NCBI RefSeq assembly: GCF_029582805.1
Contig: NZ_JAKKUT010000001.1
Coordinates: 186,001-250,000 of the forward strand
Origin: Candidatus Synechococcus calcipolaris G9
GTDB lineage: Bacteria; Cyanobacteriota; Cyanobacteriia; Thermosynechococcales; Thermosynechococcaceae
Direction: 5' to 3'
Length of the DNA stretch: 64,000 nt
The position numbers and the translations under genes are program-made. The notes beneath the pieces are model-generated. The model had not been told where the DNA came from, made no database searches, and saw nothing but the letters and a program-made list of their open reading frames with translations. Positions 1 to 64,000 of the stretch are shown here, piece after piece. Each line of letters opens with the position of its first letter. Position 1 is the first letter of the stretch.

Positions 1-139
1 GCACCGATTGGATATAGGGATCCGCCATGGGCAACCGGATCAGGGTAAAAAAAATCCCTGCGGCTACCACAAACATAAAAAGACTGAGCCAAAGCCAACC
101 CAGTCCCGTTGATTCCTTCGGGATCGCCTGATGTGCCAA
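1..139 (-). CDS. Unidentified membrane protein, N-terminal part
   Basis: A reading frame opens with TTG at 139 and runs off the left edge with no stop. It gives about 46 residues: a short polar start (LAHQAIPKES), a hydrophobic stretch (WLWLSLFMFVVAAGIFF) that would form one membrane segment, then LIRLPMADPY. A purine-rich AAAGAG lies just upstream of the TTG. The in-frame stop further upstream (TAA) limits the start to this region. I do not recognise the family. Composition is coding-like and the direction matches murA, but too little is present to assign a role. Confidence 0.4.
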   Translation of the reverse strand, partial: MAHQAIPKESTGLGWLWLSLFMFVVAAGIFFTLIRLPMADPYIQSV

Positions 140-250
140 GATGTTACTCTTTAGTAAAGTTTAAGTTGAGGATCTTAGGATTTCATCACATATCTTAAAC
201 TTTTGCGGCAAGGGATTCAAGGTGTAACAATTCCCAATGTCAACAAAATG

Positions 251-1564
251 TCAACATTTGACTGGCTGGGTGACTCCACCACGACGTTCCAGTTTCGCCC
301 CCAGTTGCCCTAACTTGATTTCTATCGCTTCATAGCCCCGATCTAAATGCTGCAAACCATGGACAATGGTTTCCCCCTTAGCTGCTAGACCCGCCACCAC
401 TAGGGCCGCCGTTGCCCGTAGGTCTGTGCCCATGACCGGTGCGCCGGAGAGGAAGGGAACCCCGCGAATAACGGCATGATTCCCCTTGACTCGGATATCT
501 GCCCCCATCCGATTTAGTTCGGGGACGTGGCCAAAGCGATTTTCAAATACCGTTTCACTGACTAAGCTGTTGCCCTTGCTGACGGCTAATAGGCTCATAA
601 ATAGGGACTGCATATCTGTGGGGAACCCTGGATAGGGCAAGGTTTCAATGTCACTGCCGGAGTAGGTTTCTGCGGGAATGATTCGCAGGCGTTGGGGCCC
701 TTCGAGTTTAATTTTGGCTCCAATTTCCTCTAGCTTGGCGATCGCTGCGGTCAAGTGGCCAGGAATGATGGGAGCTAGACTAATTTCCGAGTGGGTAATG
801 GCGGCGGCGAGGAGAAAGGTACTGGCTTCAATGCGATCGGGAATAATATCGTACTCGGTTCCGTGGAGGCGATCGACACCAACAATGGTGATGGAGTTGG
901 TTCCGGCACCATAGATTTTGGCCCCCATGGCAATACAGAAGTTAGCTAAATCCACCACTTCTGGTTCCTGGGCGGCATTGTCAATGACCGTTTCCCCGTC
1001 TGCCAAGGTTGCGGCCATCATCAGGGTTTCCGTTGCCCCGACACTGGGATAGTCTAGGTAAATTTTTGCGCCTTTGAGTTTTGGGGCATAGGCTTGCACC
1101 ACGCCATGATCAATGATCACCTCTGCCCCTAGGGCTTGGAGACCGCGCACATGGAGTTCTACTGGCCGCGCTCCAATGGCACATCCCCCCGGTAAGGGAA
1201 CATTGGCAACCCCTAGGCGGGCTAAGAGAGGGCCAATGGCAAAAAAGCTGGCCCGTAACTGGCTCACTAAGGCGTAGGGAGGATTGGTGGCGTTTAGATC
1301 CTGAGCGTTAATTTCAATGCCATCACTCTGTTCTTTTACCGTGACCCCGATCGCCTGTAGGATTTCTGCCATCCGACCAATATCTGCTAGGGCAGGGACA
1401 TTTCTGAGGTAGCACGTATCATCCGCTAGGAGGGCACCGGCCATTAACACTAAGGCCGAGTTTTTGGCCCCACTTATGCGAACCTCCCCGGCAAGGGAAT
1501 ATCCCCCCTTAATGTGTAACCGAGGCTGATCAACGGGGTACGTACTATCTCCAGAGTTCAACAT
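251..1564 (-). CDS. murA: UDP-N-acetylglucosamine 1-carboxyvinyltransferase
   Basis: MurA carries out the first committed step of peptidoglycan synthesis in the cytoplasm, moving enolpyruvate from PEP to UDP-GlcNAc. The N-terminal GAKNSAL motif (Lys39-Asn40 when counted from the upstream GTG) and the loop [16 protein letters not shown], with the PEP-binding and fosfomycin-target cysteine (Cys133 in the same count), are both intact. The length, about 437-442 residues, is slightly above the usual 420. The start is unsure: I prefer ATG at 1564, but GTG at 1579 adds five residues and neither has a clear Shine-Dalgarno. It stands alone, with about 230 bases before the next gene on the same strand. 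Confidence 0.95.
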
Positions 1565-1797
1565 AGAAAAGCTACCCACAAAGTATAATTTTTAATTTTT
1601 CAATTCCCACAGATTCTACCCCATCTTTGCCTAGATTTATGCATCATTTAGGGCCCACTTCAGGGGAAATGCATCGAACGCAGTATAAATTGTCACCGAA
1701 AAATTATAGCCCCTAGGAAGATGGTTGAAGATTTGTATCATTGCTGAATCTAGTAAGGAAGGCCGACTTTCGCTATCCAAAGGGGATTTACCTTTGC

Positions 1798-2193
1798 TTA
1801 AACCCAATTTTCTAGTATTAAGCCAGGAATCCGTTCAAACTCCCGTACATTATTTGTGATTAAAATTGAATCCAAACTTAAAGCATGGGCTGCAATCATT
1901 AAATCCATTTGACCAATAACCATTCCCCGTCGCTCTAACGCTGTGGAAATCTCCCCATAAACCCTTGCTGCTCCTTGATTCCAATCCATAATTTCCACAT
2001 GGGATAGAAATGCCTCTAAAACTTGTCGATTTTTCATCACAGCTTGGGATTTGGCAACACCGTGTTCCAACTCCGCAAGGGTAATGACAGAAATACCCAT
2101 CGTTTCCGCAGCAACCGCTTCAAACTTTTCCAATAACTGGGGCGGACGGTGCTTCATCACATAGATACAGATATTCGTATCGAGGAGAAACAC
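1798..2193 (-). CDS. vapC: VapC-type PIN-domain toxin
   Basis: A PIN-domain ribonuclease, the toxin half of a type II toxin-antitoxin pair; family members cleave specific RNAs such as initiator tRNA or rRNA. The protein has 131 residues, the usual size. The acidic metal-binding set is visible: Asp5 in LLDTN, Glu41 in LAELEHG and Asp97 in GQMDLMIAAHA, with TNNVREFERIPGL near the C-terminus at the fourth conserved position. The start is GTG directly after the TAG of the antitoxin gene, and the ribosome site (GAGGAC) lies inside the antitoxin's last codons, so translation is probably coupled. Confidence 0.9.
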   Translation of the reverse strand: MFLLDTNICIYVMKHRPPQLLEKFEAVAAETMGISVITLAELEHGVAKSQAVMKNRQVLEAFLSHVEIMDWNQGAARVYGEISTALERRGMVIGQMDLMIAAHALSLDSILITNNVREFERIPGLILENWV

Positions 2194-2433
2194 CTAAAAT
2201 AAGTCCTCTCGCGTTTGAGACGGATCGTTATGTCGAGTCAAGATAAAGTCTGCTGAGGCCAGGGGCACAGTCTCAAAAAAATCTCGCCACGATCGCCGTT
2301 TGGGAGACAAAATTACATGATCACCTTCCTTGCGGATATAGACCTCGTTCCCCTCGAAACGAAACTCCCGTGGAAGACGAACCGCCTGACTATTTCCATT
2401 CACAAATAACTTTGCTGTCTTCGGTTTAGCCAT
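2194..2433 (-). CDS. vapB: VapB-type AbrB-fold antitoxin
   Basis: A 79-residue antitoxin upstream of and abutting vapC. The N-terminal half ([20 protein letters not shown]) is the swapped-hairpin AbrB/SpoVT DNA-binding fold, with the typical [10 protein letters not shown] motif. The C-terminal part ([10 protein letters not shown] onward) would wrap the toxin. In known pairs the antitoxin binds its own promoter, alone or with the toxin; an inverted repeat at 2453-2471 just upstream fits such an operator. Family is clear; the RNA target of the pair cannot be read from sequence. Confidence 0.88.
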
Positions 2434-2452
2434 GCCACGCTGAACTAATAAT

Positions 2453-2471
2453 GTATATTTTTAGTATATAC
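2453..2471 (-). promoter_or_regulatory. Putative vapBC operator
   Basis: Perfect inverted arms GTATAT (2453-2458) and ATATAC (2466-2471) are separated by seven bases, 19 bases upstream of the vapB start codon. AbrB-fold antitoxins commonly bind short palindromes overlapping their own promoter, so this is a reasonable autoregulatory site. No binding evidence can be read from sequence alone. Confidence 0.35.
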
Positions 2472-2514
2472 TTCTCTATCCTTTTCTTTGTAGGCGATCG
2501 CGAGGACACCTCGA

Positions 2515-2662
2515 AAAATTGATCGATTTACTGAAAATAGAAGCTAAAACCATTGAGATATTGGATGAGATCGCCCCGGATTTTGAATTAATTGACGTGC
2601 CCATTAATTCGACTTCTTGGTATGGAAACCATGATCTACAAAAAAACCGACTGGAGTAGTTC
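2515..2662 (+). pseudogene. Coding-like remnant running into the CRISPR array
   Basis: A frame open across about 2515-2596 reads EKLIDLLKIEAKTIEILDEI then APDFELIDVP. It looks like genuine protein (amphipathic, acidic, no low complexity) but has no start codon with a ribosome site. It continues in frame through the first degenerate CRISPR repeat to TAG at 2660-2662. This looks like the 3' part of an old gene cut by the distal end of the array. I cannot name the family, and a chance open frame is possible at this length. Confidence 0.25.
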
Positions 2663-3507
2663 CGTCGGGTTACTTATTAGTTCGACTTCTTGGGATAGAA
2701 GCCATATAGCCAACGGGTGGCGTTCCGGGAATGGCTTCCTCAGGTTTCCATTAGTTCGACTTCTTGGGATAGAAGCCATAGATGGATTATCCTATCCTGA
2801 ACTCAAGCCATTCTTGTTTCCATTAGTTCGACTTCTTGGGATAGAAGCCATGATCCTGAATGGGAGTTTAGGTGCTTATGCGCCCTACAGTTTCCATTAG
2901 TTCGACTTCTTGGGATAGAAGCCATCTCACAGGGAAAGATGGGGTAAGCGATCCCCGTAATCCGTTTCCATTAGTTCGACTTCTTGGGATAGAAGCCATC
3001 GCAGAAATTGTCGGGCAGTTTTCTGACTTCTGCCAGTTTCCATTAGTTCGACTTCTTGGGATAGAAGCCATTAGTGAGATTGTCCGTAACTATCGGCAAA
3101 GTAACCCGTTTCCATTAGTTCGACTTCTTGGGATAGAAGCCATTAGTGAGATTGTCCGTAACTATCGGCAAAGTAACCCGTTTCCATTAGTTCGACTTCT
3201 TGGGATAGAAGCCATTTTTCCCGAAAAAGAAATCGCAACCGAATTTTGAGGGTTTCCATTAGTTCGACTTCTTGGGATAGAAGCCATAGGTTGACGAGGA
3301 CGGCTATCAAGTCCTAATCCTTCGTGTTTCCATTAGTTCGACTTCTTGGGATAGAAGCCATAAATAAACTTTCATATATTGAGACTGATTATGTTAGTTT
3401 CCATTAGTTCGACTTCTTGGGATAGAAGCCATTGGATTTTTCTGGAGTTTGTAGTATCCCCAGTTAACCTTGTTTCCATTAGTTCGACTTCTTGGGATAG
3501 AAGCCAT
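2597..3507 (-). CRISPR. CRISPR array, 13 repeats and 12 spacers, no adjacent cas genes
   Basis: Thirteen 36-base repeats start at 2597, 2670, 2744, 2816, 2890, 2964, 3036, 3108, 3180, 3252, 3326, 3397 and 3472. Spacers are 35-39 bases. On the minus strand the repeat begins ATGGCTTCTATCCCAAGAAG and ends AATGGAAAC; the inner CTTCT/AGAAG arms form a hairpin with a six-base loop. The two leftmost repeats are degenerate (changes mainly in the first ten bases, more in the first) and the rest are identical. Both the degenerate left end and the GAAAC-type 3' end argue for transcription leftward from a leader to the right of 3507. Spacers 7 and 8 are identical. No cas gene lies in the window, so the type cannot be assigned. 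Confidence 0.97.
3072..3215 (-). repeat. Duplicated CRISPR spacer-repeat unit
   Basis: Two consecutive 72-base spacer-plus-repeat units (3072-3143 and 3144-3215) are identical, both spacers beginning TAGTGAGATTGTCCGTAACT. This points to a duplication inside the array rather than two independent acquisitions. Confidence 0.95.
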
Positions 3508-3746
3508 AGTTATGTATATTAGCACAACTCTGGCCTGGGTTTGAGCCACCCATTTCGAGGGGGTCAGCCGCCACCTCTGAGCAAAAATTTTTATCATGAA
3601 AATAAAAACCTGAAACCCAGACCAGCCAAGGGTTCGGCCCCCTTTACCCAATAATGGGGGTTTCCAGCCACAGCGGCAGGGATCCGAAGTGGAAAGCAAA
3701 CTAACTGTAAACAAACGTTAAATTCGATTAACAAGATGCAACACCT
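3508..3746 (-). other. Presumed CRISPR leader region with inverted repeats
   Basis: About 240 bases with no credible gene lie between the last perfect repeat and cobL. From the array's polarity this is the expected leader and promoter side. It holds near-perfect 13-base inverted arms CTGGCCTGGGTTT (3530-3542) and AAACCCAGACCAG (3613-3625), one mismatch. It also has an AT-rich centre and a small hairpin CCCA-ATAA-TGGG within 3640-3660. Whether these belong to the leader or to a small dispersed element is not decided by the sequence. Confidence 0.4.
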
Positions 3747-5030
3747 CTAAATTGAAAACCCCATCCGAGACATCGGCTTGACTACACGAATCAAGCTCAC
3801 TGGATTGAGTGGCTCTAGGCGCGTATAGGGGCCCAGGGGAATAGAGCGACCCAGATTGATCTGGAGGACTTGGGGCTGTTGGTTCATTCCTTGACACCAA
3901 TCAAGCACACGGCCTTGATGCTCTAGGGTCGTGAACGCCATCACCAGAACTCCCCCAGGGCAAAGCCTTGACCAAGCCTCCGGCAAAATAGCATCCAAAT
4001 AGCCGCCACTACCTCCCAAAAAGACACGATCCGGGGCGGGTAACTGAGCAAAAACAGCGGGGGCGGTTCCCCGAATGGCCGTAATCGTCTGGATCCGGTG
4101 GCGATCGCAGTTTTTACGAATAAGCTGCTCCCCCATCGCCGTTTTTTCAATGGCATAGACCTGAGCATTGGGTAATAATCGCGCAATTTCAATGGATACT
4201 GACCCCGTGCCCGCACCAATATCCCAAACAACCGCCACATCCGCTGAGAGGCCTAATTCTGCCAAAATCAACACCCGCACCTCCCGCTTTGTCATCAGAC
4301 CCGGGCGATCGGGAAAACCATAGAACTCCTGCTCCCCCAAGCCCAACAGAGGCAGTGAGGGGTCTTGTCCATTAGCCGGATCTAAAACTTGGGGCTGGCG
4401 CAGCAAAATCAGGATATTCAGAGGACTCAGGGGTTGCAACGGTTCCGAATCCCTTAAGTCGATCATCTCAAGCCGTTCCTTGTCCCCCCCTAGGTTCTCG
4501 CATAGCCAAGCCTGATAGGTGACGGGTAAACCCAAGGATTGATACAACCGGGCGATCTCCCCAAGGGATTGGTGGGCATCGGTATAGATGGCAATTTTTT
4601 CTGCTCCCCGCTGCAATGTTTGGATCAGTGGCTCCAAGGAACGACCATGGCCACTCAGTACCACCGCATCTTGCCAAGGCACCTTCAGGCGACTAAAGGC
4701 CAGTTGTGCCGCACTGTAATGGGGATGGAATGTGAGCCAATCCCTGGGAAAGACCTCCAGGAGAAAACGCCCCAAACCAAAAAAAAGGGGATCGCCACTA
4801 GCAAAAATGATCACCAAGGGATCAGGGTGGCTCTGGATATGATCTTTAACTGGATCAACTATCTCGGAGATATCCCCTAATCCCAGGCGAGGAATGGGGC
4901 GATCGGGTAAATAACTGAGGGGGCGATCGCTGCCCACCCAAAGGGTTGCCCTAAAAATCAGGTCTTGAATGGTTGCCCCTAGACCCGCCAAACCGTCCAA
5001 GCCAATCCCAACCACATGAATAGGTGTCAT
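3747..5030 (-). CDS. cobL: Precorrin-6Y C5,15-methyltransferase (CbiE-CbiT fusion)
   Basis: A bifunctional enzyme of corrin ring synthesis that methylates C5 and C15 of precorrin-6Y/cobalt-precorrin and removes the acetate side chain at C12. Residues 1 to about 215 are the CbiE tetrapyrrole methylase half (VVGIGLDGLAGL; FASGDPLFFGLG near residue 80). From about 240 on is the CbiT half with a SAM-binding WDIGAGTGSVSIEIA loop near 272-286. Full length at about 427 residues. I chose ATG at 5030; a TTG nine bases upstream is possible. It is divergent from the next gene, and no other cobalamin gene is nearby. Confidence 0.93.
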   Translation of the reverse strand: MTPIHVVGIGLDGLAGLGATIQDLIFRATLWVGSDRPLSYLPDRPIPRLGLGDISEIVDPVKDHIQSHPDPLVIIFASGDPLFFGLGRFLLEVFPRDWLTFHPHYSAAQLAFSRLKVPWQDAVVLSGHGRSLEPLIQTLQRGAEKIAIYTDAHQSLGEIARLYQSLGLPVTYQAWLCENLGGDKERLEMIDLRDSEPLQPLSPLNILILLRQPQVLDPANGQDPSLPLLGLGEQEFYGFPDRPGLMTKREVRVLILAELGLSADVAVVWDIGAGTGSVSIEIARLLPNAQVYAIEKTAMGEQLIRKNCDRHRIQTITAIRGTAPAVFAQLPAPDRVFLGGSGGYLDAILPEAWSRLCPGGVLVMAFTTLEHQGRVLDWCQGMNQQPQVLQINLGRSIPLGPYTRLEPLNPVSLIRVVKPMSRMGFSI

Positions 5031-5191
5031 AAATTTCAATGGCTCAGTTTCAATGGCCCAGTCTAGGCAAAAACAGCATCCGCCCTAAATGGTGATCAAC
5101 TCATCTTTTCTTGGGCATCTTTTTTGGGGCATCCCCAATACCTGACAGGGTACGTTTACAATTGGGGTGATCTGACTTAATCCTACCCCCT

Positions 5192-6352
5192 ATGATTGCC
5201 CAAGTCATGACAGCCTTAGAGCAGGGCGACTACGCCAAAGCCGAGGCCCTGTTACAACCCCTCCCCAAGGATGATCCAATGGTCATCTTCTGTACCGCTC
5301 GCCTAGAACTGGCCACGGAAAAATGGGAGGCCGCAGATGCAAATTTTCGCCATGTTCTGCGCCTAAATTGTGGCCCCAAACTGACTCAGGCAGCCCGGCA
5401 AGGATTACTGGATATTGAAAAAAATCGTCAAGAAAAACGTCAGGCGGCGATCGACCAAATTAGTCAGGATCCCCATAGCGAGAAACGGGCCGCCTTAGTT
5501 CTAGAAGGCGTGCCCAACCAAGACACCAAAACCGAGTTTGCCCGAAAACTAGCCCAGGTTCTCAAACTAGATGCCTACGTGGCCCGACTGTTAATTCCCA
5601 GCCGAGGCTGGCGATTATTGCGATTGGGAACCCTCGGCGAACTGCGGGTCTATAGCGAAGAATTAAAATCCGCGGGCATTCCCCTCTTTTGCCTACCCAT
5701 TGACCCCATCAATCAAATTCAAGTCTTAGAAGTCCGCTATATTCAAGCCCTTCAGCCCAAACCCGAAGTCATCTGCACCTCAACCTTACAGCCCGAACCC
5801 TTCTCCTTTGTTTTTACATGGCCAGAAGTCGAACAGCGCGTAGAAGGACTGCTTCCTATTTTTGAAGCCGTCGTCGATCGCAATACACGGGGCAAAATCG
5901 TCCATAAAGAACAGGTACAGGATCACGCCCAGTGCTGTGATTTGCACCTGATCAAGAAAAATATTATTTTGCGATTTTATCGGGGAGGCTATCAATTTAA
6001 TCGCGGCATCGACCTGAGTCCGGCCCAAAATACCCACCCCCAGGGGGCAACACTGCAAATGGATCAAAATACCTCCTGGGCAAACTGGCGACAACTCACG
6101 GCCCTATGGAACCATGCCCGGCCCGGCCTCACCACTTGGAATGAATTTACCAGTTTTGCAGAAACCAGCATGGATTTTAAGGAGCCTTTAGGGATGGTTG
6201 CGCCGCGCATCAATCTCTTTCGTCAAGAAGATAGTTACTGGGACACGGCCTTTATGGTCTATAGTGGTTTAGCCTTTCTGCGGCAAAAAACACGGCAAAC
6301 CGCCCTCATTGCCCGCCAAGAGCAGGAACAGAGTCAAAAAACAGAGGATTAA
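5192..6352 (+). CDS. Conserved hypothetical protein, TPR-like N-terminus
   Basis: A 386-residue soluble protein, no signal peptide or membrane segment. Residues 1-75 resemble tetratricopeptide repeats (ALEQGDYAKAEALLQPL, then LELATEKWEAADANFRHVL). The middle (about 120-200) begins FARKLAQVLKLDAYVARLLI, and the remainder is a mixed alpha/beta region I do not recognise. I believe it belongs to a cyanobacterial conserved family of unknown function. It is divergent from cobL and convergent with the PPK2 gene, so context gives no clue. Confidence 0.75.
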   Translation: MIAQVMTALEQGDYAKAEALLQPLPKDDPMVIFCTARLELATEKWEAADANFRHVLRLNCGPKLTQAARQGLLDIEKNRQEKRQAAIDQISQDPHSEKRAALVLEGVPNQDTKTEFARKLAQVLKLDAYVARLLIPSRGWRLLRLGTLGELRVYSEELKSAGIPLFCLPIDPINQIQVLEVRYIQALQPKPEVICTSTLQPEPFSFVFTWPEVEQRVEGLLPIFEAVVDRNTRGKIVHKEQVQDHAQCCDLHLIKKNIILRFYRGGYQFNRGIDLSPAQNTHPQGATLQMDQNTSWANWRQLTALWNHARPGLTTWNEFTSFAETSMDFKEPLGMVAPRINLFRQEDSYWDTAFMVYSGLAFLRQKTRQTALIARQEQEQSQKTED

Positions 6353-6379
6353 AAACAGAAGATTAATGTGATCTAATTA

Positions 6380-7273
6380 TTAATCTTCGCTTTCTAAAAC
6401 CACCTTTGCCTCCAGGAGCTTCTGGCGATGCTCATCCGTGACCACCGGATAATGGAGATCCAAGGACTTGAGTTTTTGGTGAATAAAGTGACCCACCATG
6501 AGACGGGCAAACCATTTCCGATTAGAGGGAATAATATGCCAAGGGGCCCAAGGGGTACTGGTGTGGCGAAAAATATCTGCGTAGGCTTCCATGTAGTCAT
6601 CCCAATAGGCGCGATCTCGCACATCATCCACGGAAAACTTCCAGTTCTTTTCAGGGCGATTAATTCGCTCTAAAAATCGTTCCTTTTGTTCATCCTTAGA
6701 AATATTCAGGAAAAACTTCAGCAGAAGAATACCATTATCATTCAGGTATTTTTCATAATTGTTGATTTCTTGGAAACGCTGCTTCCATATCCCCTTTCCC
6801 TTCGCACTGGGGGGGAGTTGCTGCCGCTGCAAAAACTCTGGATGGACGCGCACAATTAAGACTTCTTCATAGTACGAGCGGTTAAAAATACCAATACAGC
6901 CCCGCTCCGGCAACGCCCTGTTGGCCCGCCACAGATAATCATGATCCAATTCTTCACTGGAGGGAGCCTTAAAACTGTAGACCTGGCAACCCTGGGGATT
7001 CAATCCCGACATCACATGCTTAATCATGCTGTCCTTGCCACCGGCATCCATGGCTTGAAACTGAATCAGGATCGCATAAATGTTTTGGGCATATAAAATA
7101 CTTTGGTACTTGGCCAGGTCTTGAATGCCCGCATCTAGCAGTTCTTTGGCTTCAACCTTATCCTTGAGACCGGCGGTATCCCCTGGATCATAATCTTTCC
7201 AGGAAAAGGATCCATCCGTGGGGACTAAATAGCGTTTGGGTGAAATCTGGTCAATAAAATCTTTAGGAATCAT
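6380..7273 (-). CDS. ppk2: PPK2-family polyphosphate kinase
   Basis: PPK2 enzymes transfer phosphate between polyphosphate and nucleoside mono- or diphosphates. The Walker A-type loop QAMDAGGKDS (about 73-82) and the following FNRSYYEEVLIVRVHPEFL segment (from about 130), a family hallmark, are intact. A downstream lid region is rich in Arg and Lys (DEQKERFLERINRPEKNWKF). Length 297 matches the single-domain type. Whether it prefers AMP, ADP or both cannot be told by eye. It ends 28 bases from the convergent TPR-like gene. Confidence 0.92.
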   Translation of the reverse strand: MIPKDFIDQISPKRYLVPTDGSFSWKDYDPGDTAGLKDKVEAKELLDAGIQDLAKYQSILYAQNIYAILIQFQAMDAGGKDSMIKHVMSGLNPQGCQVYSFKAPSSEELDHDYLWRANRALPERGCIGIFNRSYYEEVLIVRVHPEFLQRQQLPPSAKGKGIWKQRFQEINNYEKYLNDNGILLLKFFLNISKDEQKERFLERINRPEKNWKFSVDDVRDRAYWDDYMEAYADIFRHTSTPWAPWHIIPSNRKWFARLMVGHFIHQKLKSLDLHYPVVTDEHRQKLLEAKVVLESED

Positions 7274-7414
7274 TATGGTTTTTTCTTAAATCCAGTTAAA
7301 TGTCTGAGATACAGGCGGCCCATTATAGTCGCCTATCCTAGCTCAGGATCAAAGCAACAACAATGGCAACCCTATATCCAGGGTAATCTTGCACAATCGT
7401 TGCAGAAGCCTACA

Positions 7415-7442
7415 TTACCCTCATGTTAATCTGTTAGGGTAA
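7415..7442 (+). promoter_or_regulatory. Putative hicBA operator
   Basis: Perfect seven-base inverted arms TTACCCT (7415-7421) and AGGGTAA (7436-7442) sit 35 bases upstream of the first gene of the hicBA pair. Antitoxins of this family often autoregulate through such palindromes. The site is inferred from symmetry and position only. Confidence 0.35.
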
Positions 7443-7476
7443 GGTAATTCTTTCTTTTTATAAAAGGTTTTTAATC

Positions 7477-7686
7477 ATGAAAAGTCGCAGTTTTACAGTC
7501 ATTCTGCATAAAGAAGATGATATGTACATTGCTGAATGTCCAGAGGTGGGGACGGTTGATCAAGGAGAATCGATTGAGCAGGCGATCGCGGGTTTGAGAG
7601 AGGCAACGCGGCTCTACCTAGAAGAATTTCCCCTACCGGAAACATCTCCTAGGCTTGTAACTAGCATTGAGGTCAGCTATGCCTAA
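7477..7686 (+). CDS. hicB: HicB-type antitoxin
   Basis: A 69-residue protein with the partial RNase H-like HicB fold: FTVILHKEDDMYIAECPEVG, then GESIEQAIAGLREATRLYLE. It is the short form without an obvious C-terminal DNA-binding extension. Its last 8 bases overlap the start of the HicA gene, so the two are translated together. The order is antitoxin first, the reverse of the classic hicAB order but common in this group. Its job is to bind and block the HicA ribonuclease. Confidence 0.85.
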   Translation: MKSRSFTVILHKEDDMYIAECPEVGTVDQGESIEQAIAGLREATRLYLEEFPLPETSPRLVTSIEVSYA

Positions 7687-7906
7687 GATGCCACGGATCT
7701 CAAGCAGAGAAGCGATTCGGGCACTTGAGCGCTTAGGATTCGAGCAAGTTCGTCAAACAGGCAGTCATGTTGTGATGAAAAAAGAAACCAAAGAGGGCAA
7801 AATTGGCTGCGTTGTCCCCATGCATCATGAATTGAAGGTTGGTACGTTGAGCGGCATTCTTAAGCAAGTGCAAGTCACAGTCGAAGAGTTTATTGAAAAT
7901 CTGTGA
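7679..7906 (+). CDS. hicA: HicA-type mRNA interferase toxin
   Basis: A 75-residue double-stranded-RNA-binding-fold toxin that cleaves mRNA when free of HicB. The pattern is clear: SREAIRALERLGFEQVRQTG followed by SHVVMKK, with the catalytic His in GSH, then VVPMHHELKVGTLSGILKQ. I start it at ATG 7679, overlapping hicB by 8 bases; an upstream TTG (7667) is less likely. The active-site histidine is intact, so the toxin looks functional. Confidence 0.88.
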   Translation: MPKMPRISSREAIRALERLGFEQVRQTGSHVVMKKETKEGKIGCVVPMHHELKVGTLSGILKQVQVTVEEFIENL

Positions 7907-7963
7907 AGCCTAATATGAATTTGTACCGACAAGGAAAAAATTAAGATAAAATTAGCATCTACC

Positions 7964-9007
7964 TTAATTTTCCCTGGGAATAAGTTTTTCCATCCACTCC
8001 GGTACGATCCGCTGAATCCATTGCTCAAGGGCTTTGTAATGCTTTTGGTAGAGAACCCCCAAGTAAATAATGGCAATACCGAGAGCACTCAGGGCAAAGG
8101 GAAATAAGAGACTATTGGCAAAGACAACCAGGGCTAATCGAGTCAAGTAGCCAAAAACCCCTAACCCCCCAAAGATCATAAAAATACGCCGCTTCAGTAG
8201 AATAGACAGAAACATTAGGATCAGGTTAACCAAGCAATAGAGAAAATGATCCCATTCGGTTTCCGAGGGCATCAGGGGTAAGCTACCCCAAAAGGAGATT
8301 AAGCCAAAGAAATAAAGCCAAAACCCATAGTCTCCTTGACTGCGGCGATTTCTAAGATCAACCCAATAGGCGGCAATGATCATGGCAATACCAAACCACA
8401 TGGACACCAGGAGCCGTTGCTGCCAGATGATTCCTTCCCCTTCGTAGATGAGAGGCACAATATCCATCGCCATAAACCAAAGGGAAAAGGCTAGGGGCGC
8501 AACTAAAAACGGAAATCGGACAAAGTGGAGGGCAACCAAACTACTGATGATGGTGGCTAATTCCATAAAGAACCAACCGCCGCGAATCCAGACATAAAAA
8601 TCGCGGTAGGAGCCGGGATCCCCCACTAGCCAAAATCCCGTCCATCGCTGTAGACCATAGATGGCAAGGGGGGTCATACAAACAGCAATGGTAAATAAAA
8701 GGCCACCGGCAATCCGCACATTTTGGGAAAAGTAGAGGGTGCGTCCCGCCATGATAAACAGCAGGGCGTAAATCGTAGCGATGAGAAATAAGCCGCCACC
8801 ACTAAAGGATTCCCAGGCCAGGCCCATAAACCAGCCCATGGCTGAGATGACAATGAGTGCGCCAAAGTAGTAGGCCACATTTCCGGCACTAAACTGAGGC
8901 TGCTGGGCCCGGCGATCGCCCAGGGCTTGCCACAGCGTATCTGCCTGTTCTGCTGAGATAATGCCTTGGTTGGCAGCCCAATCTAAATCATCTTTATAGA
9001 TTTTCAT
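7964..9007 (-). CDS. DUF2157-type multi-pass membrane protein
   Basis: A 347-residue inner-membrane protein. The N-terminal about 45 residues are a soluble helical segment (DDLDWAANQGIISAEQADTL) typical of DUF2157. About nine to ten hydrophobic segments follow, for example VAYYFGALIVISAMGWFMGL, and the C-terminus is basic and cytoplasmic-looking. The function of the family is unknown. It stands alone, convergent with hicA (57 bases apart). Confidence 0.75.
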   Translation of the reverse strand: MKIYKDDLDWAANQGIISAEQADTLWQALGDRRAQQPQFSAGNVAYYFGALIVISAMGWFMGLAWESFSGGGLFLIATIYALLFIMAGRTLYFSQNVRIAGGLLFTIAVCMTPLAIYGLQRWTGFWLVGDPGSYRDFYVWIRGGWFFMELATIISSLVALHFVRFPFLVAPLAFSLWFMAMDIVPLIYEGEGIIWQQRLLVSMWFGIAMIIAAYWVDLRNRRSQGDYGFWLYFFGLISFWGSLPLMPSETEWDHFLYCLVNLILMFLSILLKRRIFMIFGGLGVFGYLTRLALVVFANSLLFPFALSALGIAIIYLGVLYQKHYKALEQWIQRIVPEWMEKLIPREN

Positions 9008-9146
9008 AGAATTAAATTAGCCGGATGACTCCACACCGTTGTATGTCCACGTAGGATGGCAACAGGTAGATTCTCCGGCAAAAAACAACCTAGGAATTGG
9101 CGATATGAACCCCATAGAAAAACTAGGGGGTTAAATACTAGAGACC

Positions 9147-9671
9147 TTAGCGACCTAATCCACCCAGCAGGTTGGCTAGATTTCCATCCTTCGTCATGGC
9201 ACTCAGGGCCTTGAGATCAAAGGTGACGGTTTCCGCCGGATAGGACTCTAAAAAGGTGAGTAGACTGAGGCCTTCCGAAGTGCCAGCGGCGGTCAAAAGT
9301 GCCCCACTAATGGCATAGGATCCGGCCTTATCCCGACGTACCGTGAGCTTAGAGCCTTGGGTTAACAACTGCTTACCCAACTCGGTATTGAGCAGATTAT
9401 TGACGGCTACAACACCTAAGGGAAGTTTGACATTCAGGGCTTGAAGTAGCTGCGCCTCTTCCTCTTCAGGAACCATCCGTAGGATTGCCTGTAAATCTCC
9501 AGTGGCCACTTGGGTCTCTGCAAATTGTCTGACTTCAGACATGGGAACAGACCGTTGGAAGGCTCCGTAGGTAAGGGAGAGGTAGTCCGCTGCCTTTGCC
9601 CCATTACTGGTTAAGACGGCACCACAGGGGATTGCCAGTAGCAGCAGCCAGTTAGATAAACGCTTAAGCAT
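9147..9671 (-). CDS. DUF1400 domain protein, secreted
   Basis: A 174-residue protein with a clear signal peptide (hydrophobic core NWLLLLAIPCGAVLTS, likely cleaved after GAKAA). The rest (YLSLTYGAFQRSVPMSEVRQ, then a long helical region) matches my memory of DUF1400. In cyanobacteria that domain often precedes an alpha/beta hydrolase on the same protein; here no hydrolase domain follows and the gene ends cleanly at TAG-side sequence. It probably acts in the periplasm. Role unknown. Confidence 0.7.
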   Translation of the reverse strand: MLKRLSNWLLLLAIPCGAVLTSNGAKAADYLSLTYGAFQRSVPMSEVRQFAETQVATGDLQAILRMVPEEEEAQLLQALNVKLPLGVVAVNNLLNTELGKQLLTQGSKLTVRRDKAGSYAISGALLTAAGTSEGLSLLTFLESYPAETVTFDLKALSAMTKDGNLANLLGGLGR

Positions 9672-9785
9672 TGTCCGTTAAACTCCAAAACAACCAAAGT
9701 AGAATTCTCAAGATGGATCGCATCAATGATGCATCGCTTTGCAGTATAACAGGAGGATTCCAAGTGTCATCCCTGATTTAATATT

Positions 9786-10373
9786 TCAGGAACATCGTCG
9801 TACTTCAAGGGAGTTAACCTGTTCATAAATATGCCCCAAAGAATCGATCGCCACCCCTTGGGCATCAAAGGTTAGGATATCCCCCACGGCACTCATCCAA
9901 CCAATAATTTTGGCAGGGACTCCCGCCACTAGGGCAAAGCTAGGGACATCTTTAGTGACCACCGCCCCGGCCGCCACAAAGGCGCACTCATGGAGCGTAA
10001 TTCCACAGACAATTGTGGCATTGGCACCAATACTGGATCCCCGTTTAATCCGAGTCGGGTGGTAGTCGGCACTGGTATTGCGGGGAAATTCACAGCGCGG
10101 CGTTTTCACGTTGGTAAAAACCATACTGGGGCCACAAAACACATAGTCTTCCAGGATGACCCCCTCATAGAGGGAAACATTATTTTGAATTTTGCAATGG
10201 TTGCCAATCACGACCCGATCGCCGACGAAAACATTCTGACCAATAATGCAGCGATCGCCAATTTTAGCGGTGGCCATCACATGGGAAAAATGCCAAATTT
10301 TTGTACCTTCACCAATGGTTGCACCGGCATCAATATAGGCAGATTCATGGGCAAAGTAGTCGGGTTGGGTCAT
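9786..10373 (-). CDS. wbpD: UDP-2-acetamido-3-amino-glucuronate N-acetyltransferase
   Basis: A left-handed beta-helix acyltransferase of the WbpD/WlbB family, which acetylates the 3-amino group of UDP-2-acetamido-3-amino-2,3-dideoxy-glucuronate. Hexapeptide coils run from about residue 10 to 165 (IGEGTKIWHFSHVMATAKIG, IGQNVFVGDRVVIGNHCKIQ), with the family segment YEGVILEDYVFCGPSMVFTN. Length (195) is normal. It lies 80 bases downstream of the wbpB-like gene on the same strand, which supports the assignment over a general serine- or maltose-acetyltransferase role. Confidence 0.88.
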   Translation of the reverse strand: MTQPDYFAHESAYIDAGATIGEGTKIWHFSHVMATAKIGDRCIIGQNVFVGDRVVIGNHCKIQNNVSLYEGVILEDYVFCGPSMVFTNVKTPRCEFPRNTSADYHPTRIKRGSSIGANATIVCGITLHECAFVAAGAVVTKDVPSFALVAGVPAKIIGWMSAVGDILTFDAQGVAIDSLGHIYEQVNSLEVRRCS

Positions 10374-10453
10374 ACAAAATTTAATTGAATCTAGTTTTAA
10401 TTTAACCTACACTCGCTGACAATCATTTAACCTTGATCCAAAAATCTTTACCT

Positions 10454-11482
10454 TTAACTCAAAAACTGTTGAACTTGGGCCAAAATATCCACGACGGCCA
10501 CTCCCTGCCAACCATCGGATCGGGGTGGCTGACGACTAGCAAGACAGTCCAGAAAATGCTGGCATTCTAGCTTTAAGGGCTGACTGTGGGCAATGTCAAT
10601 CACCTCCGTGCCGCCATCACACTGCTGCAAGGCCTGATCCACAAATTTATGGTGAATCGTAACGGTTTGGGCCACCTCATCGTAGACAATCATTTGTTTT
10701 TCCGTCACCACAACCGTACTGCGCTCTACGAGGGGCCAATACCAGGAGCAATGGAGGGCCGCGGTCTGTCCCGTGGCAAAGGTTAAATTGGCTTGAACCG
10801 TATCGGCAATTCCTGGCTGTAAAAAGGTGCGGCCATGGGCCTGAACCTCGGCGATCGCCGGTTGATTCAAGAGAGCTAAAATCACAGCGAGATCGTGGGG
10901 GGCAAAGGACCACCAGACATTTTCCTGCTGGCGTACCCTTCCTAACTTCAAGCGTCGAGTGGCCACATGCCATAGGGCCCCGGCCTGGCCAGAGTTGAGG
11001 TAATCCTGGATCCAGGTAATCGCCGGTTGATAGAGGAGTAAATGCCCCACCATTAAAATCTGCCCCCGCTGATCCGCTAGGGTGGCCAACTCCTGGGCCT
11101 GCTCCCGTTCCAAGGTCATGGGTTTTTCCACAAACACATCCTTACCCGCCTTCAGGGCCGCCAAGGCTAGGGGGTAATGGCTGGGGGCAGGCGTAGCAAT
11201 GACGATCGCCGGCACCTCTGTCCCTAGGGCATCTTCATAGTTTGCATAGAGGGGTAGATCGGGGTACTGCTCGGCAAGTTGCTGCCGTAGGCTTGGATTG
11301 AGTTCCACCACCCCGGCAAGGGCATTGAGATCATGAAAATTACGAACCAGATTTTTGCCCCAGGCCCCGGCCCCGACGACGATCACATTCTTGTCCACAG
11401 TCTTGCCGGGATGAGTTCTGTTGCTATCGACTTCAGGATGGTTCTCAGGACTATCTGGACGATTAGAAGTACTGGTCGTCAT
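10454..11482 (-). CDS. wbpB: Gfo/Idh/MocA oxidoreductase, WbpB-like UDP-GlcNAcA 3-dehydrogenase
   Basis: An NAD-dependent sugar dehydrogenase. Residues 1-30 are polar and probably disordered; from about 32 comes the Rossmann loop VIVVGAGAWGKNLVRNFHDL, then the family signature FVEKPMT near residue 118. The C-terminal half is the Gfo/Idh/MocA beta domain. In the WbpABEDI route it oxidises C3 of UDP-GlcNAc-uronate. Its start overlaps the end of wbpA by 4 bases (ATGA type), so the two are translationally coupled. The substrate is inferred from its neighbours wbpA and wbpD. Confidence 0.85.
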   Translation of the reverse strand: MTTSTSNRPDSPENHPEVDSNRTHPGKTVDKNVIVVGAGAWGKNLVRNFHDLNALAGVVELNPSLRQQLAEQYPDLPLYANYEDALGTEVPAIVIATPAPSHYPLALAALKAGKDVFVEKPMTLEREQAQELATLADQRGQILMVGHLLLYQPAITWIQDYLNSGQAGALWHVATRRLKLGRVRQQENVWWSFAPHDLAVILALLNQPAIAEVQAHGRTFLQPGIADTVQANLTFATGQTAALHCSWYWPLVERSTVVVTEKQMIVYDEVAQTVTIHHKFVDQALQQCDGGTEVIDIAHSQPLKLECQHFLDCLASRQPPRSDGWQGVAVVDILAQVQQFLS

Positions 11483-12801
11483 AGCAGGGTCACTTTTTGA
11501 TCGGCATCCGGCAATCGGCGAGTAACACCACGGGTATCTAAAATTGCCTGGGCATGGTAGATCACAAATCCATAATCCACTTGACTATGATCTGTGGCAA
11601 TCAGCACTAAATTTGCCTGGGCGATCGCCGCAGCCGTAAACTCCACAGATCGGAGGATTTGCCCCTTCAGATGAATTTCAGGAATATAGGGGTCGTAATA
11701 ATCCACCCTGGCTCCATCCTGCTGAAGTAACTGCAAAATATCAACGGCCGGGGATTCGCGCCAATCATCTAAATCTTTTTTGTAGGTAATTCCTAAAATT
11801 AACACCCGCGATCGCGAGGGGGCCAACCCCACCCGATTGAGAACCCGCCAGGCCTTTTCCCGCACAAATTCTGGCATACGACGATTAATTTCACCGGCAA
11901 GGGCAATAAAATGGGTTTCAAAGTTATATTCCTTGGCTTTCCATTCCAAATAGTGGGGATCCAGGGGAATGCAATGTCCCCCCACCCCCGGACCCGGATA
12001 AAAGGGCATAATCCCAAAGGGCTTGGTATTGGCCGCATCCAAAACCTCCCAGACATTTAAGTCGAGGCGATCGCACAGGAGTAAAAGCTCATTCACGAGG
12101 GCAATATTCACCGCTCGAAATGTGTTTTCAAACACCTTCACCAACTCAGCGGCCTTGGCACTGCTGACCGGAACCACATCTAAAATCGTTTCTCGATAGA
12201 ACAGAATCGCCGCTTGCCGCGACAGATCATCGGACGCACCCACAATCTTGTTCGTATTTTTCGTGGTGTAGCGTTGGTTACCCGGATCCACCCGCTCCGG
12301 CGAATGGGCTAGGAAAAAATCATTGCCACAGCGCAGACCACTGGTTTCCTCCAAAATCGGCCGGAGAACCTCATCCGTCGTGCCGGGATAGGTGGTGGAT
12401 TCCAGGGAAATCAGTTGCCCTGGTCGTAGATGGGCCGCCAGATTGCGCGTTACTCCTTCCACATAACTCAGATCGGGAGTTAGGTTTTTGCTCAGGGGTG
12501 TGGGCACACAAATGACAACAATATCCGCTTCCTTAACACGCTCAAACCCAACGACGGCCTCAATAAATCCCTCCTGCACTAGATCTCGGAGTTCGGTATC
12601 AGAGACATCTTTGATATAGTTCTCACCCCGATTCACCTTTTCGGCTCGCTTCGGGTTTTGCTCAATACCAATCACATGGAAGCCCACCTTCGCTTTTTCT
12701 ACCGCAAAAGGGAGTCCCACATAGCCCAGGCCGACTACACCAACGATCGCCTGACGATTGAGAATTTTTTCACACAGGGCATCAAAGGCTGACATTGCCA
12801 T
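11479..12801 (-). CDS. wbpA: UDP-N-acetylglucosamine 6-dehydrogenase (nucleotide sugar dehydrogenase)
   Basis: Oxidises C6 of UDP-GlcNAc (or a related UDP-sugar) to the uronate in two NAD-dependent steps. Visible are the Rossmann loop VGLGYVGLPFAVEKAKVGF, the ENTFRAVNIALVNELLLLCD helix, and the catalytic-cysteine motif GPGVGGHCIPLDPHYL (about 255-270). Then comes the C-terminal UDP-binding domain with ILGITYKKDLDDWRESPAVD. Length 440 is typical. It is first in the wbpA-wbpB-wbpD run. UDP-GlcNAc as substrate is inferred from the partners. Confidence 0.9.
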   Translation of the reverse strand: MAMSAFDALCEKILNRQAIVGVVGLGYVGLPFAVEKAKVGFHVIGIEQNPKRAEKVNRGENYIKDVSDTELRDLVQEGFIEAVVGFERVKEADIVVICVPTPLSKNLTPDLSYVEGVTRNLAAHLRPGQLISLESTTYPGTTDEVLRPILEETSGLRCGNDFFLAHSPERVDPGNQRYTTKNTNKIVGASDDLSRQAAILFYRETILDVVPVSSAKAAELVKVFENTFRAVNIALVNELLLLCDRLDLNVWEVLDAANTKPFGIMPFYPGPGVGGHCIPLDPHYLEWKAKEYNFETHFIALAGEINRRMPEFVREKAWRVLNRVGLAPSRSRVLILGITYKKDLDDWRESPAVDILQLLQQDGARVDYYDPYIPEIHLKGQILRSVEFTAAAIAQANLVLIATDHSQVDYGFVIYHAQAILDTRGVTRRLPDADQKVTLL

Positions 12802-12881
12802 TCAGGTTCACTCGTTTATTTTTATCGCTTGTTTTTATTGACTAAGAAAAGTTTATCATTAGTGCCGCCGGCGAATTGGCC

Positions 12882-14516
<1,635 letters not shown>

Positions 14517-14715
14517 TTAGTCATAAAGGAATTTACTAATTTTTACCACAGTAATAAAATCTCACACTCTATCCCTTGGGGCGGGCTTGATCCATTCCAT
14601 TTTAGCTATTATTGGGTTAGGGACTAGGAAAATAGGATTCTCGGCTCCATTAAATATTGTGGAAAGAGTAACAATCCCTAAGTCCGCCGCAAATCTTTCG
14701 ATAAGTTAAGAAAGA

Positions 14716-14744
14716 TTGAGATCCAAGATTCAAACAGATATACT
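14716..14744 (+). promoter_or_regulatory. Sigma70-type promoter for the DUF3155 gene
   Basis: TTGAGA (14716-14721) and TATACT (14739-14744) are 17 bases apart, 60 bases before the TTG start codon of the DUF3155 gene. Both boxes differ from consensus by one or two bases and the spacing is ideal. Confidence 0.5.
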
Positions 14745-14804
14745 AAAGGGCGAATTTTGTATTTCTGGCAACAATTGCATACCAAAAAAAGGAGGTAAGG
14801 CAAC

Positions 14805-15107
14805 TTGGCGAGAAGGCGCAAGCGTAAAAGTCGTCGTCGTCTAGAAGGTCGCAGGATCCTGGAGTGCGTGCCTCAGTTTAGCATTGACAGCGGTGAAGAT
14901 AAGCCAGTGACGGCGGCTCGAAAATTCATCCAGTCAAAGGGAATCGCACCTCCCGCTCTTTTGTTAGTCAAACGAAATGAGCATACTACGGATCGGTACT
15001 TCTGGGCTGAAAAGGGATTATTTGGTGCCCAGTATGTCGAGGAAAATCATTTTCTGTTCCCGAGCTTGAGAGACTTAGCCGAGGAGAAAGTTCCCGCTGG
15101 TCGCTAA
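14805..15107 (+). CDS. DUF3155 cyanobacterial protein
   Basis: A 100-residue protein with a very basic first 17 residues (ARRRKRKSRRRLEGRR), which suggests RNA or DNA contact, then a compact domain containing ALLLVKRNEHTTDRYFWAEK and the acidic EEKVPAGR end. This matches my memory of DUF3155, a family seen in cyanobacteria without known role. The start is TTG at 14805, fixed by a strong AAGGAGG about nine bases upstream. A promoter lies at 14716-14744. Confidence 0.75.
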   Translation: MARRRKRKSRRRLEGRRILECVPQFSIDSGEDKPVTAARKFIQSKGIAPPALLLVKRNEHTTDRYFWAEKGLFGAQYVEENHFLFPSLRDLAEEKVPAGR

Positions 15108-15260
15108 GACAGAGTGTGAGGAGTGGGACAGGAATTTTTAAGTTTTAAGGCAAATTTAAGGTTGATGGCTAGGCTGGATTTTTGAAATCTGGCCTGGTCG
15201 TGCCTTGGTATGGGTGGGCAAATCCGCGGCGGTGTTCAAAAAAAATCAATAAAAAACCAA

Positions 15261-15373
15261 TATAGCTATCGTCACCTAGGTTAGGACGGGGTGCAGGGGT
15301 GGAACCCCTGGCTGGGGGAGAAGCCCCCACACCCCCTACCAAAAATGTCCTAAGAAAAGAGGCGACAGCTATA
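15261..15373. mobile_element. MITE-like element with imperfect terminal inverted repeats
   Basis: A 113-base non-coding element. Its left end (ATAGCTATCGTCACCTAGG then TTAGGAC, from 15262) and the reverse complement of its right end (ATAGCTGTCGCCTCTTTTC then TTAGGAC, to 15372) match over about 18 of 26 positions, best at the outer 10 and the inner 7 bases. Between them are two perfect hairpins: CAGGGG-TGGAA-CCCCTG and GGGGG-AGAAG-CCCCC. The outer TA on each side could be a target-site duplication. It encodes no transposase, so any movement would need one from elsewhere. Confidence 0.5.
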
Positions 15374-15378
15374 CATGA

Positions 15379-15624
15379 TTAATCTAGACGTTTTTTGAGC
15401 GTTTGGTAGATTTGGGCTGGGATCTTTGCCTTGAGCGATCGCCCGAGGCGGTTTTTCTTTTCTGCTTTTTGGAGACATTCAGGGTGGGGACATAGGTAGG
15501 CCGATCGCCCCATGCCCTGGTCTAAAACAACTTCACCGGAGGGAAAGATCCGCACTACCCGCCAAAACTCTGACTTAGGGCCAAGCTTCCGGCAGGCCAA
15601 GCAGCGACGGGTATGGGGGGGCAT
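15379..15624 (-). CDS. ylxR: YlxR/RnpM-type RNA-binding protein
   Basis: A small basic protein of the DUF448 family found after nusA in many bacteria; relatives bind RNA, and in Bacillus the protein modulates RNase P. The signature RRCLACRKLGPKSEFWRVVR and the later GRSAYLCPHPECLQKAEKKN are clear. I start it at ATG 15624 (81 residues) because GGAGG lies upstream; a longer form from TTG 15690 is possible. Usually infB follows; here the MITE-like element and a convergent DUF3155 gene follow instead. Confidence 0.88.
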   Translation of the reverse strand: MPPHTRRCLACRKLGPKSEFWRVVRIFPSGEVVLDQGMGRSAYLCPHPECLQKAEKKNRLGRSLKAKIPAQIYQTLKKRLD

Positions 15625-15710
15625 GGAAGGGCAATCCTCCGGTGTCAGGGTCGTTAGTTTTTTTTTGAAGCGGTTAATCTTCAGAGCCAAAGATAGCTAA
15701 GGGGCTAATC

Positions 15711-16898
15711 CTAAGGGGCCGATGTCGCCTCCATCACCGCCATTGCCTGCCGATCCTCTTCATCGTGATCATAATTGGAGCTATCCCGCACTTCAATTTT
15801 CCAGCCCGTCAGACGGGTGGCAAGACGGACATTTTGGCCTTCTTTGCCGATCGCCTGGGAGACCTTATCGGTGGCTACTAAGACATGGACAATCCGGGAC
15901 TCGGTATTAATAAGACGCACTTCATCCACCGGCGCCGGGCTAAGGGAGTTAGCAATATAGGTGGCGGGATCCGGCGACCAACGAATGACATCAATTTTTT
16001 CACCCCGCAGTTCATTCACCACCGCTTGAATGCGGGAGCCACGGGCCCCAATACAGGCACCGACGGGATCCACGTCCCGCTCTAGGGTATCCACGGCAAT
16101 TTTGGTGCGCGGGCCCACTTTATGGTGGGGAGGATTGGCTTCCCGGGCGATCGCCACAATGCGGACAATTTCATCCTCAATTTCTGGTACTTCATTGGCA
16201 AACAGATACACCACTAATCCGGCATCTGCTCGGGAGACTTCCAGTTGGGGGCCACGCTGGGGGCCATCCTTCACCCGCTTCAGGTACACCTTAAAGGTGG
16301 AGTTTGCCCGGTAGTTATCATTGGGCAGTTGTTCCCGTTTCGGTAATTCCGCTTCCACTTCCGGTTGGGCAATATCGCTACGCACGGCCATAATTACCGA
16401 TCGCCGCTCAAAGCGCAGGGCCCGGGCCAAGAGAACCGTTCCCTCCAACTCATGGAACTCTTCCTGAATAATTCGCCGTTGTTGATCGCGCAGCTTTTGG
16501 GAGAGAACCTGTTTGGTTTGAATGGCGGCCATGCGGCCAAATTCCTGGTGATCTGGGGTGACATCCAGAACCACCGTATCCCCCAGTTGGGCATCCTCGA
16601 CCACTTCAATGACATCTGCCAGGGCAATTTGCTGATCGGAGTTATCTATTTCTTCTACGATAGTTTTTGTCGCTAAAACCCGAAACCCTTCTTCCTCCAC
16701 ATCTAACTCCACTTCAAAGTTAATAAAGTGATCTTCTTCAAAGTGGGTTTCATCCAAGCGTAAACTGCGACGATATCGTTCATACCCTTTCAACAGGGCT
16801 TCTTCGAGGGCTTCCCGCACCGCATTTTTAGGTAAGTTTCGTTCCTGACTAATTTCATTGATCATGGCTCGTAGGCCGGGAAGACGATAGGTACTCAT
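15711..16898 (-). CDS. nusA: Transcription termination/antitermination protein NusA
   Basis: Binds RNA polymerase and nascent RNA to control pausing, termination and antitermination. Order of domains: N-terminal polymerase-binding domain (ALEEALLKGYERYRR), an S1 domain (VVLDVTPDHQEFGRMAAIQT segment lies just before it), then KH domains with VGACIGARGSRIQAVVNELR and KVSQAIGKEGQNVRLATRLT. The 395-residue length lacks the C-terminal acidic repeats of E. coli NusA, as is normal outside proteobacteria. It lies between rimP and ylxR on one strand, the conserved operon order. Confidence 0.96.
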   Translation of the reverse strand: MSTYRLPGLRAMINEISQERNLPKNAVREALEEALLKGYERYRRSLRLDETHFEEDHFINFEVELDVEEEGFRVLATKTIVEEIDNSDQQIALADVIEVVEDAQLGDTVVLDVTPDHQEFGRMAAIQTKQVLSQKLRDQQRRIIQEEFHELEGTVLLARALRFERRSVIMAVRSDIAQPEVEAELPKREQLPNDNYRANSTFKVYLKRVKDGPQRGPQLEVSRADAGLVVYLFANEVPEIEDEIVRIVAIAREANPPHHKVGPRTKIAVDTLERDVDPVGACIGARGSRIQAVVNELRGEKIDVIRWSPDPATYIANSLSPAPVDEVRLINTESRIVHVLVATDKVSQAIGKEGQNVRLATRLTGWKIEVRDSSNYDHDEEDRQAMAVMEATSAP

Positions 16899-16940
16899 GT
16901 GTGCTCCTTAGGTTCTGCTGAGGTGGGCCGGGGACAGTAT

Positions 16941-17408
16941 TCACTCCGAGGATGGAGTTTGTAATTGCACCTGGGTGACGAGGGATCGGGCGATGGTGAT
17001 CGTGCGGCCCTTCTGGTTGAGGTAAACGGCATCTTCATCCCGTCGAATCAGGGTACCCTCCCAGGCGGTTTTGCCACGAAAGGGTTCGGCGGTGGTAATC
17101 AAAATTGGAAATCCCCGAAAGACGGTGAAGTCCAGATCGCTCTGTAACACATCGGATAGGCCAGGACTGGACACCTCTAGGACGTAGTTCCCCGGAATCA
17201 GGTCTTGTTCATCCAAGCAGGTTTCTAAATTCCGGCTCATCTGCTCACAATCTTCCAGGCCCGTATCCAGGGTCGGATGGCGTACATCAACCCGCAGGGT
17301 GGGGGGATGGTGGTGACGATGGAAATGAATGGCGACCAGTTCCAAACCCAGATCCGCTGCGAGGGATCGGGCTAGGTCTTCAATTGGGAGAAGGAAAGAA
17401 TCGGCCAT
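16941..17408 (-). CDS. rimP: Ribosome maturation factor RimP
   Basis: A small factor for 30S subunit maturation. Recognised by PIEDLARSLAADLGLELVAI, the DCEQMSRNLETCLDEQDLIP region and the strongly conserved YVLEVSSPGLSDVLQSDLDF. I start it at ATG 17408 (155 residues, the family's usual length); an upstream in-frame ATG at 17486 would add 26 residues that do not resemble the family. It is 42 bases upstream of nusA and divergent from folB. Confidence 0.93.
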   Translation of the reverse strand: MADSFLLPIEDLARSLAADLGLELVAIHFHRHHHPPTLRVDVRHPTLDTGLEDCEQMSRNLETCLDEQDLIPGNYVLEVSSPGLSDVLQSDLDFTVFRGFPILITTAEPFRGKTAWEGTLIRRDEDAVYLNQKGRTITIARSLVTQVQLQTPSSE

Positions 17409-17659
17409 AGGGAAATAAAAAAACAAAAAAAGTGGGTCACTGCCCACCACCTCAAAACATGTTACGTTTTGTCGATACCTTTCCATCCTAAGGCATTTTT
17501 TCTAGCATTGTTCAGGGTGGCAGATGAATTTGGGCTAATATGGCACTGCCTGCCACGCACTACCTTCCACCCTATGGCACGAAGGCGTAAATGCCAGGAG
17601 CGATAAGCCTACTACCAAAAGACACACTGCAAAAACAAAACACTACAAAAACAAATCGA

Positions 17660-18019
17660 ATGGATAGCTTACACTTGTCGGGTCTTCGCTGCTATGGCTA
17701 CACCGGCGCACTGCCCGAAGAACAGACCCTAGGGCAGTGGTTTGAAATTGATATTGTCCTGGGTCTAGATTTAACCCTACCGGCCCAGACGGATTGTTTG
17801 GAGGATACCCTGGACTACCGCCCCCTCTTAAGCCAAGTTAAGGACCTGGTGCAGACGGCTCGCTTTAGTTTGATTGAACGCTTAACGGATGCAGTGGTTC
17901 AGTTGTGCCTAGACTTGGATCAGGTGCAGCGGGTAAAGGTGCGCGTGACTAAAATAGCACCGCCGGTACCGGACTTTGGAGGCCAAATTACCATTGAAAT
18001 GGAGCGTTCTCGCCCCTAA
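17660..18019 (+). CDS. folB: Dihydroneopterin aldolase
   Basis: Cleaves 7,8-dihydroneopterin to 6-hydroxymethyl-dihydropterin and glycolaldehyde in folate synthesis. The 119-residue product has LHLSGLRCYGYTGALPEEQT at the start (the conserved Glu is in PEEQ), EDTLDYRPLLSQVKDLV in the middle, SLIERLTDAVVQ, and VRVTKIAPPVPDFGG with the conserved Lys near the end. I use ATG 17660; longer starts add a Lys/Thr-rich leader not found in the family. Confidence 0.92.
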   Translation: MDSLHLSGLRCYGYTGALPEEQTLGQWFEIDIVLGLDLTLPAQTDCLEDTLDYRPLLSQVKDLVQTARFSLIERLTDAVVQLCLDLDQVQRVKVRVTKIAPPVPDFGGQITIEMERSRP

Positions 18020-18058
18020 CGAAATCCTAGCTAAAACGAATCCTAAATCGAACCCCAA

Positions 18059-18664
18059 CTAAAACGCCTCAAGTTCAATATCCCCCAGGGCTATGGCTCC
18101 CTGACGTAGAACCTGCCAGCGGCCCCGTTGCCAGGCAATGACTGTTGACGGCTGGGTTGGGCCCTCTGGGCTCCGCCAGGCTGAGGCACCTAGGGTTAGT
18201 ACCTGGGGAAAGACCTGGGCGATCGCCCCCACATCCAATAGGGGTGGCTGACCAGAACGATTCACACTGGTGGTGGCCAGGGGCCCCGTTTGTTGGAGAA
18301 TGCAACGGGCAAGGGGCCAATCGGGAACTCGTAGGCCCACCGTACCGGTGTCCTGGGGATTTAATCCCGATGGTAATTTTCCTGCGGGTAACACCACCGT
18401 TAAGGGCCCCGGCCAATGGCGATCGCAGATGTTTTTCCAGTGGCTCCAGTCCCTTGCCGTACCCTGGACGTAGGGCCATAGCTGCTCTGCTGTTGCTGCC
18501 ATAAGGATCAGGGGTTTATCGGGCTGTCGCTGTTTAGCCGTAAAAATTAACTCACCGCGATCGCAGCGGGCCGCCAAGGCGGGAACCGTATCCGTAGGAA
18601 AACTGGCCAACCACTCCCCAGAGCGGAGTCCGGCAACTAAGGTAGCTAGGGAAACTTCGGCCAT
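18059..18664 (-). CDS. tsaC: L-threonylcarbamoyladenylate synthase (Sua5/YrdC/TsaC)
   Basis: Forms threonylcarbamoyl-AMP from threonine, bicarbonate and ATP for the t6A modification of tRNAs that read ANN codons. The YrdC fold is recognised by ASFPTDTVPALAARCDRG, KQRQPDKPLILMAA, the WPGPLTVVLP segment and TSVNRSGQPPL. At 201 residues it is the short TsaC type without the C-terminal Sua5 domain. The partner tsaE is at 32649 in the same window. Convergent with folB. Confidence 0.9.
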   Translation of the reverse strand: MAEVSLATLVAGLRSGEWLASFPTDTVPALAARCDRGELIFTAKQRQPDKPLILMAATAEQLWPYVQGTARDWSHWKNICDRHWPGPLTVVLPAGKLPSGLNPQDTGTVGLRVPDWPLARCILQQTGPLATTSVNRSGQPPLLDVGAIAQVFPQVLTLGASAWRSPEGPTQPSTVIAWQRGRWQVLRQGAIALGDIELEAF

Positions 18665-19207
18665 GAATCGTTAAATAGTTAAAACGTTGTTTACGGGACT
18701 AAAATTTGCTTAGATCGATGCTTGGGTCAAAACGAGCCAACGACACCCATTTGCCATACATCCAGAAATAAATCTAATTGACACAAATCTAATGAGTATA
18801 GATTTTAATGGGTATGGATGGGGTAAGGTTAAGTCATATTACGTTCATTGATAAAATCATAGTATAAATTACTTCACGATTTAGTCAAACCTATGACATT
18901 ACCCCCTTTGCACCGATGAATTTGAATTAATGTAAATAAGTCTCAAGATTGATAACCCCAACCTATATAAACATTAAGAATCTTCAAAGCAAAGGTTATT
19001 GCATTTGGTTTCAGATAAGCTGATGCTAAAAGCATACGATCTACGACTATCGCGATTGACCCGAGAGACGATCGAGGATTGGAACTACACGGGAACGCCA
19101 CTGGTTGCATCGTAGCGTTGAATTTTACCCAACCCAGAACCGGCCCAACGGGCGATCGCTGTGATGGGCCGATCAATACCAAAAGGAAACAAGAGGAACA
19201 AACGTCT
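18665..19207 (+). promoter_or_regulatory. RuBisCO operon upstream region
   Basis: This 543-base stretch holds no credible gene and must contain the promoter and leader of rbcLXS. It has two direct copies of AAATCTAAT (18770-18778 and 18785-18793, 15-base period). The second forms an inverted repeat with AGATTT (18785-18790 and 18800-18805), a shape suited to a LysR-type regulator such as the CbbR/RbcR class. A TATATA box near 18964 is a weak -10 candidate. The leader ends with AAGAGGAA before the rbcL ATG. Confidence 0.5.
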
Positions 19208-20632
19208 ATGTCCTATACGCAATCAAAATCTAAAGGCGGGTATAAGGCAGGGGTGCAGGACTATCGCCTCACCTACTACACGCCGGATTACACCCCCAAA
19301 GATACCGACATCTTGGCTGCTTTTCGGGTCACTCCCCAGCCCGGTGTTCCTTTTGAAGAAGCGGCTGCTGCCGTGGCCGCTGAATCTTCCACTGGTACCT
19401 GGACGACGGTATGGACCGATTTACTCACCGACTTGGATCGTTACAAAGGTCGCTGCTACGACATTGAACCCGTTGCCGGTGAAGACAATCAATTCATTGC
19501 CTACATTGCCTATCCCCTGGATTTGTTTGAGGAAGGCTCTGTCACCAACCTCCTAACCTCCTTGGTTGGGAACGTGTTCGGGTTCAAAGCCCTGAAGGCC
19601 CTTCGCTTAGAAGACTTGCGGATTCCCGTTGCCTACCTGAAAACCTTCCAAGGCCCTCCCCACGGGATTCAAGTTGAGCGGGATAAAATCAACAAATACG
19701 GTCGTCCCCTATTGGGTTGTACGATTAAACCCAAACTGGGCCTGTCGGCTAAAAACTACGGTCGGGCCGTCTATGAATGTCTGCGGGGGGGCTTAGACTT
19801 CACCAAAGACGACGAAAACATTAACTCCCAACCCTTCCAACGCTGGCGCGATCGCTTCCTGTTTGTAGCCGATGCGATTCATAAAGCCCAGGCCGAGACG
19901 GGAGAAGTTAAAGGTCACTACCTGAACGTGACTGCTGCCACCTGTGAAGAAATGCTGAAGCGGGCTGAGTTCGCCAAAGAACTGGAAATGCCCATCATCA
20001 TGCATGACTTCCTGACCGGTGGGTTTACCGCCAACACAACCTTGGCCCACTGGTGTCGTGATAATGGCGTTCTTTTGCACATTCACCGGGCGATGCACGC
20101 GGTAATTGACCGCCAGAAAAACCACGGGATTCACTTCCGGGTCTTGGCCAAGTGCTTACGGATGTCTGGGGGTGACCACATTCACACCGGAACCGTTGTC
20201 GGTAAGCTAGAGGGCGACAAAGCCATTACCCTCGGTTTCATCGACCTGTTGCGGGAAAACTACATCGAACAAGACCGCTCTCGGGGTGTGTACTTTACCC
20301 AAGATTGGGCCTCCATGGGTGGTGTCATGGCCGTGGCTTCCGGTGGGATCCACGTATGGCACATGCCCGCCCTCGTGGAAATCTTTGGGGATGATTCGGT
20401 GCTGCAATTTGGTGGTGGAACCTTGGGACACCCCTGGGGGAATGCACCAGGTGCAACAGCCAACCGGGTTGCCCTTGAAGCCTGTGTCCAAGCCCGTAAC
20501 GAAGGCCGCGACTTGATGCGTGAAGGTGGCGACATTATTCGGGAGGCCTGCCGCTGGAGTCCTGAATTGGCAACGGCTTGCGAACTTTGGAAAGAAATCA
20601 AGTTCGAGTTTGAAGCCCAAGACACCATCTAG
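19208..20632 (+). CDS. rbcL: RuBisCO large subunit (form I)
   Basis: Fixes CO2 onto ribulose-1,5-bisphosphate, presumably in the carboxysome. Nearly all catalytic landmarks are visible: [16 protein letters not shown], the carbamylated-lysine motif [48 protein letters not shown] with the loop 6 lysine, and the C-terminal EFEAQDTI. The 474-residue start at ATG 19208 ([11 protein letters not shown]) matches cyanobacterial form IB; in-frame codons upstream belong to the leader. First gene of rbcL-rbcX-rbcS. Confidence 0.99.
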
Positions 20633-20703
20633 ATGACAGGGATGGGGTTGAATAGGGAGAATTTAACGGTTCTTCCTCACCCACGTTGGTCCCTAGGATC
20701 CCT

Positions 20704-21105
20704 ATGGATGTCAAGTACATAGCCAAGGAAACGGTCAAAACCCTGATCAGCTATCTCACCTATCAAGCTGTTCGCACGGTCATTGCCCAGTTGGCGGAAA
20801 CAGATCCACCGCGATCGCTCTGGTTGCAACGGTTCTCAACCCCCAGCAAGGTACAGGATGGGGAACGTTATTTACACGATCTCTTTCAGGAACAGCAGGA
20901 TCTAGCCTTTCGGATTTTGACCGTTCGGGAACACATGGGTGATCTGGTGGCGGACTACTTGCCGGAAATGCTGCGAACGGGTATCCAACAGGCCAATATG
21001 CAGCAACGATGTCAACAACTGGAGCGCATGACCCAGGTGACGGCCACCGAACCGGAAGCCCATCCCCAACCCCCACCCCAGGCGGCTGAAGACTCAGCCC
21101 TATAG
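20704..21105 (+). CDS. rbcX: RuBisCO assembly chaperone RbcX
   Basis: RbcX dimers bind the C-terminal tail of newly folded RbcL and help form the L8 core before RbcS joins. The 133-residue protein begins DVKYIAKETVKTLISYLTYQ and has LWLQRFSTPSKVQDGERYLH, both characteristic. The last 30 residues are Pro/Glu/Gln-rich and probably disordered. ATG 20704 is preferred over an upstream start. It sits between rbcL and rbcS with short gaps, so it is in the same transcript. Confidence 0.96.
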   Translation: MDVKYIAKETVKTLISYLTYQAVRTVIAQLAETDPPRSLWLQRFSTPSKVQDGERYLHDLFQEQQDLAFRILTVREHMGDLVADYLPEMLRTGIQQANMQQRCQQLERMTQVTATEPEAHPQPPPQAAEDSAL

Positions 21106-21168
21106 GGTTTGATTCTGATAACTCTGACTGACCCAGACTGACCCAATTGCAAAATTAATGAGGATACT

Positions 21169-21528
21169 ATGAAAACTCTGCCCAAAGAGCGTCGTTACGA
21201 AACCTTCTCCTATTTACCTCCCCTGAGTGATGCCCAAATTGCTCGGCAAATTCAGTACACCATCGAACAGGGCTACCACCCCTGCGTGGAGTTTAATGAA
21301 AACTCTGATGCTGAAATCTACTACTGGACGATGTGGAAGTTACCCCTGTTCAACTGTAGTGGCCCCCAGGAGGTTCTGAATGAAGTACAACAGTGCCGTT
21401 CCGAGTACCCCGACTGCTACATCCGGGTGGTTGCCTTTGACAATATTAAACAGTGTCAGGTGATGAGCTTCATTGTTCACAAGCCGAATCAAACAAACAC
21501 CGGTGGGTATAGTGGCTACCGCTACTAG
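21169..21528 (+). CDS. rbcS: RuBisCO small subunit
   Basis: Caps the L8 core to give the L8S8 holoenzyme. The 119-residue sequence begins [20 protein letters not shown], has [16 protein letters not shown] and [20 protein letters not shown], and ends in a Gly/Tyr-rich tail (GGYSGYRY). The longer-than-minimal C-terminus is usual in beta-cyanobacteria. Last gene of the operon; a terminator follows at 21624-21650. Confidence 0.98.
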
Positions 21529-21623
21529 TGCGCTACTAATGATGGTGACGGAGTAATCACGATCGATTCTCATCGCTTGATTACGATTGATTTTGTCATC
21601 TTGATTGGGACATTATGATCCGA

Positions 21624-21650
21624 GGGGTAGGGTAACTTACCCCTTTTTTT
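21624..21650 (+). terminator. Intrinsic terminator after rbcS
   Basis: A six-base stem GGGGTA (21624-21629) with TACCCC (21638-21643) and an eight-base loop is followed by seven T residues (21644-21650). It separates the RuBisCO operon from the next gene pair. Confidence 0.75.
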
Positions 21651-21670
21651 GGATTTTTGCAGTAATGGGT

Positions 21671-21700
21671 TTGCTCTGTTCTGTTTCCCTGCTCTATAGT
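21671..21700 (+). promoter_or_regulatory. Possible promoter for the 21740-24946 gene pair
   Basis: TTGCTC (21671-21676) and TATAGT (21695-21700) are 18 bases apart. They lie after the rbcS terminator and 40 bases before the GTG start of the membrane protein gene. Boxes are moderate matches, so this is tentative. Confidence 0.3.
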
Positions 21701-21739
21701 GAGGTACAGGTAAACGTGATCTAAAATGATGAGTCTATT

Positions 21740-22477
21740 GTGACCCGCGCATTCTCTAATCGATCATACCCCTGGCAAACATGGCTACGGGACGGGCAAT
21801 CAAGGCTGTCGTCTTTCGCTGGTGCCTCAACCTCGCGGCGGCGACGGGGCCGACTGAAGCTATCTAAACCTAAGCTATCTAAACGGGCCCGGATTGGCGC
21901 GATCGCCCTGCCCTTGGGTCTAATTCTCTGGCAACTGGACTGGCAATTATGGCTGGCAACCCTGAGTGGCATGGGCACGATTCTGTTGATCACCCAACTA
22001 CAACGGCAAAACTGGCAAAAACTCCTCAACGTGCTGGTTTCGTCCCAAAAAATTCTTGCCCATCCCCTATTCCTAGCCATGGCTGCTGGGGCGATCGCCA
22101 GTTTGGGAACCTACGTGGCAACGGGAATCTGGAAAGAATCCCCCAATTCCTGGTTAGGTATGGGTCTAGTGCTGGAGGGAGGCATTCTATCCATCGCGGT
22201 GGCCCTACTGGGCCTATTGGTGTGGCAACGACAGGAACAACAACGCCTAAATCAGTTTGATCAATGTCTGACGGACTTAAGTGATCCAGACCCGCTACGG
22301 CGATTAGTGGCGATACGACAACTGTCCCGACTCTCCCTAGATACGGCCGATAGCCAGATGGTGCAAGAAGCTCTGTACCTCTTTTTAGGAACAGAATCCG
22401 AAGACTTAGTACGGCGGGCTGCCCTAGGGGAACTGCATCGCTTAGATCAGCAGCAACGGAGATCGCCCGGAGTCTAA
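21740..22477 (+). CDS. Conserved hypothetical membrane protein with HEAT-like C-terminus
   Basis: A 245-residue protein starting at GTG. The first 50 residues are basic (SRRRRGRLKLSKPKLSKRAR), followed by about four hydrophobic segments (IGAIALPLGLILWQLDWQLW; FLAMAAGAIASLGTYVATGI; MGLVLEGGILSIAVALLGLL). The C-terminal 80 residues (LSDPDPLRRLVAIRQLSRLS, then LVRRAALGELHRLD) look like HEAT or armadillo-type helices facing the cytoplasm. I believe it is conserved in cyanobacteria but know no role. It ends 24 bases before the telomere-resolvase-like gene, so the two may share a transcript. Confidence 0.65.
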   Translation: MTRAFSNRSYPWQTWLRDGQSRLSSFAGASTSRRRRGRLKLSKPKLSKRARIGAIALPLGLILWQLDWQLWLATLSGMGTILLITQLQRQNWQKLLNVLVSSQKILAHPLFLAMAAGAIASLGTYVATGIWKESPNSWLGMGLVLEGGILSIAVALLGLLVWQRQEQQRLNQFDQCLTDLSDPDPLRRLVAIRQLSRLSLDTADSQMVQEALYLFLGTESEDLVRRAALGELHRLDQQQRRSPGV

Positions 22478-22501
22478 AGTCTAATTAGTCTGGGTCAGGA
22501 A

Positions 22502-24946
22502 ATGGATTGGCTTGAGACGTGGGGACAAACGCGAAAACCTCCTCCCTGGGCAGTCAAGCTCATCAATGAGGCCTTGGTGGAATTGGAGGGGCTAACCCGT
22601 GCCGATGATGGCAAGATGTTGGCCCTGAGGGATCGACTCACGGACGCTATGCTACAACGGGTCAGTCCATCCAGTGTTAAAAACTACTTTACGATGCTCC
22701 ATCGGGCGATCCGTTTCCATTTTTCCCCTGAGTCGGGCCGCTTAAATCCTGAAAATAGCTATCAGCGATCGGATCAACGCCTTGACCCCATTGCTTGCCT
22801 GTTGGTGGATGTGCCCATTGAGATTAAACGGAAAAATCGAGCAGATCAGGATGCAGCCCTAGAGAAGATTTTGAATAATCCCTCTCCTGATTTAGTCCTC
22901 ACGGATCCGGATGGCATAGTCCAGCGGGGACGGGAGATTTTAGAGGGGGCGATCGCTGCCTATGGGGATCCCGATCAAAGCTGTTTTTATCTAGATATTG
23001 CGGCAAGTCTCTCTCTAGTGACTGGACTACGCCCCGTGGAAGTGCTACGGGATGCCGTCCTCGAGTCTGGCCATAGTCAATATACGGTGCGCTTGGTGGC
23101 AGGACAGGCGAAAACACGGGGAAATGAGCGGATCTACGAAATGCCTACCCTGGTGGAAGGCAGAGTCGTTCTGAAGGGATTTCAGATTTTAAGGACGCTC
23201 CACGACTTCAGTGATTATTCAACGGATAATATGATCCAGACGGAGCAAAATAAACTGAGGGATCGGGTGGTCGATCTCTTTACAGGGGTCGTACCCATTC
23301 CCACCCCCCAGCATCTCCGGGCGGTCTATGATGCCATTGCCTATTTTTGGTTTTGTCCCCCTGGGGTGAAGGAACCGGCCTTTATTCGGGCAATTAATGG
23401 CCATACTCCCCTGGCGGGAAAGGTGGGAGCAGCTCTTAATTATCTGAAATATGAAATTGGCCAGGAAGCCATTCAACGCTACGGCGGGGCCAAGGGGGTT
23501 CGTCTCTCTGAGCCAGGCATAGAGGTGATTGAGGCTTTTCGTATCCCAGGGACAGTGGATGGGGTGGAACCAGTGGGGCAGACGGCCGACGCTGATGTCG
23601 CTGAAGTAGAACCTATCCCTCAACCGGCCAAGGAACCAGCCATACCCAGGAGCCGCAAGGGGAATCCCAAGATGAACAAAACTCGGAATGCGATTCTCTC
23701 GCGGTCGGCCCGTCTTTTATCGGGAACCTGGGTACAACGGGCGATCGCCCTTCAGGTTCTCACGGGACTATCGCTAGATCGGTTACTTCATGGCAATATT
23801 GAACCCCATGGACTCTATGGTCTTCTAGTAGATGAAGAGATCGTCACAACCCTTATTCAACAGTTGATGCCCTCCATCTCAAAGTTTCGACAATTACCAC
23901 CGGAGAATGGGGCGGATATGCAAGGGGCCTGTAATCTCGCCTTTGGTGATCTGATTCAGGTGGATGCCAACAACCTATCCTTGCTTTACCTTGCCTGTGC
24001 CCCTAGCAAAACCGATCAAGTCGATATTGATTTTTCTGTGCCAAAGGGGATGACAAAGACCGATCAAACCCTTTCAGGGAATGGGGATATAGGGAAGGAT
24101 GGGAAAGATGACTTAAAACGAGCAACGACATCGCCGCAGGATCAAACCGCAGCAGCACATCCTAGTCCTAGTAATCATGTTCCTAATTCTCAGCGTCCCT
24201 CTGAGGGAGAAAAGCAGCAGAATGGGGCAGAAATCGGCATGGTCGCTCTGGCGAAGGCCGTGGAAATGATTCATTCCCTCAACACCCAGGTAAAGGGTCT
24301 GGAAAGCCATATTCTGGAAATGCAGGCGGAACAGAAACGTTTGATCGGGCGGCTGGAAGCTCAGGCACCCCCTGAATTCCCGGATATGAATGCCCTGGAA
24401 CTGGAGAATGAACGACTAAGGGTAGAGGTGGCCCAGTTGCGGTCAACCCTAGATAACCCCCAAGAGTTACTGAATATTATTGCTCGGTTGATGAATAGGG
24501 GGTCTACTCAAGATAACCTCTCTGAATCCTCTGAAACCGATGAAAAGCCTGAGTCTAGTGAAAGGGAAGAAATCAAGGAGCAAAACCAAGATGGTGTGGA
24601 ATTTGAACGTACCCAGGAAGCCAACACCGATGAAAAAGCGAATGGGGCGAATAGTCCATCCTCCATCATTGATCCCGATGTGGTCAGGGCCTTTGATGTG
24701 GTCATGGCTTACAATGATGCCCCTGGGCGATCGCATGGCGAAAAGTGGGTAATGTCCTATCCAGTGATGAAGGATCTATTAGCAACGATTGGTAAAAATT
24801 CTCAGCGAAAAATTACACCTGTGATGAATGCTCGGCAGGACGACCTAGATGAACATTACCGGAAGCATGGGCTATCTCCCCGCCATAATGGGGTTCATAC
24901 CAAGAATAATCACAGAATTACGGATTATATTTGCCTAACGGATTAG
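22502..24946 (+). CDS. Telomere-resolvase-like (protelomerase family) tyrosine recombinase
   Basis: An 814-residue protein. Residues 1 to about 345 resemble the catalytic core of hairpin-telomere resolvases (TelK, ResT, TelA). Candidate active-site residues are Arg177 in [11 protein letters not shown], Lys204 in [15 protein letters not shown], Arg273 in [17 protein letters not shown], His301 in [10 protein letters not shown] and Tyr314 in NYLKYEI. A second segment (about 390-505, [14 protein letters not shown]) faintly echoes the Arg177 region without the arginine. Residues 580-655 form a probable coiled coil, 660-720 are acidic and disordered, and 722-814 a compact basic C-terminal domain. 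Phage and plasmid relatives cut a palindrome and rejoin each end as a hairpin; whether this one does so is unknown. A site-specific recombinase on circular DNA is the main alternative. Confidence 0.72.
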
Positions 24947-25895
24947 TTGTTGGTTTTCCTAGTCGTTCCTCGGGCCGGGGTTTGGCCATGTGGGGGAGTC
25001 CCCACCCCAACTTTTGCCGTAAAACGTGGAAAAATTCCGGCGATCGCAACCGGATAAACCGGGCCGAGTAGGGAGACTGTTGGACTAAGACCTGATCTTG
25101 GGGTTGAATATAACAGCCAGCATTGCCATCCACAACCATCACTAAATGCCTAAAGGGATTGGCGGGATAAATACGCACCGGTTCCGTATTGGCAAAGACG
25201 AGGGCCCGAGAAGCCAGAGAATGGGGACAAATGGGCACTAGCTGCAAGGCTGATACCCCTGGAGTAATCACGGGGCCCCCTGCCGACAGCGCATAGGCTG
25301 TTGATCCCGTCGGCGTGGATAAAATCAAACCATCAGCGGCAATATCAACCCGGGCATGGTGGCCCACATCCACTTCAAAATGGCACATTCCCGTCAAGGG
25401 TTCTTTGTGTAAGACCATTTCATTGAGGGAGAGGGCTTCCCAAATCGCCGTATCATCCCGCAGCACTTGCACCGTCAACATGGTGCGATTTTCAATTGTG
25501 TAGTTGCCCAACAACACTTGTTTCAGGGCCATATCCAGTTCTTGGGCGTAGCCTTCCGTGAGAAATCCCAAATGCCCCGTATTAATCGTTAAAAGGGGGA
25601 TACCGCAGGGGGCTAGTTGGCGAAAGGCAGAAAGAACTGTACCATCTCCCCCCAAGACCAGGGCAAACTTTATATCGTCCTGAAAGCCAGGGGGGGTCAA
25701 CCGATCAATGGGCGTATGACATACGGGGCTATCGGGCCGGGAGTAGCCTAATATTCCGCCAATGCCCGTAGCAACAGACACCTGCCAGCCTTGAGCTTCT
25801 AGGGTTTTCTGCACCTGCTCTGCTAAATCACAGGCCAAATCCTTGGATTCGTTATAAATGATTCCTGCCTTCACAATCGTTGCCCCTCGCTCCAT
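24918..25895 (-). CDS. nadK: NAD(+) kinase
   Basis: Phosphorylates NAD to NADP with ATP (or polyphosphate). The family motifs are present: [14 protein letters not shown], the [20 protein letters not shown] segment and [20 protein letters not shown]. Length 325 includes a short Pro/Lys-rich tail beyond the core. Its 3' end overlaps the convergent telomere-resolvase-like gene by 29 bases. It begins 2 bases after the stop of the ycf39-type gene, so both are likely on one transcript. Confidence 0.95.
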
Positions 25896-25897
25896 CT

Positions 25898-26881
25898 CTA
25901 GGGAGCCGATTTGAATGGACTCCGTTTCCGTGACTTTTTCTTTTGTTTATTTTTTTCGTAGTCTAGTTCTTTTAGTTTACGGAGAATACGGTTGAAATAG
26001 TCCTGCATATAAGCTTCTAGGGTAAGGGTTTCTTGGCTATCTAAACCAAAGGCCGCATACACTTCATCCATGGAGGCATCCAAAGCTTTTCCGCTGGAAA
26101 TGACTTCGGTAAAGGCCAGGCGATCGGCAATATTCCAGCCCCATTCAAAAAATTGAGTGATATTCCGGGCGGTGCGGAGAAGACCAATGGGCATCCGGGT
26201 GATTTTAGCTTGCTGACCCGATAGCCGCTCACACAGTGCAATAATTTGTTCCGGACTCCAGGATTTGGGCCCTGCCAGATCAAAGGTACGCCCTAAAATA
26301 TCCGGCCGATCAACTCCGGCGATGGCAAATCGAGCCACATCCTGGGTATCCATATAGGCGATCGCCGTAGCTTCTCCCATCACCCACACTGCTTGATTTT
26401 CCAAAATGGGAATCGCATATTGGCCAATTAATCCTTGGAAAAAGCCACAGGGCCGCAAAATTGTATAGGGTAGACCCGATTCAGCCAGAAATTGCTCTGT
26501 ACAATTCTTAATATCCATCAGGGGCACATGGGGGTATAGCTCCGACCCCATAATCGAGAAAAAAAGGTAATGCTCGACCCCAGCGGCCTTACTGGCATTG
26601 ATCAGATTCAGTTTGCCCTGCCAGTCCACCGCCTTAATACTACGGCTATCGGTGGGACGAGTGGTGGCCGCATCAATGAGGGTCGTTACCCCCTCTAGGG
26701 CCGTGCCTAGGGTGTCAGGTTGACATAAATCACCTTGAACCAGGGTGGCTCCCCATTCCCTTAAAAAGGTTGCTTTGCGTAAACTTCGGACTAAACAGGT
26801 GACAGCATGACCTTGATCTAGGCCCCGACGAACAATCTGCCGTCCCAAGGTTCCAGTAGCACCAACAACCAATAACGTCAT
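25898..26881 (-). CDS. ycf39: Ycf39-type NmrA-like photosystem II assembly protein
   Basis: An atypical short-chain dehydrogenase with the Rossmann loop [20 protein letters not shown] at the N-terminus. It has the Ycf39-type segments [20 protein letters not shown] and [20 protein letters not shown]. In Synechocystis, Ycf39 works with Hlip proteins in delivering chlorophyll to newly made D1. The last 20 residues are strongly basic ([18 protein letters not shown]), longer than I expect for the family. Directly upstream of nadK. Confidence 0.88.
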
Positions 26882-27126
26882 GAAAATCTCTGATCATAAA
26901 TCTTAACTTTTGTAATACTTTATCAGAATTACATCCGGATTCGCCTTTTTTCCTTAAGATCAGGTTCCAGAGTGTTAACCTCAGCGTGTTAAGCATCGTC
27001 ATAAGTCTTTCTTGCCTACCCCATCATCTTGCCTAGAGAGGTCTGGTCAGGACTGTTGCAGGGGGAAGGGACTGTCTCAGGGGCGATGTGTAATAATGTG
27101 CCGTAGATCAATGTGGTGGCTCTAGC

Positions 27127-27333
27127 ATGTTTTTGATGGAACTCTCTCCCCTAATGAAGGAACTCACCCATAAGCCCGTTGCATTTATGGGGGGGTTTGT
27201 CTCTGGTCTACTCGGTCTCAGCTTAGATCAAAAGCCCGTGAGCGAATGGCTCGAAAAGTATGGCAATGTTGAGGTTTCCCCTCCCCCGTCAGACCCCCCC
27301 ACCTCTGGCCCCCAGTCGATCAAAATTGAATAG
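27127..27333 (+). CDS. Small conserved cyanobacterial protein
   Basis: A 68-residue protein beginning FLMELSPLMKELTHKPVAFM, then a glycine-rich hydrophobic stretch (GGFVSGLLGLSLD), PVSEWLEKYG and a Pro/Ser-rich tail. The HKPVAFMGGFVSGLL block matches my memory of short cyanobacterial hypothetical proteins, which favours a real gene. ATG 27136 is an alternative start. It might be a single-pass or peripheral membrane protein. Function unknown. Confidence 0.65.
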   Translation: MFLMELSPLMKELTHKPVAFMGGFVSGLLGLSLDQKPVSEWLEKYGNVEVSPPPSDPPTSGPQSIKIE

Positions 27334-27423
27334 CCAAAGGATCAGAGTTTAGCTGAGTTGGGGTAGCCTTTTTCGGCTATTGTTAGGTTTGATTAAAATT
27401 TCTTTCATTACCTAGGTGTGGCG

Positions 27424-28074
27424 ATGGCCCAACTCTCGCGGGAACTTGAGCGTGCCTTTATAACGGATCCCACCCATGGGGTTTCCCCAGATTCGGTGTG
27501 TCAAGATTCAGTTTGCTTGTCGGATGTCTTGGGACTTGCAGGGGAGAGGGTGTTCGGCTTTTTGTTCGTGATTCTAGCCTTGCCTTCCGCTTTACCGATA
27601 CCGGCCCCAGGTTACTCCATTCCCTTTGGAGTTGTTTTATTTGTTCTGGCCGTCCAACTCATTATGGGTGCAAAAACCCCATGGTTACCCCAGAAATTTC
27701 TGAAGCGTCCCCTCGCCCTCGGCACGGTACAAAAAATAACCCGTGCGGGATTACCCTGGCTGCGACGTATTGAAGGGGTATCCCGGCCTCGGTTGTTGCC
27801 GGTGTGTCAGAGTGGTTTGGGGCGATTTATTATTGGACTGGCGATCGCTCTGATGGCTATTTCAATGATGATTCCAATTCCAGGCACAAATACCCTACCG
27901 GCGATCGGTATTTTTGTCACCGGCTTTGGCCTCCTAGACGATGACGGCGTGATTAGTCTGGGCGGCTTAATGCTTTGCTTATGTGGGTTAGTATTAACCT
28001 CCTCCATCCTCCTAGGGTTAGCACTGGGGGGCATGAGTTTGATCGATTGGCTCCAGAGTTTAATTCACTCTTAA
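27424..28074 (+). CDS. ExoD family membrane protein
   Basis: A multi-pass membrane protein of the exopolysaccharide synthesis ExoD family. The conserved LPSALPIPAPGYSIPFGVVL and MMIPIPGTNTLPAIGIFVTG are visible, each in a hydrophobic segment, with about five membrane spans in 216 residues. In rhizobia exoD mutants are alkali-sensitive and poor in exopolysaccharide; the molecular role is unclear. I start at ATG 27424; GTG 27418 is possible. Confidence 0.85.
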   Translation: MAQLSRELERAFITDPTHGVSPDSVCQDSVCLSDVLGLAGERVFGFLFVILALPSALPIPAPGYSIPFGVVLFVLAVQLIMGAKTPWLPQKFLKRPLALGTVQKITRAGLPWLRRIEGVSRPRLLPVCQSGLGRFIIGLAIALMAISMMIPIPGTNTLPAIGIFVTGFGLLDDDGVISLGGLMLCLCGLVLTSSILLGLALGGMSLIDWLQSLIHS

Positions 28075-28096
28075 ACGTAACTTGGGACAACCTTAG

Positions 28097-28112
28097 CCTC
28101 GGACAACCGAGG
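28097..28112 (+). other. Strong hairpin upstream of guaA
   Basis: Perfect six-base arms CCTCGG and CCGAGG close a four-base ACAA loop, 81 bases before the guaA start. No T-run follows, so it is not a standard terminator. It may stabilise the guaA leader or be incidental. Confidence 0.35.
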
Positions 28113-28192
28113 GGGCTTCAGTGGTTTAGAGCTAGGGCTACAACCCCAAGGGGAAATCAATTATCCTAGTAGGAATAGCTTTAGCCCCTACC

Positions 28193-29821
28193 TTGAAGGA
28201 TAGTCCCTTGACTCAGCCCACCCTTGCCGAAACCTCTACTGTCAACCCATCCAGCAATTCCTTGCAACGGCAGTTAATTGTTGTTTTAGATTTTGGCTCC
28301 CAATATTCCGAATTAATTGCCCGCCGGATTCGGGAAACCCAAGTTTACTCAGAGGTTATTTCCTATCGCACCAGTGTGGAGCAACTGCAACAATTAGCTC
28401 CCCAGGGCATTATTCTATCCGGTGGGCCAAATTCCGTCTACGAACCCCACGCGCCCCTCTGTGATCCGGGACTGTGGCAATTGGGCATTCCCATTTTAGG
28501 GGTCTGTTACGGGATGCAACTGATGGTGCAACAACTAGGGGGGACGGTTGAACAGGCCACGGCTGGGGAATATGGTAAAGCGGCCTTGGCTATTGATGAT
28601 CCCACGGACTTACTCACCAATGTGGATCAAGAGACTACGATGTGGATGAGTCACGGCGACAGTGTTACGGCATTACCTTCAGGGTTTAAGATTTTAGCCC
28701 ATACGGCAAATACAGACATTGCCGCCATTGCCGACCACGATCGCAAGCTCTACGGTGTCCAGTTCCACCCGGAAGTCGTGCATTCCGTGGGGGGCATTGC
28801 TCTGCTGCGAAATTTTGTCTATCACATTTGTGACTGTGAACCCACTTGGACAACCGAGGCCTTTGTGGAAGAGGCAATTCGGGAAGTGCGGGCAAAAGTC
28901 GGGGATAAGCGAGTATTATTGGCCCTCTCTGGCGGGGTCGATTCCTCTACCTTGGCGTTTTTACTCCATCGTGCCATTGGCGATCGACTCACCTGTATGT
29001 TTATTGATCAGGGGTTTATGCGGAAGCAGGAGCCGGAACGTCTGGTTAAACTTTTCCAAGAGCAGTTTCATATTCATGTGGAGTACGTGGATGCCAGCGA
29101 TCGCTTTTTAGCCCAGATCGCCGGAGTGACAGATCCCGAAGAAAAGCGGAAGCGCATCGGCCATGAATTTATTCAGGTCTTTGAAACCGAATCCCAACGC
29201 CTGGGGCCCTTTGATTACCTCGCCCAGGGCACCCTCTATCCCGATGTAATTGAGTCTGCCAATACCAATGTGAATCCCCAAACCGGGGAGCGGGTAGCCG
29301 TCAAAATCAAAAGCCATCACAATGTGGGCGGATTGCCTGATAATTTGCGGTTTAAGCTGGTGGAACCCCTGCGGAAACTCTTCAAGGATGAAGTGCGACA
29401 GGTGGGGCGATCGCTGGGACTACCGGAAGAAATTGTCCGCCGCCATCCCTTTCCCGGGCCAGGGTTAGCCATTCGCATTTTGGGGGAAGTAACACCGGAA
29501 CGTCTAGAAATTCTCCGGGATGCCGACTTTATTGTTCGCCAGGAAATTAACCGCGCCGATAGTTACCATGACTTTTGGCAAGCCTTTGCGGTGCTGTTGC
29601 CCGTGCGAACCGTTGGGGTGATGGGGGATCAGCGCACCTACGCCTATCCCATTGTTTTGCGGTTGGTCTCCAGTGAAGATGGCATGACCGCAGATTGGTC
29701 TCGGGTTCCCTACGAACTACTGGAAACCATGTCTAACCGGATTGTCAATGAAGTACGCGGCGTGAATCGGGTGGTCTATGACATCACCTCCAAGCCCCCC
29801 GGCACCATTGAGTGGGAATAA
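28193..29821 (+). CDS. guaA: GMP synthase (glutamine-hydrolysing)
   Basis: Converts XMP to GMP with ATP and glutamine. The N-terminal amidotransferase domain has [18 protein letters not shown], the nucleophile motif [11 protein letters not shown] and QFHPEVVHS. The ATP-pyrophosphatase domain has [20 protein letters not shown]. The C-terminal dimer domain has [15 protein letters not shown] and ends in KPPGTIEWE. Full length at 542 residues. The start appears to be TTG at 28193 preceded by GAAGGA-like sequence; the first 25 residues are not conserved. Confidence 0.98.
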
Positions 29822-30008
29822 ATGCCCGTCACCATTGATCTTATAAACTCAAGGTTGTCAAGGTCTAGGGAAAACCCTAAGAACTGTTACAGTTTCTCAC
29901 AACTGCCCCTACGGCCCCGCTATCAATGGTACGATTCCCACTGAATCTGGTTTTTGTGACTAGATTTAGGCCTAGGAACACTTGTGCGAGATTGGGAGTT
30001 ATTTAAGC

Positions 30009-30431
30009 ATGACGCAAACATTGACCGGGCAACCCCCTCTGTATGCTGGCAGTACTGGTGGCTTGCTGAGCAAAGCTGATGTTGAAGAGAAGTATGCCAT
30101 CACCTGGACCAGTTCCAAAGAGCAGGTTTTTGAGATGCCCACTGCTGGTGCCGCCATTATGCGCGAAGGGGAAAACCTTGTTTACTTGGCCCGTAAGGAG
30201 CAATGCTTGGCTTTAGCGGCCCAACAACTTCGTCCCCGTAAAATCAATGACTACAAAATCTATCGGGTCTTCCCGGATGGCGAGACGGTTCTACTCCATC
30301 CCAAAGATGGCGTATTTCCTGAGAAGGTGAACCAAGGACGGGTGGCTGTCAACAGCGTTCCCCGCTCCATTGGCGAAAATCCTAACCCCTCTGAGATTAA
30401 GTTTTCCGGTAAGAACGCCTACGATGCTTAG
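30009..30431 (+). CDS. psaD: Photosystem I reaction centre subunit II
   Basis: A stromal-side extrinsic subunit of photosystem I that docks ferredoxin and stabilises PsaC. The 140-residue sequence ([73 protein letters not shown]) is unmistakable and full length. ATG 30009 is the right start. It is a single-gene unit with a terminator at 30512-30550. Confidence 0.98.
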
Positions 30432-30511
30432 GGATTCCTGAGTTGGCAAACCATGATGAATGCACTATCGCGTTCGGTTGTGAATTCATTGTGAACCCAT
30501 TGTTTATTTAT

Positions 30512-30550
30512 CCTGGGGAATGGTCTTATCTGTTCCTCAGGTTGTTTTTA
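30512..30550 (+). terminator. Likely terminator after psaD
   Basis: CCTGGGGAA (30512-30520) pairs with TTCCTCAGG (30533-30541) over nine bases, one G-T wobble, and is followed by the T-rich TTGTTTTTA. It lies 80 bases past the psaD stop. Confidence 0.6.
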
Positions 30551-30636
30551 TGGCGGCCCTAGGGCTTTCCTGGATGCTCCTAAAGGATTTCTGGGGGATA
30601 GGGTAGGATAACGTTAGGTTTTGGAATGAATGGTCT

Positions 30637-31812
30637 GTGTCGCTTCATATTGCTTGGCTTGGTAAAAAATCTCCTCCCTGTGGCAATGTCACCTATAGTC
30701 GAGAAATTACCAATGGCCTGTTAGATCGGGGCTATCAGGTTAGTTTTTTACATTTTGCCCAAGAAGATGAGCGATCGCCGATCGCCGTAACGGGGAATGA
30801 TTGCCCTGATGTGCCCTTACCCTACCTCTATAAATCCCAGGTCTATACCATTCCCAGCCCCCGCTCCAATAAAATGCTGGTGGCCGCCCTGAAAAAATTG
30901 CGCCCTGATGTGGTGCATGCCTCCCTTACCTTGTCACCCCTCGATTTTGTCCTGCCAGAAATTTGCCTGGAGTTGGGTATTCCTTTGGTGGCAACGTTTC
31001 ATCCTGCCTATAGTGAAAAACACCGCACCCTCTCCGCCGGAACCCAACTCGTTACCTATCAGTTGTATGCCCCCTTTTTAGCCAATTATGATCAGGTCAT
31101 TATTTTTTCCCAGGCCCAGCGGGATCTATTAATTCGACTTGGGGTGCCCGGCGATCGCCTCACCGTCATTCCCAATGGGGTAGATACCCAGAAGTATTCC
31201 CCCGGCCCGTCCCAGGTTAAAAATGAATTTCATGCGGAATGTCTCTACATTTACCAAGGTCGCATTGCCATTGAGAAAAATATTGAATCCCTGTTGCGAT
31301 CGTGGTGCAAGGCGGAGATGCCCGATCATTGCAAATTGGTCTTGGTGGGGGGAGGATCGTTAATGCCGTCCCTCATGGCTAGTTTTGGCCCGGAGCAAAA
31401 TATTCTTTGGCTGGGTACGATTCTGGATGAGCAACGCCGCATTGATATTTTACGGGGAGCGGATGTATTTATTTTGCCGTCCTTTGTTGAGGGATTATCC
31501 CTATCCCTATTAGAGGCAATGTCCTGTGGTCTGGCCTGCTTGGCAACGGACGTGGGAGCCGATGGCGAAGTTTTAGAAGGAGCGGGTATTTTGCTGAATC
31601 CTCAGTATGTCAAGAGCCAACTGCAAACCCTATTACCCCTGTTTCAGCAGCACCCAGAAATGATTCCAATTTTGGGACAAAAAGCGCGCCAACGGGTTCT
31701 AGATCGCTATAGTCTCCAACATAATATCGATCGCCTAGAGGTTTTCTATCATGATGTCATTCAAGCCGCCGATCAGAAAAATTCCCAGTCCCAAACCCTA
31801 CCGATGATTTAA
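30637..31812 (+). CDS. Family 4-type glycosyltransferase
   Basis: A 391-residue GT-B glycosyltransferase. The N-terminal acceptor domain has HIAWLGKKSPPCGNVTYSRE, and the C-terminal donor domain has VIPNGVDTQKYSPGP and the retaining E-x7-E motif in EGLSLSLLEAMSCG. GTG at 30637 starts the protein. It stands alone, away from the polysaccharide island at 41-56 kb, so its acceptor is unknown. A role in glycolipid or polysaccharide synthesis is likely. Confidence 0.85.
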   Translation: MSLHIAWLGKKSPPCGNVTYSREITNGLLDRGYQVSFLHFAQEDERSPIAVTGNDCPDVPLPYLYKSQVYTIPSPRSNKMLVAALKKLRPDVVHASLTLSPLDFVLPEICLELGIPLVATFHPAYSEKHRTLSAGTQLVTYQLYAPFLANYDQVIIFSQAQRDLLIRLGVPGDRLTVIPNGVDTQKYSPGPSQVKNEFHAECLYIYQGRIAIEKNIESLLRSWCKAEMPDHCKLVLVGGGSLMPSLMASFGPEQNILWLGTILDEQRRIDILRGADVFILPSFVEGLSLSLLEAMSCGLACLATDVGADGEVLEGAGILLNPQYVKSQLQTLLPLFQQHPEMIPILGQKARQRVLDRYSLQHNIDRLEVFYHDVIQAADQKNSQSQTLPMI

Positions 31813-31889
31813 TTGCTGGAAAACATTCATGGCGATGTGAGTTGCGCATCAAACGTGATAGCTATTTCGGCTAATGGAAACTTGGATTT

Positions 31890-32504
31890 TTAGAAGGAAC
31901 GCTTTTGAAATAAATCAGTCACGGGCAGGGTAAATCCGGGGATCACCTCTTCGCCCTCCAGAGAATCTGCTGATTTGAGCAGGCGATCTGGTTCTTGGGC
32001 AGAGCGGTAAACCAGAATATGGTGCTGGTTAGGATGAATCACCCAAACAAGTCGAGTACCATTCTCAAAGTATTCAGCTAATTTACTGTCAATTTCTGCA
32101 ATTGTATTCGTCGGTGAAAGGATTTCGATCGCCAGATCCGGTGCGCCATCCAAAAAACCAATGGGAAGGTCATTCAATTCTTGTAAACGCTCTTTGGCAA
32201 AAAAGGAAATATCAGGGGATCGTTTATTACCACTTTTCATCTTGAAGGCCGTGCTGGAATCAAACAAAGCACCTAGTTTTTTAGCCATCACAACTGCAAA
32301 TAAGGCAGAACTTAAAATAATCGCTATATAGCCATGCTTTGCCCCTGAATTTCCCATATCAATCAATTCTCCGTTCACAACCTCATAGTGCTGCCCGTCG
32401 TCAGGTAGTGCCATGAACGCTTCATCCGTCCAGACTTTTTGTTCAGGAACCCCAACGTCAGGAGTTTCCGGGGTTTTTAGTGGTGGTTGAATCAGAGTAG
32501 ACAT
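31890..32504 (-). CDS. Uma2 family putative endonuclease
   Basis: A 204-residue protein of the Uma2 (DUF820) family, a PD-(D/E)XK-like fold expanded in cyanobacteria, role unproven. Family marks: EVVNGELIDMGNSGAKHGYI; the RSPDISFF strand; PDLAIEILSPTNTIAEIDSK with the Glu and core Lys; and RLVWVIHPNQHHILVYRS. ATG 32504 is chosen because AAGGA lies seven bases upstream. It is one of six Uma2 genes in the window and is isolated between unrelated genes. Confidence 0.88.
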   Translation of the reverse strand: MSTLIQPPLKTPETPDVGVPEQKVWTDEAFMALPDDGQHYEVVNGELIDMGNSGAKHGYIAIILSSALFAVVMAKKLGALFDSSTAFKMKSGNKRSPDISFFAKERLQELNDLPIGFLDGAPDLAIEILSPTNTIAEIDSKLAEYFENGTRLVWVIHPNQHHILVYRSAQEPDRLLKSADSLEGEEVIPGFTLPVTDLFQKRSF

Positions 32505-32648
32505 GAGATTTTCCTTAATCACAAATCAAGGGTGTTGCAGCAATACAATCTATACTTTTGATAGGTTTTCTGATAGTATTACAGATAATTAAAAAGCTAA
32601 TCCCTACCGTTTTTATTATACGAGTGGGCAAGAAAAGCTCCTTTAGCC

Positions 32649-33119
32649 ATGGGAACTCATTTACCCCTTAATTTAGACCTTCCACGTCTGCAACAGTTGG
32701 GACGGCACTGGGGGAAAGCATTGCCAGCGGGGGCAGTCGTTCTCATTTATGGCGATTTGGGCGCAGGTAAAACAACCCTGGTTCAAAGCATCGGTGAGGG
32801 GTTAGGAATTACAGAGCCAATTCAGAGTCCCACCTTTAGCTTGATTCAGGAATACCTTGAGGGCCGGATTCCCCTCTATCACTTTGACCTCTACCGTCTC
32901 TTACCCCAAGAAGTGCGGGACTTACATCCTGAACTCTATTGGCAGGGAGAAGAGGTGGCTCCTGGCATTGTGGTGATTGAATGGCCCGAATATTTACCGG
33001 ATTTACCGGAGGAGTATCTCAAGGTTGAATTAGTGGTGGCTACCCCGGAACAACGGCGGCTAACTCTATCGGCAACAACCTTACATCAGCCGCTTTTGCC
33101 CAATCTTCTAAATCCCTAA
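32649..33119 (+). CDS. tsaE: tRNA threonylcarbamoyl-adenosine synthesis ATPase TsaE
   Basis: The P-loop ATPase of the bacterial t6A complex with TsaB and TsaD. Walker A is [20 protein letters not shown]; then [22 protein letters not shown] and [10 protein letters not shown], all typical. Length 156 is normal. Its last 80 bases overlap the 3' end of trmFO on the other strand, so both C-termini are encoded by the same DNA. Confidence 0.95.
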
Positions 33120-34443
33120 GGGCGCGATCGCGGTAGGCTCCATAGCGTTGCTGCTTATTACGGATTTTTGTGGGTAAGGCAGGAAAAATGCCAAAGTTGG
33201 GGGGCATGGGTTGAAAATGCTTAATATCGGCGGTACTGATGTATTGAAATAGGGCCCCAGCCATGGTTGTCGGCGGCAGAACAAGGGGAGTTTGACCCCG
33301 CAAAACTCGTGTAGCATTAGTTCCCGCTAACCAACCTCCTGCGGCAGCGGCGGTATAGCCTTCGGTGCCTGTTAATTGGCCAGCGGCAAAAAGGGTGGGG
33401 CGATCGCCAAAGGATAGGCTTGGGGTCAGTAATTTGGGGGCATTCAAAAAGGTATTCCGGTGCATCACTCCCATCCGCACAAATTCAGCCTGCCCTAACC
33501 CCGGAATCATCCGAAAAATTCGCTGCTGCTCTCCCCAGCGTAAATTGGTTTGAAATCCCACCAGATTCCAGAGTTGCCCCTGTTTATCCTCTTGACGTAA
33601 CTGGGCGATCGCATAGGGTCGTTGCCCAGGATGGCGCGGATCCGTCAGTCCCACAGGTTTGAGGGGGCCGTATCTGAGGGTATCTTCCCCCCGTTGAGCC
33701 AGTTCTTCGACGGGCAGGCAGGCTTCAAAAAATTTAGCCGTTTCCCGATCAAAGTCCTTCAGAGGGGCCTGTTCCCCTTGGTTTAGAGCCGTCCAAAAGC
33801 CCAGGTATTCATCCTTAGTAAAGGGACAGTTGAGATAGGCCGCTTCACCGCGATCGTAGCGAGAGGCTAAAAAGGCGATAGTTTGATCAATGGATTCACC
33901 GACAACAATGGGACTGGCCGCATCGAAAAAACTGAGGTACTCCAAACCCGTAATCCTTTGTAGATCCTCACTCAGGGCAGGACTGGTGAGGGGCCCGGTG
34001 GCTAAAACGACAATGCCTTGGCGGGGAATTTCCGTCACTTCTTCCCGGCGAAAATCAATCAGGGGATGGTGGGCAAGGGTCTGGGTCAGTTCTTGGCTAA
34101 ATTGGCTCCGATCAACGGCTAAGGCTCCCCCGGCTGGCACTTGATGGCGATCGGCAGTGCGAATAATGATGGATCCCAGGGCCCGTAGTTCGCTGTGCAA
34201 TAGTCCAGTGGCGCGATCGCTAGCCTTGGCTCCAAAGGAATTACTACAGACCAATTCCGCCAATTCACCACTATGGTGGGCTGGACTCAACCGTTGGGGC
34301 CGCATTTCATAGAATCGTACCGGAATACCCGCTTGGGCAATTTGCCAGGCCGCTTCCGTGCCCGCTAGGCCACCACCAATCACCGTAATAGCTGAGTCAG
34401 CCGGCTGGGAATCCATTCCTTGCACGGGTCGTCGGTCAACCAT
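33040..34443 (-). CDS. trmFO: Methylenetetrahydrofolate-tRNA-(uracil-5-)-methyltransferase
   Basis: A folate- and FAD-dependent enzyme that forms 5-methyluridine at position 54 of tRNA. The FAD loop [18 protein letters not shown] is at the N-terminus, and [20 protein letters not shown] plus [19 protein letters not shown] are family hallmarks. The 467-residue frame starts 8 bases inside the upstream antiporter gene; an internal Met at residue 10 is possible. Its 3' end overlaps tsaE convergently. Confidence 0.95.
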
Positions 34444-35911
34444 CGGGGGGTAACTCTGCTACTTCACTGGCAAGGCTAGGGGCATCGACAGCTTCTTCGT
34501 CGGTCTTAAAGACAACGCGCAGTAGGGGCGGGGCCACAAACGTCGTGAGGATCACCATGACAATCACCCCCGCCTCCAAGGATTTGGATAGGGCACCACT
34601 GGCAGACCCCACCGCTGCAAAAATTAAGCCCACTTCCCCCCGTGGAATCATGCCAATGCCAATGGCCCAACGATTGATCCCCGGTGGACTGTAGACCGTG
34701 GCCCCAGAAACCACCTTGCCGACGATCGCCACCACAATCAGAAAGGAGGCAATAATTAAGCCCTCACGATTTTCCGGAACCATCGGATTGAGGACACTAA
34801 TATCAGTTTTCGCACCCACACAGACAAAGAAGACGGGCACTAACATATCGGCAATGGGGACAATTTGCTCCTCCAATGCCCGCCGTTTATCCGTCTCTCC
34901 CAGGACTAAACCGGCGGTAAACGCTCCCAAAATCGCTTCTAGACCCAAAATGACGGCAATATACCCCAGGACAAAGGCAAAAACCAAGGAGGGAATCAAG
35001 AGGCCGCCCCGGGTCGTCAATCGAGAAACCATCCCCAGGAAAAAGGGACTGAGAAACCGGCCCAGGACAATGGAGCCAACTAAAAAGACGACGGAACTAC
35101 CAATCAGGTAAAGAACATTACTGACCTCGACCGTACCAGTTTTGGCCAAACTTGCCACCACCGCTAAAACAATGATGCCCAAAATATCATCGAGTACCGC
35201 CGCCCCAATAATAATTTGCCCTTCTGGGGAGGTGAGCTTTTGAATTTCCGCTAACACCTTGGCGGTAATGCCAATACTGGTAGCCGTGAGGGCCGCACCC
35301 GCAAAAATGGCCGGCACTAGATCCACATGAAATAGGGTGATCAGACCAATGGTTCCGGCGGAAAAGGGTGCCACCACCCCCACCAGGGCCACCAGGGCCG
35401 CCTGGGGGCCAACTTTAAGTAAGCCCTCTAGATCTGACTCTAGGCCAATTTCAAACAGGAGGATCATCACCCCAATTTCCGATAGGACGGAGATGACTTC
35501 ACTGGCTGTACTGGCCACCGTCCCAGAGATCGTTGGATCCATGCCAGCGGTTTGTTGAATAAACGTCGTCAAAACCGAAGGTTCAACCGCTGCTCCTTCG
35601 GAAAAAATGAGGAGGTGGAGAACCGAGACTCCCACGACCACGCCACCAAAAAGTTCACCTAACACCGGGGGCAGGTTCACACGGGCACAAATTTCACCGC
35701 CCAATTTACTGGCGAGGTAGATGACCACAAGGCTAAGGAGTACTGCCGCAAGAATCAGGGGACTAATTTCGGCTAGGTTAATATCTTCAGCAGCAACTTG
35801 AGCGATCGGACTCCATGGAGCGAGGTCAAATTGATTGAACAATAAGGGTGGCATAGGCGTTTCTAGTGATGTCCCCTTTGAGTACAAAAATGAGGATAAC
35901 CTATCCGCCAT
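34436..35911 (-). CDS. Na+/H+ antiporter, CPA2 (NhaS3/NapA-like)
   Basis: A 491-residue cation:proton antiporter with about twelve membrane spans. The ion-binding pair lies in [19 protein letters not shown], and [19 protein letters not shown] and [16 protein letters not shown] are typical of the monovalent cation:proton antiporter-2 group. The closest match in memory is Synechocystis NhaS3, an essential thylakoid-located antiporter. The start may be a later Met (residue 20). Overlaps trmFO by 8 bases (ATGGTTGA). Confidence 0.88.
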
Positions 35912-36017
35912 TCTTTATCAAAACTTTACCTTTTCCAGGGGAGACTCTAGGGGGAATCAGCGAAAACGCTATAGTAAAATTAATTACTCTTTTTCTAAAG
36001 GGTTAGGACGGTAACGG

Positions 36018-37484
36018 ATGGTTTTATCCCAAACAACTCCCTGGCAGCGCATTGCCGCTGAACTGCGGGCGATCGCCGGTGCAGACGCGGTGGTTAGCGA
36101 TGAATCCGAGCGACTGGTTTATGAATGTGACGGGTTGGCCAGTTATCGGCAGCGGCCGCCCCTGGTGGTTTTACCAACAACGACGGAACAGGTGGCAGCC
36201 ATTCTCAAGGTGTGCGATCGCTATCGGATTCCCTTTGTGGCCAGAGGGTCTGGGACGGGCCTCTCCGGCGGAGCCTTGCCCATGGCCGACGGGTTATTGA
36301 TTGTCACCTCCCGCATGAATCAAATTTTGAGCATTGATTTAGATAATCAGCAGGTGGTGGTTCAACCGGGGGTGATCAATGCCTGGGTCACCCAAGCGGT
36401 CAGTGGAGCCGGGTTTTACTACGCACCGGATCCCTCCAGCCAAATTATCTGTTCCATTGGCGGTAATGTGGCCGAAAACTCCGGTGGCGTGCATTGCCTC
36501 AAGTATGGGGTGACCACAAACCATGTTCTTGGTCTCAAGGTCGTCTTACCCCAGGGGGATATTGTGGCTCTAGGGGGCCCGGTGGCAGATCAGCCTGGTT
36601 ATGACCTGACGGGGGTATTTGTTGGCTCCGAAGGCACCTTGGGGATTGCCACAGAAATTACATTAAAGATTTTGAAGACCCCAGAGGCGATCGCTGTTCT
36701 GTTAGCGGATTTCACGACCATTACTGCCGCAGGGGAAACGGTCTCTGCCATTATTCGGGCCGGGATCATTCCAGCGGGCATGGAAATTATGGATAACATC
36801 AGTATTAATGCGGTGGAAGATGTGGTGGCGACCAACTGCTACCCCCGGGATGCGGGAGCCATTCTCTTGGTAGAAGTGGATGGTCTGGCCGCAGAAGTAC
36901 CCCTACTCCAGGAACAGATCCAAAGGATTTGCTATGACAATGGATCCAGGACTGTGGCGATCGCCACCGACATTGAAGAACGCCTAAAACTATGGAAAGG
37001 GCGAAAAGCGGCCTTTGCAGCGGCAGGTCGGCTCAGTCCCAACTACTTTGTTCAGGATGGGGTGATTCCCCGTAGCCAACTCTCACAAATTTTGGATCAG
37101 ATTAATATCCTCAGTGAAACCAGTGGCTACCGCATTGCCAATGTCTTCCACGCTGGGGATGGAAACTTACACCCCTTAATTCTCTACGATGAAACCATTC
37201 CCGGTTCCCTAGAAGCCGTAGAACATCTAGGGGGAGAGATACTCAAGTTATGTGTGCAGGCAGGGGGCAGTATTTCCGGGGAACATGGCATTGGTAGTGA
37301 TAAACGCTGTTTTATGCCCGATATGTTTAGTGCTGCCGATCTAGAGACCATGCAGGCATTGCGGGCTGCCTTTGATCCTAAGCACTTGGCTAATCCGGAT
37401 AAGATTTTTCCCACCCCCCGTACCTGTGGTGAAGCAGCTCACAGTTCAATCATTGATTTGCCTGGAGAAGTCGATATTTTTTAG
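36018..37484 (+). CDS. glcD: Glycolate dehydrogenase FAD-binding subunit
   Basis: Oxidises glycolate (or D-lactate) in photorespiratory salvage. The PCMH-type FAD domain has VLPTTTEQVAAILKVCDRYR, the flavin loop ARGSGTGLSGGALP and ENSGGVHCLKYGVTTNHVLG. The C-terminal oxidase domain has HAGDGNLHPLILYDE and GGSISGEHGIGSDKR with the catalytic His. Length 488 fits. No glcE/glcF genes are adjacent. D-lactate dehydrogenase activity is an alternative. Confidence 0.93.
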   Translation: MVLSQTTPWQRIAAELRAIAGADAVVSDESERLVYECDGLASYRQRPPLVVLPTTTEQVAAILKVCDRYRIPFVARGSGTGLSGGALPMADGLLIVTSRMNQILSIDLDNQQVVVQPGVINAWVTQAVSGAGFYYAPDPSSQIICSIGGNVAENSGGVHCLKYGVTTNHVLGLKVVLPQGDIVALGGPVADQPGYDLTGVFVGSEGTLGIATEITLKILKTPEAIAVLLADFTTITAAGETVSAIIRAGIIPAGMEIMDNISINAVEDVVATNCYPRDAGAILLVEVDGLAAEVPLLQEQIQRICYDNGSRTVAIATDIEERLKLWKGRKAAFAAAGRLSPNYFVQDGVIPRSQLSQILDQINILSETSGYRIANVFHAGDGNLHPLILYDETIPGSLEAVEHLGGEILKLCVQAGGSISGEHGIGSDKRCFMPDMFSAADLETMQALRAAFDPKHLANPDKIFPTPRTCGEAAHSSIIDLPGEVDIF

Positions 37485-37725
37485 CTGATTTTTGAACTAA
37501 AACGGTGGAAGCGAAGGGGGGAACGGTAAGATCAAACAACTGGTAAATGATGGACTACCGCATCATTCTCTCCCGAAAAATAGCTTGAATCAGGTCTTAA
37601 TTGTACTGCACCCCAGTCAATCCTTGAACAACTGCCCCTTACGATTAGCGCGAAAGACGTTGTCGCTTCTCGGAAATAGTGAATATGTTACCCTAGATTT
37701 TAAGATATAGTTTTGTGAGGTCTTA

Positions 37726-38412
37726 ATGATGGCAACCTCCGTTAGATATTCACTTTTTGATGTTACTTATCCTGATAGTGATGGCTTGCCAATGGCTGAG
37801 AGTGATGCAACTAGAGATTACTTGATTTATAGTTTCGAAGCCTTAGACAGTTATTTTAAAGAAAATGCTGATGTATATGTTTCTGGAAATTTATTTATCT
37901 ATTACGAACAGGGAAACCCCAAAGCAGTCGTAGCTCCTGATGTATTTGTGGTGTTTGGTGTGGAGAAAAAAAAGCGACCTTCCTATAAGACATGGGAGGA
38001 ACAGGGCAAAATTCCTAATTTTGTATTGGAAATTACTTCAAAAAGTACCGCCAGTGAAGATCGCGGCACGAAAAGAGGTTTATATGCTTACTTGGGAGTG
38101 CAAGAATATTTTCAATATGATCCCACTGCTGATTATTTGAAACCATGTTTGCAAGGATTTCGTTTAATTGAAGACAATTATTTACCCATACCAGGGCAAA
38201 TTCAGGGCGATCGCCTCTCGGTTTATTCTGAAACTCTGGACTTAGAGCTATGGTTAGAGGCAAATGGTGAGATGCGTTTTTATGCTCCCAAGTCAGGAAC
38301 CAAATTACTTAGCCCCAGGGAGATGGAACAAGCCAAGGATCAAGCTGAACAAAGAGTAGCTAAGTTGGCAACTAAGTTACGCGAGCTAGGCATTGATCCA
38401 AATTTGATTTAA
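37726..38412 (+). CDS. Uma2 family putative endonuclease
   Basis: A 228-residue Uma2 protein: VVAPDVFVVFGVEKKKRPSY, IPNFVLEITSKSTASEDRGT with the core Glu and Lys, YAYLGVQEYFQYDPTADYLK, then a C-terminal coiled tail (EMEQAKDQAEQRVAKLATKL). This tailed subtype is widespread in cyanobacteria. It differs clearly from the paralogues at 39086 and 40637. First gene of the accessory patch. Confidence 0.88.
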   Translation: MMATSVRYSLFDVTYPDSDGLPMAESDATRDYLIYSFEALDSYFKENADVYVSGNLFIYYEQGNPKAVVAPDVFVVFGVEKKKRPSYKTWEEQGKIPNFVLEITSKSTASEDRGTKRGLYAYLGVQEYFQYDPTADYLKPCLQGFRLIEDNYLPIPGQIQGDRLSVYSETLDLELWLEANGEMRFYAPKSGTKLLSPREMEQAKDQAEQRVAKLATKLRELGIDPNLI

Positions 38413-38475
38413 GCTAACGGCGATCGCCCAACTATTCGCTGCAAATCACTGAATTATATCCAGAGACTATAAGAT

Positions 38476-38937
38476 ATGACTGATCAATTAAAAATCATGT
38501 CCAAAACATTGTATGAAATTGATTACAATCTTTGGGTAATTGAAACAGTTAAGCAACTAGAGAAAAGAGAGTTTAATGCCCTTGACTTGGAAAATTTAAT
38601 TGAGGAGGTTGCTGATTTGAGTCGGCGAGATAAACGAAAACTAGAAAGCTTGCTAACTCGACTCATTGAACATTTACTAAAATTAAAGTATTGGCAGTCT
38701 GAGAAAGACCAAAATCTTGGACATTGGCAAGGTGAAGTGCGTACTTTTCGTAAACAAATTAAAAAGGAGTTGAAAGCTAGTCCTAGCTTAAAGGAATATT
38801 GTCAAGAGGTTTTTGAAGAATGCTATCAAGATGCTAGAGAGATTTTTGGCGATAGATCACAGCTTCCTCTCAGCACGTTTCCCAAAAAGTCAATCGCTGA
38901 TCTTGATCAAGTATTAGATGAAGATTGGTTCCCTTAA
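38476..38937 (+). CDS. DUF29 family protein
   Basis: A 153-residue protein with the DUF29 pattern: TLYEIDYNLWVIETVKQLEK, FNALDLENLIEEVADLSRRD, LLTRLIEHLLKLKYW and a C-terminal CYQDAREIFGDRSQLPLSTF ending in LDEDWFP. DUF29 genes are common and multicopy in cyanobacteria, function unknown. It is co-directional with the flanking Uma2 genes, and a second DUF29 tail follows its stop in the same frame. Confidence 0.85.
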   Translation: MTDQLKIMSKTLYEIDYNLWVIETVKQLEKREFNALDLENLIEEVADLSRRDKRKLESLLTRLIEHLLKLKYWQSEKDQNLGHWQGEVRTFRKQIKKELKASPSLKEYCQEVFEECYQDAREIFGDRSQLPLSTFPKKSIADLDQVLDEDWFP

Positions 38938-39051
38938 AAGAATCGACGTAAAGGTGCTCTTAAGGAAACATTTTTAGATGCAGACATTTTTCCAGAAAGC
39001 TGCCCCTATCGTTGGCAAGAGCTAACAGATGAGTCTTTTTTGCCTGAGTAG
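38938..39051 (+). pseudogene. C-terminal remnant of a second DUF29 gene
   Basis: Directly after the DUF29 stop, and in the same frame, a further 37 codons read NRRKGALKETFLDADIFPES then CPYRWQELTDESFLPE before TAG at 39049-39051. This is the characteristic DUF29 C-terminus (F-P-E-x-C-P-Y ... FLPE) without any N-terminal part or ribosome site. It is best read as the leftover of a tandem paralogue after deletion or recombination. Confidence 0.65.
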
Positions 39052-39085
39052 TAATATATTACCGGTCGGTATAAGAACCTAGACT

Positions 39086-39775
39086 ATGACGATAATTTGG
39101 CCACCTTCATCTTCTCTACCTCCTTTGGAAACTGGCGATCGCCTGGAACGCCATGAATTTGAGCGACGCTATGCCCAGATGCCAGAGATCAAGAAAGCCG
39201 AACTGATTAATGGAGTCGTATACATGGCCTCCCCTTTGCGGTATCGACAGCATGGCCAACCCCATAGTCAAATCAATGCTTGGCTACAGGTGTATGCAGT
39301 AGTTACGCCCTGCGCTGAGGTTGCTGACAATGCCACAGTGCGTCTTGATAGCTACAATGAAGTCCAACCCGATACTCTCTTGCGTTTGGATACTGCCGTA
39401 GGCGGCCAGTCTCGGATTACCCCCGATGACTACCTGGAAGGTGCCCCAGAATTAATTGTGGAAATAGCCTCTAGTAGTGCTGCCTATGATCTCCACGATA
39501 AGCTAGAGGTCTATTGTCGCCATGGAGTACAGGAGTACCTAGTGTGGACAACCCAAGAGCCAGATTTTTACTGGTATGTTCTCCAGAAGGGTCGCTATGA
39601 ACGCCAGGTTATTGATGGGGACTATCTCAAAAGTCAGGTATTTCCAGGGTTGTGGCTTGATCTTCATGCCCTATTAGCCGGGAATATCCGCCAAGTGTTA
39701 CAGGTCTTAAACCTTGGCCTTGCCTCTCCTGAATATCAAACATTTGTGCAGCAGTTACGCCAAAAAACTAGATAA
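39086..39775 (+). CDS. Uma2 family putative endonuclease, paralogue A
   Basis: A 229-residue Uma2 protein: RLERHEFERRYAQMPEIKKA, ELINGVVYMASPLRYRQHGQ, GGQSRITPDDYLEGAPELIV with IASSSAAYDLHDKLEVYCRH, and VWTTQEPDFYWYV. It is strongly similar along its whole length to the Uma2 protein at 40637-41311, differing mainly in the first 15 residues and in the region around residues 60-90. The two flank the DUF3782 gene. Confidence 0.88.
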   Translation: MTIIWPPSSSLPPLETGDRLERHEFERRYAQMPEIKKAELINGVVYMASPLRYRQHGQPHSQINAWLQVYAVVTPCAEVADNATVRLDSYNEVQPDTLLRLDTAVGGQSRITPDDYLEGAPELIVEIASSSAAYDLHDKLEVYCRHGVQEYLVWTTQEPDFYWYVLQKGRYERQVIDGDYLKSQVFPGLWLDLHALLAGNIRQVLQVLNLGLASPEYQTFVQQLRQKTR

Positions 39776-39804
39776 AATAAATTAATCAGAGTTTTAATTG
39801 CCTC

Positions 39805-40635
39805 GTGGAACCAGCCGAAGTCATTGCCATTATTCAACAAGAGCTACCGCAGCTAGTCGCCCAGGATCCCCTAGTCAGAGATTTTGTCCTGCGAACAGTC
39901 TCTGAGTTTTATATAAGCAGACACGAAGCCGATAGTAAGTTTGATCGCATTTTGGCTGAACTTCAGCGAGATCGCGAGGAGCAAACTCGCAAGTGGGAAG
40001 AACAAAACCGCAAGTGGGAAGAACAAGCCGGTCGGTGGGAAGAACAAGCCGGTCGCTGGCAAGAGCAAGCCCGCCGGTGGGAAGAGCAAGATCGTCGTTG
40101 GCAAGAGCAAGCCCGCCGGTGGGAAGAGCAAGATCATCGTTGGCAAGAGCAAGCCCGCCGGTGGGAAGAACAAGATCGCAGATGGCACGAACAACTGGCA
40201 GAAATCCGTCGTCTTGATAAGCGATTTGAGAGTACGATTGGTGCCCTAGGTTCTCGCTGGGGCATTGCTTCTGAAGCTAGTTTTCGTAGTGCCTTAGCGG
40301 GTATTTTAACCGAATCTTTTGGGGTTGATGTCTTAAATCTGACCCTCTATGACAATGAGGGTGAAGTCTTTGGTCGCCCCGATCAGGTGGAGATTGATTT
40401 GATTATCAAAAACGGGATGACGATCGCCTGTGAAATTAAATCCTCTATTGATAAGGCAGGCATGTATATCTTTGACCGAAAGGTGAATTTCTATGCCCGC
40501 CATGCCCAACGGGATATTAGCCGCAAAATTGTCATTTCACCGATGGTAGATCACCGCGCTTTGCCAGTTGCTGAAGCGTTGGGAATCGAAATTTACAGCT
40601 ATGCTGATGCTGTCGAAGGACTCTCGGAGGAATAA
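39805..40635 (+). CDS. DUF3782 protein with heptad-repeat coiled coil
   Basis: A 276-residue protein starting at GTG. After a 45-residue head it has about ten heptads of the form RWEEQxR / RWQEQxR, a continuous coiled coil from about 60 to 130 in which Trp recurs every seven residues. The C-terminal half (LDKRFESTIGALGSRWGIAS; EVEIDLIIKNG-like strand VEIDLIIKNGMTIACEIKSS) has the D-x(n)-E-x-K arrangement of PD-(D/E)XK nucleases. Role unknown. The Uma2 gene after it starts within 2 bases of its stop. Confidence 0.82.
   Translation: MEPAEVIAIIQQELPQLVAQDPLVRDFVLRTVSEFYISRHEADSKFDRILAELQRDREEQTRKWEEQNRKWEEQAGRWEEQAGRWQEQARRWEEQDRRWQEQARRWEEQDHRWQEQARRWEEQDRRWHEQLAEIRRLDKRFESTIGALGSRWGIASEASFRSALAGILTESFGVDVLNLTLYDNEGEVFGRPDQVEIDLIIKNGMTIACEIKSSIDKAGMYIFDRKVNFYARHAQRDISRKIVISPMVDHRALPVAEALGIEIYSYADAVEGLSEE
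39988..40198 (+). repeat. In-gene tandem repeat (21/42 bp)
   Basis: A minisatellite inside the DUF3782 gene with a 21-base period. It has a higher-order 42-base unit, seen as three near-identical copies beginning TGGCAAGAGCAAGCCCGCCG at 40057, 40099 and 40141. Copies differ by a few bases only. Since the period is a multiple of three, unit gain or loss would change coiled-coil length without breaking the frame. Confidence 0.9.
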
Positions 40636-40636
40636 C

Positions 40637-41311
40637 GTGGTGTCTTTGAATCAAGTACAGATACCCGTTTTAGAAAATGGCGATCGCCTGGAACGCTATG
40701 AATTTGAGCGACGCTATACCCAGATGCCAAAGGTCAAGAAAGCCGAACTGATTAATGGAGTTGTGTACATGGCATCCCCAGTAAGAATCAAGCGGCATGC
40801 AGAGCCTCACAGTCAGATTATGACTTGGCTGGGAGTCTATACTGCCTCCACTCTGGGGACTCAATTAGTTGATAATGGAACGGTTCGTTTGGGGGCAGAG
40901 AACGAGGTTCAACCTGATGCTCTATTGCGGCTACATACTGCTGTAGGCGGCCAGTCTTGGATTACCTCCGATGACTACCTGGAAGGTGCCCCTGAATTAG
41001 TTGTGGAAATTGCCTCCAGTAGTGCCGCCTATGATCTTCACGATAAGCTAGAGGTCTATTGTCGCAATGGGGTACAGGAGTATCTGGTGTGGACGACCCA
41101 AGAGCCGGATTTTTACTGGTATGTTCTCATTAAGGGTAGCTATGAACGTCAGGTTGTTGATGGCAGTTATCTCAAAAGTCAGGTATTTCCAGGGCTGTGG
41201 CTCGATGTTCAGGCTCTATTGGCAGGGAATATCCGCCAGGTGTTGCAGGGGTTAAACATGGGTCTTGCCTCCTCTGAATATCAAACATTTCTGAGTCGTC
41301 TAAGCCAGTAA
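40637..41311 (+). CDS. Uma2 family putative endonuclease, paralogue B
   Basis: A 224-residue Uma2 protein closely matching paralogue A: RLERYEFERRYTQMPKVKKA, ELINGVVYMASPVRIKRHAE, DDYLEGAPELVVEIASSSAA, YDLHDKLEVYCRNGVQEYLV. I choose GTG 40637, which has GGAGG six bases upstream and lies 1 base after the stop of the DUF3782 gene; a far upstream ATG (40568) overlaps that gene. The last HIP1 octamer before a 12.8 kb gap lies at its 5' end. Confidence 0.88.
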   Translation: MVSLNQVQIPVLENGDRLERYEFERRYTQMPKVKKAELINGVVYMASPVRIKRHAEPHSQIMTWLGVYTASTLGTQLVDNGTVRLGAENEVQPDALLRLHTAVGGQSWITSDDYLEGAPELVVEIASSSAAYDLHDKLEVYCRNGVQEYLVWTTQEPDFYWYVLIKGSYERQVVDGSYLKSQVFPGLWLDVQALLAGNIRQVLQGLNMGLASSEYQTFLSRLSQ

Positions 41312-41335
41312 TCATCATCTTAAGGAAGGCTTTTC

Positions 41336-41404
41336 ATGGAACAAACTCTGCCATTTTACGATCGTATAAACAATGATATGGTACAGATTAGAAATAGGCT
41401 GTAG
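41336..41404 (+). CDS. Possible 22-residue ORF
   Basis: ATG at 41336 follows AAGGAAGG by six bases and opens a 22-codon frame (EQTLPFYDRINNDMVQIRNR) ending in TAG. The strong ribosome site and polar composition are suggestive, but it matches nothing I recognise. It may be a remnant or a chance ORF between the Uma2 gene and rfbF. Confidence 0.2.
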   Translation: MEQTLPFYDRINNDMVQIRNRL

Positions 41405-41442
41405 AATGCTTATCAAACTTTTCTGTCTACTGATAATCGAAA

Positions 41443-42231
41443 ATGGGAAATCTAATTAACCGTGCTGTGATACTAGCCGGTGGACTTGGTACGCGCATTT
41501 CTGAGGAAACTCATCTCAAGCCCAAGCCCATGATTGAAATTGGTGGGCGGCCCATTCTCTGGCATATCCTAAAAATCTATTCTGCCCATGGCGTGAATGA
41601 GTTTATTATTTGCTGTGGCTATAAAGGCTACATCATCAAAGAATACTTTGCTAACTACTTTTTACATATGTCCGATGTCACTTTCGATATGGCCACAAAT
41701 ACTATGATTGTGCACCAAAGAAAAGCAGAGCCTTGGCGTGTCACACTTGTAGATACCGGGGAGAATACCCTCACTGGCGGACGACTTAAGCGTGTATCAG
41801 AATATCTACAGGGAGAGAAAGCCTTTTGTTTTACCTATGGGGATGGCATTGCTGATATTAATATTACTCGGCAAATTGATTTCCATCAGAGTCATGGCAA
41901 ATTGGCCACTGTAACGGCGGTAAGACCACCAGGACGTTATGGGGCTTTGCAGATCAACCAGGAAGACTATGTAACCGGATTTACAGAAAAACCTCCTGGA
42001 GATGGTGGGTTTATCAATGGTGGTTTTTTTATTCTTTCACCCCAATGTATTAGCTTAATTGCTGGAGATATGACTTCCTGGGAAGCCGAACCTTTAGATA
42101 AACTGGCTTCTAGAGGAGAATTAATGGCCTTTGAGCATCAGGGATTTTGGCAACCGATGGATACTCTCAGAGATAAAAATTACCTAGAAGACCTCTGGCA
42201 GACGGGCCAAGCTCCCTGGAAAATGTGGTGA
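41443..42231 (+). CDS. rfbF: Glucose-1-phosphate cytidylyltransferase
   Basis: Makes CDP-glucose from CTP and glucose-1-phosphate, the entry to CDP-deoxysugars. The nucleotide loop AVILAGGLGTRISEETHLKP, FTYGDGIADINITRQIDFHQ, the GFTEKPPGDGGFINGGFF segment and GFWQPMDTLRDK are family hallmarks. Length 262 is normal. First gene of the polysaccharide island; rfbG follows after 4 bases. Confidence 0.95.
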   Translation: MGNLINRAVILAGGLGTRISEETHLKPKPMIEIGGRPILWHILKIYSAHGVNEFIICCGYKGYIIKEYFANYFLHMSDVTFDMATNTMIVHQRKAEPWRVTLVDTGENTLTGGRLKRVSEYLQGEKAFCFTYGDGIADINITRQIDFHQSHGKLATVTAVRPPGRYGALQINQEDYVTGFTEKPPGDGGFINGGFFILSPQCISLIAGDMTSWEAEPLDKLASRGELMAFEHQGFWQPMDTLRDKNYLEDLWQTGQAPWKMW

Positions 42232-42235
42232 CTCC

Positions 42236-43312
42236 GTGACCCTTGATCCGACGATTTGGCAGAATACCCCAGTTTTTGTGACGGGCCATACTGGCTTTAA
42301 GGGAAGTTGGCTAAGTCTATGGCTCCATCAATTGGGAGCAAATATTTATGGCTATGCCCTAGCACCGCCGACCCAACCAAATCTATTTGAAGTGGCTGAA
42401 GTCAATCGGTTTTTAAGCCAAGACACTCGGGCCGACTTGGCAAGCCTTGCCACCCTGCGACAGGCCATGATGAATGCCCAACCCCATGTTGTCTTCCATC
42501 TAGCGGCGCAACCCCTAGTTAGAGAAAGTTACCGCAATCCCCTGGGCACATTTGCCACCAATGTGATGGGCACAGCCCATGTCTTAGACATTGTGCGAGA
42601 TTTACCATGCGTCAAAGTAGTTATTATTATTACCACTGATAAGGTTTATGAAAACCATGAGTGGGTCTACCCCTACCGTGAAGTAGATAGATTAGGCGGT
42701 TATGATCCCTACAGTGCCAGTAAAGCCGCTGCGGAATTAGTGGTTTCCAGCTATCGCCGTAGTTTTTTTAGCGGTCAAGAACAGCCAAAACTTGTCACAG
42801 TACGAGCAGGGAATGTGGTGGGTGGAGGTGACTGGGCTGTAGATCGACTCGTGCCTGATTGTTTGCGGGCTTTTGAAGTAAATCAACCCGTGTTGTTACG
42901 TCATCCCCAAGCAGTACGCCCCTGGCAACACGTCCTAGAGCCACTTTCTGGCTACTTGCAACTGGCTGAGAAACTTCTTACTTCTGGTGTCTATAATGGT
43001 GCCTGGAACTTTGGCCCGGGTTCTAGGGGAGAAGCCCAAGTGGGAGAAGTGGCCGCAATGATGGCAGTTCTTTGGGGTGAAAATGCCCAAATTAATGCTG
43101 AGATCATGACTAACCAACCCCATGAGGCTAGCCTTTTAAGGCTGGATATTACCCGTGCCCGCTGTGAATTGGGGTGGTCTCCCCGATGGTCAATTCAGCA
43201 AGCCCTAGCGGCAACCATTGAGTGGCATCGGGCCTGGTTGGCGGGTCAAGAAATGGCTACGTACTCTTTAGGGCAAATTAATGCCTATCAAAATAGTGTG
43301 GGAGAGCTATGA
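42236..43312 (+). CDS. rfbG: CDP-glucose 4,6-dehydratase
   Basis: Converts CDP-glucose to CDP-4-dehydro-6-deoxyglucose. An extended SDR with VFVTGHTGFKGSWLSLWLHQ at the N-terminus, ITTDKVYEN, the catalytic YDPYSASKAAAELVVSSYRR (Tyr-x3-Lys) and RAGNVVGGGDWAVDRLVPD. 358 residues, GTG start at 42236. The last 4 bases overlap the next gene. The pair rfbF-rfbG is diagnostic for a CDP-linked deoxysugar. Confidence 0.95.
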   Translation: MTLDPTIWQNTPVFVTGHTGFKGSWLSLWLHQLGANIYGYALAPPTQPNLFEVAEVNRFLSQDTRADLASLATLRQAMMNAQPHVVFHLAAQPLVRESYRNPLGTFATNVMGTAHVLDIVRDLPCVKVVIIITTDKVYENHEWVYPYREVDRLGGYDPYSASKAAAELVVSSYRRSFFSGQEQPKLVTVRAGNVVGGGDWAVDRLVPDCLRAFEVNQPVLLRHPQAVRPWQHVLEPLSGYLQLAEKLLTSGVYNGAWNFGPGSRGEAQVGEVAAMMAVLWGENAQINAEIMTNQPHEASLLRLDITRARCELGWSPRWSIQQALAATIEWHRAWLAGQEMATYSLGQINAYQNSVGEL

Positions 43313-43866
43313 GTCTAACGCTTAAAGAAACCCCAATTACTGGAATGGTTCTTGTCCAAGGTCAACCGTTTCGAGATCGGCGGGGCTTCTTTTATCGAGC
43401 ATTTTGTGATCAACAGTTGGCTTCAGTCTTGGGCGGTCGAATCATTCGCCAAATAAATATCTCACAAACCATGGAGATTGGGGCAATTCGCGGACTCCAC
43501 TTTCAAACTCCACCCGCTACTGAGATGAAACTGGTTCGCTGTCTTCGGGGCCGAGTCTGGGATGTTGTCGTTGATTTACGAGAGGGTTCAAAGACATTTT
43601 TGGAATGGCATGGTGTAGAATTAGAGCCAAATGCCTCGATAATGGTTGTGATCCCTGAAGGATGTGCCCATGGTTTTCAAGTTTTAGAGACAGGTAGCGA
43701 ATTGCTTTATCTTCATACGGCTCCCTATACCCCAACGGCAGAAGGTGGGCTACGCTACAATGATCCTCGCTTGGGTATTTCTTGGCCCCTAGTGCCAACG
43801 GATCTGTCCCAGCGAGATCAAACTCATCCCCTGTTAGCTGATGAGTTTTCAGGAATCAGTTTATGA
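43309..43866 (+). CDS. dTDP-4-dehydrorhamnose 3,5-epimerase family protein
   Basis: A 185-residue cupin of the RmlC family: GMVLVQGQPFRDRRGFFYRA, INISQTMEIGAIRGLHFQTP with the catalytic His, RCLRGRVWDVVVDLREGS, IPEGCAHGFQVLE and LRYNDPRLGISWPL. With rfbF and rfbG before it, the substrate is probably CDP-4-dehydro-6-deoxyglucose rather than the dTDP sugar, giving a 3- or 5-epimerised intermediate. It overlaps both neighbours by 4 bases. Confidence 0.88.
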   Translation: MSLTLKETPITGMVLVQGQPFRDRRGFFYRAFCDQQLASVLGGRIIRQINISQTMEIGAIRGLHFQTPPATEMKLVRCLRGRVWDVVVDLREGSKTFLEWHGVELEPNASIMVVIPEGCAHGFQVLETGSELLYLHTAPYTPTAEGGLRYNDPRLGISWPLVPTDLSQRDQTHPLLADEFSGISL

Positions 43867-45086
43867 AGTGTCGTCATTGTGGTGCTGACATGACTCTTCC
43901 ACTGATAGATTTGGGCAGTGCTCCTCCTTCAAACGCTTATCTAACACCAGAAAAGCTTCATTCCCCAGAATTATGGTTTCCCTTACGGGTCTTGGTTTGC
44001 CAAAAGTGTTGGCTGGTTCAAACAGAAGATTTTACTCAAGCAGATGAGTTGTTTAATGCGGAATATGCCTATTTTTCGAGTACATCCAAAAGTTGGTTGG
44101 CCCATGCAGCCCAGTATAGCCAGGCAATCATTAAAGACCTTGGGCTAAACTCGGACAGTTTTGTGATTGAAATCGCCTCAAATGACGGCTATTTGCTGAA
44201 AAACTTCGTTAAGAAAGAGATTCCTTGCTTGGGCATTGAACCTACGGCAAGTACTGCCGCAGTAGCTGAAAAATTAGGGATTCCAGTCCTACGGGAATTT
44301 TTTGGGGAACCATTAGGTCAACGATTAGCAGACCAAGGACAGCAAGCCAACTTAATTGTAGGGAACAATGTGTATGCCCATGTGCCGGACATTAACGATT
44401 TTACCCGTGGGCTAAAGGCTGCACTCAAACCCGGTGGAACAATCACCCTAGAATTTCCCCATGTAATGAAACTTATTCAACAGGTACAATTTGATACAAT
44501 TTATCATGAGCATTTTTCCTATTTATCTCTCTATACTGTGAATAAAATTTTCAATGATGCTGGCCTCAAAATTTGGGACACTGAAGAGTTATCTACCCAT
44601 GGAGGCAGCCTACGGGTTTATGGATGTCACAAAGATGATCGGAGATCGATCACTGGAAGAGTCCAATCGATATTAGATCAAGAGGCAACTGCTAGTTTAC
44701 AAAACCCAATTCCCTATCAAACCTTTCAAGAAAGGGCAAATACAGTCAAAAACCATCTTATTTCATTTTTAGTTGAACAAAAACGAAAGGGAAAACAAGT
44801 TGCTGCCTATGGAGCTGCTGCCAAGGGAAATACACTGCTGAATTATGCTGGTATAAAACCGGATTTACTACCCTATATTTGTGATGCTTCTCCTGCCAAA
44901 CAGGGAAAGTTTATGCCAGGGAGTCGTATTCCTGTTGTAAATGAAAGTCAAATCAAAAGCACTAAGCCTAGTTATGTGGTGATTTTACCTTGGAATTTAA
45001 AAAAAGAAATCATGCTTCAGCTTGAGTATATTCGAGATTGGGGGGGAAAGCTGGTTTTGGCTATTCCCCAAATGGAGGTAATATGA
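43863..45086 (+). CDS. Class I SAM-dependent C-methyltransferase-like protein
   Basis: A 407-residue three-part methyltransferase of the type seen in branched-sugar pathways (TylC3/NovU-like). The N-terminal zinc-binding part has MKCRHCGADM and LVCQKCWLVQ. The SAM-binding part has FVIEIASNDGYLLKNFVKKE, and YHEHFSYLSLYTVNKIF is the characteristic His-rich segment. The C-terminal part has GKQVAAYGAAAKGNTLLNY. It likely adds a methyl carbon at C3 of a 4-keto CDP-sugar. Overlaps the aminotransferase start by 4 bases. Confidence 0.85.
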   Translation: MKCRHCGADMTLPLIDLGSAPPSNAYLTPEKLHSPELWFPLRVLVCQKCWLVQTEDFTQADELFNAEYAYFSSTSKSWLAHAAQYSQAIIKDLGLNSDSFVIEIASNDGYLLKNFVKKEIPCLGIEPTASTAAVAEKLGIPVLREFFGEPLGQRLADQGQQANLIVGNNVYAHVPDINDFTRGLKAALKPGGTITLEFPHVMKLIQQVQFDTIYHEHFSYLSLYTVNKIFNDAGLKIWDTEELSTHGGSLRVYGCHKDDRRSITGRVQSILDQEATASLQNPIPYQTFQERANTVKNHLISFLVEQKRKGKQVAAYGAAAKGNTLLNYAGIKPDLLPYICDASPAKQGKFMPGSRIPVVNESQIKSTKPSYVVILPWNLKKEIMLQLEYIRDWGGKLVLAIPQMEVI

Positions 45087-46204
45087 ATTCTCGTATTTAC
45101 TACACGAAGCCTTCTATTACTGAATTAGAAGTTGAGTATGCTACGGATGCCGCTCGCAATGGCTGGGGAGATCGCTGTTATGAATATATTGATCGATTTG
45201 AGGAAGCATTTAAAAATCATCTTGGTGTAAAGTATGCCATTGCAACTTCAAGTTGCACGGGTGCATTGCACATGGGTATGGCAGCTTTGGGAATTGGCCT
45301 AGGTGATGAAGTAATTCTGGCAGATACCAATTGGATCGCTACCGCAGCACCCATTGTACATTTAGGAGCAAAACCTGTCTTTGTAGATATCTTACCGGAT
45401 AGCTGGTGCATCGACCCTGAACTAGCGGAAGCTGCTATTACACCTAAAACAAAAGCAATTGTTGCAGTTCATTTGTATGGCAATTTATGCGAAATGGATC
45501 GTTTGCTAGCTATTGGGAAGAAATATGAAATTCCAGTTATTGAAGATGCAGCAGAGGCGATCGGTTCGATTTATCATGGAAAACGAGCTGGAAGTATGGG
45601 CAAGTTCGGGAGTTTCTCCTTTCACGGGACAAAGACACTAACTACTGGTGAGGGTGGGATGTTTGTCACAAACGATGCTGATCTTTATGAAACTGTACTT
45701 ACTCTTTCTAATCATGGACGCGCCAGAGGACAAAAAAAGCAATTTTGGCCAAATATGGTGGGCTTTAAGTATAAAATGTCTAATATTCAGGCGGCGATCG
45801 GTTATGGACAAATGCAGCGCATTGATGAACTAATTGATCGGAAACGTGAGATTCTGAAATTTTATAAAGATCATCTTGAGTGTCTTGAGGGTGTGTCGAT
45901 GAATCCTGAGCCAGAGGGAACGATTAATGGGGCATGGATGCCCACCATTGTCTTTGATAAACAAACTGGAGTGACCCGCGAACAGTTACAATCTCTTTTC
46001 ACATCAGAAAATATAGACGCAAGAGTATTCTTTCATCCTTTGTCGAGTTTATCGATGTTTGAGAAGAAAGAAGTTAATATAAATTCATGGAATATTCCAT
46101 TACGTTCGATTAATCTACCTAGCTATTATGATATAAATCAACAATACCTATCTTTTGTTATAGACTGTATTTCCAAAAAACTAGAAATTATGTCTAAATG
46201 CTAA
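45083..46204 (+). CDS. DegT/DnrJ/EryC1 sugar aminotransferase
   Basis: A PLP enzyme that aminates a keto-sugar nucleotide. In the 373-residue form from ATG 45083, Asp155 (PVIEDAAEAIGS) and the Schiff-base Lys184 (FSFHGTKTLTTGEGGM) are intact, and the C-terminus is complete. It resembles perosamine-synthase-type 4-aminotransferases. Translation is coupled to the methyltransferase before it (ATGA overlap, GGAGG upstream). Substrate inferred as a 4-keto-6-deoxy sugar. Confidence 0.88.
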   Translation: MNSRIYYTKPSITELEVEYATDAARNGWGDRCYEYIDRFEEAFKNHLGVKYAIATSSCTGALHMGMAALGIGLGDEVILADTNWIATAAPIVHLGAKPVFVDILPDSWCIDPELAEAAITPKTKAIVAVHLYGNLCEMDRLLAIGKKYEIPVIEDAAEAIGSIYHGKRAGSMGKFGSFSFHGTKTLTTGEGGMFVTNDADLYETVLTLSNHGRARGQKKQFWPNMVGFKYKMSNIQAAIGYGQMQRIDELIDRKREILKFYKDHLECLEGVSMNPEPEGTINGAWMPTIVFDKQTGVTREQLQSLFTSENIDARVFFHPLSSLSMFEKKEVNINSWNIPLRSINLPSYYDINQQYLSFVIDCISKKLEIMSKC

Positions 46205-47038
46205 ATAATTTACTTACAGAAGAACAAGTAACAGAGTTTAATGAATACGGCTATATTGTCATCAAAGGATTCTACAACCGTAAGGTAGAGATAGAGCCTA
46301 TATTATATGGTATTTGGAAATATTAAAATCTTTTAAAAATATAATATTGAAATAGAATCTAAAGACTTTTCTCCTGAGACCTTTGATTATGGCTATCAAA
46401 AGTTAATTTCTGTTAATCGTAAATATGGGGGGGAAGTGTATGATGCTATTAAACAGATACCTGCCTTTATGCGTCTGCTTAGTTTAGAAAAAAACGATCG
46501 GGTATTTATGCAATTACGAAACATTAATACTCCAGCAATTGCCGCAGCAGGCTATGGTATTCGCATTGATAACCCTCACGAAGAAAAATATCGTTCTTTG
46601 TGGCATTACGAATATAGAGATCAGTTGAGAAGTATAGATGGTATAGTTTTCTGGAGTCCCCTGGTCAATTTAATCTCTGAAATGGGGCCAGTACAGATAT
46701 GCCCACGATCTCATGTGGGTGGATTACGGCGATCTTATTTGAAAGATCCAGACAATCCTGAAAAAACGGGAGTATATGCAATGCGCTTAGAGAATGAAGA
46801 AGCTTTAATTGCTCAATATGGTACTGTTGCACCACTTTCTGAACCAGGAGACTTATTATTAATAGATTTTCTTACTTTACATTCATCGGGTGTTAATATT
46901 TCTGAAAGATCTCGCTGGAGTATACAATTTAGGTACTTTAGTTTTGAAGATCCCAGCGGAATTCGCATTAATTGGACTGGTTGTGTCGCCAATGGTACAC
47001 AACTTAAAGACATTCATCCTGAATTAGTTATAGATTAG
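46198..47038 (+). pseudogene. PhyH-like dioxygenase gene broken by a frameshift
   Basis: ATG 46198, overlapping the aminotransferase by 7 bases, gives LLTEEQVTEFNEYGYIVIKG then FYNRKVEIEPILYGIWKY before TAA at 46324-46326. From 46337 the next frame carries on the same protein (IESKDFSPETFDYGYQKLIS; IDNPHEEKYRSLWHYEYRDQ; EPGDLLLIDFLTLHSSGVNI) to 47038. Together they give a phytanoyl-CoA dioxygenase-like Fe(II)/2-oxoglutarate enzyme of normal length. A real inactivating change or an assembly error in the A/T-rich junction are both possible. The downstream part alone could start at GTG 46436. Confidence 0.65.
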
Positions 47039-47084
47039 CGCTTTGCGTGGATCCAAGTTGTCTTCAAATCTAACATCAACTACT

Positions 47085-48239
47085 ATGATTAACTGTGCCT
47101 TAACTGGAAAAACTTTAAAAAAGCCAATTTATGAATCGCAAGGAAATTTATCTGTTACTTCTTTGAGCCAAACTTATGAGGGCAAAACCGTTGTTTATTT
47201 TAATGAAGAAATAGGTCATTTACAGACTAAAGAAATCAAAGATATTGAAGTTTACTACGATAAACAATATCAATTCTTTAATCAAAGTGATGAAGATGAT
47301 ATTTTATATAAGGTAATTGATGGCAAAAAAGTCTTTAGACAAGAGCATCAGGTTAATACTCTATTGTCAAAGATTAATTTTGAAGCCGGGATGCAAGTCT
47401 TAGATTATGGCTGTGCTAAGGGTACAGTGATGAAACGTCTGGGTTTACATAATCCCTCCGTAGAAATATACTTGTTTGATGTCAGTCAAATGTATGTCAA
47501 TTTATGGGACAAATTTTTGCCTTCAGATCATTATGCTTCTTACAAAATAAAACCAGAATGGCACAAGAAATTTGATTTAGTTACATCGTTCTTTGCTTTT
47601 GAACACGCCCCATATCCTGTCAAAGAACTGCGTAATATTAATAACTTACTAAAGGATGGCGGATATTTTTATTGTATTGTGCCTAATGTCTTTGAGAATA
47701 CAGGTGACTTTATAGTTGCTGACCATGTACATCATTATAGTGATGTATCCTTGAAATATCTGTTAGCAAAAGCAGGTTTTGAAACTGTTGAAATTGATGC
47801 TTTCTCCCATTTCGGTGCTTACATTGCTATAGGCAAAAAGAAATCGCAAAACTCGCTAGAATTTGATATTAATTCCCAAAAATTGGCAGACGTAGTAAAT
47901 GCCGTGCAAGAAACAGCCAATTATTGGAATACCTTACAGGATAAAATTTGTCAATTTGAGCAGTCTGTGAGAGGACAAAAATCCGCCATATACGGAGCAG
48001 GTGTTTATGGTAGTTTTATTGCTACATGCCTTGAAAATTTAAATAATGTTCAATGCTTCATAGATCAAAACCCGCTTTTACACAACACAAAAGTAATGGG
48101 TAAGGATATACATCATCCCGATGACTTACCCCAAGATGTAACCAGTATTTATGTAGGGATTAACCCAAGAATTGCATCTCAAATTATTGGAGGTATAGCT
48201 TCATGGAAGGACAAGAAATTATCTATTTTGTATTTATAG
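47085..48239 (+). CDS. Class I SAM-dependent methyltransferase with C-terminal sugar-associated domain
   Basis: A 384-residue protein. The SAM-binding core has MQVLDYGCAKGTVMKRLGLH, FDLVTSFFAFEHAPYPVKEL and YFYCIVPNVFENTGDF. The C-terminal 110 residues (SAIYGAGVYGSFIATCLENL; CFIDQNPLLHNTKVMGKDIH) form a second Rossmann-like part seen in sugar methyltransferases. ATG 47085 is preferred over an upstream TTG. AT-rich DNA like the rest of this block. Substrate unknown. Confidence 0.8.
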   Translation: MINCALTGKTLKKPIYESQGNLSVTSLSQTYEGKTVVYFNEEIGHLQTKEIKDIEVYYDKQYQFFNQSDEDDILYKVIDGKKVFRQEHQVNTLLSKINFEAGMQVLDYGCAKGTVMKRLGLHNPSVEIYLFDVSQMYVNLWDKFLPSDHYASYKIKPEWHKKFDLVTSFFAFEHAPYPVKELRNINNLLKDGGYFYCIVPNVFENTGDFIVADHVHHYSDVSLKYLLAKAGFETVEIDAFSHFGAYIAIGKKKSQNSLEFDINSQKLADVVNAVQETANYWNTLQDKICQFEQSVRGQKSAIYGAGVYGSFIATCLENLNNVQCFIDQNPLLHNTKVMGKDIHHPDDLPQDVTSIYVGINPRIASQIIGGIASWKDKKLSILYL

Positions 48240-48250
48240 AAACACAGGAT

Positions 48251-48946
48251 ATGCGTATAGGAATTTTAGCATCTAGTGGAGGAAGTGCATTTATAGAAAC
48301 ATGGAAAATACTTTGCAAATATTCATCCACTAAGCATGATTATTTTGTTTTTACGGATAGAGAATGTGGAATCGAAAATTTTTGTCGCAACAACGATATT
48401 CCATATAAACGAATTACATATGTTGACCGCAAACGGTTTTCGATAGAAGCTAATGAATATATCTACAGTATTGGTGGTGTGGATGTAATCTTTTTATACT
48501 TTTTGCGAATATTAACAAAAGATCTCTTTATGAAATATCCTTGTCTCAATATACACCCTGCGTTGCTACCTGCTTTTAAAGGGATAAATGCTGTTGAGCA
48601 ATTTATTCAATCTGGAGCTAAATTCATGGGTGCTACACTACATCTGATAGATGAAGGTATAGATACTGGAGCTATTATTGCTCAGATACAAACACCTATG
48701 CCCCATCAAACTAACTTAGAAAAAGCTTCTAAGGTTTCTTTTTTGCAAAAAGTATATTTAACTTTGATAGGGATAGAACTACTTGAAAAAAACTATATTG
48801 CTTTTGCTAACGATTTCTCAAGCTTTGAAATAATAGAAGCTTTACCTTATTCCCTCTCTGCAAACCCGATATTACAGAATTCAAATTTTGTGGAGGGATT
48901 TCTTGAGTTGCAACAACATGAAAATACTAAAATAATCAACTCATAA
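48251..48946 (+). CDS. Formyltransferase family protein (sugar N-formyltransferase-like)
   Basis: A 231-residue protein of the 10-formyl-THF-dependent fold shared with PurN, Fmt and ArnA. The catalytic triad is visible: Asn100 and His102 in CLNIHPALLPAFKG and Asp139 in LIDEGIDTGAIIAQ. Together with the aminotransferase upstream it suggests an N-formylated amino sugar, as in VioF or QdtF systems. I use ATG 48251; the longer frame overlaps the preceding methyltransferase. The next gene starts 1 base after its stop. Confidence 0.82.
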   Translation: MRIGILASSGGSAFIETWKILCKYSSTKHDYFVFTDRECGIENFCRNNDIPYKRITYVDRKRFSIEANEYIYSIGGVDVIFLYFLRILTKDLFMKYPCLNIHPALLPAFKGINAVEQFIQSGAKFMGATLHLIDEGIDTGAIIAQIQTPMPHQTNLEKASKVSFLQKVYLTLIGIELLEKNYIAFANDFSSFEIIEALPYSLSANPILQNSNFVEGFLELQQHENTKIINS

Positions 48947-48947
48947 G

Positions 48948-49667
48948 ATGAAAATAGTTATCTCGCAACCCATGTATTTCCCTTGGATTGGTATGTTTGA
49001 GCAGATAAATTTATGCGATGCTTATGTAAATTACGATGATGTTCAGTTTTCTAAAGGTAGCTTTACTAATCGTGTACAAGTAAAAACTAATTCGCTGGAG
49101 GGGTTTAAGTGGCTTACAGTTCCTTTAAAAAATCTAAAGCTGGGTGTTTTAATTAATGAGTTAGAAATAAACAATCAAAAGAATTGGCAAAACCAACATT
49201 TAGAAATACTTAAGCAAGCATATAAGAATGCTCCATATGCCAAGGAAATGTTAGAGTTAGTAACTAATCTTTTTGATTTGTCTCTTACTACTATTTCAGA
49301 ATTATCTATGAAAAGTATGGGACTGAGTATTCACTACTTTGATCTTGCAGAATATAAAACTTTTTATACTGCTTCTAAAGTTGGAATAGAAGGTAGTAGC
49401 TCTGAGAGAGTGTACCGGATAGTTAAGCATTTAAATGGAACACATTACATTACTGGCCATGGGGCTAAAAATTACTTAGATCATTCTCTTTTTGAAAAGA
49501 ATGGGATTAGAGTAGAATATATGAACTATCTCAGGCTGCCTTATCCACAGCAATTTTCTGGATTTAACCCTCATGTTTCTATACTAGACCTTATTGCTAA
49601 TACTGGTAAACAGGGTAAAGCATATATCAAGTCTTCAACAATCTATTGGAAAGAATTTCTAGCATGA
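48948..49667 (+). CDS. WbqC family protein
   Basis: A 239-residue protein matching WbqC: KIVISQPMYFPWIGMFEQIN, CDAYVNYDDVQFSKGSFTNR, FKWLTVPLKNLKLG and THYITGHGAKNYLDHSLFEK. The family occurs in O-antigen clusters; its biochemical role is not settled. It starts 1 base after the formyltransferase stop and overlaps the next gene by 4 bases. Confidence 0.9.
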   Translation: MKIVISQPMYFPWIGMFEQINLCDAYVNYDDVQFSKGSFTNRVQVKTNSLEGFKWLTVPLKNLKLGVLINELEINNQKNWQNQHLEILKQAYKNAPYAKEMLELVTNLFDLSLTTISELSMKSMGLSIHYFDLAEYKTFYTASKVGIEGSSSERVYRIVKHLNGTHYITGHGAKNYLDHSLFEKNGIRVEYMNYLRLPYPQQFSGFNPHVSILDLIANTGKQGKAYIKSSTIYWKEFLA

Positions 49668-50410
49668 ATCCTATTGAACAATTTGATCAATCAAAGTCTA
49701 TAAATATTGCAGGTTTGGGAAATGATGATAATGTGCAGAAGTCAGCTATTCAGTTTATGCTGGATTCTGCTCCTTACCAGTACACTTATAATTTTACTTG
49801 GCTTGGTCGCCCGATTATTCAGTATCCGCAGGATATAATTGCACTGCAAGAGTTGATATGGAAAGTTCAGCCTGATTTAATTGTTGAAACAGGTATTGCC
49901 CATGGTGGATCACTGATTTTTTCGGCTTCGATGCTAGAGCTTAACGCGATCTGTGGTGGTTGCCAAGATGCAGAGGTTTTGGGATTGGATATTGATATTC
50001 GCACCCACAATCGGGAAGCTATTGAATCCCATCCGATGTTTAAACGCATTTCGATGATTCAAGGATCGAGCATTGATCCTGAAATTATTGAACAGGTGAA
50101 GGCAAAAGCATCTGGCAAGCAGAAAATTTTAGTATTTCTAGACAGCAACCATACCCACGATCATGTATTGGCTGAACTAGAAGCTTATGCACCATTGGTG
50201 TCAGTCGGCAGCTATTGCGTAGTGTTTGATACCATAATTGAGGATTTACCTGATAATATGTTTAGTGACAGGCCTTGGGGAGTGGGTAATAATCCAAAAA
50301 CAGCCGTGTGGGAATACCTGAAAACCCATCCTGAATTTGAAATCGATACAAATATTCAAAATAAACTTTTGATCACAGTAGCCCCCGATGGTTATTTAAA
50401 ACGTCTTTAG
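49664..50410 (+). CDS. CmcI/rhamnosyl O-methyltransferase family protein
   Basis: A 248-residue protein of the cephalosporin-hydroxylase (CmcI) family, whose characterised members are SAM-dependent O-methyltransferases. Marks: TWLGRPIIQYPQDIIALQEL, LIVETGIAHGGSLIFSASML (SAM loop), VLGLDIDIRTHNREAIESHP and ILVFLDSNHTHDHVLAELEA. It likely methylates a sugar hydroxyl in the glycan. ATG 49664 sits in an ATGA overlap with wbqC. Confidence 0.85.
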   Translation: MNPIEQFDQSKSINIAGLGNDDNVQKSAIQFMLDSAPYQYTYNFTWLGRPIIQYPQDIIALQELIWKVQPDLIVETGIAHGGSLIFSASMLELNAICGGCQDAEVLGLDIDIRTHNREAIESHPMFKRISMIQGSSIDPEIIEQVKAKASGKQKILVFLDSNHTHDHVLAELEAYAPLVSVGSYCVVFDTIIEDLPDNMFSDRPWGVGNNPKTAVWEYLKTHPEFEIDTNIQNKLLITVAPDGYLKRL

Positions 50411-50420
50411 AGCAGAGAAT

Positions 50421-51557
50421 ATGGTCAAGGCAGATAAAAATTTAAAAAAATTGACCTTAGTAATGCTGAGTTATAATAGGCAACTCTATGCATTACGAAA
50501 TATGAGATTTTGGTCTGGAAAAGAAGTTTTCCTTCATGTTATTGATGGTACATCATATCCTATTGATAATAATGATTTACTTATTTTTTCCGATAATATT
50601 TTCTATCATCATATTCCCCTTTCTTGTCAGGAACGCCTTGGCTATGCTGTTCAATTTTTGGCTACTGATTATGTGGCTTTAATTGGAGATGATGAGTTTT
50701 TCCTTGAAACTAGTTTACTTGCTTCGATTAATGAACTAGAAAATGATCATACACTTGTTGCATGTATGGGCTTGGCAATAGGCTTTCAATATAATTCCAG
50801 TGATAACAGTATTATTGCTTCATCGATATATGAGTCCCTTAAGGATCATAGTATTCAGTCTGAAGATCCCTGTCAACGAATGATAGATCATATGAGTCAA
50901 TATATCTGTTCGACAATATATTCAGTCGTAAGACGTGAAGTTTGGATTCGCGCATTTCAAGCTAATATTAATTATGAATTTCCAATATTCGCTATTGGTG
51001 AGTTGCAATTTGAATTATCAGTAGTATATTTTGGAAAATCGAAAATTATTCCTTATCTTCATTGGCTTCGATCATTTGAAAATCCATCGATTTCCAATTC
51101 AGAAGATATTAGTCTGAGTAGAAATAACCAGTTTCACGAATGGTGGTTAGCACCTGAAAAAAATGATTTTCGTGAAGATTTCATAAACCATACATTGCTA
51201 CCCTTACTAGACGCTAAAACTAATGAAAATGAAAAAATAAAAATTAAATCTGCCATTAAGAAAGCTATGGATAATTATTCAAACTTATGTACCAATAATT
51301 TGAAAAAAAATAATATTACAAATTCATCGAAATCAATATTTAAGTCAATAACACCTTTCAAATATTTATGGGGTATAATGAGAAAAATCAAAGAAAAAAT
51401 TTACTTAATATTTGATTTTAATAAATTTCAAAAGGACAAAATTACCCTTCGAAAAATGTGTCAACAACTTAGTGATCAAGGAATATATGTTAAAATCGAT
51501 GAAATTGATCGGGTAGAATCATCTATACGCTGTTTTTATGAGAAATCTGAGAAATAA
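50421..51557 (+). CDS. TIGR00180-type glycosyltransferase
   Basis: A 378-residue GT-A-type enzyme: LTLVMLSYNRQLYALRNMRF at the start and a DxD-like metal site in DYVALIGDDEFFLETSLLAS. The middle (ASSIYESLKDHS to HEWWLAPEKN) fits the family. The last 100 residues are Lys-rich and amphipathic (IMRKIKEKIYLIFDF), perhaps a membrane-surface anchor. The end overlaps the radical SAM gene by 20 bases. Donor and acceptor unknown. Confidence 0.75.
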   Translation: MVKADKNLKKLTLVMLSYNRQLYALRNMRFWSGKEVFLHVIDGTSYPIDNNDLLIFSDNIFYHHIPLSCQERLGYAVQFLATDYVALIGDDEFFLETSLLASINELENDHTLVACMGLAIGFQYNSSDNSIIASSIYESLKDHSIQSEDPCQRMIDHMSQYICSTIYSVVRREVWIRAFQANINYEFPIFAIGELQFELSVVYFGKSKIIPYLHWLRSFENPSISNSEDISLSRNNQFHEWWLAPEKNDFREDFINHTLLPLLDAKTNENEKIKIKSAIKKAMDNYSNLCTNNLKKNNITNSSKSIFKSITPFKYLWGIMRKIKEKIYLIFDFNKFQKDKITLRKMCQQLSDQGIYVKIDEIDRVESSIRCFYEKSEK

Positions 51558-52530
51558 GGCTTCATCCGCTTACAGGTATTATTTTAATACTTATCATCCC
51601 ACTAATATGATTTTAGATATTTGTGGGGCCTGTAATGCTCAATGTCCTTTTTGCCCCCGAATTCATATGCCTGAAGAACGGGCCAGGGGGTTTATGGATC
51701 GTGAAACCTTTGATATTTCTGTTTCCCAAGCTGAATCAATGGGTATCACTGATGTTAGATTATATGCAACTGCCGAACCTACTTTACATCCTCAATTTGC
51801 TGAATATGTATCAATCCTAAAAGACAAGAATTTTTTTGTTACAGTTTCAACTAATGCATCAATGCTATATAAACATTTTGAGGTTCTCTCCAGGGTTGAT
51901 TATCTTCAGTATTCAATTGAGGGTTGGGATAAAGAATCCTATGAAAAGTTCCGCTATCCTCTTAAGTTTGATATTGTAAAGCGAAATATTGAAGAATTTT
52001 GGAATTATATTCGTGACCATTCTCAGCGACCTTTGATTAACTGTAATTTACTTGCCACCCAAAGTGTGAATATTGATGAATTTTTTGCTTGTTGGGCTGA
52101 TTTTGTTGATCAAATTTCAATATCACCATTAATGACAACGACACGGTACGATACCAAATCTGGAAAATTTATTTCCGAGCTTAATTCTGATATTCAAACT
52201 GATTATTATGATCATGAACGTGATCTAACAAGGTTTTGTACTTATCCCTTTACATATATCACTGTTGCATTTGATGGTAAACTGGCTCTTTGCTGTGCAG
52301 ATTTTTCTGCAGAAATTAATTTGGGCTATATTTCAGATGGAATTGAGAATTGGAAAAATAATCAACTAATGAAAAAAATAAGGCATCAGTTTTCACCTTT
52401 TGGTAAAAAAGATATGTGTGCTGGATGTAATTTTTTTTTAAGGCCTACTCAATCAACAATTAGTGCCCTGTCTGAACAAGTTGAAAAATTACCAGTTCAT
52501 TATAAATCTAAAGCAAAATTAGCATATTAA
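51538..52530 (+). CDS. Radical SAM protein with C-terminal cysteine cluster
   Basis: A 330-residue radical SAM enzyme. The [4Fe-4S]-SAM motif is Cys32-x3-Cys36-x2-Cys39 in ICGACNAQCPFCPRIHMPEE, with an extra Cys29. The core follows with YATAEPTLHPQFAEYV and VTVSTNASMLYK. Near the end are CCADFSAEINLGYISDG and KKDMCAGCNFF, resembling a SPASM/twitch auxiliary cluster. Such enzymes in glycan clusters include sugar dehydrogenases and epimerases; the substrate here is unknown. It ends 2 bases before the legB-like gene. Confidence 0.88.
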   Translation: MRNLRNKASSAYRYYFNTYHPTNMILDICGACNAQCPFCPRIHMPEERARGFMDRETFDISVSQAESMGITDVRLYATAEPTLHPQFAEYVSILKDKNFFVTVSTNASMLYKHFEVLSRVDYLQYSIEGWDKESYEKFRYPLKFDIVKRNIEEFWNYIRDHSQRPLINCNLLATQSVNIDEFFACWADFVDQISISPLMTTTRYDTKSGKFISELNSDIQTDYYDHERDLTRFCTYPFTYITVAFDGKLALCCADFSAEINLGYISDGIENWKNNQLMKKIRHQFSPFGKKDMCAGCNFFLRPTQSTISALSEQVEKLPVHYKSKAKLAY

Positions 52531-52532
52531 TA

Positions 52533-53528
52533 ATGAGGATTTTAGTTACAGGAGCAGATGGATTTATTGGCTCCCATTTGACCGAAACTCTAATTACTCA
52601 AGGATACAATGTTCGAGCTTTTGTCCTCTACAATTCCTTTAATTCCTGGGGTTGGCTCGATCGCCTGCCAAAACCAATCCGCGATAACTTAGATGTATTT
52701 GCCGGAGACATTCGGGATCCCTATGGTGTTAAACAGGCCATGAAAGGATGTGATTGTGTGCTTCACCTAGCGGCCCTGATTGCCATTCCCTATTCCTATC
52801 ACTCACCAGATACCTACATTGATACCAATGTCAAAGGAACATTAAATGTACTCCAAGCCGCCCGAGAGCTAGGCGTTCAACGGCTCATTCAAACATCAAC
52901 CAGTGAAGTCTACGGAACAGCCCAATTTGTACCCATCACTGAAGACCATCCCTTACAGGGCCAGTCCCCCTATTCCGCCACGAAGATCGCTGCGGATCAA
53001 TTAGCCTATTCCTTCTATACCTCCTTTGGCTTGCCGGTGATCATATTGCGTCCCTTTAATACTTATGGGCCCCGCCAATCAGCTCGGGCTGTGATACCGA
53101 CGATTATTAGCCAGATTGCTAAGGGGCAACGTCAAATTAAGCTCGGCGCGGTTTCACCGACACGGGATTTTAATTATGTTAAGGATACGGTTGCAGGCTT
53201 TATTGCTGCCCTAAATGCGGATCAGGGGATGGGTGAGGTGATTAATATCGGCAGTAACTTTGAAATTTCCATTGGCGATACCGCCCATTTGATTGCCGAA
53301 GTCATGGATACTGAAATTGAAATCATTACTGATGAAGAGCGTCTTCGACCTGAAAAATCCGAAGTCAACCGTCTTTGGGCTGATAATCGTAAAGCACAGG
53401 CATTGCTAGGGTGGCAACCTCAGTATGGGGGGCGTGATGGTTTTAGGCGGGGACTTCAGGAAACCGCTGACTGGTTTACAAACCCTGAAAATTTAGCTGC
53501 CTACCAAAGCGATCGCTATGTCATTTAG
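52533..53528 (+). CDS. legB: NAD-dependent 4,6-dehydratase, LegB-like
   Basis: An extended SDR of the LegB group: RILVTGADGFIGSHLTETLI, NSFNSWGWLDRLPKPIRDNL (a group signature), TSTSEVYGTAQFVPITEDHP, YSATKIAADQLAYSFYTSFG (Tyr-x3-Lys) and RPFNTYGPRQSARAVIPTII. LegB forms the 4-keto-6-deoxy intermediate from an (N-acetylated) UDP- or GDP-sugar in legionaminate-type nonulosonate synthesis. 331 residues. From this gene on, base composition returns towards the window's usual GC and a HIP1 site appears at its end. Confidence 0.85.
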   Translation: MRILVTGADGFIGSHLTETLITQGYNVRAFVLYNSFNSWGWLDRLPKPIRDNLDVFAGDIRDPYGVKQAMKGCDCVLHLAALIAIPYSYHSPDTYIDTNVKGTLNVLQAARELGVQRLIQTSTSEVYGTAQFVPITEDHPLQGQSPYSATKIAADQLAYSFYTSFGLPVIILRPFNTYGPRQSARAVIPTIISQIAKGQRQIKLGAVSPTRDFNYVKDTVAGFIAALNADQGMGEVINIGSNFEISIGDTAHLIAEVMDTEIEIITDEERLRPEKSEVNRLWADNRKAQALLGWQPQYGGRDGFRRGLQETADWFTNPENLAAYQSDRYVI

Positions 53529-53555
53529 AGTTATTTAGGATTATTTAAGGACTCA

Positions 53556-54740
53556 GTGGGTGTGGATACTCTTGAGAGCAATTTTTTAGCCGCCCTAGAC
53601 CAAGTCTTAGGAAAACCCAGTCCCTTTATCCCCCTCCATGAACCTGAATTTGGGGGCCGTGAGCGTGAATTTTTGAATCACTGCATTGACTCTACCTTTG
53701 TCTCATCGGTGGGTCAGTACGTGGATCAATTTGAAGCCCAGTTAGCTGAATTTACGGGGGCAAAGGCCGCGATCGCTGTTGTCAATGGTACCGCCGCCCT
53801 ACATATTGCCCTACTCCTGGCAGGTGTGACTCCTGGAGATGAAGTCCTGGTGCCAGCCCTATCCTTTGTGGCCACTGCCAATGCCGTTGCCCATTGTGGA
53901 GCTATTCCCCACTTTGTCGATAGCGAGTTTTCTACCCTCGGCTTAGACCCCCTAGCCCTGCAAAATTACCTAGAGCGGATCGCTCAAGTAACGCCTCAAG
54001 GTCTGATCAATAAACTGACCCAACGCCGGATTGCGGCCATCATTCCCATGCACACCTATGGCCATCCCGTTTCCCTAGGCCCCTTACTTCACGTTGCCAA
54101 GCATTACCAGCTACCGGTCATCGAAGATGCGGCGGAGTCCCTGGGCAGTACCTATCAAGGCACTCATACCGGAACATTGGGCCTGGCAGGAATTCTGAGT
54201 TTTAATGGAAATAAAATTATAACTACGGGGGGCGGCGGTGCCATTTTGACCAATCATCAGGATTTGGCAAACCAGGCAAAACACTTAACAACCACGGCCA
54301 AACAACCCCATCGTTGGGAATTTTTCCATGATCACGTTGGCTGGAATTATCGACTACCCAACCTAAATGCCGCCCTGGGTTGCGCTCAACTGATGGAATT
54401 GCCTATGTTCCTAGAGAAAAAACGCCAACTGGCCCAAGCCTATCAAGACATTTTTAAGGAGATAGAAGGGATTAATTTTATTCATGCGCCGGAAAATTGT
54501 CTCAGCAACTATTGGTTAAATACAATTCAGTTAACTCAGCCGAGTCGAGAAATCCGCGATCGCCTGTTAACCATTGCCAATGATGCTGGATTCCAATGTC
54601 GTCCCACCTGGACACTCCTCCATCGGCTCCCCATGTATACCCATTGCCCCCGTGCCCCCTTACCCGTTGCCGAGCAATTGGAGGTGAGTTTGATTAATCT
54701 TCCCAGTAGTCCCAAGCTGGTCACGGGTCTGAGGGATTAA
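53556..54740 (+). CDS. legC: LegC-family sugar aminotransferase
   Basis: A 394-residue PLP aminotransferase of the LegC group, which aminates C4 of the LegB product. Lys220 (GILSFNGNKIITTGGGGAIL) carries PLP, and Asp191 (PVIEDAAESLGS) binds the ring nitrogen. HEPEFGGREREFLNHCIDST and FVSSVGQYVDQFE at the N-terminus are typical of the group. GTG start at 53556. The stop overlaps the next ATG by one base (TAATG). Confidence 0.87.
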   Translation: MGVDTLESNFLAALDQVLGKPSPFIPLHEPEFGGREREFLNHCIDSTFVSSVGQYVDQFEAQLAEFTGAKAAIAVVNGTAALHIALLLAGVTPGDEVLVPALSFVATANAVAHCGAIPHFVDSEFSTLGLDPLALQNYLERIAQVTPQGLINKLTQRRIAAIIPMHTYGHPVSLGPLLHVAKHYQLPVIEDAAESLGSTYQGTHTGTLGLAGILSFNGNKIITTGGGGAILTNHQDLANQAKHLTTTAKQPHRWEFFHDHVGWNYRLPNLNAALGCAQLMELPMFLEKKRQLAQAYQDIFKEIEGINFIHAPENCLSNYWLNTIQLTQPSREIRDRLLTIANDAGFQCRPTWTLLHRLPMYTHCPRAPLPVAEQLEVSLINLPSSPKLVTGLRD

Positions 54741-55909
54741 TGGAAAATTTGCGAACGATTTGTGTTGTCACTGGCTCACGGGCGGAGTATGGCTTACTTT
54801 TCTGGCTTCTAAAAGAGATTAATGCCGATCCAGCCTTAAAACTGCAACTCATCGTCACTGGGATGCATCTATCTCCAGAGTTTGGTTTGACCTATCAGCA
54901 AATTGAAGCAGATGGTTTTAGGATTGATGCCAAGGTAGAGATGCTCCTGTCGTCCGATACGCCCGTCGGCATAACCAAATCCATTGGCTTAGGTGTGATT
55001 GGCTTTGCTGATGCTCTAGAAACCCTAAAACCGGATATTTTAGTTTTACTGGGCGATCGCTTTGAAATTTTAGCGGCGGCTCAAGCAGCCATGGTTGCTC
55101 GAATTCCCATTGCCCATCTCCACGGTGGTGAACTCACCGAAGGAGCCTTTGACGACAGTATTCGCCATGCCATTACGAAACTTGCCCACTGGCATTTTGT
55201 CGCCGCTGAACCCTATCGTCATCGGGTGATTCAAATGGGAGAGCCTCCCGATCTCGTGTTTAATGTGGGCACTCCCGGCCTAGATCATCTGGAGCATTTA
55301 GTCTGGCTGAGTCGCCATGAGTTAGAAACCCTACTTGATATGAAACTCAAGTCTCCCCTCTTTCTCGTCACCTATCATCCCGTCACCTTGGCGGATCAAT
55401 CCCCAGAAACAAGTCTAAATGAACTCCTATTCGCCCTGGATGCCTTTCCTAAGGCAACGGTTGTTTTTACCTATCCCAATGCCGACACAGCAGGACGGGG
55501 ACTCATTCAACAAATTGATCAGTGGGTCATCCAAAATCAACCGCGATCGCAGGCGTTTGTTTCCTTAGGTCAGCAACGGTATTTAAGTTTAATGAACCAA
55601 GCCGATGTGATTTTAGGTAACTCCTCTAGCGGTATCACCGAGGCTCCAGCCCTCAAAAAAGCCACTGTTAACATTGGCGATCGCCAGAAAGGTCGTCTCA
55701 AAGCAACCTCCGTCATTACCGTTGCCGAGAAATGCCCAGATATTATCACCGGGATCCACCATGCTCTTTCAGAATCATTTCAACGTCAGCTACCTTTAGT
55801 AGAATCATGGTATGGGTCTGGCCATGTTAGTCAGCAAATCAAAACCATTCTTCAATCTGTAAATCTTTCTACTCGAAAATCATTTTATGACATTATTTAT
55901 GATTTATAA
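54740..55909 (+). CDS. legG: UDP-N-acetylglucosamine 2-epimerase, hydrolysing (NeuC/LegG-like)
   Basis: A 389-residue GT-B-fold enzyme that removes UDP and inverts C2, giving a free ManNAc-type sugar. Marks: TICVVTGSRAEYGLLFWLLK, LVLLGDRFEILAAAQAA (as LLGDRFEILAAAQAAMVARI), AHLHGGELTEGAFDDSIRHA, TYPNADTAGRG and LGNSSSGITEAP. After LegB and LegC, the LegG role fits best; NeuC on plain UDP-GlcNAc is the alternative. No synthase (LegI) or CMP-transferase (LegF) follows. Confidence 0.87.
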   Translation: MENLRTICVVTGSRAEYGLLFWLLKEINADPALKLQLIVTGMHLSPEFGLTYQQIEADGFRIDAKVEMLLSSDTPVGITKSIGLGVIGFADALETLKPDILVLLGDRFEILAAAQAAMVARIPIAHLHGGELTEGAFDDSIRHAITKLAHWHFVAAEPYRHRVIQMGEPPDLVFNVGTPGLDHLEHLVWLSRHELETLLDMKLKSPLFLVTYHPVTLADQSPETSLNELLFALDAFPKATVVFTYPNADTAGRGLIQQIDQWVIQNQPRSQAFVSLGQQRYLSLMNQADVILGNSSSGITEAPALKKATVNIGDRQKGRLKATSVITVAEKCPDIITGIHHALSESFQRQLPLVESWYGSGHVSQQIKTILQSVNLSTRKSFYDIIYDL

Positions 55910-55966
55910 CATGAGGGATTTAAGGACGATTGAAGCCTGTAAACCGATCTTCATTCCCTAGTTTCA

Positions 55967-56557
55967 ATGATTGCCTCACCCCAGCCCACCCTCTCCCCCA
56001 CAGACTATCTCCAGCTAGAGAGCCAAAGCCAGACTAAACACGAATATATTAATGGTGATACCTATGCCATGGCGGGAGCCAGCGATGCCCATATCACGAT
56101 CGCCGGTAATCTTTTTGCCTTACTCCGCAGCCATCTACGGGGAAGGGGATGTCGAGTGTATATTGCTGACATGAAAGTCCGTGTTGAAGCGTGTAACTGT
56201 TTTTATTATCCCGATGTCATGGTGACCTGCCATCCCCAGGATCAAGAAACACCCCATTACAAAGGATTTCCCTCGTTGATTGTAGAGGTTCTCTCAGACT
56301 CTACGGAAGCCTTTGATCGTGGCGATAAGTTTGCCCATTATCAGACCTTGGACAGCTTGGACGAATATGTTTTGATCAACACAAGGCAGCAACGTGTGGA
56401 GTGTTTTCGTCGCAACCCAGAAGGGCTATGGGTTTTGCAATTCTATACCCCCGAAGCAAATGATTTTGAACTGCGGAGTGTAAATTTTTCCGATACCCTA
56501 TGGGCATTGTACGAAGATGTTTTGCTGGAGCCACCCACTCAACGGCGGATTCCTTAA
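55967..56557 (+). CDS. Uma2 family putative endonuclease
   Basis: A 196-residue Uma2 protein: LSPTDYLQLESQSQTKHEYI with NGDTYAMAGASDAHITIAGN, CFYYPDVMVTCHP, FPSLIVEVLSDSTEAFDRGD with the core Glu, and FAHYQTLDSLDEYVLINTRQ. This is the common YxxxE-type subfamily and is distant from those at 37-41 kb. It lies 57 bases after legG at the end of the polysaccharide island. Confidence 0.9.
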   Translation: MIASPQPTLSPTDYLQLESQSQTKHEYINGDTYAMAGASDAHITIAGNLFALLRSHLRGRGCRVYIADMKVRVEACNCFYYPDVMVTCHPQDQETPHYKGFPSLIVEVLSDSTEAFDRGDKFAHYQTLDSLDEYVLINTRQQRVECFRRNPEGLWVLQFYTPEANDFELRSVNFSDTLWALYEDVLLEPPTQRRIP

Positions 56558-56649
56558 GCCAGATTAATAACCCAGACTAAAATGGTCTAGGAAGCCTATG
56601 GAGCTATCCTCAAATCAACTAAGACCCCATCAGCGATGGAACCGAGACC

Positions 56650-57273
56650 ATGTATGCAGCCATCCCCCAAACCCTAACCTTTGCAGAATTCCTCGCATGG
56701 GATGACGCATCTGGTAGAACCTTTGAGCTATTAGATGGAATCCCCGTGCCCCTATCCGAACCCAATGCCAACCATGAAGACTTGATTGAGCGGCTCTGCA
56801 CTTATCTAGAAACCTACTGCCAAGATCAAGCCCTTCCCTACGTCTCACGACAATCTAAGCAAGTGCGTCTCAAGACTGCCCCTGGAGATAGGGAAAAAAG
56901 TCGCAAAGCAGATATCGTCATTTTTGCAAAAGATGAATGGCAGCGAATGAAGACTAATTCTAGCTCCGCAGCCGCCTACGTGCCACCACCAGGCGTGATT
57001 GAAGTGGTGAGCAATAACTGGAAAGATGATTACCTGACCAAACTGGCTGAGTACGAAGACCTGGGCGTTTTGGAATACCTGATTATAGACTACGCCGCCT
57101 TTGGCGGAATTCGATATATTGGCTCACCTAAACAACCCACCATTACGATCTATCAACTTGAAAATGGTGAATATTTACCGGGAAAAGTATTTCGAGGAGA
57201 AGACCAGATCGCCTCGATTCTGTTTCCGGGCATTCCCCTAACGGCGGAACAAATTTTCGCCATGAGTCGTTAG
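56650..57273 (+). CDS. Uma2 family putative endonuclease
   Basis: A 207-residue Uma2 protein: LTFAEFLAWDDASGRTFELL with DGIPVPLSEPNANHEDLIER, KSRKADIVIFAKDEWQRM, PPGVIEVVSNNWKDDYLTKL (core Glu, then Lys) and LEYLIIDYAAFGGIRYIG. It differs from its immediate neighbour, so the pair did not arise by recent duplication. Function of the family unproven; restriction-like or transposon-linked nuclease activity is often proposed. Confidence 0.88.
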   Translation: MYAAIPQTLTFAEFLAWDDASGRTFELLDGIPVPLSEPNANHEDLIERLCTYLETYCQDQALPYVSRQSKQVRLKTAPGDREKSRKADIVIFAKDEWQRMKTNSSSAAAYVPPPGVIEVVSNNWKDDYLTKLAEYEDLGVLEYLIIDYAAFGGIRYIGSPKQPTITIYQLENGEYLPGKVFRGEDQIASILFPGIPLTAEQIFAMSR

Positions 57274-57342
57274 TCCTGTCACGGCAGGAACCGTCTATAA
57301 ATTCACTCATTGCTAAATCATTACTAAATATTCAATATGTCC

Positions 57343-57372
57343 TTGCTTTAATTAGGCAATCTCCTGTAGGAT
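57343..57372 (+). promoter_or_regulatory. Possible porin promoter
   Basis: TTGCTT (57343-57348) and TAGGAT (57367-57372) are 18 bases apart, 33 bases upstream of the porin ATG, which has AAGGAG in front of it. Plausible sigma70-type boxes; not more than that. Confidence 0.3.
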
Positions 57373-57404
57373 ACCCCTGCCATTCAATTTTTAAGGAGTG
57401 ACCC

Positions 57405-59102
57405 ATGAAGCAACGAATCTTTTTACCCGGATTAGGGCTATTGTTAGCGATCGCCCCGACAATGGCCCCAATAGCAGCTCAGGGGCAACCCTTTCCTCAG
57501 ATATTAGACTATCCCTCATCCTCCCCTAATCAACATCAGGAGCGATTTTTAGGATCCCACTACACCCCCTCCCGCTCCGCCTCTTTGAATTCCTCCCCAT
57601 CCATTGATCAACTCACCTCCGTCAGTCAGTTATCCGATGTCCAACCCACCGACTGGGCCTATCAAGCCCTGGCCTCCCTCGTCGAGAAGTACGGTTGTAT
57701 TGCTGGCTATCCCGATGGCACATTCCGGGGAAATCGGGCGGCGACTCGTTTTGAACTAGCGGCGGCCTTAAATGCCTGTTTAGATGTGATCAGCGATCGC
57801 TTTGCCACCAAGGACGAACTGGCGATCCTGCGGCAACTCATGGAAGAATTTGCAACGGAACTTGCCCTGGTACAGGGCCGGGTCAATAACCTAGATGGCC
57901 GCCTTGCCCACCTAGAAGCAAACCAGTTTGCCACCACCACCCAACTCTCAGGACAAACAATCTTTGCGGTGCAAATGGGGGATACCACCGGCACAGTCTT
58001 TGATCCGGTGACCGGCCTCACCAGTACCAGCGGTGACTTTAATCCCACGGTGATCAGTAAAGTGGTCTTAAACTTGGATACCAGCTTTACGGGCACAGAT
58101 CTGTTACAAATCGCCCTAGAGGTGGGCAATAATGGATTTGATACCATTGGCGGCGCAGGTATAGGTATCGATGGCTTTATCAATGCTGGGGCTGTGGATT
58201 ACATTGGTATTTCCAACCAAGTCTTTTTAGATCGTTTGATCTACACGTTCCAACTCTTAGAAACCCTCACCATTGGTGTTGGGCCCGAGTTTTATCCCAG
58301 CGATGTGGTGGACGGCAACAGTTACGCCAATGACTCCTTTAGTGATTTTAGTTCAAGTTTCTTTATTAATAATCGCCTAATTGTGGTTGCCCCCGTAGAT
58401 GGCCCCGGTGGCGGTGGTGGTTTTGTCCAATGGAATCCCGGCAATGGCCCCATTACCCTACGCGGAGTTTATGTTGCCGCTGGTGCTAATGCGCCGAACG
58501 CTCTTACAGCTCCCGTAGATAACATTAATGGTGGTCTTTTTGGCGATCCCTATCAGGGCACGGTGGAATTGGAATACAGCAATAGTTTTGGTTCCCGTGA
58601 TCAAAATAGCTTTGCGGTGCGGCTCCAATACACCAATTCTTCCACCTTGAATATTGCCCAAAATGCCGGGGGGATTAATACGGAGCTTTCCCTGGGTAAA
58701 TTTGGCCTCTTTGGCCGCTATGGCTATTCCGGGGCAAAACTCTACGGTTCGGGGGGAACGACCCTGGGACTGGGGCCCTTTGCTGTAGCTCCCTTTCCAA
58801 TGCCGGCAGACACAACCCTGAACTTTACGGCTCAAACCTGGATGGCCGGTCTGGGGTATCGGGATTTATTCGTGGATGGCTCCCTTTTGGCGGGGGCCGT
58901 AGGACAGCCCTTTATTAATAGTCTTGGCTCTGCGCCGGGCATCAATGACGCGACCCAAACGAACTATGAACTATTTTTCCGAGTCCCCTTGAGCGATCAT
59001 ATTACCATTACCCCGGTCGTGATGGCCATTACCAATGCTAATAACAATTCCGCCAACTCCCCTATTTTGCAGGGATTAATTCGTACTAGCTTTTCGTTTT
59101 AA
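57405..59102 (+). CDS. SLH-domain outer-membrane porin (OprB/iron-uptake porin type)
   Basis: A 565-residue outer-membrane protein. A signal peptide covers about 1-25 (FLPGLGLLLAIAPTMAPIAA). An SLH domain at about 70-125 (SQLSDVQPTDWAYQALASLV; YPDGTFRGNRAATRFELAAA) would bind the cell wall. A short coiled coil (LRQLMEEFATELALVQGRVN) and a beta-rich barrel follow, ending in the outer-membrane terminal Phe (GLIRTSFSF). Cyanobacterial relatives carry small solutes or iron. Substrate not predictable from sequence. Confidence 0.93.
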   Translation: MKQRIFLPGLGLLLAIAPTMAPIAAQGQPFPQILDYPSSSPNQHQERFLGSHYTPSRSASLNSSPSIDQLTSVSQLSDVQPTDWAYQALASLVEKYGCIAGYPDGTFRGNRAATRFELAAALNACLDVISDRFATKDELAILRQLMEEFATELALVQGRVNNLDGRLAHLEANQFATTTQLSGQTIFAVQMGDTTGTVFDPVTGLTSTSGDFNPTVISKVVLNLDTSFTGTDLLQIALEVGNNGFDTIGGAGIGIDGFINAGAVDYIGISNQVFLDRLIYTFQLLETLTIGVGPEFYPSDVVDGNSYANDSFSDFSSSFFINNRLIVVAPVDGPGGGGGFVQWNPGNGPITLRGVYVAAGANAPNALTAPVDNINGGLFGDPYQGTVELEYSNSFGSRDQNSFAVRLQYTNSSTLNIAQNAGGINTELSLGKFGLFGRYGYSGAKLYGSGGTTLGLGPFAVAPFPMPADTTLNFTAQTWMAGLGYRDLFVDGSLLAGAVGQPFINSLGSAPGINDATQTNYELFFRVPLSDHITITPVVMAITNANNNSANSPILQGLIRTSFSF

Positions 59103-59189
59103 TCCCAGGTCGGCTTAATCATAGGGAGGAGGTTGGGGTTGATTTTGTTGCGATAAGTTTTGCTACGATAAGAAATAAAACTAATCACT

Positions 59190-59903
59190 ATGGCCCTACC
59201 TACCTTACCTGTTGTCATCCTGCCGGGGTATCTGGCGGCGGCGAAAGAGTATGAGCAATTCCGGGATACCCTCATGGATCGAGGACTGGATGTCACCATT
59301 GTGCCGTTACGCAGTCGCAGTTGGCTTCCGACCCTGGGAGGACGGCCGGTGACGCCCATTTTGCATATCCTCGACCAGACCATTAAACAGGTGCTAGGGC
59401 GATCGCCCGCAACCCAGATCAATCTCATTGGCCATTCGGCGGGGGGCTGGATCTCCCGGATCTATTTGGGGTCTGTCAGCTATGGCGATCGCCAGTGGGC
59501 CGGCCATAAAAACGTGCGTACCCTTGTCACCCTGGGAACACCCCACACCAGTCAGGAACGCTGGACGCGCCGGAATCTAGATTTTGTCAATATCACCTAT
59601 CCCGGAGCCTTCCATGACTCAGTGGATTACATTTGTATTGCCGGAAAAGCGATCTATGGTCAACCCAAGGGTTCCCTGGGGAATTGGTTTACCTATCAAA
59701 GCTATAAACTCACCTGTGGGGAAGGGGCCTGTTGGGGAGATGGCGTAACCCCCGTAGATTCGGCCCACTTGGAAGGAGCCAAAAATCTAACCCTGCCGGA
59801 TGTCCTCCATTCACCGCGTAGCCGTTTACGGAATAACCTGACCGCCCCCTGGTATGGTTCCCCAGAAATTATCGATCAATGGATTACGCCGCTAATGTCT
59901 TAA
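59190..59903 (+). CDS. Lipase-like alpha/beta hydrolase
   Basis: A 237-residue cytoplasmic alpha/beta hydrolase: VVILPGYLAAAKEYEQFRDT, the nucleophile elbow INLIGHSAGGWISRIYLGSV (Ser in GHSAGG), TLVTLGTPHTSQERWTR and GDGVTPVDSAHLEGAKN, where a catalytic Asp and a His near the end (LPDVLHSPRSRLRNN) complete a likely triad. It resembles triacylglycerol lipase-type enzymes of cyanobacteria and plastids. Substrate unknown. Confidence 0.82.
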   Translation: MALPTLPVVILPGYLAAAKEYEQFRDTLMDRGLDVTIVPLRSRSWLPTLGGRPVTPILHILDQTIKQVLGRSPATQINLIGHSAGGWISRIYLGSVSYGDRQWAGHKNVRTLVTLGTPHTSQERWTRRNLDFVNITYPGAFHDSVDYICIAGKAIYGQPKGSLGNWFTYQSYKLTCGEGACWGDGVTPVDSAHLEGAKNLTLPDVLHSPRSRLRNNLTAPWYGSPEIIDQWITPLMS

Positions 59904-60243
59904 CGTTTGCCTTAAGGTCACTAATCTCTTCAAGTAATAAGCGGGTAACGCGATTCGAACGCGCGACATCAACCTTGGCAAGGTTGCGCTCTACCACTGA
60001 GCTATACCCGCAAACATCTACATAGCACACATATTCACAGACCTTTACTCTAAAGAATAGGGAATCAACTTGTCAAGGGTTGACCGCAACTTGCAGCAGT
60101 AAACCAGTCCTTCAGAACCGGGATAGCTTAACGATTTTTAATAAAAAAGGTTGTCAACTCAGTTTAGCCTAGGGAATGGGCCCGTAAGCGGGGCCAAATT
60201 CAGTAAGAAATGTTGCAAACCTTAACGAACGGTCAGCGATACA
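59904..60243. other. Intergenic region around tRNA-Gly
   Basis: This 340-base gap holds tRNA-Gly on the minus strand and the upstream region of heme oxygenase. Apart from the tRNA I see no open frame of note and no convincing promoter boxes. The sequence just before the heme oxygenase start (AACGAACGGTCAGCGATACA) lacks a strong ribosome site. Confidence 0.6.
59941..60011 (-). tRNA. trnG-GCC: tRNA-Gly (GCC)
   Basis: On the minus strand a complete 71-base cloverleaf: acceptor GCGGGTA pairing with TACCCGC, D arm GCTCAGTGGTAGAGC, anticodon stem CAACC/GGTTG with loop TTGCCAA (anticodon GCC), and T arm CGCGCGTTCGAATCGCG. CCA is not encoded. No discriminator or loop anomalies seen. Confidence 0.97.
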
Positions 60244-60960
60244 ATGAGCAGTGATTTAGCAGCAAAATTGCGTGAAGGCACAAAAAAAGCCCACACAATG
60301 GCAGAGAATGTCGGATTTGTCCGGTGTTTCCTCAAGGGAACCGTTGAAAAAAGCTCCTATCGCAAGCTTGTTGCCAGCCTCTACCATGTCTACAGTGCCA
60401 TTGAAGCAGAAATGGAGCGGCTAAAGGATCATCCCATTGTGGCTAAGATTTATTTTCCTGAACTAAATCGTAAGGCCAGCTTAGAGCGGGATTTAACCTA
60501 CTATTTTGGTTCTAACTGGCGGGAACAAATTGAGCCATCCCCTGCCACCCAGACCTATGTTCAACGCATCCATGAGATTGCCAATTCCGCCCCTGAGTTA
60601 CTCATCGCCCATTCCTATACCCGCTATCTCGGCGATCTGTCCGGTGGTCAAATCCTCAAGGGGATTGCCGAGCGGGCTATGAATTTGCAAGAGGGCCAGG
60701 GAACAGATTTCTATCATTTTGAGGCGATCGCCGACGAAAAGGCGTTCAAAGCCCAGTATCGTCAAACCCTGGATGAATTGCCCCTAGATGATGCCACTAT
60801 TGATACCATTGTCGAGGAAGCCAATGCTGCCTTTGGCATGAACATGAAGCTATTCCAAGAACTGGAAGGAAACCTGGTTAAAGCCATTGGTCAGCTACTC
60901 TTTAATAGTCTGACTCGCCGGAAGCAACGGGGTAGCACTGAGCTAGTTACCGCTGAATAG
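60244..60960 (+). CDS. ho1: Heme oxygenase (biliverdin-producing)
   Basis: Opens heme to biliverdin IX-alpha, the precursor of phycobilins and phytochrome chromophores, using ferredoxin. A 238-residue HO1: LREGTKKAHTMAENVGFVRC with the proximal His, FLKGTVEKSSYRKLVASLYH, and the distal helix HSYTRYLGDLSGGQILKGIA with the GDLSGG motif. Full length with a polar C-terminus. A terminator follows at 60987-61055. Confidence 0.97.
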   Translation: MSSDLAAKLREGTKKAHTMAENVGFVRCFLKGTVEKSSYRKLVASLYHVYSAIEAEMERLKDHPIVAKIYFPELNRKASLERDLTYYFGSNWREQIEPSPATQTYVQRIHEIANSAPELLIAHSYTRYLGDLSGGQILKGIAERAMNLQEGQGTDFYHFEAIADEKAFKAQYRQTLDELPLDDATIDTIVEEANAAFGMNMKLFQELEGNLVKAIGQLLFNSLTRRKQRGSTELVTAE

Positions 60961-60986
60961 GTTTGTCTAGAACAACAGATAGGTTG

Positions 60987-61055
60987 ATGGGTAGGTGTCC
61001 GATTCACTTTGATATCCGATTGGTATCAGAATTGAGGAGATCTACCCATTTTTTT
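60987..61055 (+). terminator. Terminator after heme oxygenase
   Basis: An eight-base stem ATGGGTAG (60987-60994) with CTACCCAT (61042-61049) encloses a second small hairpin (GATA/TATC) and runs into seven T residues (61049-61055). The loop is long, but the strong stem and T-run suit an intrinsic terminator. Confidence 0.6.
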
Positions 61056-61171
61056 AATTTTCCTAAAAATTCCATAAGAAAATACCCTGCCCTTGGGAAT
61101 GGCCTTAAAATAATAACGATTTTAGGCTTAGTATTAGCTTGCTAATTTTTCAGAAGGGTGATTAACCCCCT

Positions 61172-62899
61172 ATGTCTATTCTTATTGTTGAAGATGATTT
61201 ACCCACGGCCGCCGCACTGGTTTCCCTACTAACGGCAGAAAACTATCCCATTGATTTAGTCCCCCAGGGTGTCAACATTAGTGAGTATTTACAGAATAAA
61301 GCCTACAAGCTCTTAGTGGTTGATTGTCATTCTTCTGACCTAGATAGATTGCACGTTTACCAAAAGCTCAGACTGGAAGAATTTGAGGGTAAGGTGTTAC
61401 TACTGATCAGTGGCGATCGCCACCCGGATGCTGCCATTGCGATCGCTGATATTGCCGATGACTATTTAATGAAACCCTTTGATCCCCAGGATTTAGTTCA
61501 ACGAGTCCGCAACCTGCTGGGCCAGCCCCTCCTTGCCCCTGCTTCCCCAGACCTGCCCCTGAAAACCCCCAGCCTATCCACAGCGGATTCTCCCCATGCG
61601 GGCGATCGCTGGGTTCTCCATATTGATGACGACACTCAACTCCTCCAGGAACTAGAAGAACAATCCATTGATCTAGATCTAAGTTGGTGCTCCGCTTCCA
61701 CCTGGCCGGCGGCCCTTGCGATTCTGGAGCAACGACAACCCAATGTGGTAATTTTGAATCCCAATCTAGCCCCCAGTCCCGAGGAGAGTGTTCGCCTGCT
61801 CACTGACCTGGGCCAACAATCCCCCGCCATTCCCAGTATTGTTTTTACAGAGCAAGATACCTGGCGCGATCGCCTAGCAGCCATTCGATTAGGGGGGCGG
61901 GTTTGTCTGAGTAAACCCATCCGAGCCGATCAGGTGCTCACAAGTGTTCAGCAACTTCTGCAACGCCAGGATAAAACCCAGGCCAATATCCTCACGGTGG
62001 ATGATGATCCCGTCACATTGGCAGTCCTAAAACGACTATTAGAACCCTGGGGGATGCGAGTCACCGCCGTTCAGGATCCCCAACGATTTTGGGATGTCCT
62101 AGAAGAGACAAACCCTGACCTACTGGTTTTAGATGTACAAATGCCCGGAATTAATGGCATTGAACTGTGCCAAGTGGTGCGGAATGATTCCCGCTGGAGC
62201 CGTTTGCCGATTCTTTTTTTAACCGCAAGTCGCGAATCAGCCCTCGTGACCCAGCTATTTGCTGCGGGAGCCGATGATTTTGTAAATAAACCCATTGTCG
62301 GCCCCGAACTCATTACCCGAATTGTGAATCGATTGGATCGCACGCGCCTGCTCAAAAGCCTAGCGGAAATTGATCCCCTCACCGGTGTTGCCAATCGTCG
62401 CAAAGCCACCGAGGATATTGATAAATTTATTGATATTGCCCAGGAATACCAGCAATCGGTCTGTGTTGCCCTATTGGATTTAGATCATTTTAAGCAAATT
62501 AACGATCGCTACGGCCATGATGTCGGAGATGATGTTTTGGTAACAACAGCCCGAATCCTGCGTCAATCCCTTCGCAGTGAAGACGTAGTTGCCCGCTGGG
62601 GGGGAGAGGAGTTTCTCTTGGGGATGTATGGAGTACCCCTTACTGCTGCCCACAGCCGCTTGCAAAAATGCCTCGATAAGTTAAGCCAATATACCTTTAA
62701 GCCAGGGGAGCAAGCCCCATTCCAGGTTTCCTTTAGTGCGGGTATTGCCCAATTTCCCCACCATGGTCAAGATTTAACCAGTCTGTATCGAATGGCAGAC
62801 ACCTATCTTTATGAAGCAAAGGCCGCTGGTCGTCGCCAAATCATCAGTGCCACGATTAATCCAAATCCAACCTCAAAAGAACCCGAAACTGAGAAATAG
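61172..62899 (+). CDS. Triple-receiver response regulator with GGDEF domain
   Basis: A 575-residue diguanylate cyclase. Receiver 1 (1-115, phospho-acceptor Asp51), receiver 2 (about 147-263, Asn196 where Asp is expected, so probably not phosphorylated) and receiver 3 (about 272-390, VLDVQMPGINGIE with Asp321) precede a GGDEF domain (about 400-560). The active loop GGEEF is at 477-481 and the inhibitory I-site RSED at 468-471, five residues before it. It should make c-di-GMP under phosphorelay control. No histidine kinase is adjacent; an FHA gene follows after 52 bases. Confidence 0.93.
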   Translation: MSILIVEDDLPTAAALVSLLTAENYPIDLVPQGVNISEYLQNKAYKLLVVDCHSSDLDRLHVYQKLRLEEFEGKVLLLISGDRHPDAAIAIADIADDYLMKPFDPQDLVQRVRNLLGQPLLAPASPDLPLKTPSLSTADSPHAGDRWVLHIDDDTQLLQELEEQSIDLDLSWCSASTWPAALAILEQRQPNVVILNPNLAPSPEESVRLLTDLGQQSPAIPSIVFTEQDTWRDRLAAIRLGGRVCLSKPIRADQVLTSVQQLLQRQDKTQANILTVDDDPVTLAVLKRLLEPWGMRVTAVQDPQRFWDVLEETNPDLLVLDVQMPGINGIELCQVVRNDSRWSRLPILFLTASRESALVTQLFAAGADDFVNKPIVGPELITRIVNRLDRTRLLKSLAEIDPLTGVANRRKATEDIDKFIDIAQEYQQSVCVALLDLDHFKQINDRYGHDVGDDVLVTTARILRQSLRSEDVVARWGGEEFLLGMYGVPLTAAHSRLQKCLDKLSQYTFKPGEQAPFQVSFSAGIAQFPHHGQDLTSLYRMADTYLYEAKAAGRRQIISATINPNPTSKEPETEK

Positions 62900-62951
62900 T
62901 TCTATCATAGGATTTAGACCTATTCAATCTCAGCATCTTCCAAAGATACCC

Positions 62952-63326
62952 ATGGGGACTAACGATTGTGACAATCATGAAGCCTGGCTAATTATCCGTT
63001 ATCAATCGGAGCTGGTGGGTAAGTTTCGTTTAGCTGGACGGACAACTTGGACAATTGGGCGATCGCGGGATTGTGATATTAAAATTAATGATCCCTGTAT
63101 TTCCCGACAACAAGCGACCCTGGAAGCCCGCCCTAGGCAACACCTCTTACTTTTTTGGATCGTGGATCACCATAGCCGCAATGGTACTCTTGTTAATGGT
63201 TCTCTGATCACGGAAAAACTCTTGCACGATGGCGATATTATCATGATGGGCAATACGGATTTAGCCTTTCGCTATGCTGGCGTGACTCGCACCCTTACCG
63301 ATCATTACGCCCCCAACCATCTTTAA
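62952..63326 (+). CDS. FHA domain protein
   Basis: A 124-residue phosphothreonine-binding FHA domain: WTIGRSRDCDIKINDPCISR with the GRS and S-R motifs, QQATLEARP, HHSRNGTLVNGSLI (the NG-x-x-V-N loop) and LHDGDIIMMGNTDLAFRY. No other domain. I choose ATG 62952; a longer frame overlaps the GGDEF gene in another phase. Its place after the response regulator suggests a shared transcript and perhaps a phospho-signalling role. Confidence 0.88.
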   Translation: MGTNDCDNHEAWLIIRYQSELVGKFRLAGRTTWTIGRSRDCDIKINDPCISRQQATLEARPRQHLLLFWIVDHHSRNGTLVNGSLITEKLLHDGDIIMMGNTDLAFRYAGVTRTLTDHYAPNHL

Positions 63327-63332
63327 ATTTTC

Positions 63333-64000
63333 TTACCTATTCTTAATGGTCTGATAAACCCGATAGGCAAAATCCCAAAAGGGTTTTTCAGTAGGGTAAA
63401 AATCATGGGGAATTTCAGGTCGCGCCAAGTAATTTTCCAACTGCTCAGGTGTCCATTGCATTTTTTTAAGGAAATAGTCAATATCGTTCTGTAGGCTTTG
63501 TTCATCTAGATAGGCAATACCTTTTAAACTTTCTAACGCCTCCTCTCGACTCATCTGACCAGAAATGACTAAGGTGCTTAAATGTAGTTTTCGTTTATCT
63601 ACGTTAAATTTTTTGGGGAGCAAGTAGCCCTGGTAAAAGCGTGTAAAAATTGACTCATAATGTTTGTATGGATAACGTTTATAGCTAAATTCTTTCTCAA
63701 GGATGTTTAGAGCATCAAACTTATTGTAGGGAAGAAAGTCTAAAAATGATACCCATTTGATTTTCTTAAAAATTTCATAATAAATATAATCTAACGTACC
63801 CATGGCTGGAAATGTTTTCAGTTTGATATGACCAAAACGCTGACCTAGGGCTTTTATATTTCGTCTATCCCACTTAAACCAGTTCCATTTCTGAGGCATT
63901 CGCATACCTTCAGTAGCTTGATTAACACCACTCAGAATAAATTTTACTCCATGACGATCAGCTTGCTGATAATTTACGGCAAGCATAGCATTATCATAGA
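63333..64000 (-). CDS. N-acetyl sugar amidotransferase (WbpG/PseA-like), C-terminal part
   Basis: An open frame enters from the right edge and ends at 63333, giving about 222 residues of the C-terminal part. HGVKFILSGVNQATEGMRMP and KWNWFKWDRRNIKALGQRFG, then SYKRYPYKHYESIFTRFYQG, match the N-acetyl sugar amidotransferase family (ATP-pyrophosphatase fold), which converts a sugar N-acetyl or carboxyl group to an amidino form in LPS or nonulosonate synthesis. The N-terminal P-loop part lies beyond the window. It may serve the WbpABD- or Leg-type sugars encoded here. Confidence 0.82.
   Translation of the reverse strand, partial: YDNAMLAVNYQQADRHGVKFILSGVNQATEGMRMPQKWNWFKWDRRNIKALGQRFGHIKLKTFPAMGTLDYIYYEIFKKIKWVSFLDFLPYNKFDALNILEKEFSYKRYPYKHYESIFTRFYQGYLLPKKFNVDKRKLHLSTLVISGQMSREEALESLKGIAYLDEQSLQNDIDYFLKKMQWTPEQLENYLARPEIPHDFYPTEKPFWDFAYRVYQTIKNR

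Follow-up and report, generated by a model that had tools for sequence, protein, structure and literature searches.

A tandem pair of predicted Uma2 nuclease genes with like ends and a divergent middle in Candidatus Synechococcus calcipolaris G9

Three Uma2 genes lie within 3.6 kb of the genome of Candidatus Synechococcus calcipolaris G9, and two of them, paralogues A and B, flank a gene for a DUF3782 protein. Are A and B the products of a recent duplication, and do they form a mobile or defence-related module with their neighbours, as a sequence-only reading had proposed? The window analyzed here is a stretch of 64,000 nucleotides (C1:186001-250000). Pfam profile search and blastx bore out the composition given in that reading for 37726-41311, namely three Uma2 genes, one DUF29 gene, one DUF29 tail remnant and one DUF3782+PDDEXK_10 gene (Table 1). 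The remnant matches the last ~34 residues of this genome's other DUF29 proteins. The six Uma2 genes counted in the window were likewise recovered, among 38 genome-wide matches, some of them partial. Since 38 matches in 3.3 Mb correspond to one Uma2 per ~87 kb, three within 3.6 kb represent clustering, with the caveat that paralogous Uma2 cassettes and tandem duplications have long been known (PMC2701414, PMC551604). The Uma2 gene at 37726 is of a divergent type and falls outside the A/B pair. For B, the GTG at 40637, preceded by GGAGG, is most likely the true start instead of 40568.

Table 1. Features of the cluster and of its surroundings, in window coordinates
Feature	Position	Strand	Evidence
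Further Uma2 gene, outside A/B pair	31890..32522	-	Pfam 115.7 bits
Uma2 gene, divergent type	37726..38412	+	Pfam Uma2 66.3 bits, partial profile 42-164
DUF29 gene	38476..38937	+	Pfam DUF29 167.5 bits
C-terminal remnant of a second DUF29 gene	38947..39048	+	blastx vs own-genome DUF29 proteins, 47%/34 aa, 5e-9
Uma2 paralogue A	39086..39775	+	Pfam 110.3 bits; AF2 pLDDT 93.1; VIA-align Z 21.8 to 6okh
V (variable middle) of A, residues 49-95	39230..39370	+	pS 0.96 vs B; N segment 0.10, C segment 0.31
DUF3782-PDDEXK_10 gene, in A-B spacer	39805..40635	+	Pfam DUF3782 90.9 + PDDEXK_10 68.5 bits
21/42-bp in-frame tandem repeat, Trp heptads of DUF3782 coiled coil	39979..40178	+	Tandem Repeats Finder
Uma2 paralogue B	40637..41311	+	Pfam 104.9 bits on 40568-41308; start moved from 40568
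V of B	40775..40915	+	Placed via 1545-base offset of repeat families D2 and D3
Sugar-nucleotide/surface-glycan gene cluster (context)	41443..55909	+	Pfam, seven proteins scanned
Further Uma2 gene, far end of glycan cluster	55967..56557	+	Pfam 130.8 bits
Further Uma2 gene, far end of glycan cluster	56650..57273	+	Pfam 98 bits

Both A and B exceeded the Pfam Uma2 (PF05685) cut-off of 27. In VIA-align, A matched 6okh (rmsd 2.0, 173 aligned), 3ot2 (Z 17.5, rmsd 2.4, 170 aligned) and 1wdj (Z 16.6, rmsd 3.0, 175 aligned). The active site of the family has been defined as H ... PD ... EXX ... K (PMC551604). H56, D96, E126 and K139 were invariant in an alignment for five of the window's six Uma2 proteins; in a set of 21 sequences D96 and E126 were invariant, K139 was conserved in at least 90% and H56 in less than 90%.

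Of 224 aligned residues, 168 (75%) are identical between A and B, and their description as near-copies holds for the ends only, the middle being different. The proposal of a recent duplication was not supported in its stated form by synonymous divergence, which reached 0.96 across residues 49-95 against 0.31 in the rest of the gene. Differing synonymous sites numbered 32.7 of 34 in this middle segment (V) and 34.5 of 111 outside it (Fisher P 9e-13), a contrast equalled in 0/20000 permutations. Such values are impossible from a single recent duplication, and A and B are therefore a mosaic. Among the genes compared, each V was closer to a gene from the genome of another family than to its partner; V of B had its best identity, 0.64, to a gene of genome G036 (0.53 to A), and was paired by FastTree with a gene of G055 (support 0.81). 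That one Uma2 gene was simply duplicated in tandem not long ago would account for the 75% amino-acid identity and for the constant A-to-B offset of 1545 bases in the repeat families, but this is highly improbable given saturated synonymous sites in the middle, non-uniform pS and the outside affinities of both V segments.

The same pattern was found in other tandem arrays. The survey covered 19 tandem Uma2 arrays from eight genomes, all cyanobacterial, with 8 of the 19 coming from one genome. Divergence of the middle exceeded that of the C segment in 27/31 pairs and 18/19 arrays, or in 26/30 pairs and 17/18 arrays when array L322, the C segment of which is unreliable (pN 0.36), was dropped. In the A-type pairs the middle was more divergent than the C segment in 14/14 cases and than the N segment in 13/14. 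Four-fold sites pooled over 13 pairs differed at 84/176 in V, 88/483 in C and 37/175 in N, with V above C in 11 of the 13 taken pair by pair. Of the 17 arrays with a clear contrast, 16 had the centre of their divergence island within residues 55-90, and after orthologous arrays were collapsed the position of the island was the same in 11/12 (P 8.5e-7). As exceptions, array L308 has its island centred at 102 and L317 has no island.

Trees of the two segments conflict. The C-segment tree sorts by genome (A+B 0.99; G011 0.95; G020 0.91 and 0.97; G014 0.84; G024 0.85), whereas the V tree sorts by type across genomes (V1 1.00, V2a 0.99, V2b 0.90, IIa 1.00, IIb 1.00), so that middle types recur between species; type IIc formed no supported clade in the V tree. 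In one orthologous array, with alignable upstream flanks and downstream flanks that align partly, the second copies are of type 2a in G020 and G011 and of type 2b in G014 and G024. Within types, dN/dS was 0.091 in V and 0.060 in C, and by this measure the V types are under purifying selection. At the level of sequence, these comparisons demonstrate that recombination homogenizes array members at the N terminus and across the catalytic C-terminal half while sparing the middle. They likewise demonstrate that old middle types, maintained under purifying selection, coexist next to one another and that strains differ in them by whole blocks.

Conversion-like patterns were also seen in tandem pairs other than Uma2 (10 pairs). 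Conversion is therefore ordinary, and only the fixed position of the island is special. Recombination requires similarity, and a middle that had diverged by chance might have been closed to further conversion by mismatch rejection, with no selection acting on it. The DUF29 and DUF3782 tandem pairs, which are likewise patchy in pS, fit such a neutral island. Nevertheless, this explanation is unlikely, as it is opposed by the recurrence of the island at the same place in independent arrays and by the purifying selection that the middle types remain under.

In the fold, the middle segment (residues ~48-93) comprises the core helix 53-73 and the strands ahead of the PD motif. We favor the reading that A and B are a tandem Uma2 array in which a catalytic body evolving in concert carries an exchangeable middle that would provide a specificity repertoire (probability about 0.55). 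The ends of array members are repeatedly converted to likeness and the middle is left out. The middle is most likely a specificity or pairing element; it would recognize the target of each enzyme, a DNA feature or a partner, and selection on this recognition would keep the middle types apart. The array might then supply a small set of PD-EXX-K nucleases that have their catalytic body in common but differ in specificity, and these would either behave as selfish recombinogenic nucleases or attack foreign DNA. A broader proposal is only tentative: Uma2 arrays would be a diversified repertoire in which swapping of the 47-residue middle between strains gives each member its own target, in the style of innate immunity or selfish competition.

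The middle could instead be a self-pairing surface, with distinct middles preventing mixed dimers and DNA specificity unchanged. The first core helix falls within the middle segment in the AF2 model, and a published table records TT1808 (1wdj) with one large A-B contact of 153 residue pairs (PMC7582526). This explanation is possible, though rather doubtful. As a point against the favored reading of the array, the variable positions of helix 53-73 showed no significant helical periodicity (P 0.13), and a one-faced variable helix was rejected.

HsdS specificity subunits of Type I restriction have conserved parts around exchangeable variable parts. The Uma2 arrays share with them an exchangeable variable block and conserved flanks, but the variable part of Uma2 lies inside a single-chain nuclease, and no recombinase or methylase gene was recognized beside A/B. 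Silent donor cassettes, as expected of an HsdS-like cassette-shuffling system, were not found for A, a search of its own genome with the DNA of A's V matching only itself.

The DUF3782 nuclease is an independent gene that occupies the spacer between A and B. It is flanked by gaps of 29 and 1 bp, and the spacer without it measures 30 bp; it may be an unrelated gene of mobile type, cleanly inserted between A and B. Both of its domains are above the Pfam cut-off, and Pfam and AF2 (pLDDT 85.8) agree on a long coiled coil, modelled as a helix at 39-137, followed by a PD-(D/E)XK nuclease fold. The catalytic residues P192, D193, E210 and K212 were invariant in 42 proteins, and D198 was conserved in at least 90%. 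The best PDB sequence match had an E of 0.049. VIA-align ranked AF1548 first (Z 10.8), ahead of a Pyrococcus repair endonuclease (9.7) and EndoMS (9.3), with Can2 and Card1 among the lower matches. Foldseek matches to metallo-beta-lactamases were set aside. The same coiled-coil stalk and PD-(D/E)XK domain are seen in the DUF3782-PDDEXK_10 coiled-coil endonucleases (PMC4786415), whose bacterial members with an endonuclease domain lack nonads. The repeat found here is one of 21 bp, i.e. heptads, consistent with those members as far as the source describes them; it differs from that account in that Trp heptads are encoded by a length-variable minisatellite.

Mobility of the cluster was supported only in part. 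It was absent downstream of glcD in all 18 family relatives examined (11-17 kb each) and is thus not fixed in syntenic position, and among relatives the DUF3782 gene is patchy, present at several sites and sometimes decayed. The proposed module was not supported: the DUF3782 gene was not found between A/B-type Uma2 genes at 15 annotated relative loci, and no conserved module was found among the relatives' loci. That the cluster is one functional unit, for instance for defence or toxin-antitoxin action with DUF29 and DUF3782 as partners, is very unlikely. Its head-to-tail order, the short gaps around DUF3782 and matches to PADLOC models of candidate rank only (PDC-S03 for Uma2, C3a181 for DUF3782) speak for it; its absence from the glcD site of relatives and the occurrence of DUF3782 elsewhere without this set of neighbors, with other-type Uma2 or DUF29 near some copies, speak against it. 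No antitoxin partner was recognized beside A/B or DUF3782 by Pfam or at the relatives' loci. Ten other window proteins (nine between 30.6 and 52.5 kb and one at 22502) gave two defence matches, mad2 (2.3e-8) and pVip (4.1e-8), which we attribute to general resemblance to methyltransferases and radical-SAM proteins, and no convincing defence neighbor was found at the locus. Searches with DUF3782 matched neither phages nor plasmids and recovered no relative from viral contigs, and A was absent from viral contigs when searched with exact peptide patterns, which find close relatives only. Distant relatives of Uma2 and DUF29 do occur in viruses, as the PHROGs families phrog_16228 (A, 3.5e-15) and phrog_11797 (2.1e-11), respectively, indicate. 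An NCBIfam search gave nothing useful.

Downstream of B, Pfam matched seven proteins to NTP_transferase, GDP_Man_Dehyd (two), dTDP_sugar_isom, DegT_DnrJ_EryC1 (two) and Epimerase_2. The DUF3782 nuclease might be tied to such surface-glycan clusters and aid their exchange between strains, an idea that we regard as improbable. In its favor, 7 of 14 independent loci had a DegT or GDP_Man_Dehyd gene no more than 15 kb away (expected 0.78, P 3.6e-6), and Uma2 clusters in five other genomes were not so placed (6/120 vs 7.8 expected). This test, with Pfam markers (the 31 of 109 DegT matches that scored over 100 bits, and all of the roughly 65 GDP_Man_Dehyd matches listed), was relied on because the seed proteins of the other searches, that of the further loci below included, came partly from the tested loci. 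Nevertheless, the link had first been noticed by eye in the same loci, and glycosyltransferase family 2 alone was not enriched among the GT2 matches listed, of 173. Moreover, 17 further cyanobacterial loci gave a core sugar gene in 1 and any marker in 5, compared with 1 and 4 of 40 control windows. Marker genes per 100 kb numbered 2.55 in the 17 further loci, 3.21 in 57 non-cyanobacterial loci and 0.77 in the control windows, which were drawn from four first-set genomes and not from those of the further loci. The link was strong near by and did not replicate well.

The Uma2/COG4636/DUF820 family of PD-(D/E)XK proteins has been proposed to consist of selfish recombinogenic nucleases (Feder and Bujnicki 2005, PMC551604). 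The PD-EXX-K site, conserved His and tandem copies reported there are shared by the A/B arrays; a fixed variable segment is not described in the available parts of that paper, and the term 'gene conversion' is absent from its main text. Paralogous Uma2 cassettes have been interpreted as probable 'solo toxins' in a study whose Table 2 gives the number 114 for a COG4636-COG4636 entry (Makarova 2009, PMC2701414); A and B are likewise paralogous, and a mosaic structure is not described in the portion of that source consulted. Among the titles and abstract openings listed from the open PMC literature, none concerned conversion in Uma2; the terms 'Uma2' and 'gene conversion' co-occur in two papers.

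Uma2, a predicted nuclease, is a common and unexplained cyanobacterial family, with 38 matches in this genome and 63 in one relative. A fixed, purified and exchangeable middle would locate the functional difference between copies, and may thereby turn 'function unknown' into a chimera experiment.

In the cyanobacterial tandem arrays examined, Uma2 genes are mosaics in which the middle of the gene differs at a fixed place, falls into old types and, at one array, varies as a block between strains. Pfam bore out the gene set proposed for the cluster: three genes matched Uma2, one matched DUF29 and one matched DUF3782, the last also carrying a PDDEXK_10 domain. Six Uma2 matches fall in the window, as the sequence-only reading had claimed; its DUF29 remnant proved to be the end of another DUF29 gene. 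The genome holds 38 Uma2, 19 DUF29 and 8 DUF3782 matches, some partial. Among the last, the window copy is the sole strong one (94.5 bits; the rest at most 30.7 bits).

Positions of features in the window
Positions	Strand	Feature	Remarks
1798-2193	-	PIN-domain gene	
2888-3216		Repeat array	Period of about 72 nt; CRISPR-like in look
22502-24946	+	814-aa protein	Catalytic domain of the ResT/TelK telomere-resolvase type (E 2.5e-19); the contig is cyanobacterial and chromosomal
37726-41311		Uma2, DUF29 and DUF3782 cluster	
38947-39048		Tail of second DUF29 gene	blastx
39086-39775	+	Uma2 paralogue A	
39805-40635	+	DUF3782-PDDEXK_10 gene	
40637-41311	+	Uma2 paralogue B	Start codon most likely GTG 40637

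A recent duplication had been suggested for paralogues A and B, a view contradicted by the strongly uneven synonymous divergence (pS) along the genes. Measured over windows of 30 codons, pS starts at 0.10 (codons 15-45), climbs to 0.67-1.01 in the middle and lies at 0.19-0.42 beyond codon 90. Residues 49-95, the variable segment V, carry 32.7 synonymous differences over 34.0 sites compared with 34.5 over 111.0 elsewhere from residue 17 (Fisher 9e-13), and none of 20000 codon permutations was as high as the observed maximum. The V segments of A and B share 53% identity. Among 51 gene copies compared, the nearest V to that of A belongs to a G055 gene (72%), and the nearest to that of B belongs to a G036 gene (64%); the segments after V (C) of A and B are mutually nearest (90%).

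Further stretches were picked by position from match lists, giving 36 stretches with 78 recognised Uma2 genes. A pair was retained if both genes were on the same strand, lay within 2.5 kb of each other, shared 55% identity or more and had at least 140 aligned codons. Nineteen stretches yielded 31 pairs and the other 17 none; these 19 arrays were drawn from eight genomes, G062 alone supplying eight. Divergence was higher in V than in C in 27/31 pairs and 18/19 arrays (Wilcoxon over arrays 1.3e-5), or in 26/30 and 17/18 without array L322, the C segment of which is unreliable (pN 0.36). Four-fold degenerate sites agreed with this pattern. Summed across 13 pairs they gave 84/176 for V, 88/483 for C and 37/175 for N, the segment before V; taken pair by pair, V was above C in 11/13. 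A second scan without preset segments covered 30 pairs of at least 60% identity, and the pS contrast exceeded 0.2 in 28 of them. In 22 of these 28 pairs, and in 16/17 arrays, the 40-codon window of highest divergence had its centre at residues 55-90; with orthologous arrays collapsed the island lay there in 11/12 (P 8.5e-7 against a uniform place).

Ten non-Uma2 tandem pairs from the loci examined (DUF29, DUF3782 and others) were also patchy in pS, and the places of their islands vary. Neighbouring genes thus commonly undergo conversion. The Uma2-specific result is the fixed place of the island. DUF3782-type genes stand in tandem at L138, L156, L157 and L165, with conversion-like pS patterns.

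One array is shared by four genomes of a genus that is probably Thermosynechococcus. Its upstream flanks are 76-85% identical over 401-500 bp, and its downstream flanks are alignable only for G024 with G014 (107 bp) or G011 (145 bp). All first copies have V of type V1; second copies have V2a in G020 and G011 and V2b in G014 and G024, and V2a also occurs in a copy from G026. V identity is 0.89-1.00 within types (pS 0.11-0.37) compared with 0.49-0.64 between types (pS 0.73-1.04), and the C segments of the same copies are 0.89-0.99 identical throughout. Likeness in C between the two copies is highest in G011 (pS 0.02) and G020 (0.14). Nucleotide identity of the G011 pair drops from 93-100% to 30-67% at residues about 49-93, recovers to 97-100% between residues of about 103 and 199, and drops anew in the final ~15 residues. 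The V and C trees conflict in the expected manner; type IIc is unsupported as a clade. Within types, dN/dS is 0.091 for V and 0.060 for C (17 pairs). On this evidence the middle types are old and functional, each block being either inherited or exchanged whole, and the remainder of the gene is homogenised again and again inside genomes. A DNA-level search found no silent copy of the V of A in its own genome. Searching six genomes with the V1 peptide gave 24 rows, of which 21 (E <1e-6) were all at Uma2 positions and three weak ones (E >=0.3) lay off them.

As modelled by AlphaFold for A (pLDDT 93.1), V comprises a helix (53-73) and strands up to residue 93, directly before the PD strand. Two of the four active-site residues are near V, with H56 inside it and D96 immediately past it. 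Five window proteins and 24 array sequences all have H56, whose conservation falls below 90% in a wider sequence set.

The DUF3782 gene accounts for 831 of the 861 bp between the A stop and the B start, leaving a spacer of 30 bp. Adjacent genes are 17-40 bp apart in seven other A-type arrays (L299-L305), about 225 bp in L298 and about 810 bp in L306. From the 30-bp remainder we infer that the gene was inserted between A and B. L306 (G062) is a second case of Uma2 partners separated by other genes: at 813-2975, two 97% identical A-type Uma2 genes enclose a gene for a BrnT toxin (95.4 bits in Pfam) and a small BrnA-like gene (by eye; no Pfam match).

Close relatives of the DUF3782 gene occupy 17 loci in 11/145 genomes, the window counted in; one is a fragment, and an extra fragment next to a G005 copy was left out. 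A wide scan gave 222 relatives, the best 80 of which lie in cyanobacteria, purple sulphur bacteria, Chloroflexi and others. Matched proteins have 217-357 residues, the length variation sitting in a heptad stalk, and some copies carry frameshifts or stops. DUF3782 was not seen with A/B-type genes on both sides at 15 annotated relative loci; G036 and G055 have one such gene within about 5 kb. The modelled protein has a long helix (39-137) followed by a C-terminal PD-(D/E)XK domain. Taken together, the patchy loci, length variation, decayed copies, varied neighbours and model suit a free-standing gene, moving horizontally, for a predicted nuclease. Several loci (L121, L126, L129 and L177) have, in the vicinity of DUF3782, a small gene with a conserved motif, NRKRSKRR...CP.H by eye; its cluster takes in four loci, and the L121 copy has no Pfam match.

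DegT or GDP_Man_Dehyd genes lie within 15 kb of DUF3782 at 9/17 loci of the first set, or 7/14 independent loci against 0.78 expected. In another 17 loci from cyanobacteria a core sugar gene is present at just one, and the link to surface glycans is therefore treated as unproven. Uma2 clusters near such sugar genes number 8/31 in the genome itself, against 1.89 expected, and show no excess in five other genomes (6/120 against 7.8); these counts are based on the matches listed, nine of 158 Uma2 matches being missing.

A cluster fixed in syntenic position, which would have spoken against the sequence-only reading, was not seen: the 11-17 kb at and downstream of glcD in 18 family relatives do not contain it. 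In G009 two DUF29 genes and one Uma2 gene lie 6-8 kb away, and in G002 one Uma2 gene accompanies a glycan-like cluster.

Judged from sequence, the middle segment would carry specificity for DNA or a partner, and selection would hold its types apart. Uma2 proteins were proposed by Feder and Bujnicki to be selfish recombinogenic nucleases (PMC551604), and those in cassettes were regarded by Makarova et al. as likely solo toxins (PMC2701414). The mosaic result is compatible with both views; what it adds is the place along Uma2 where copies differ.
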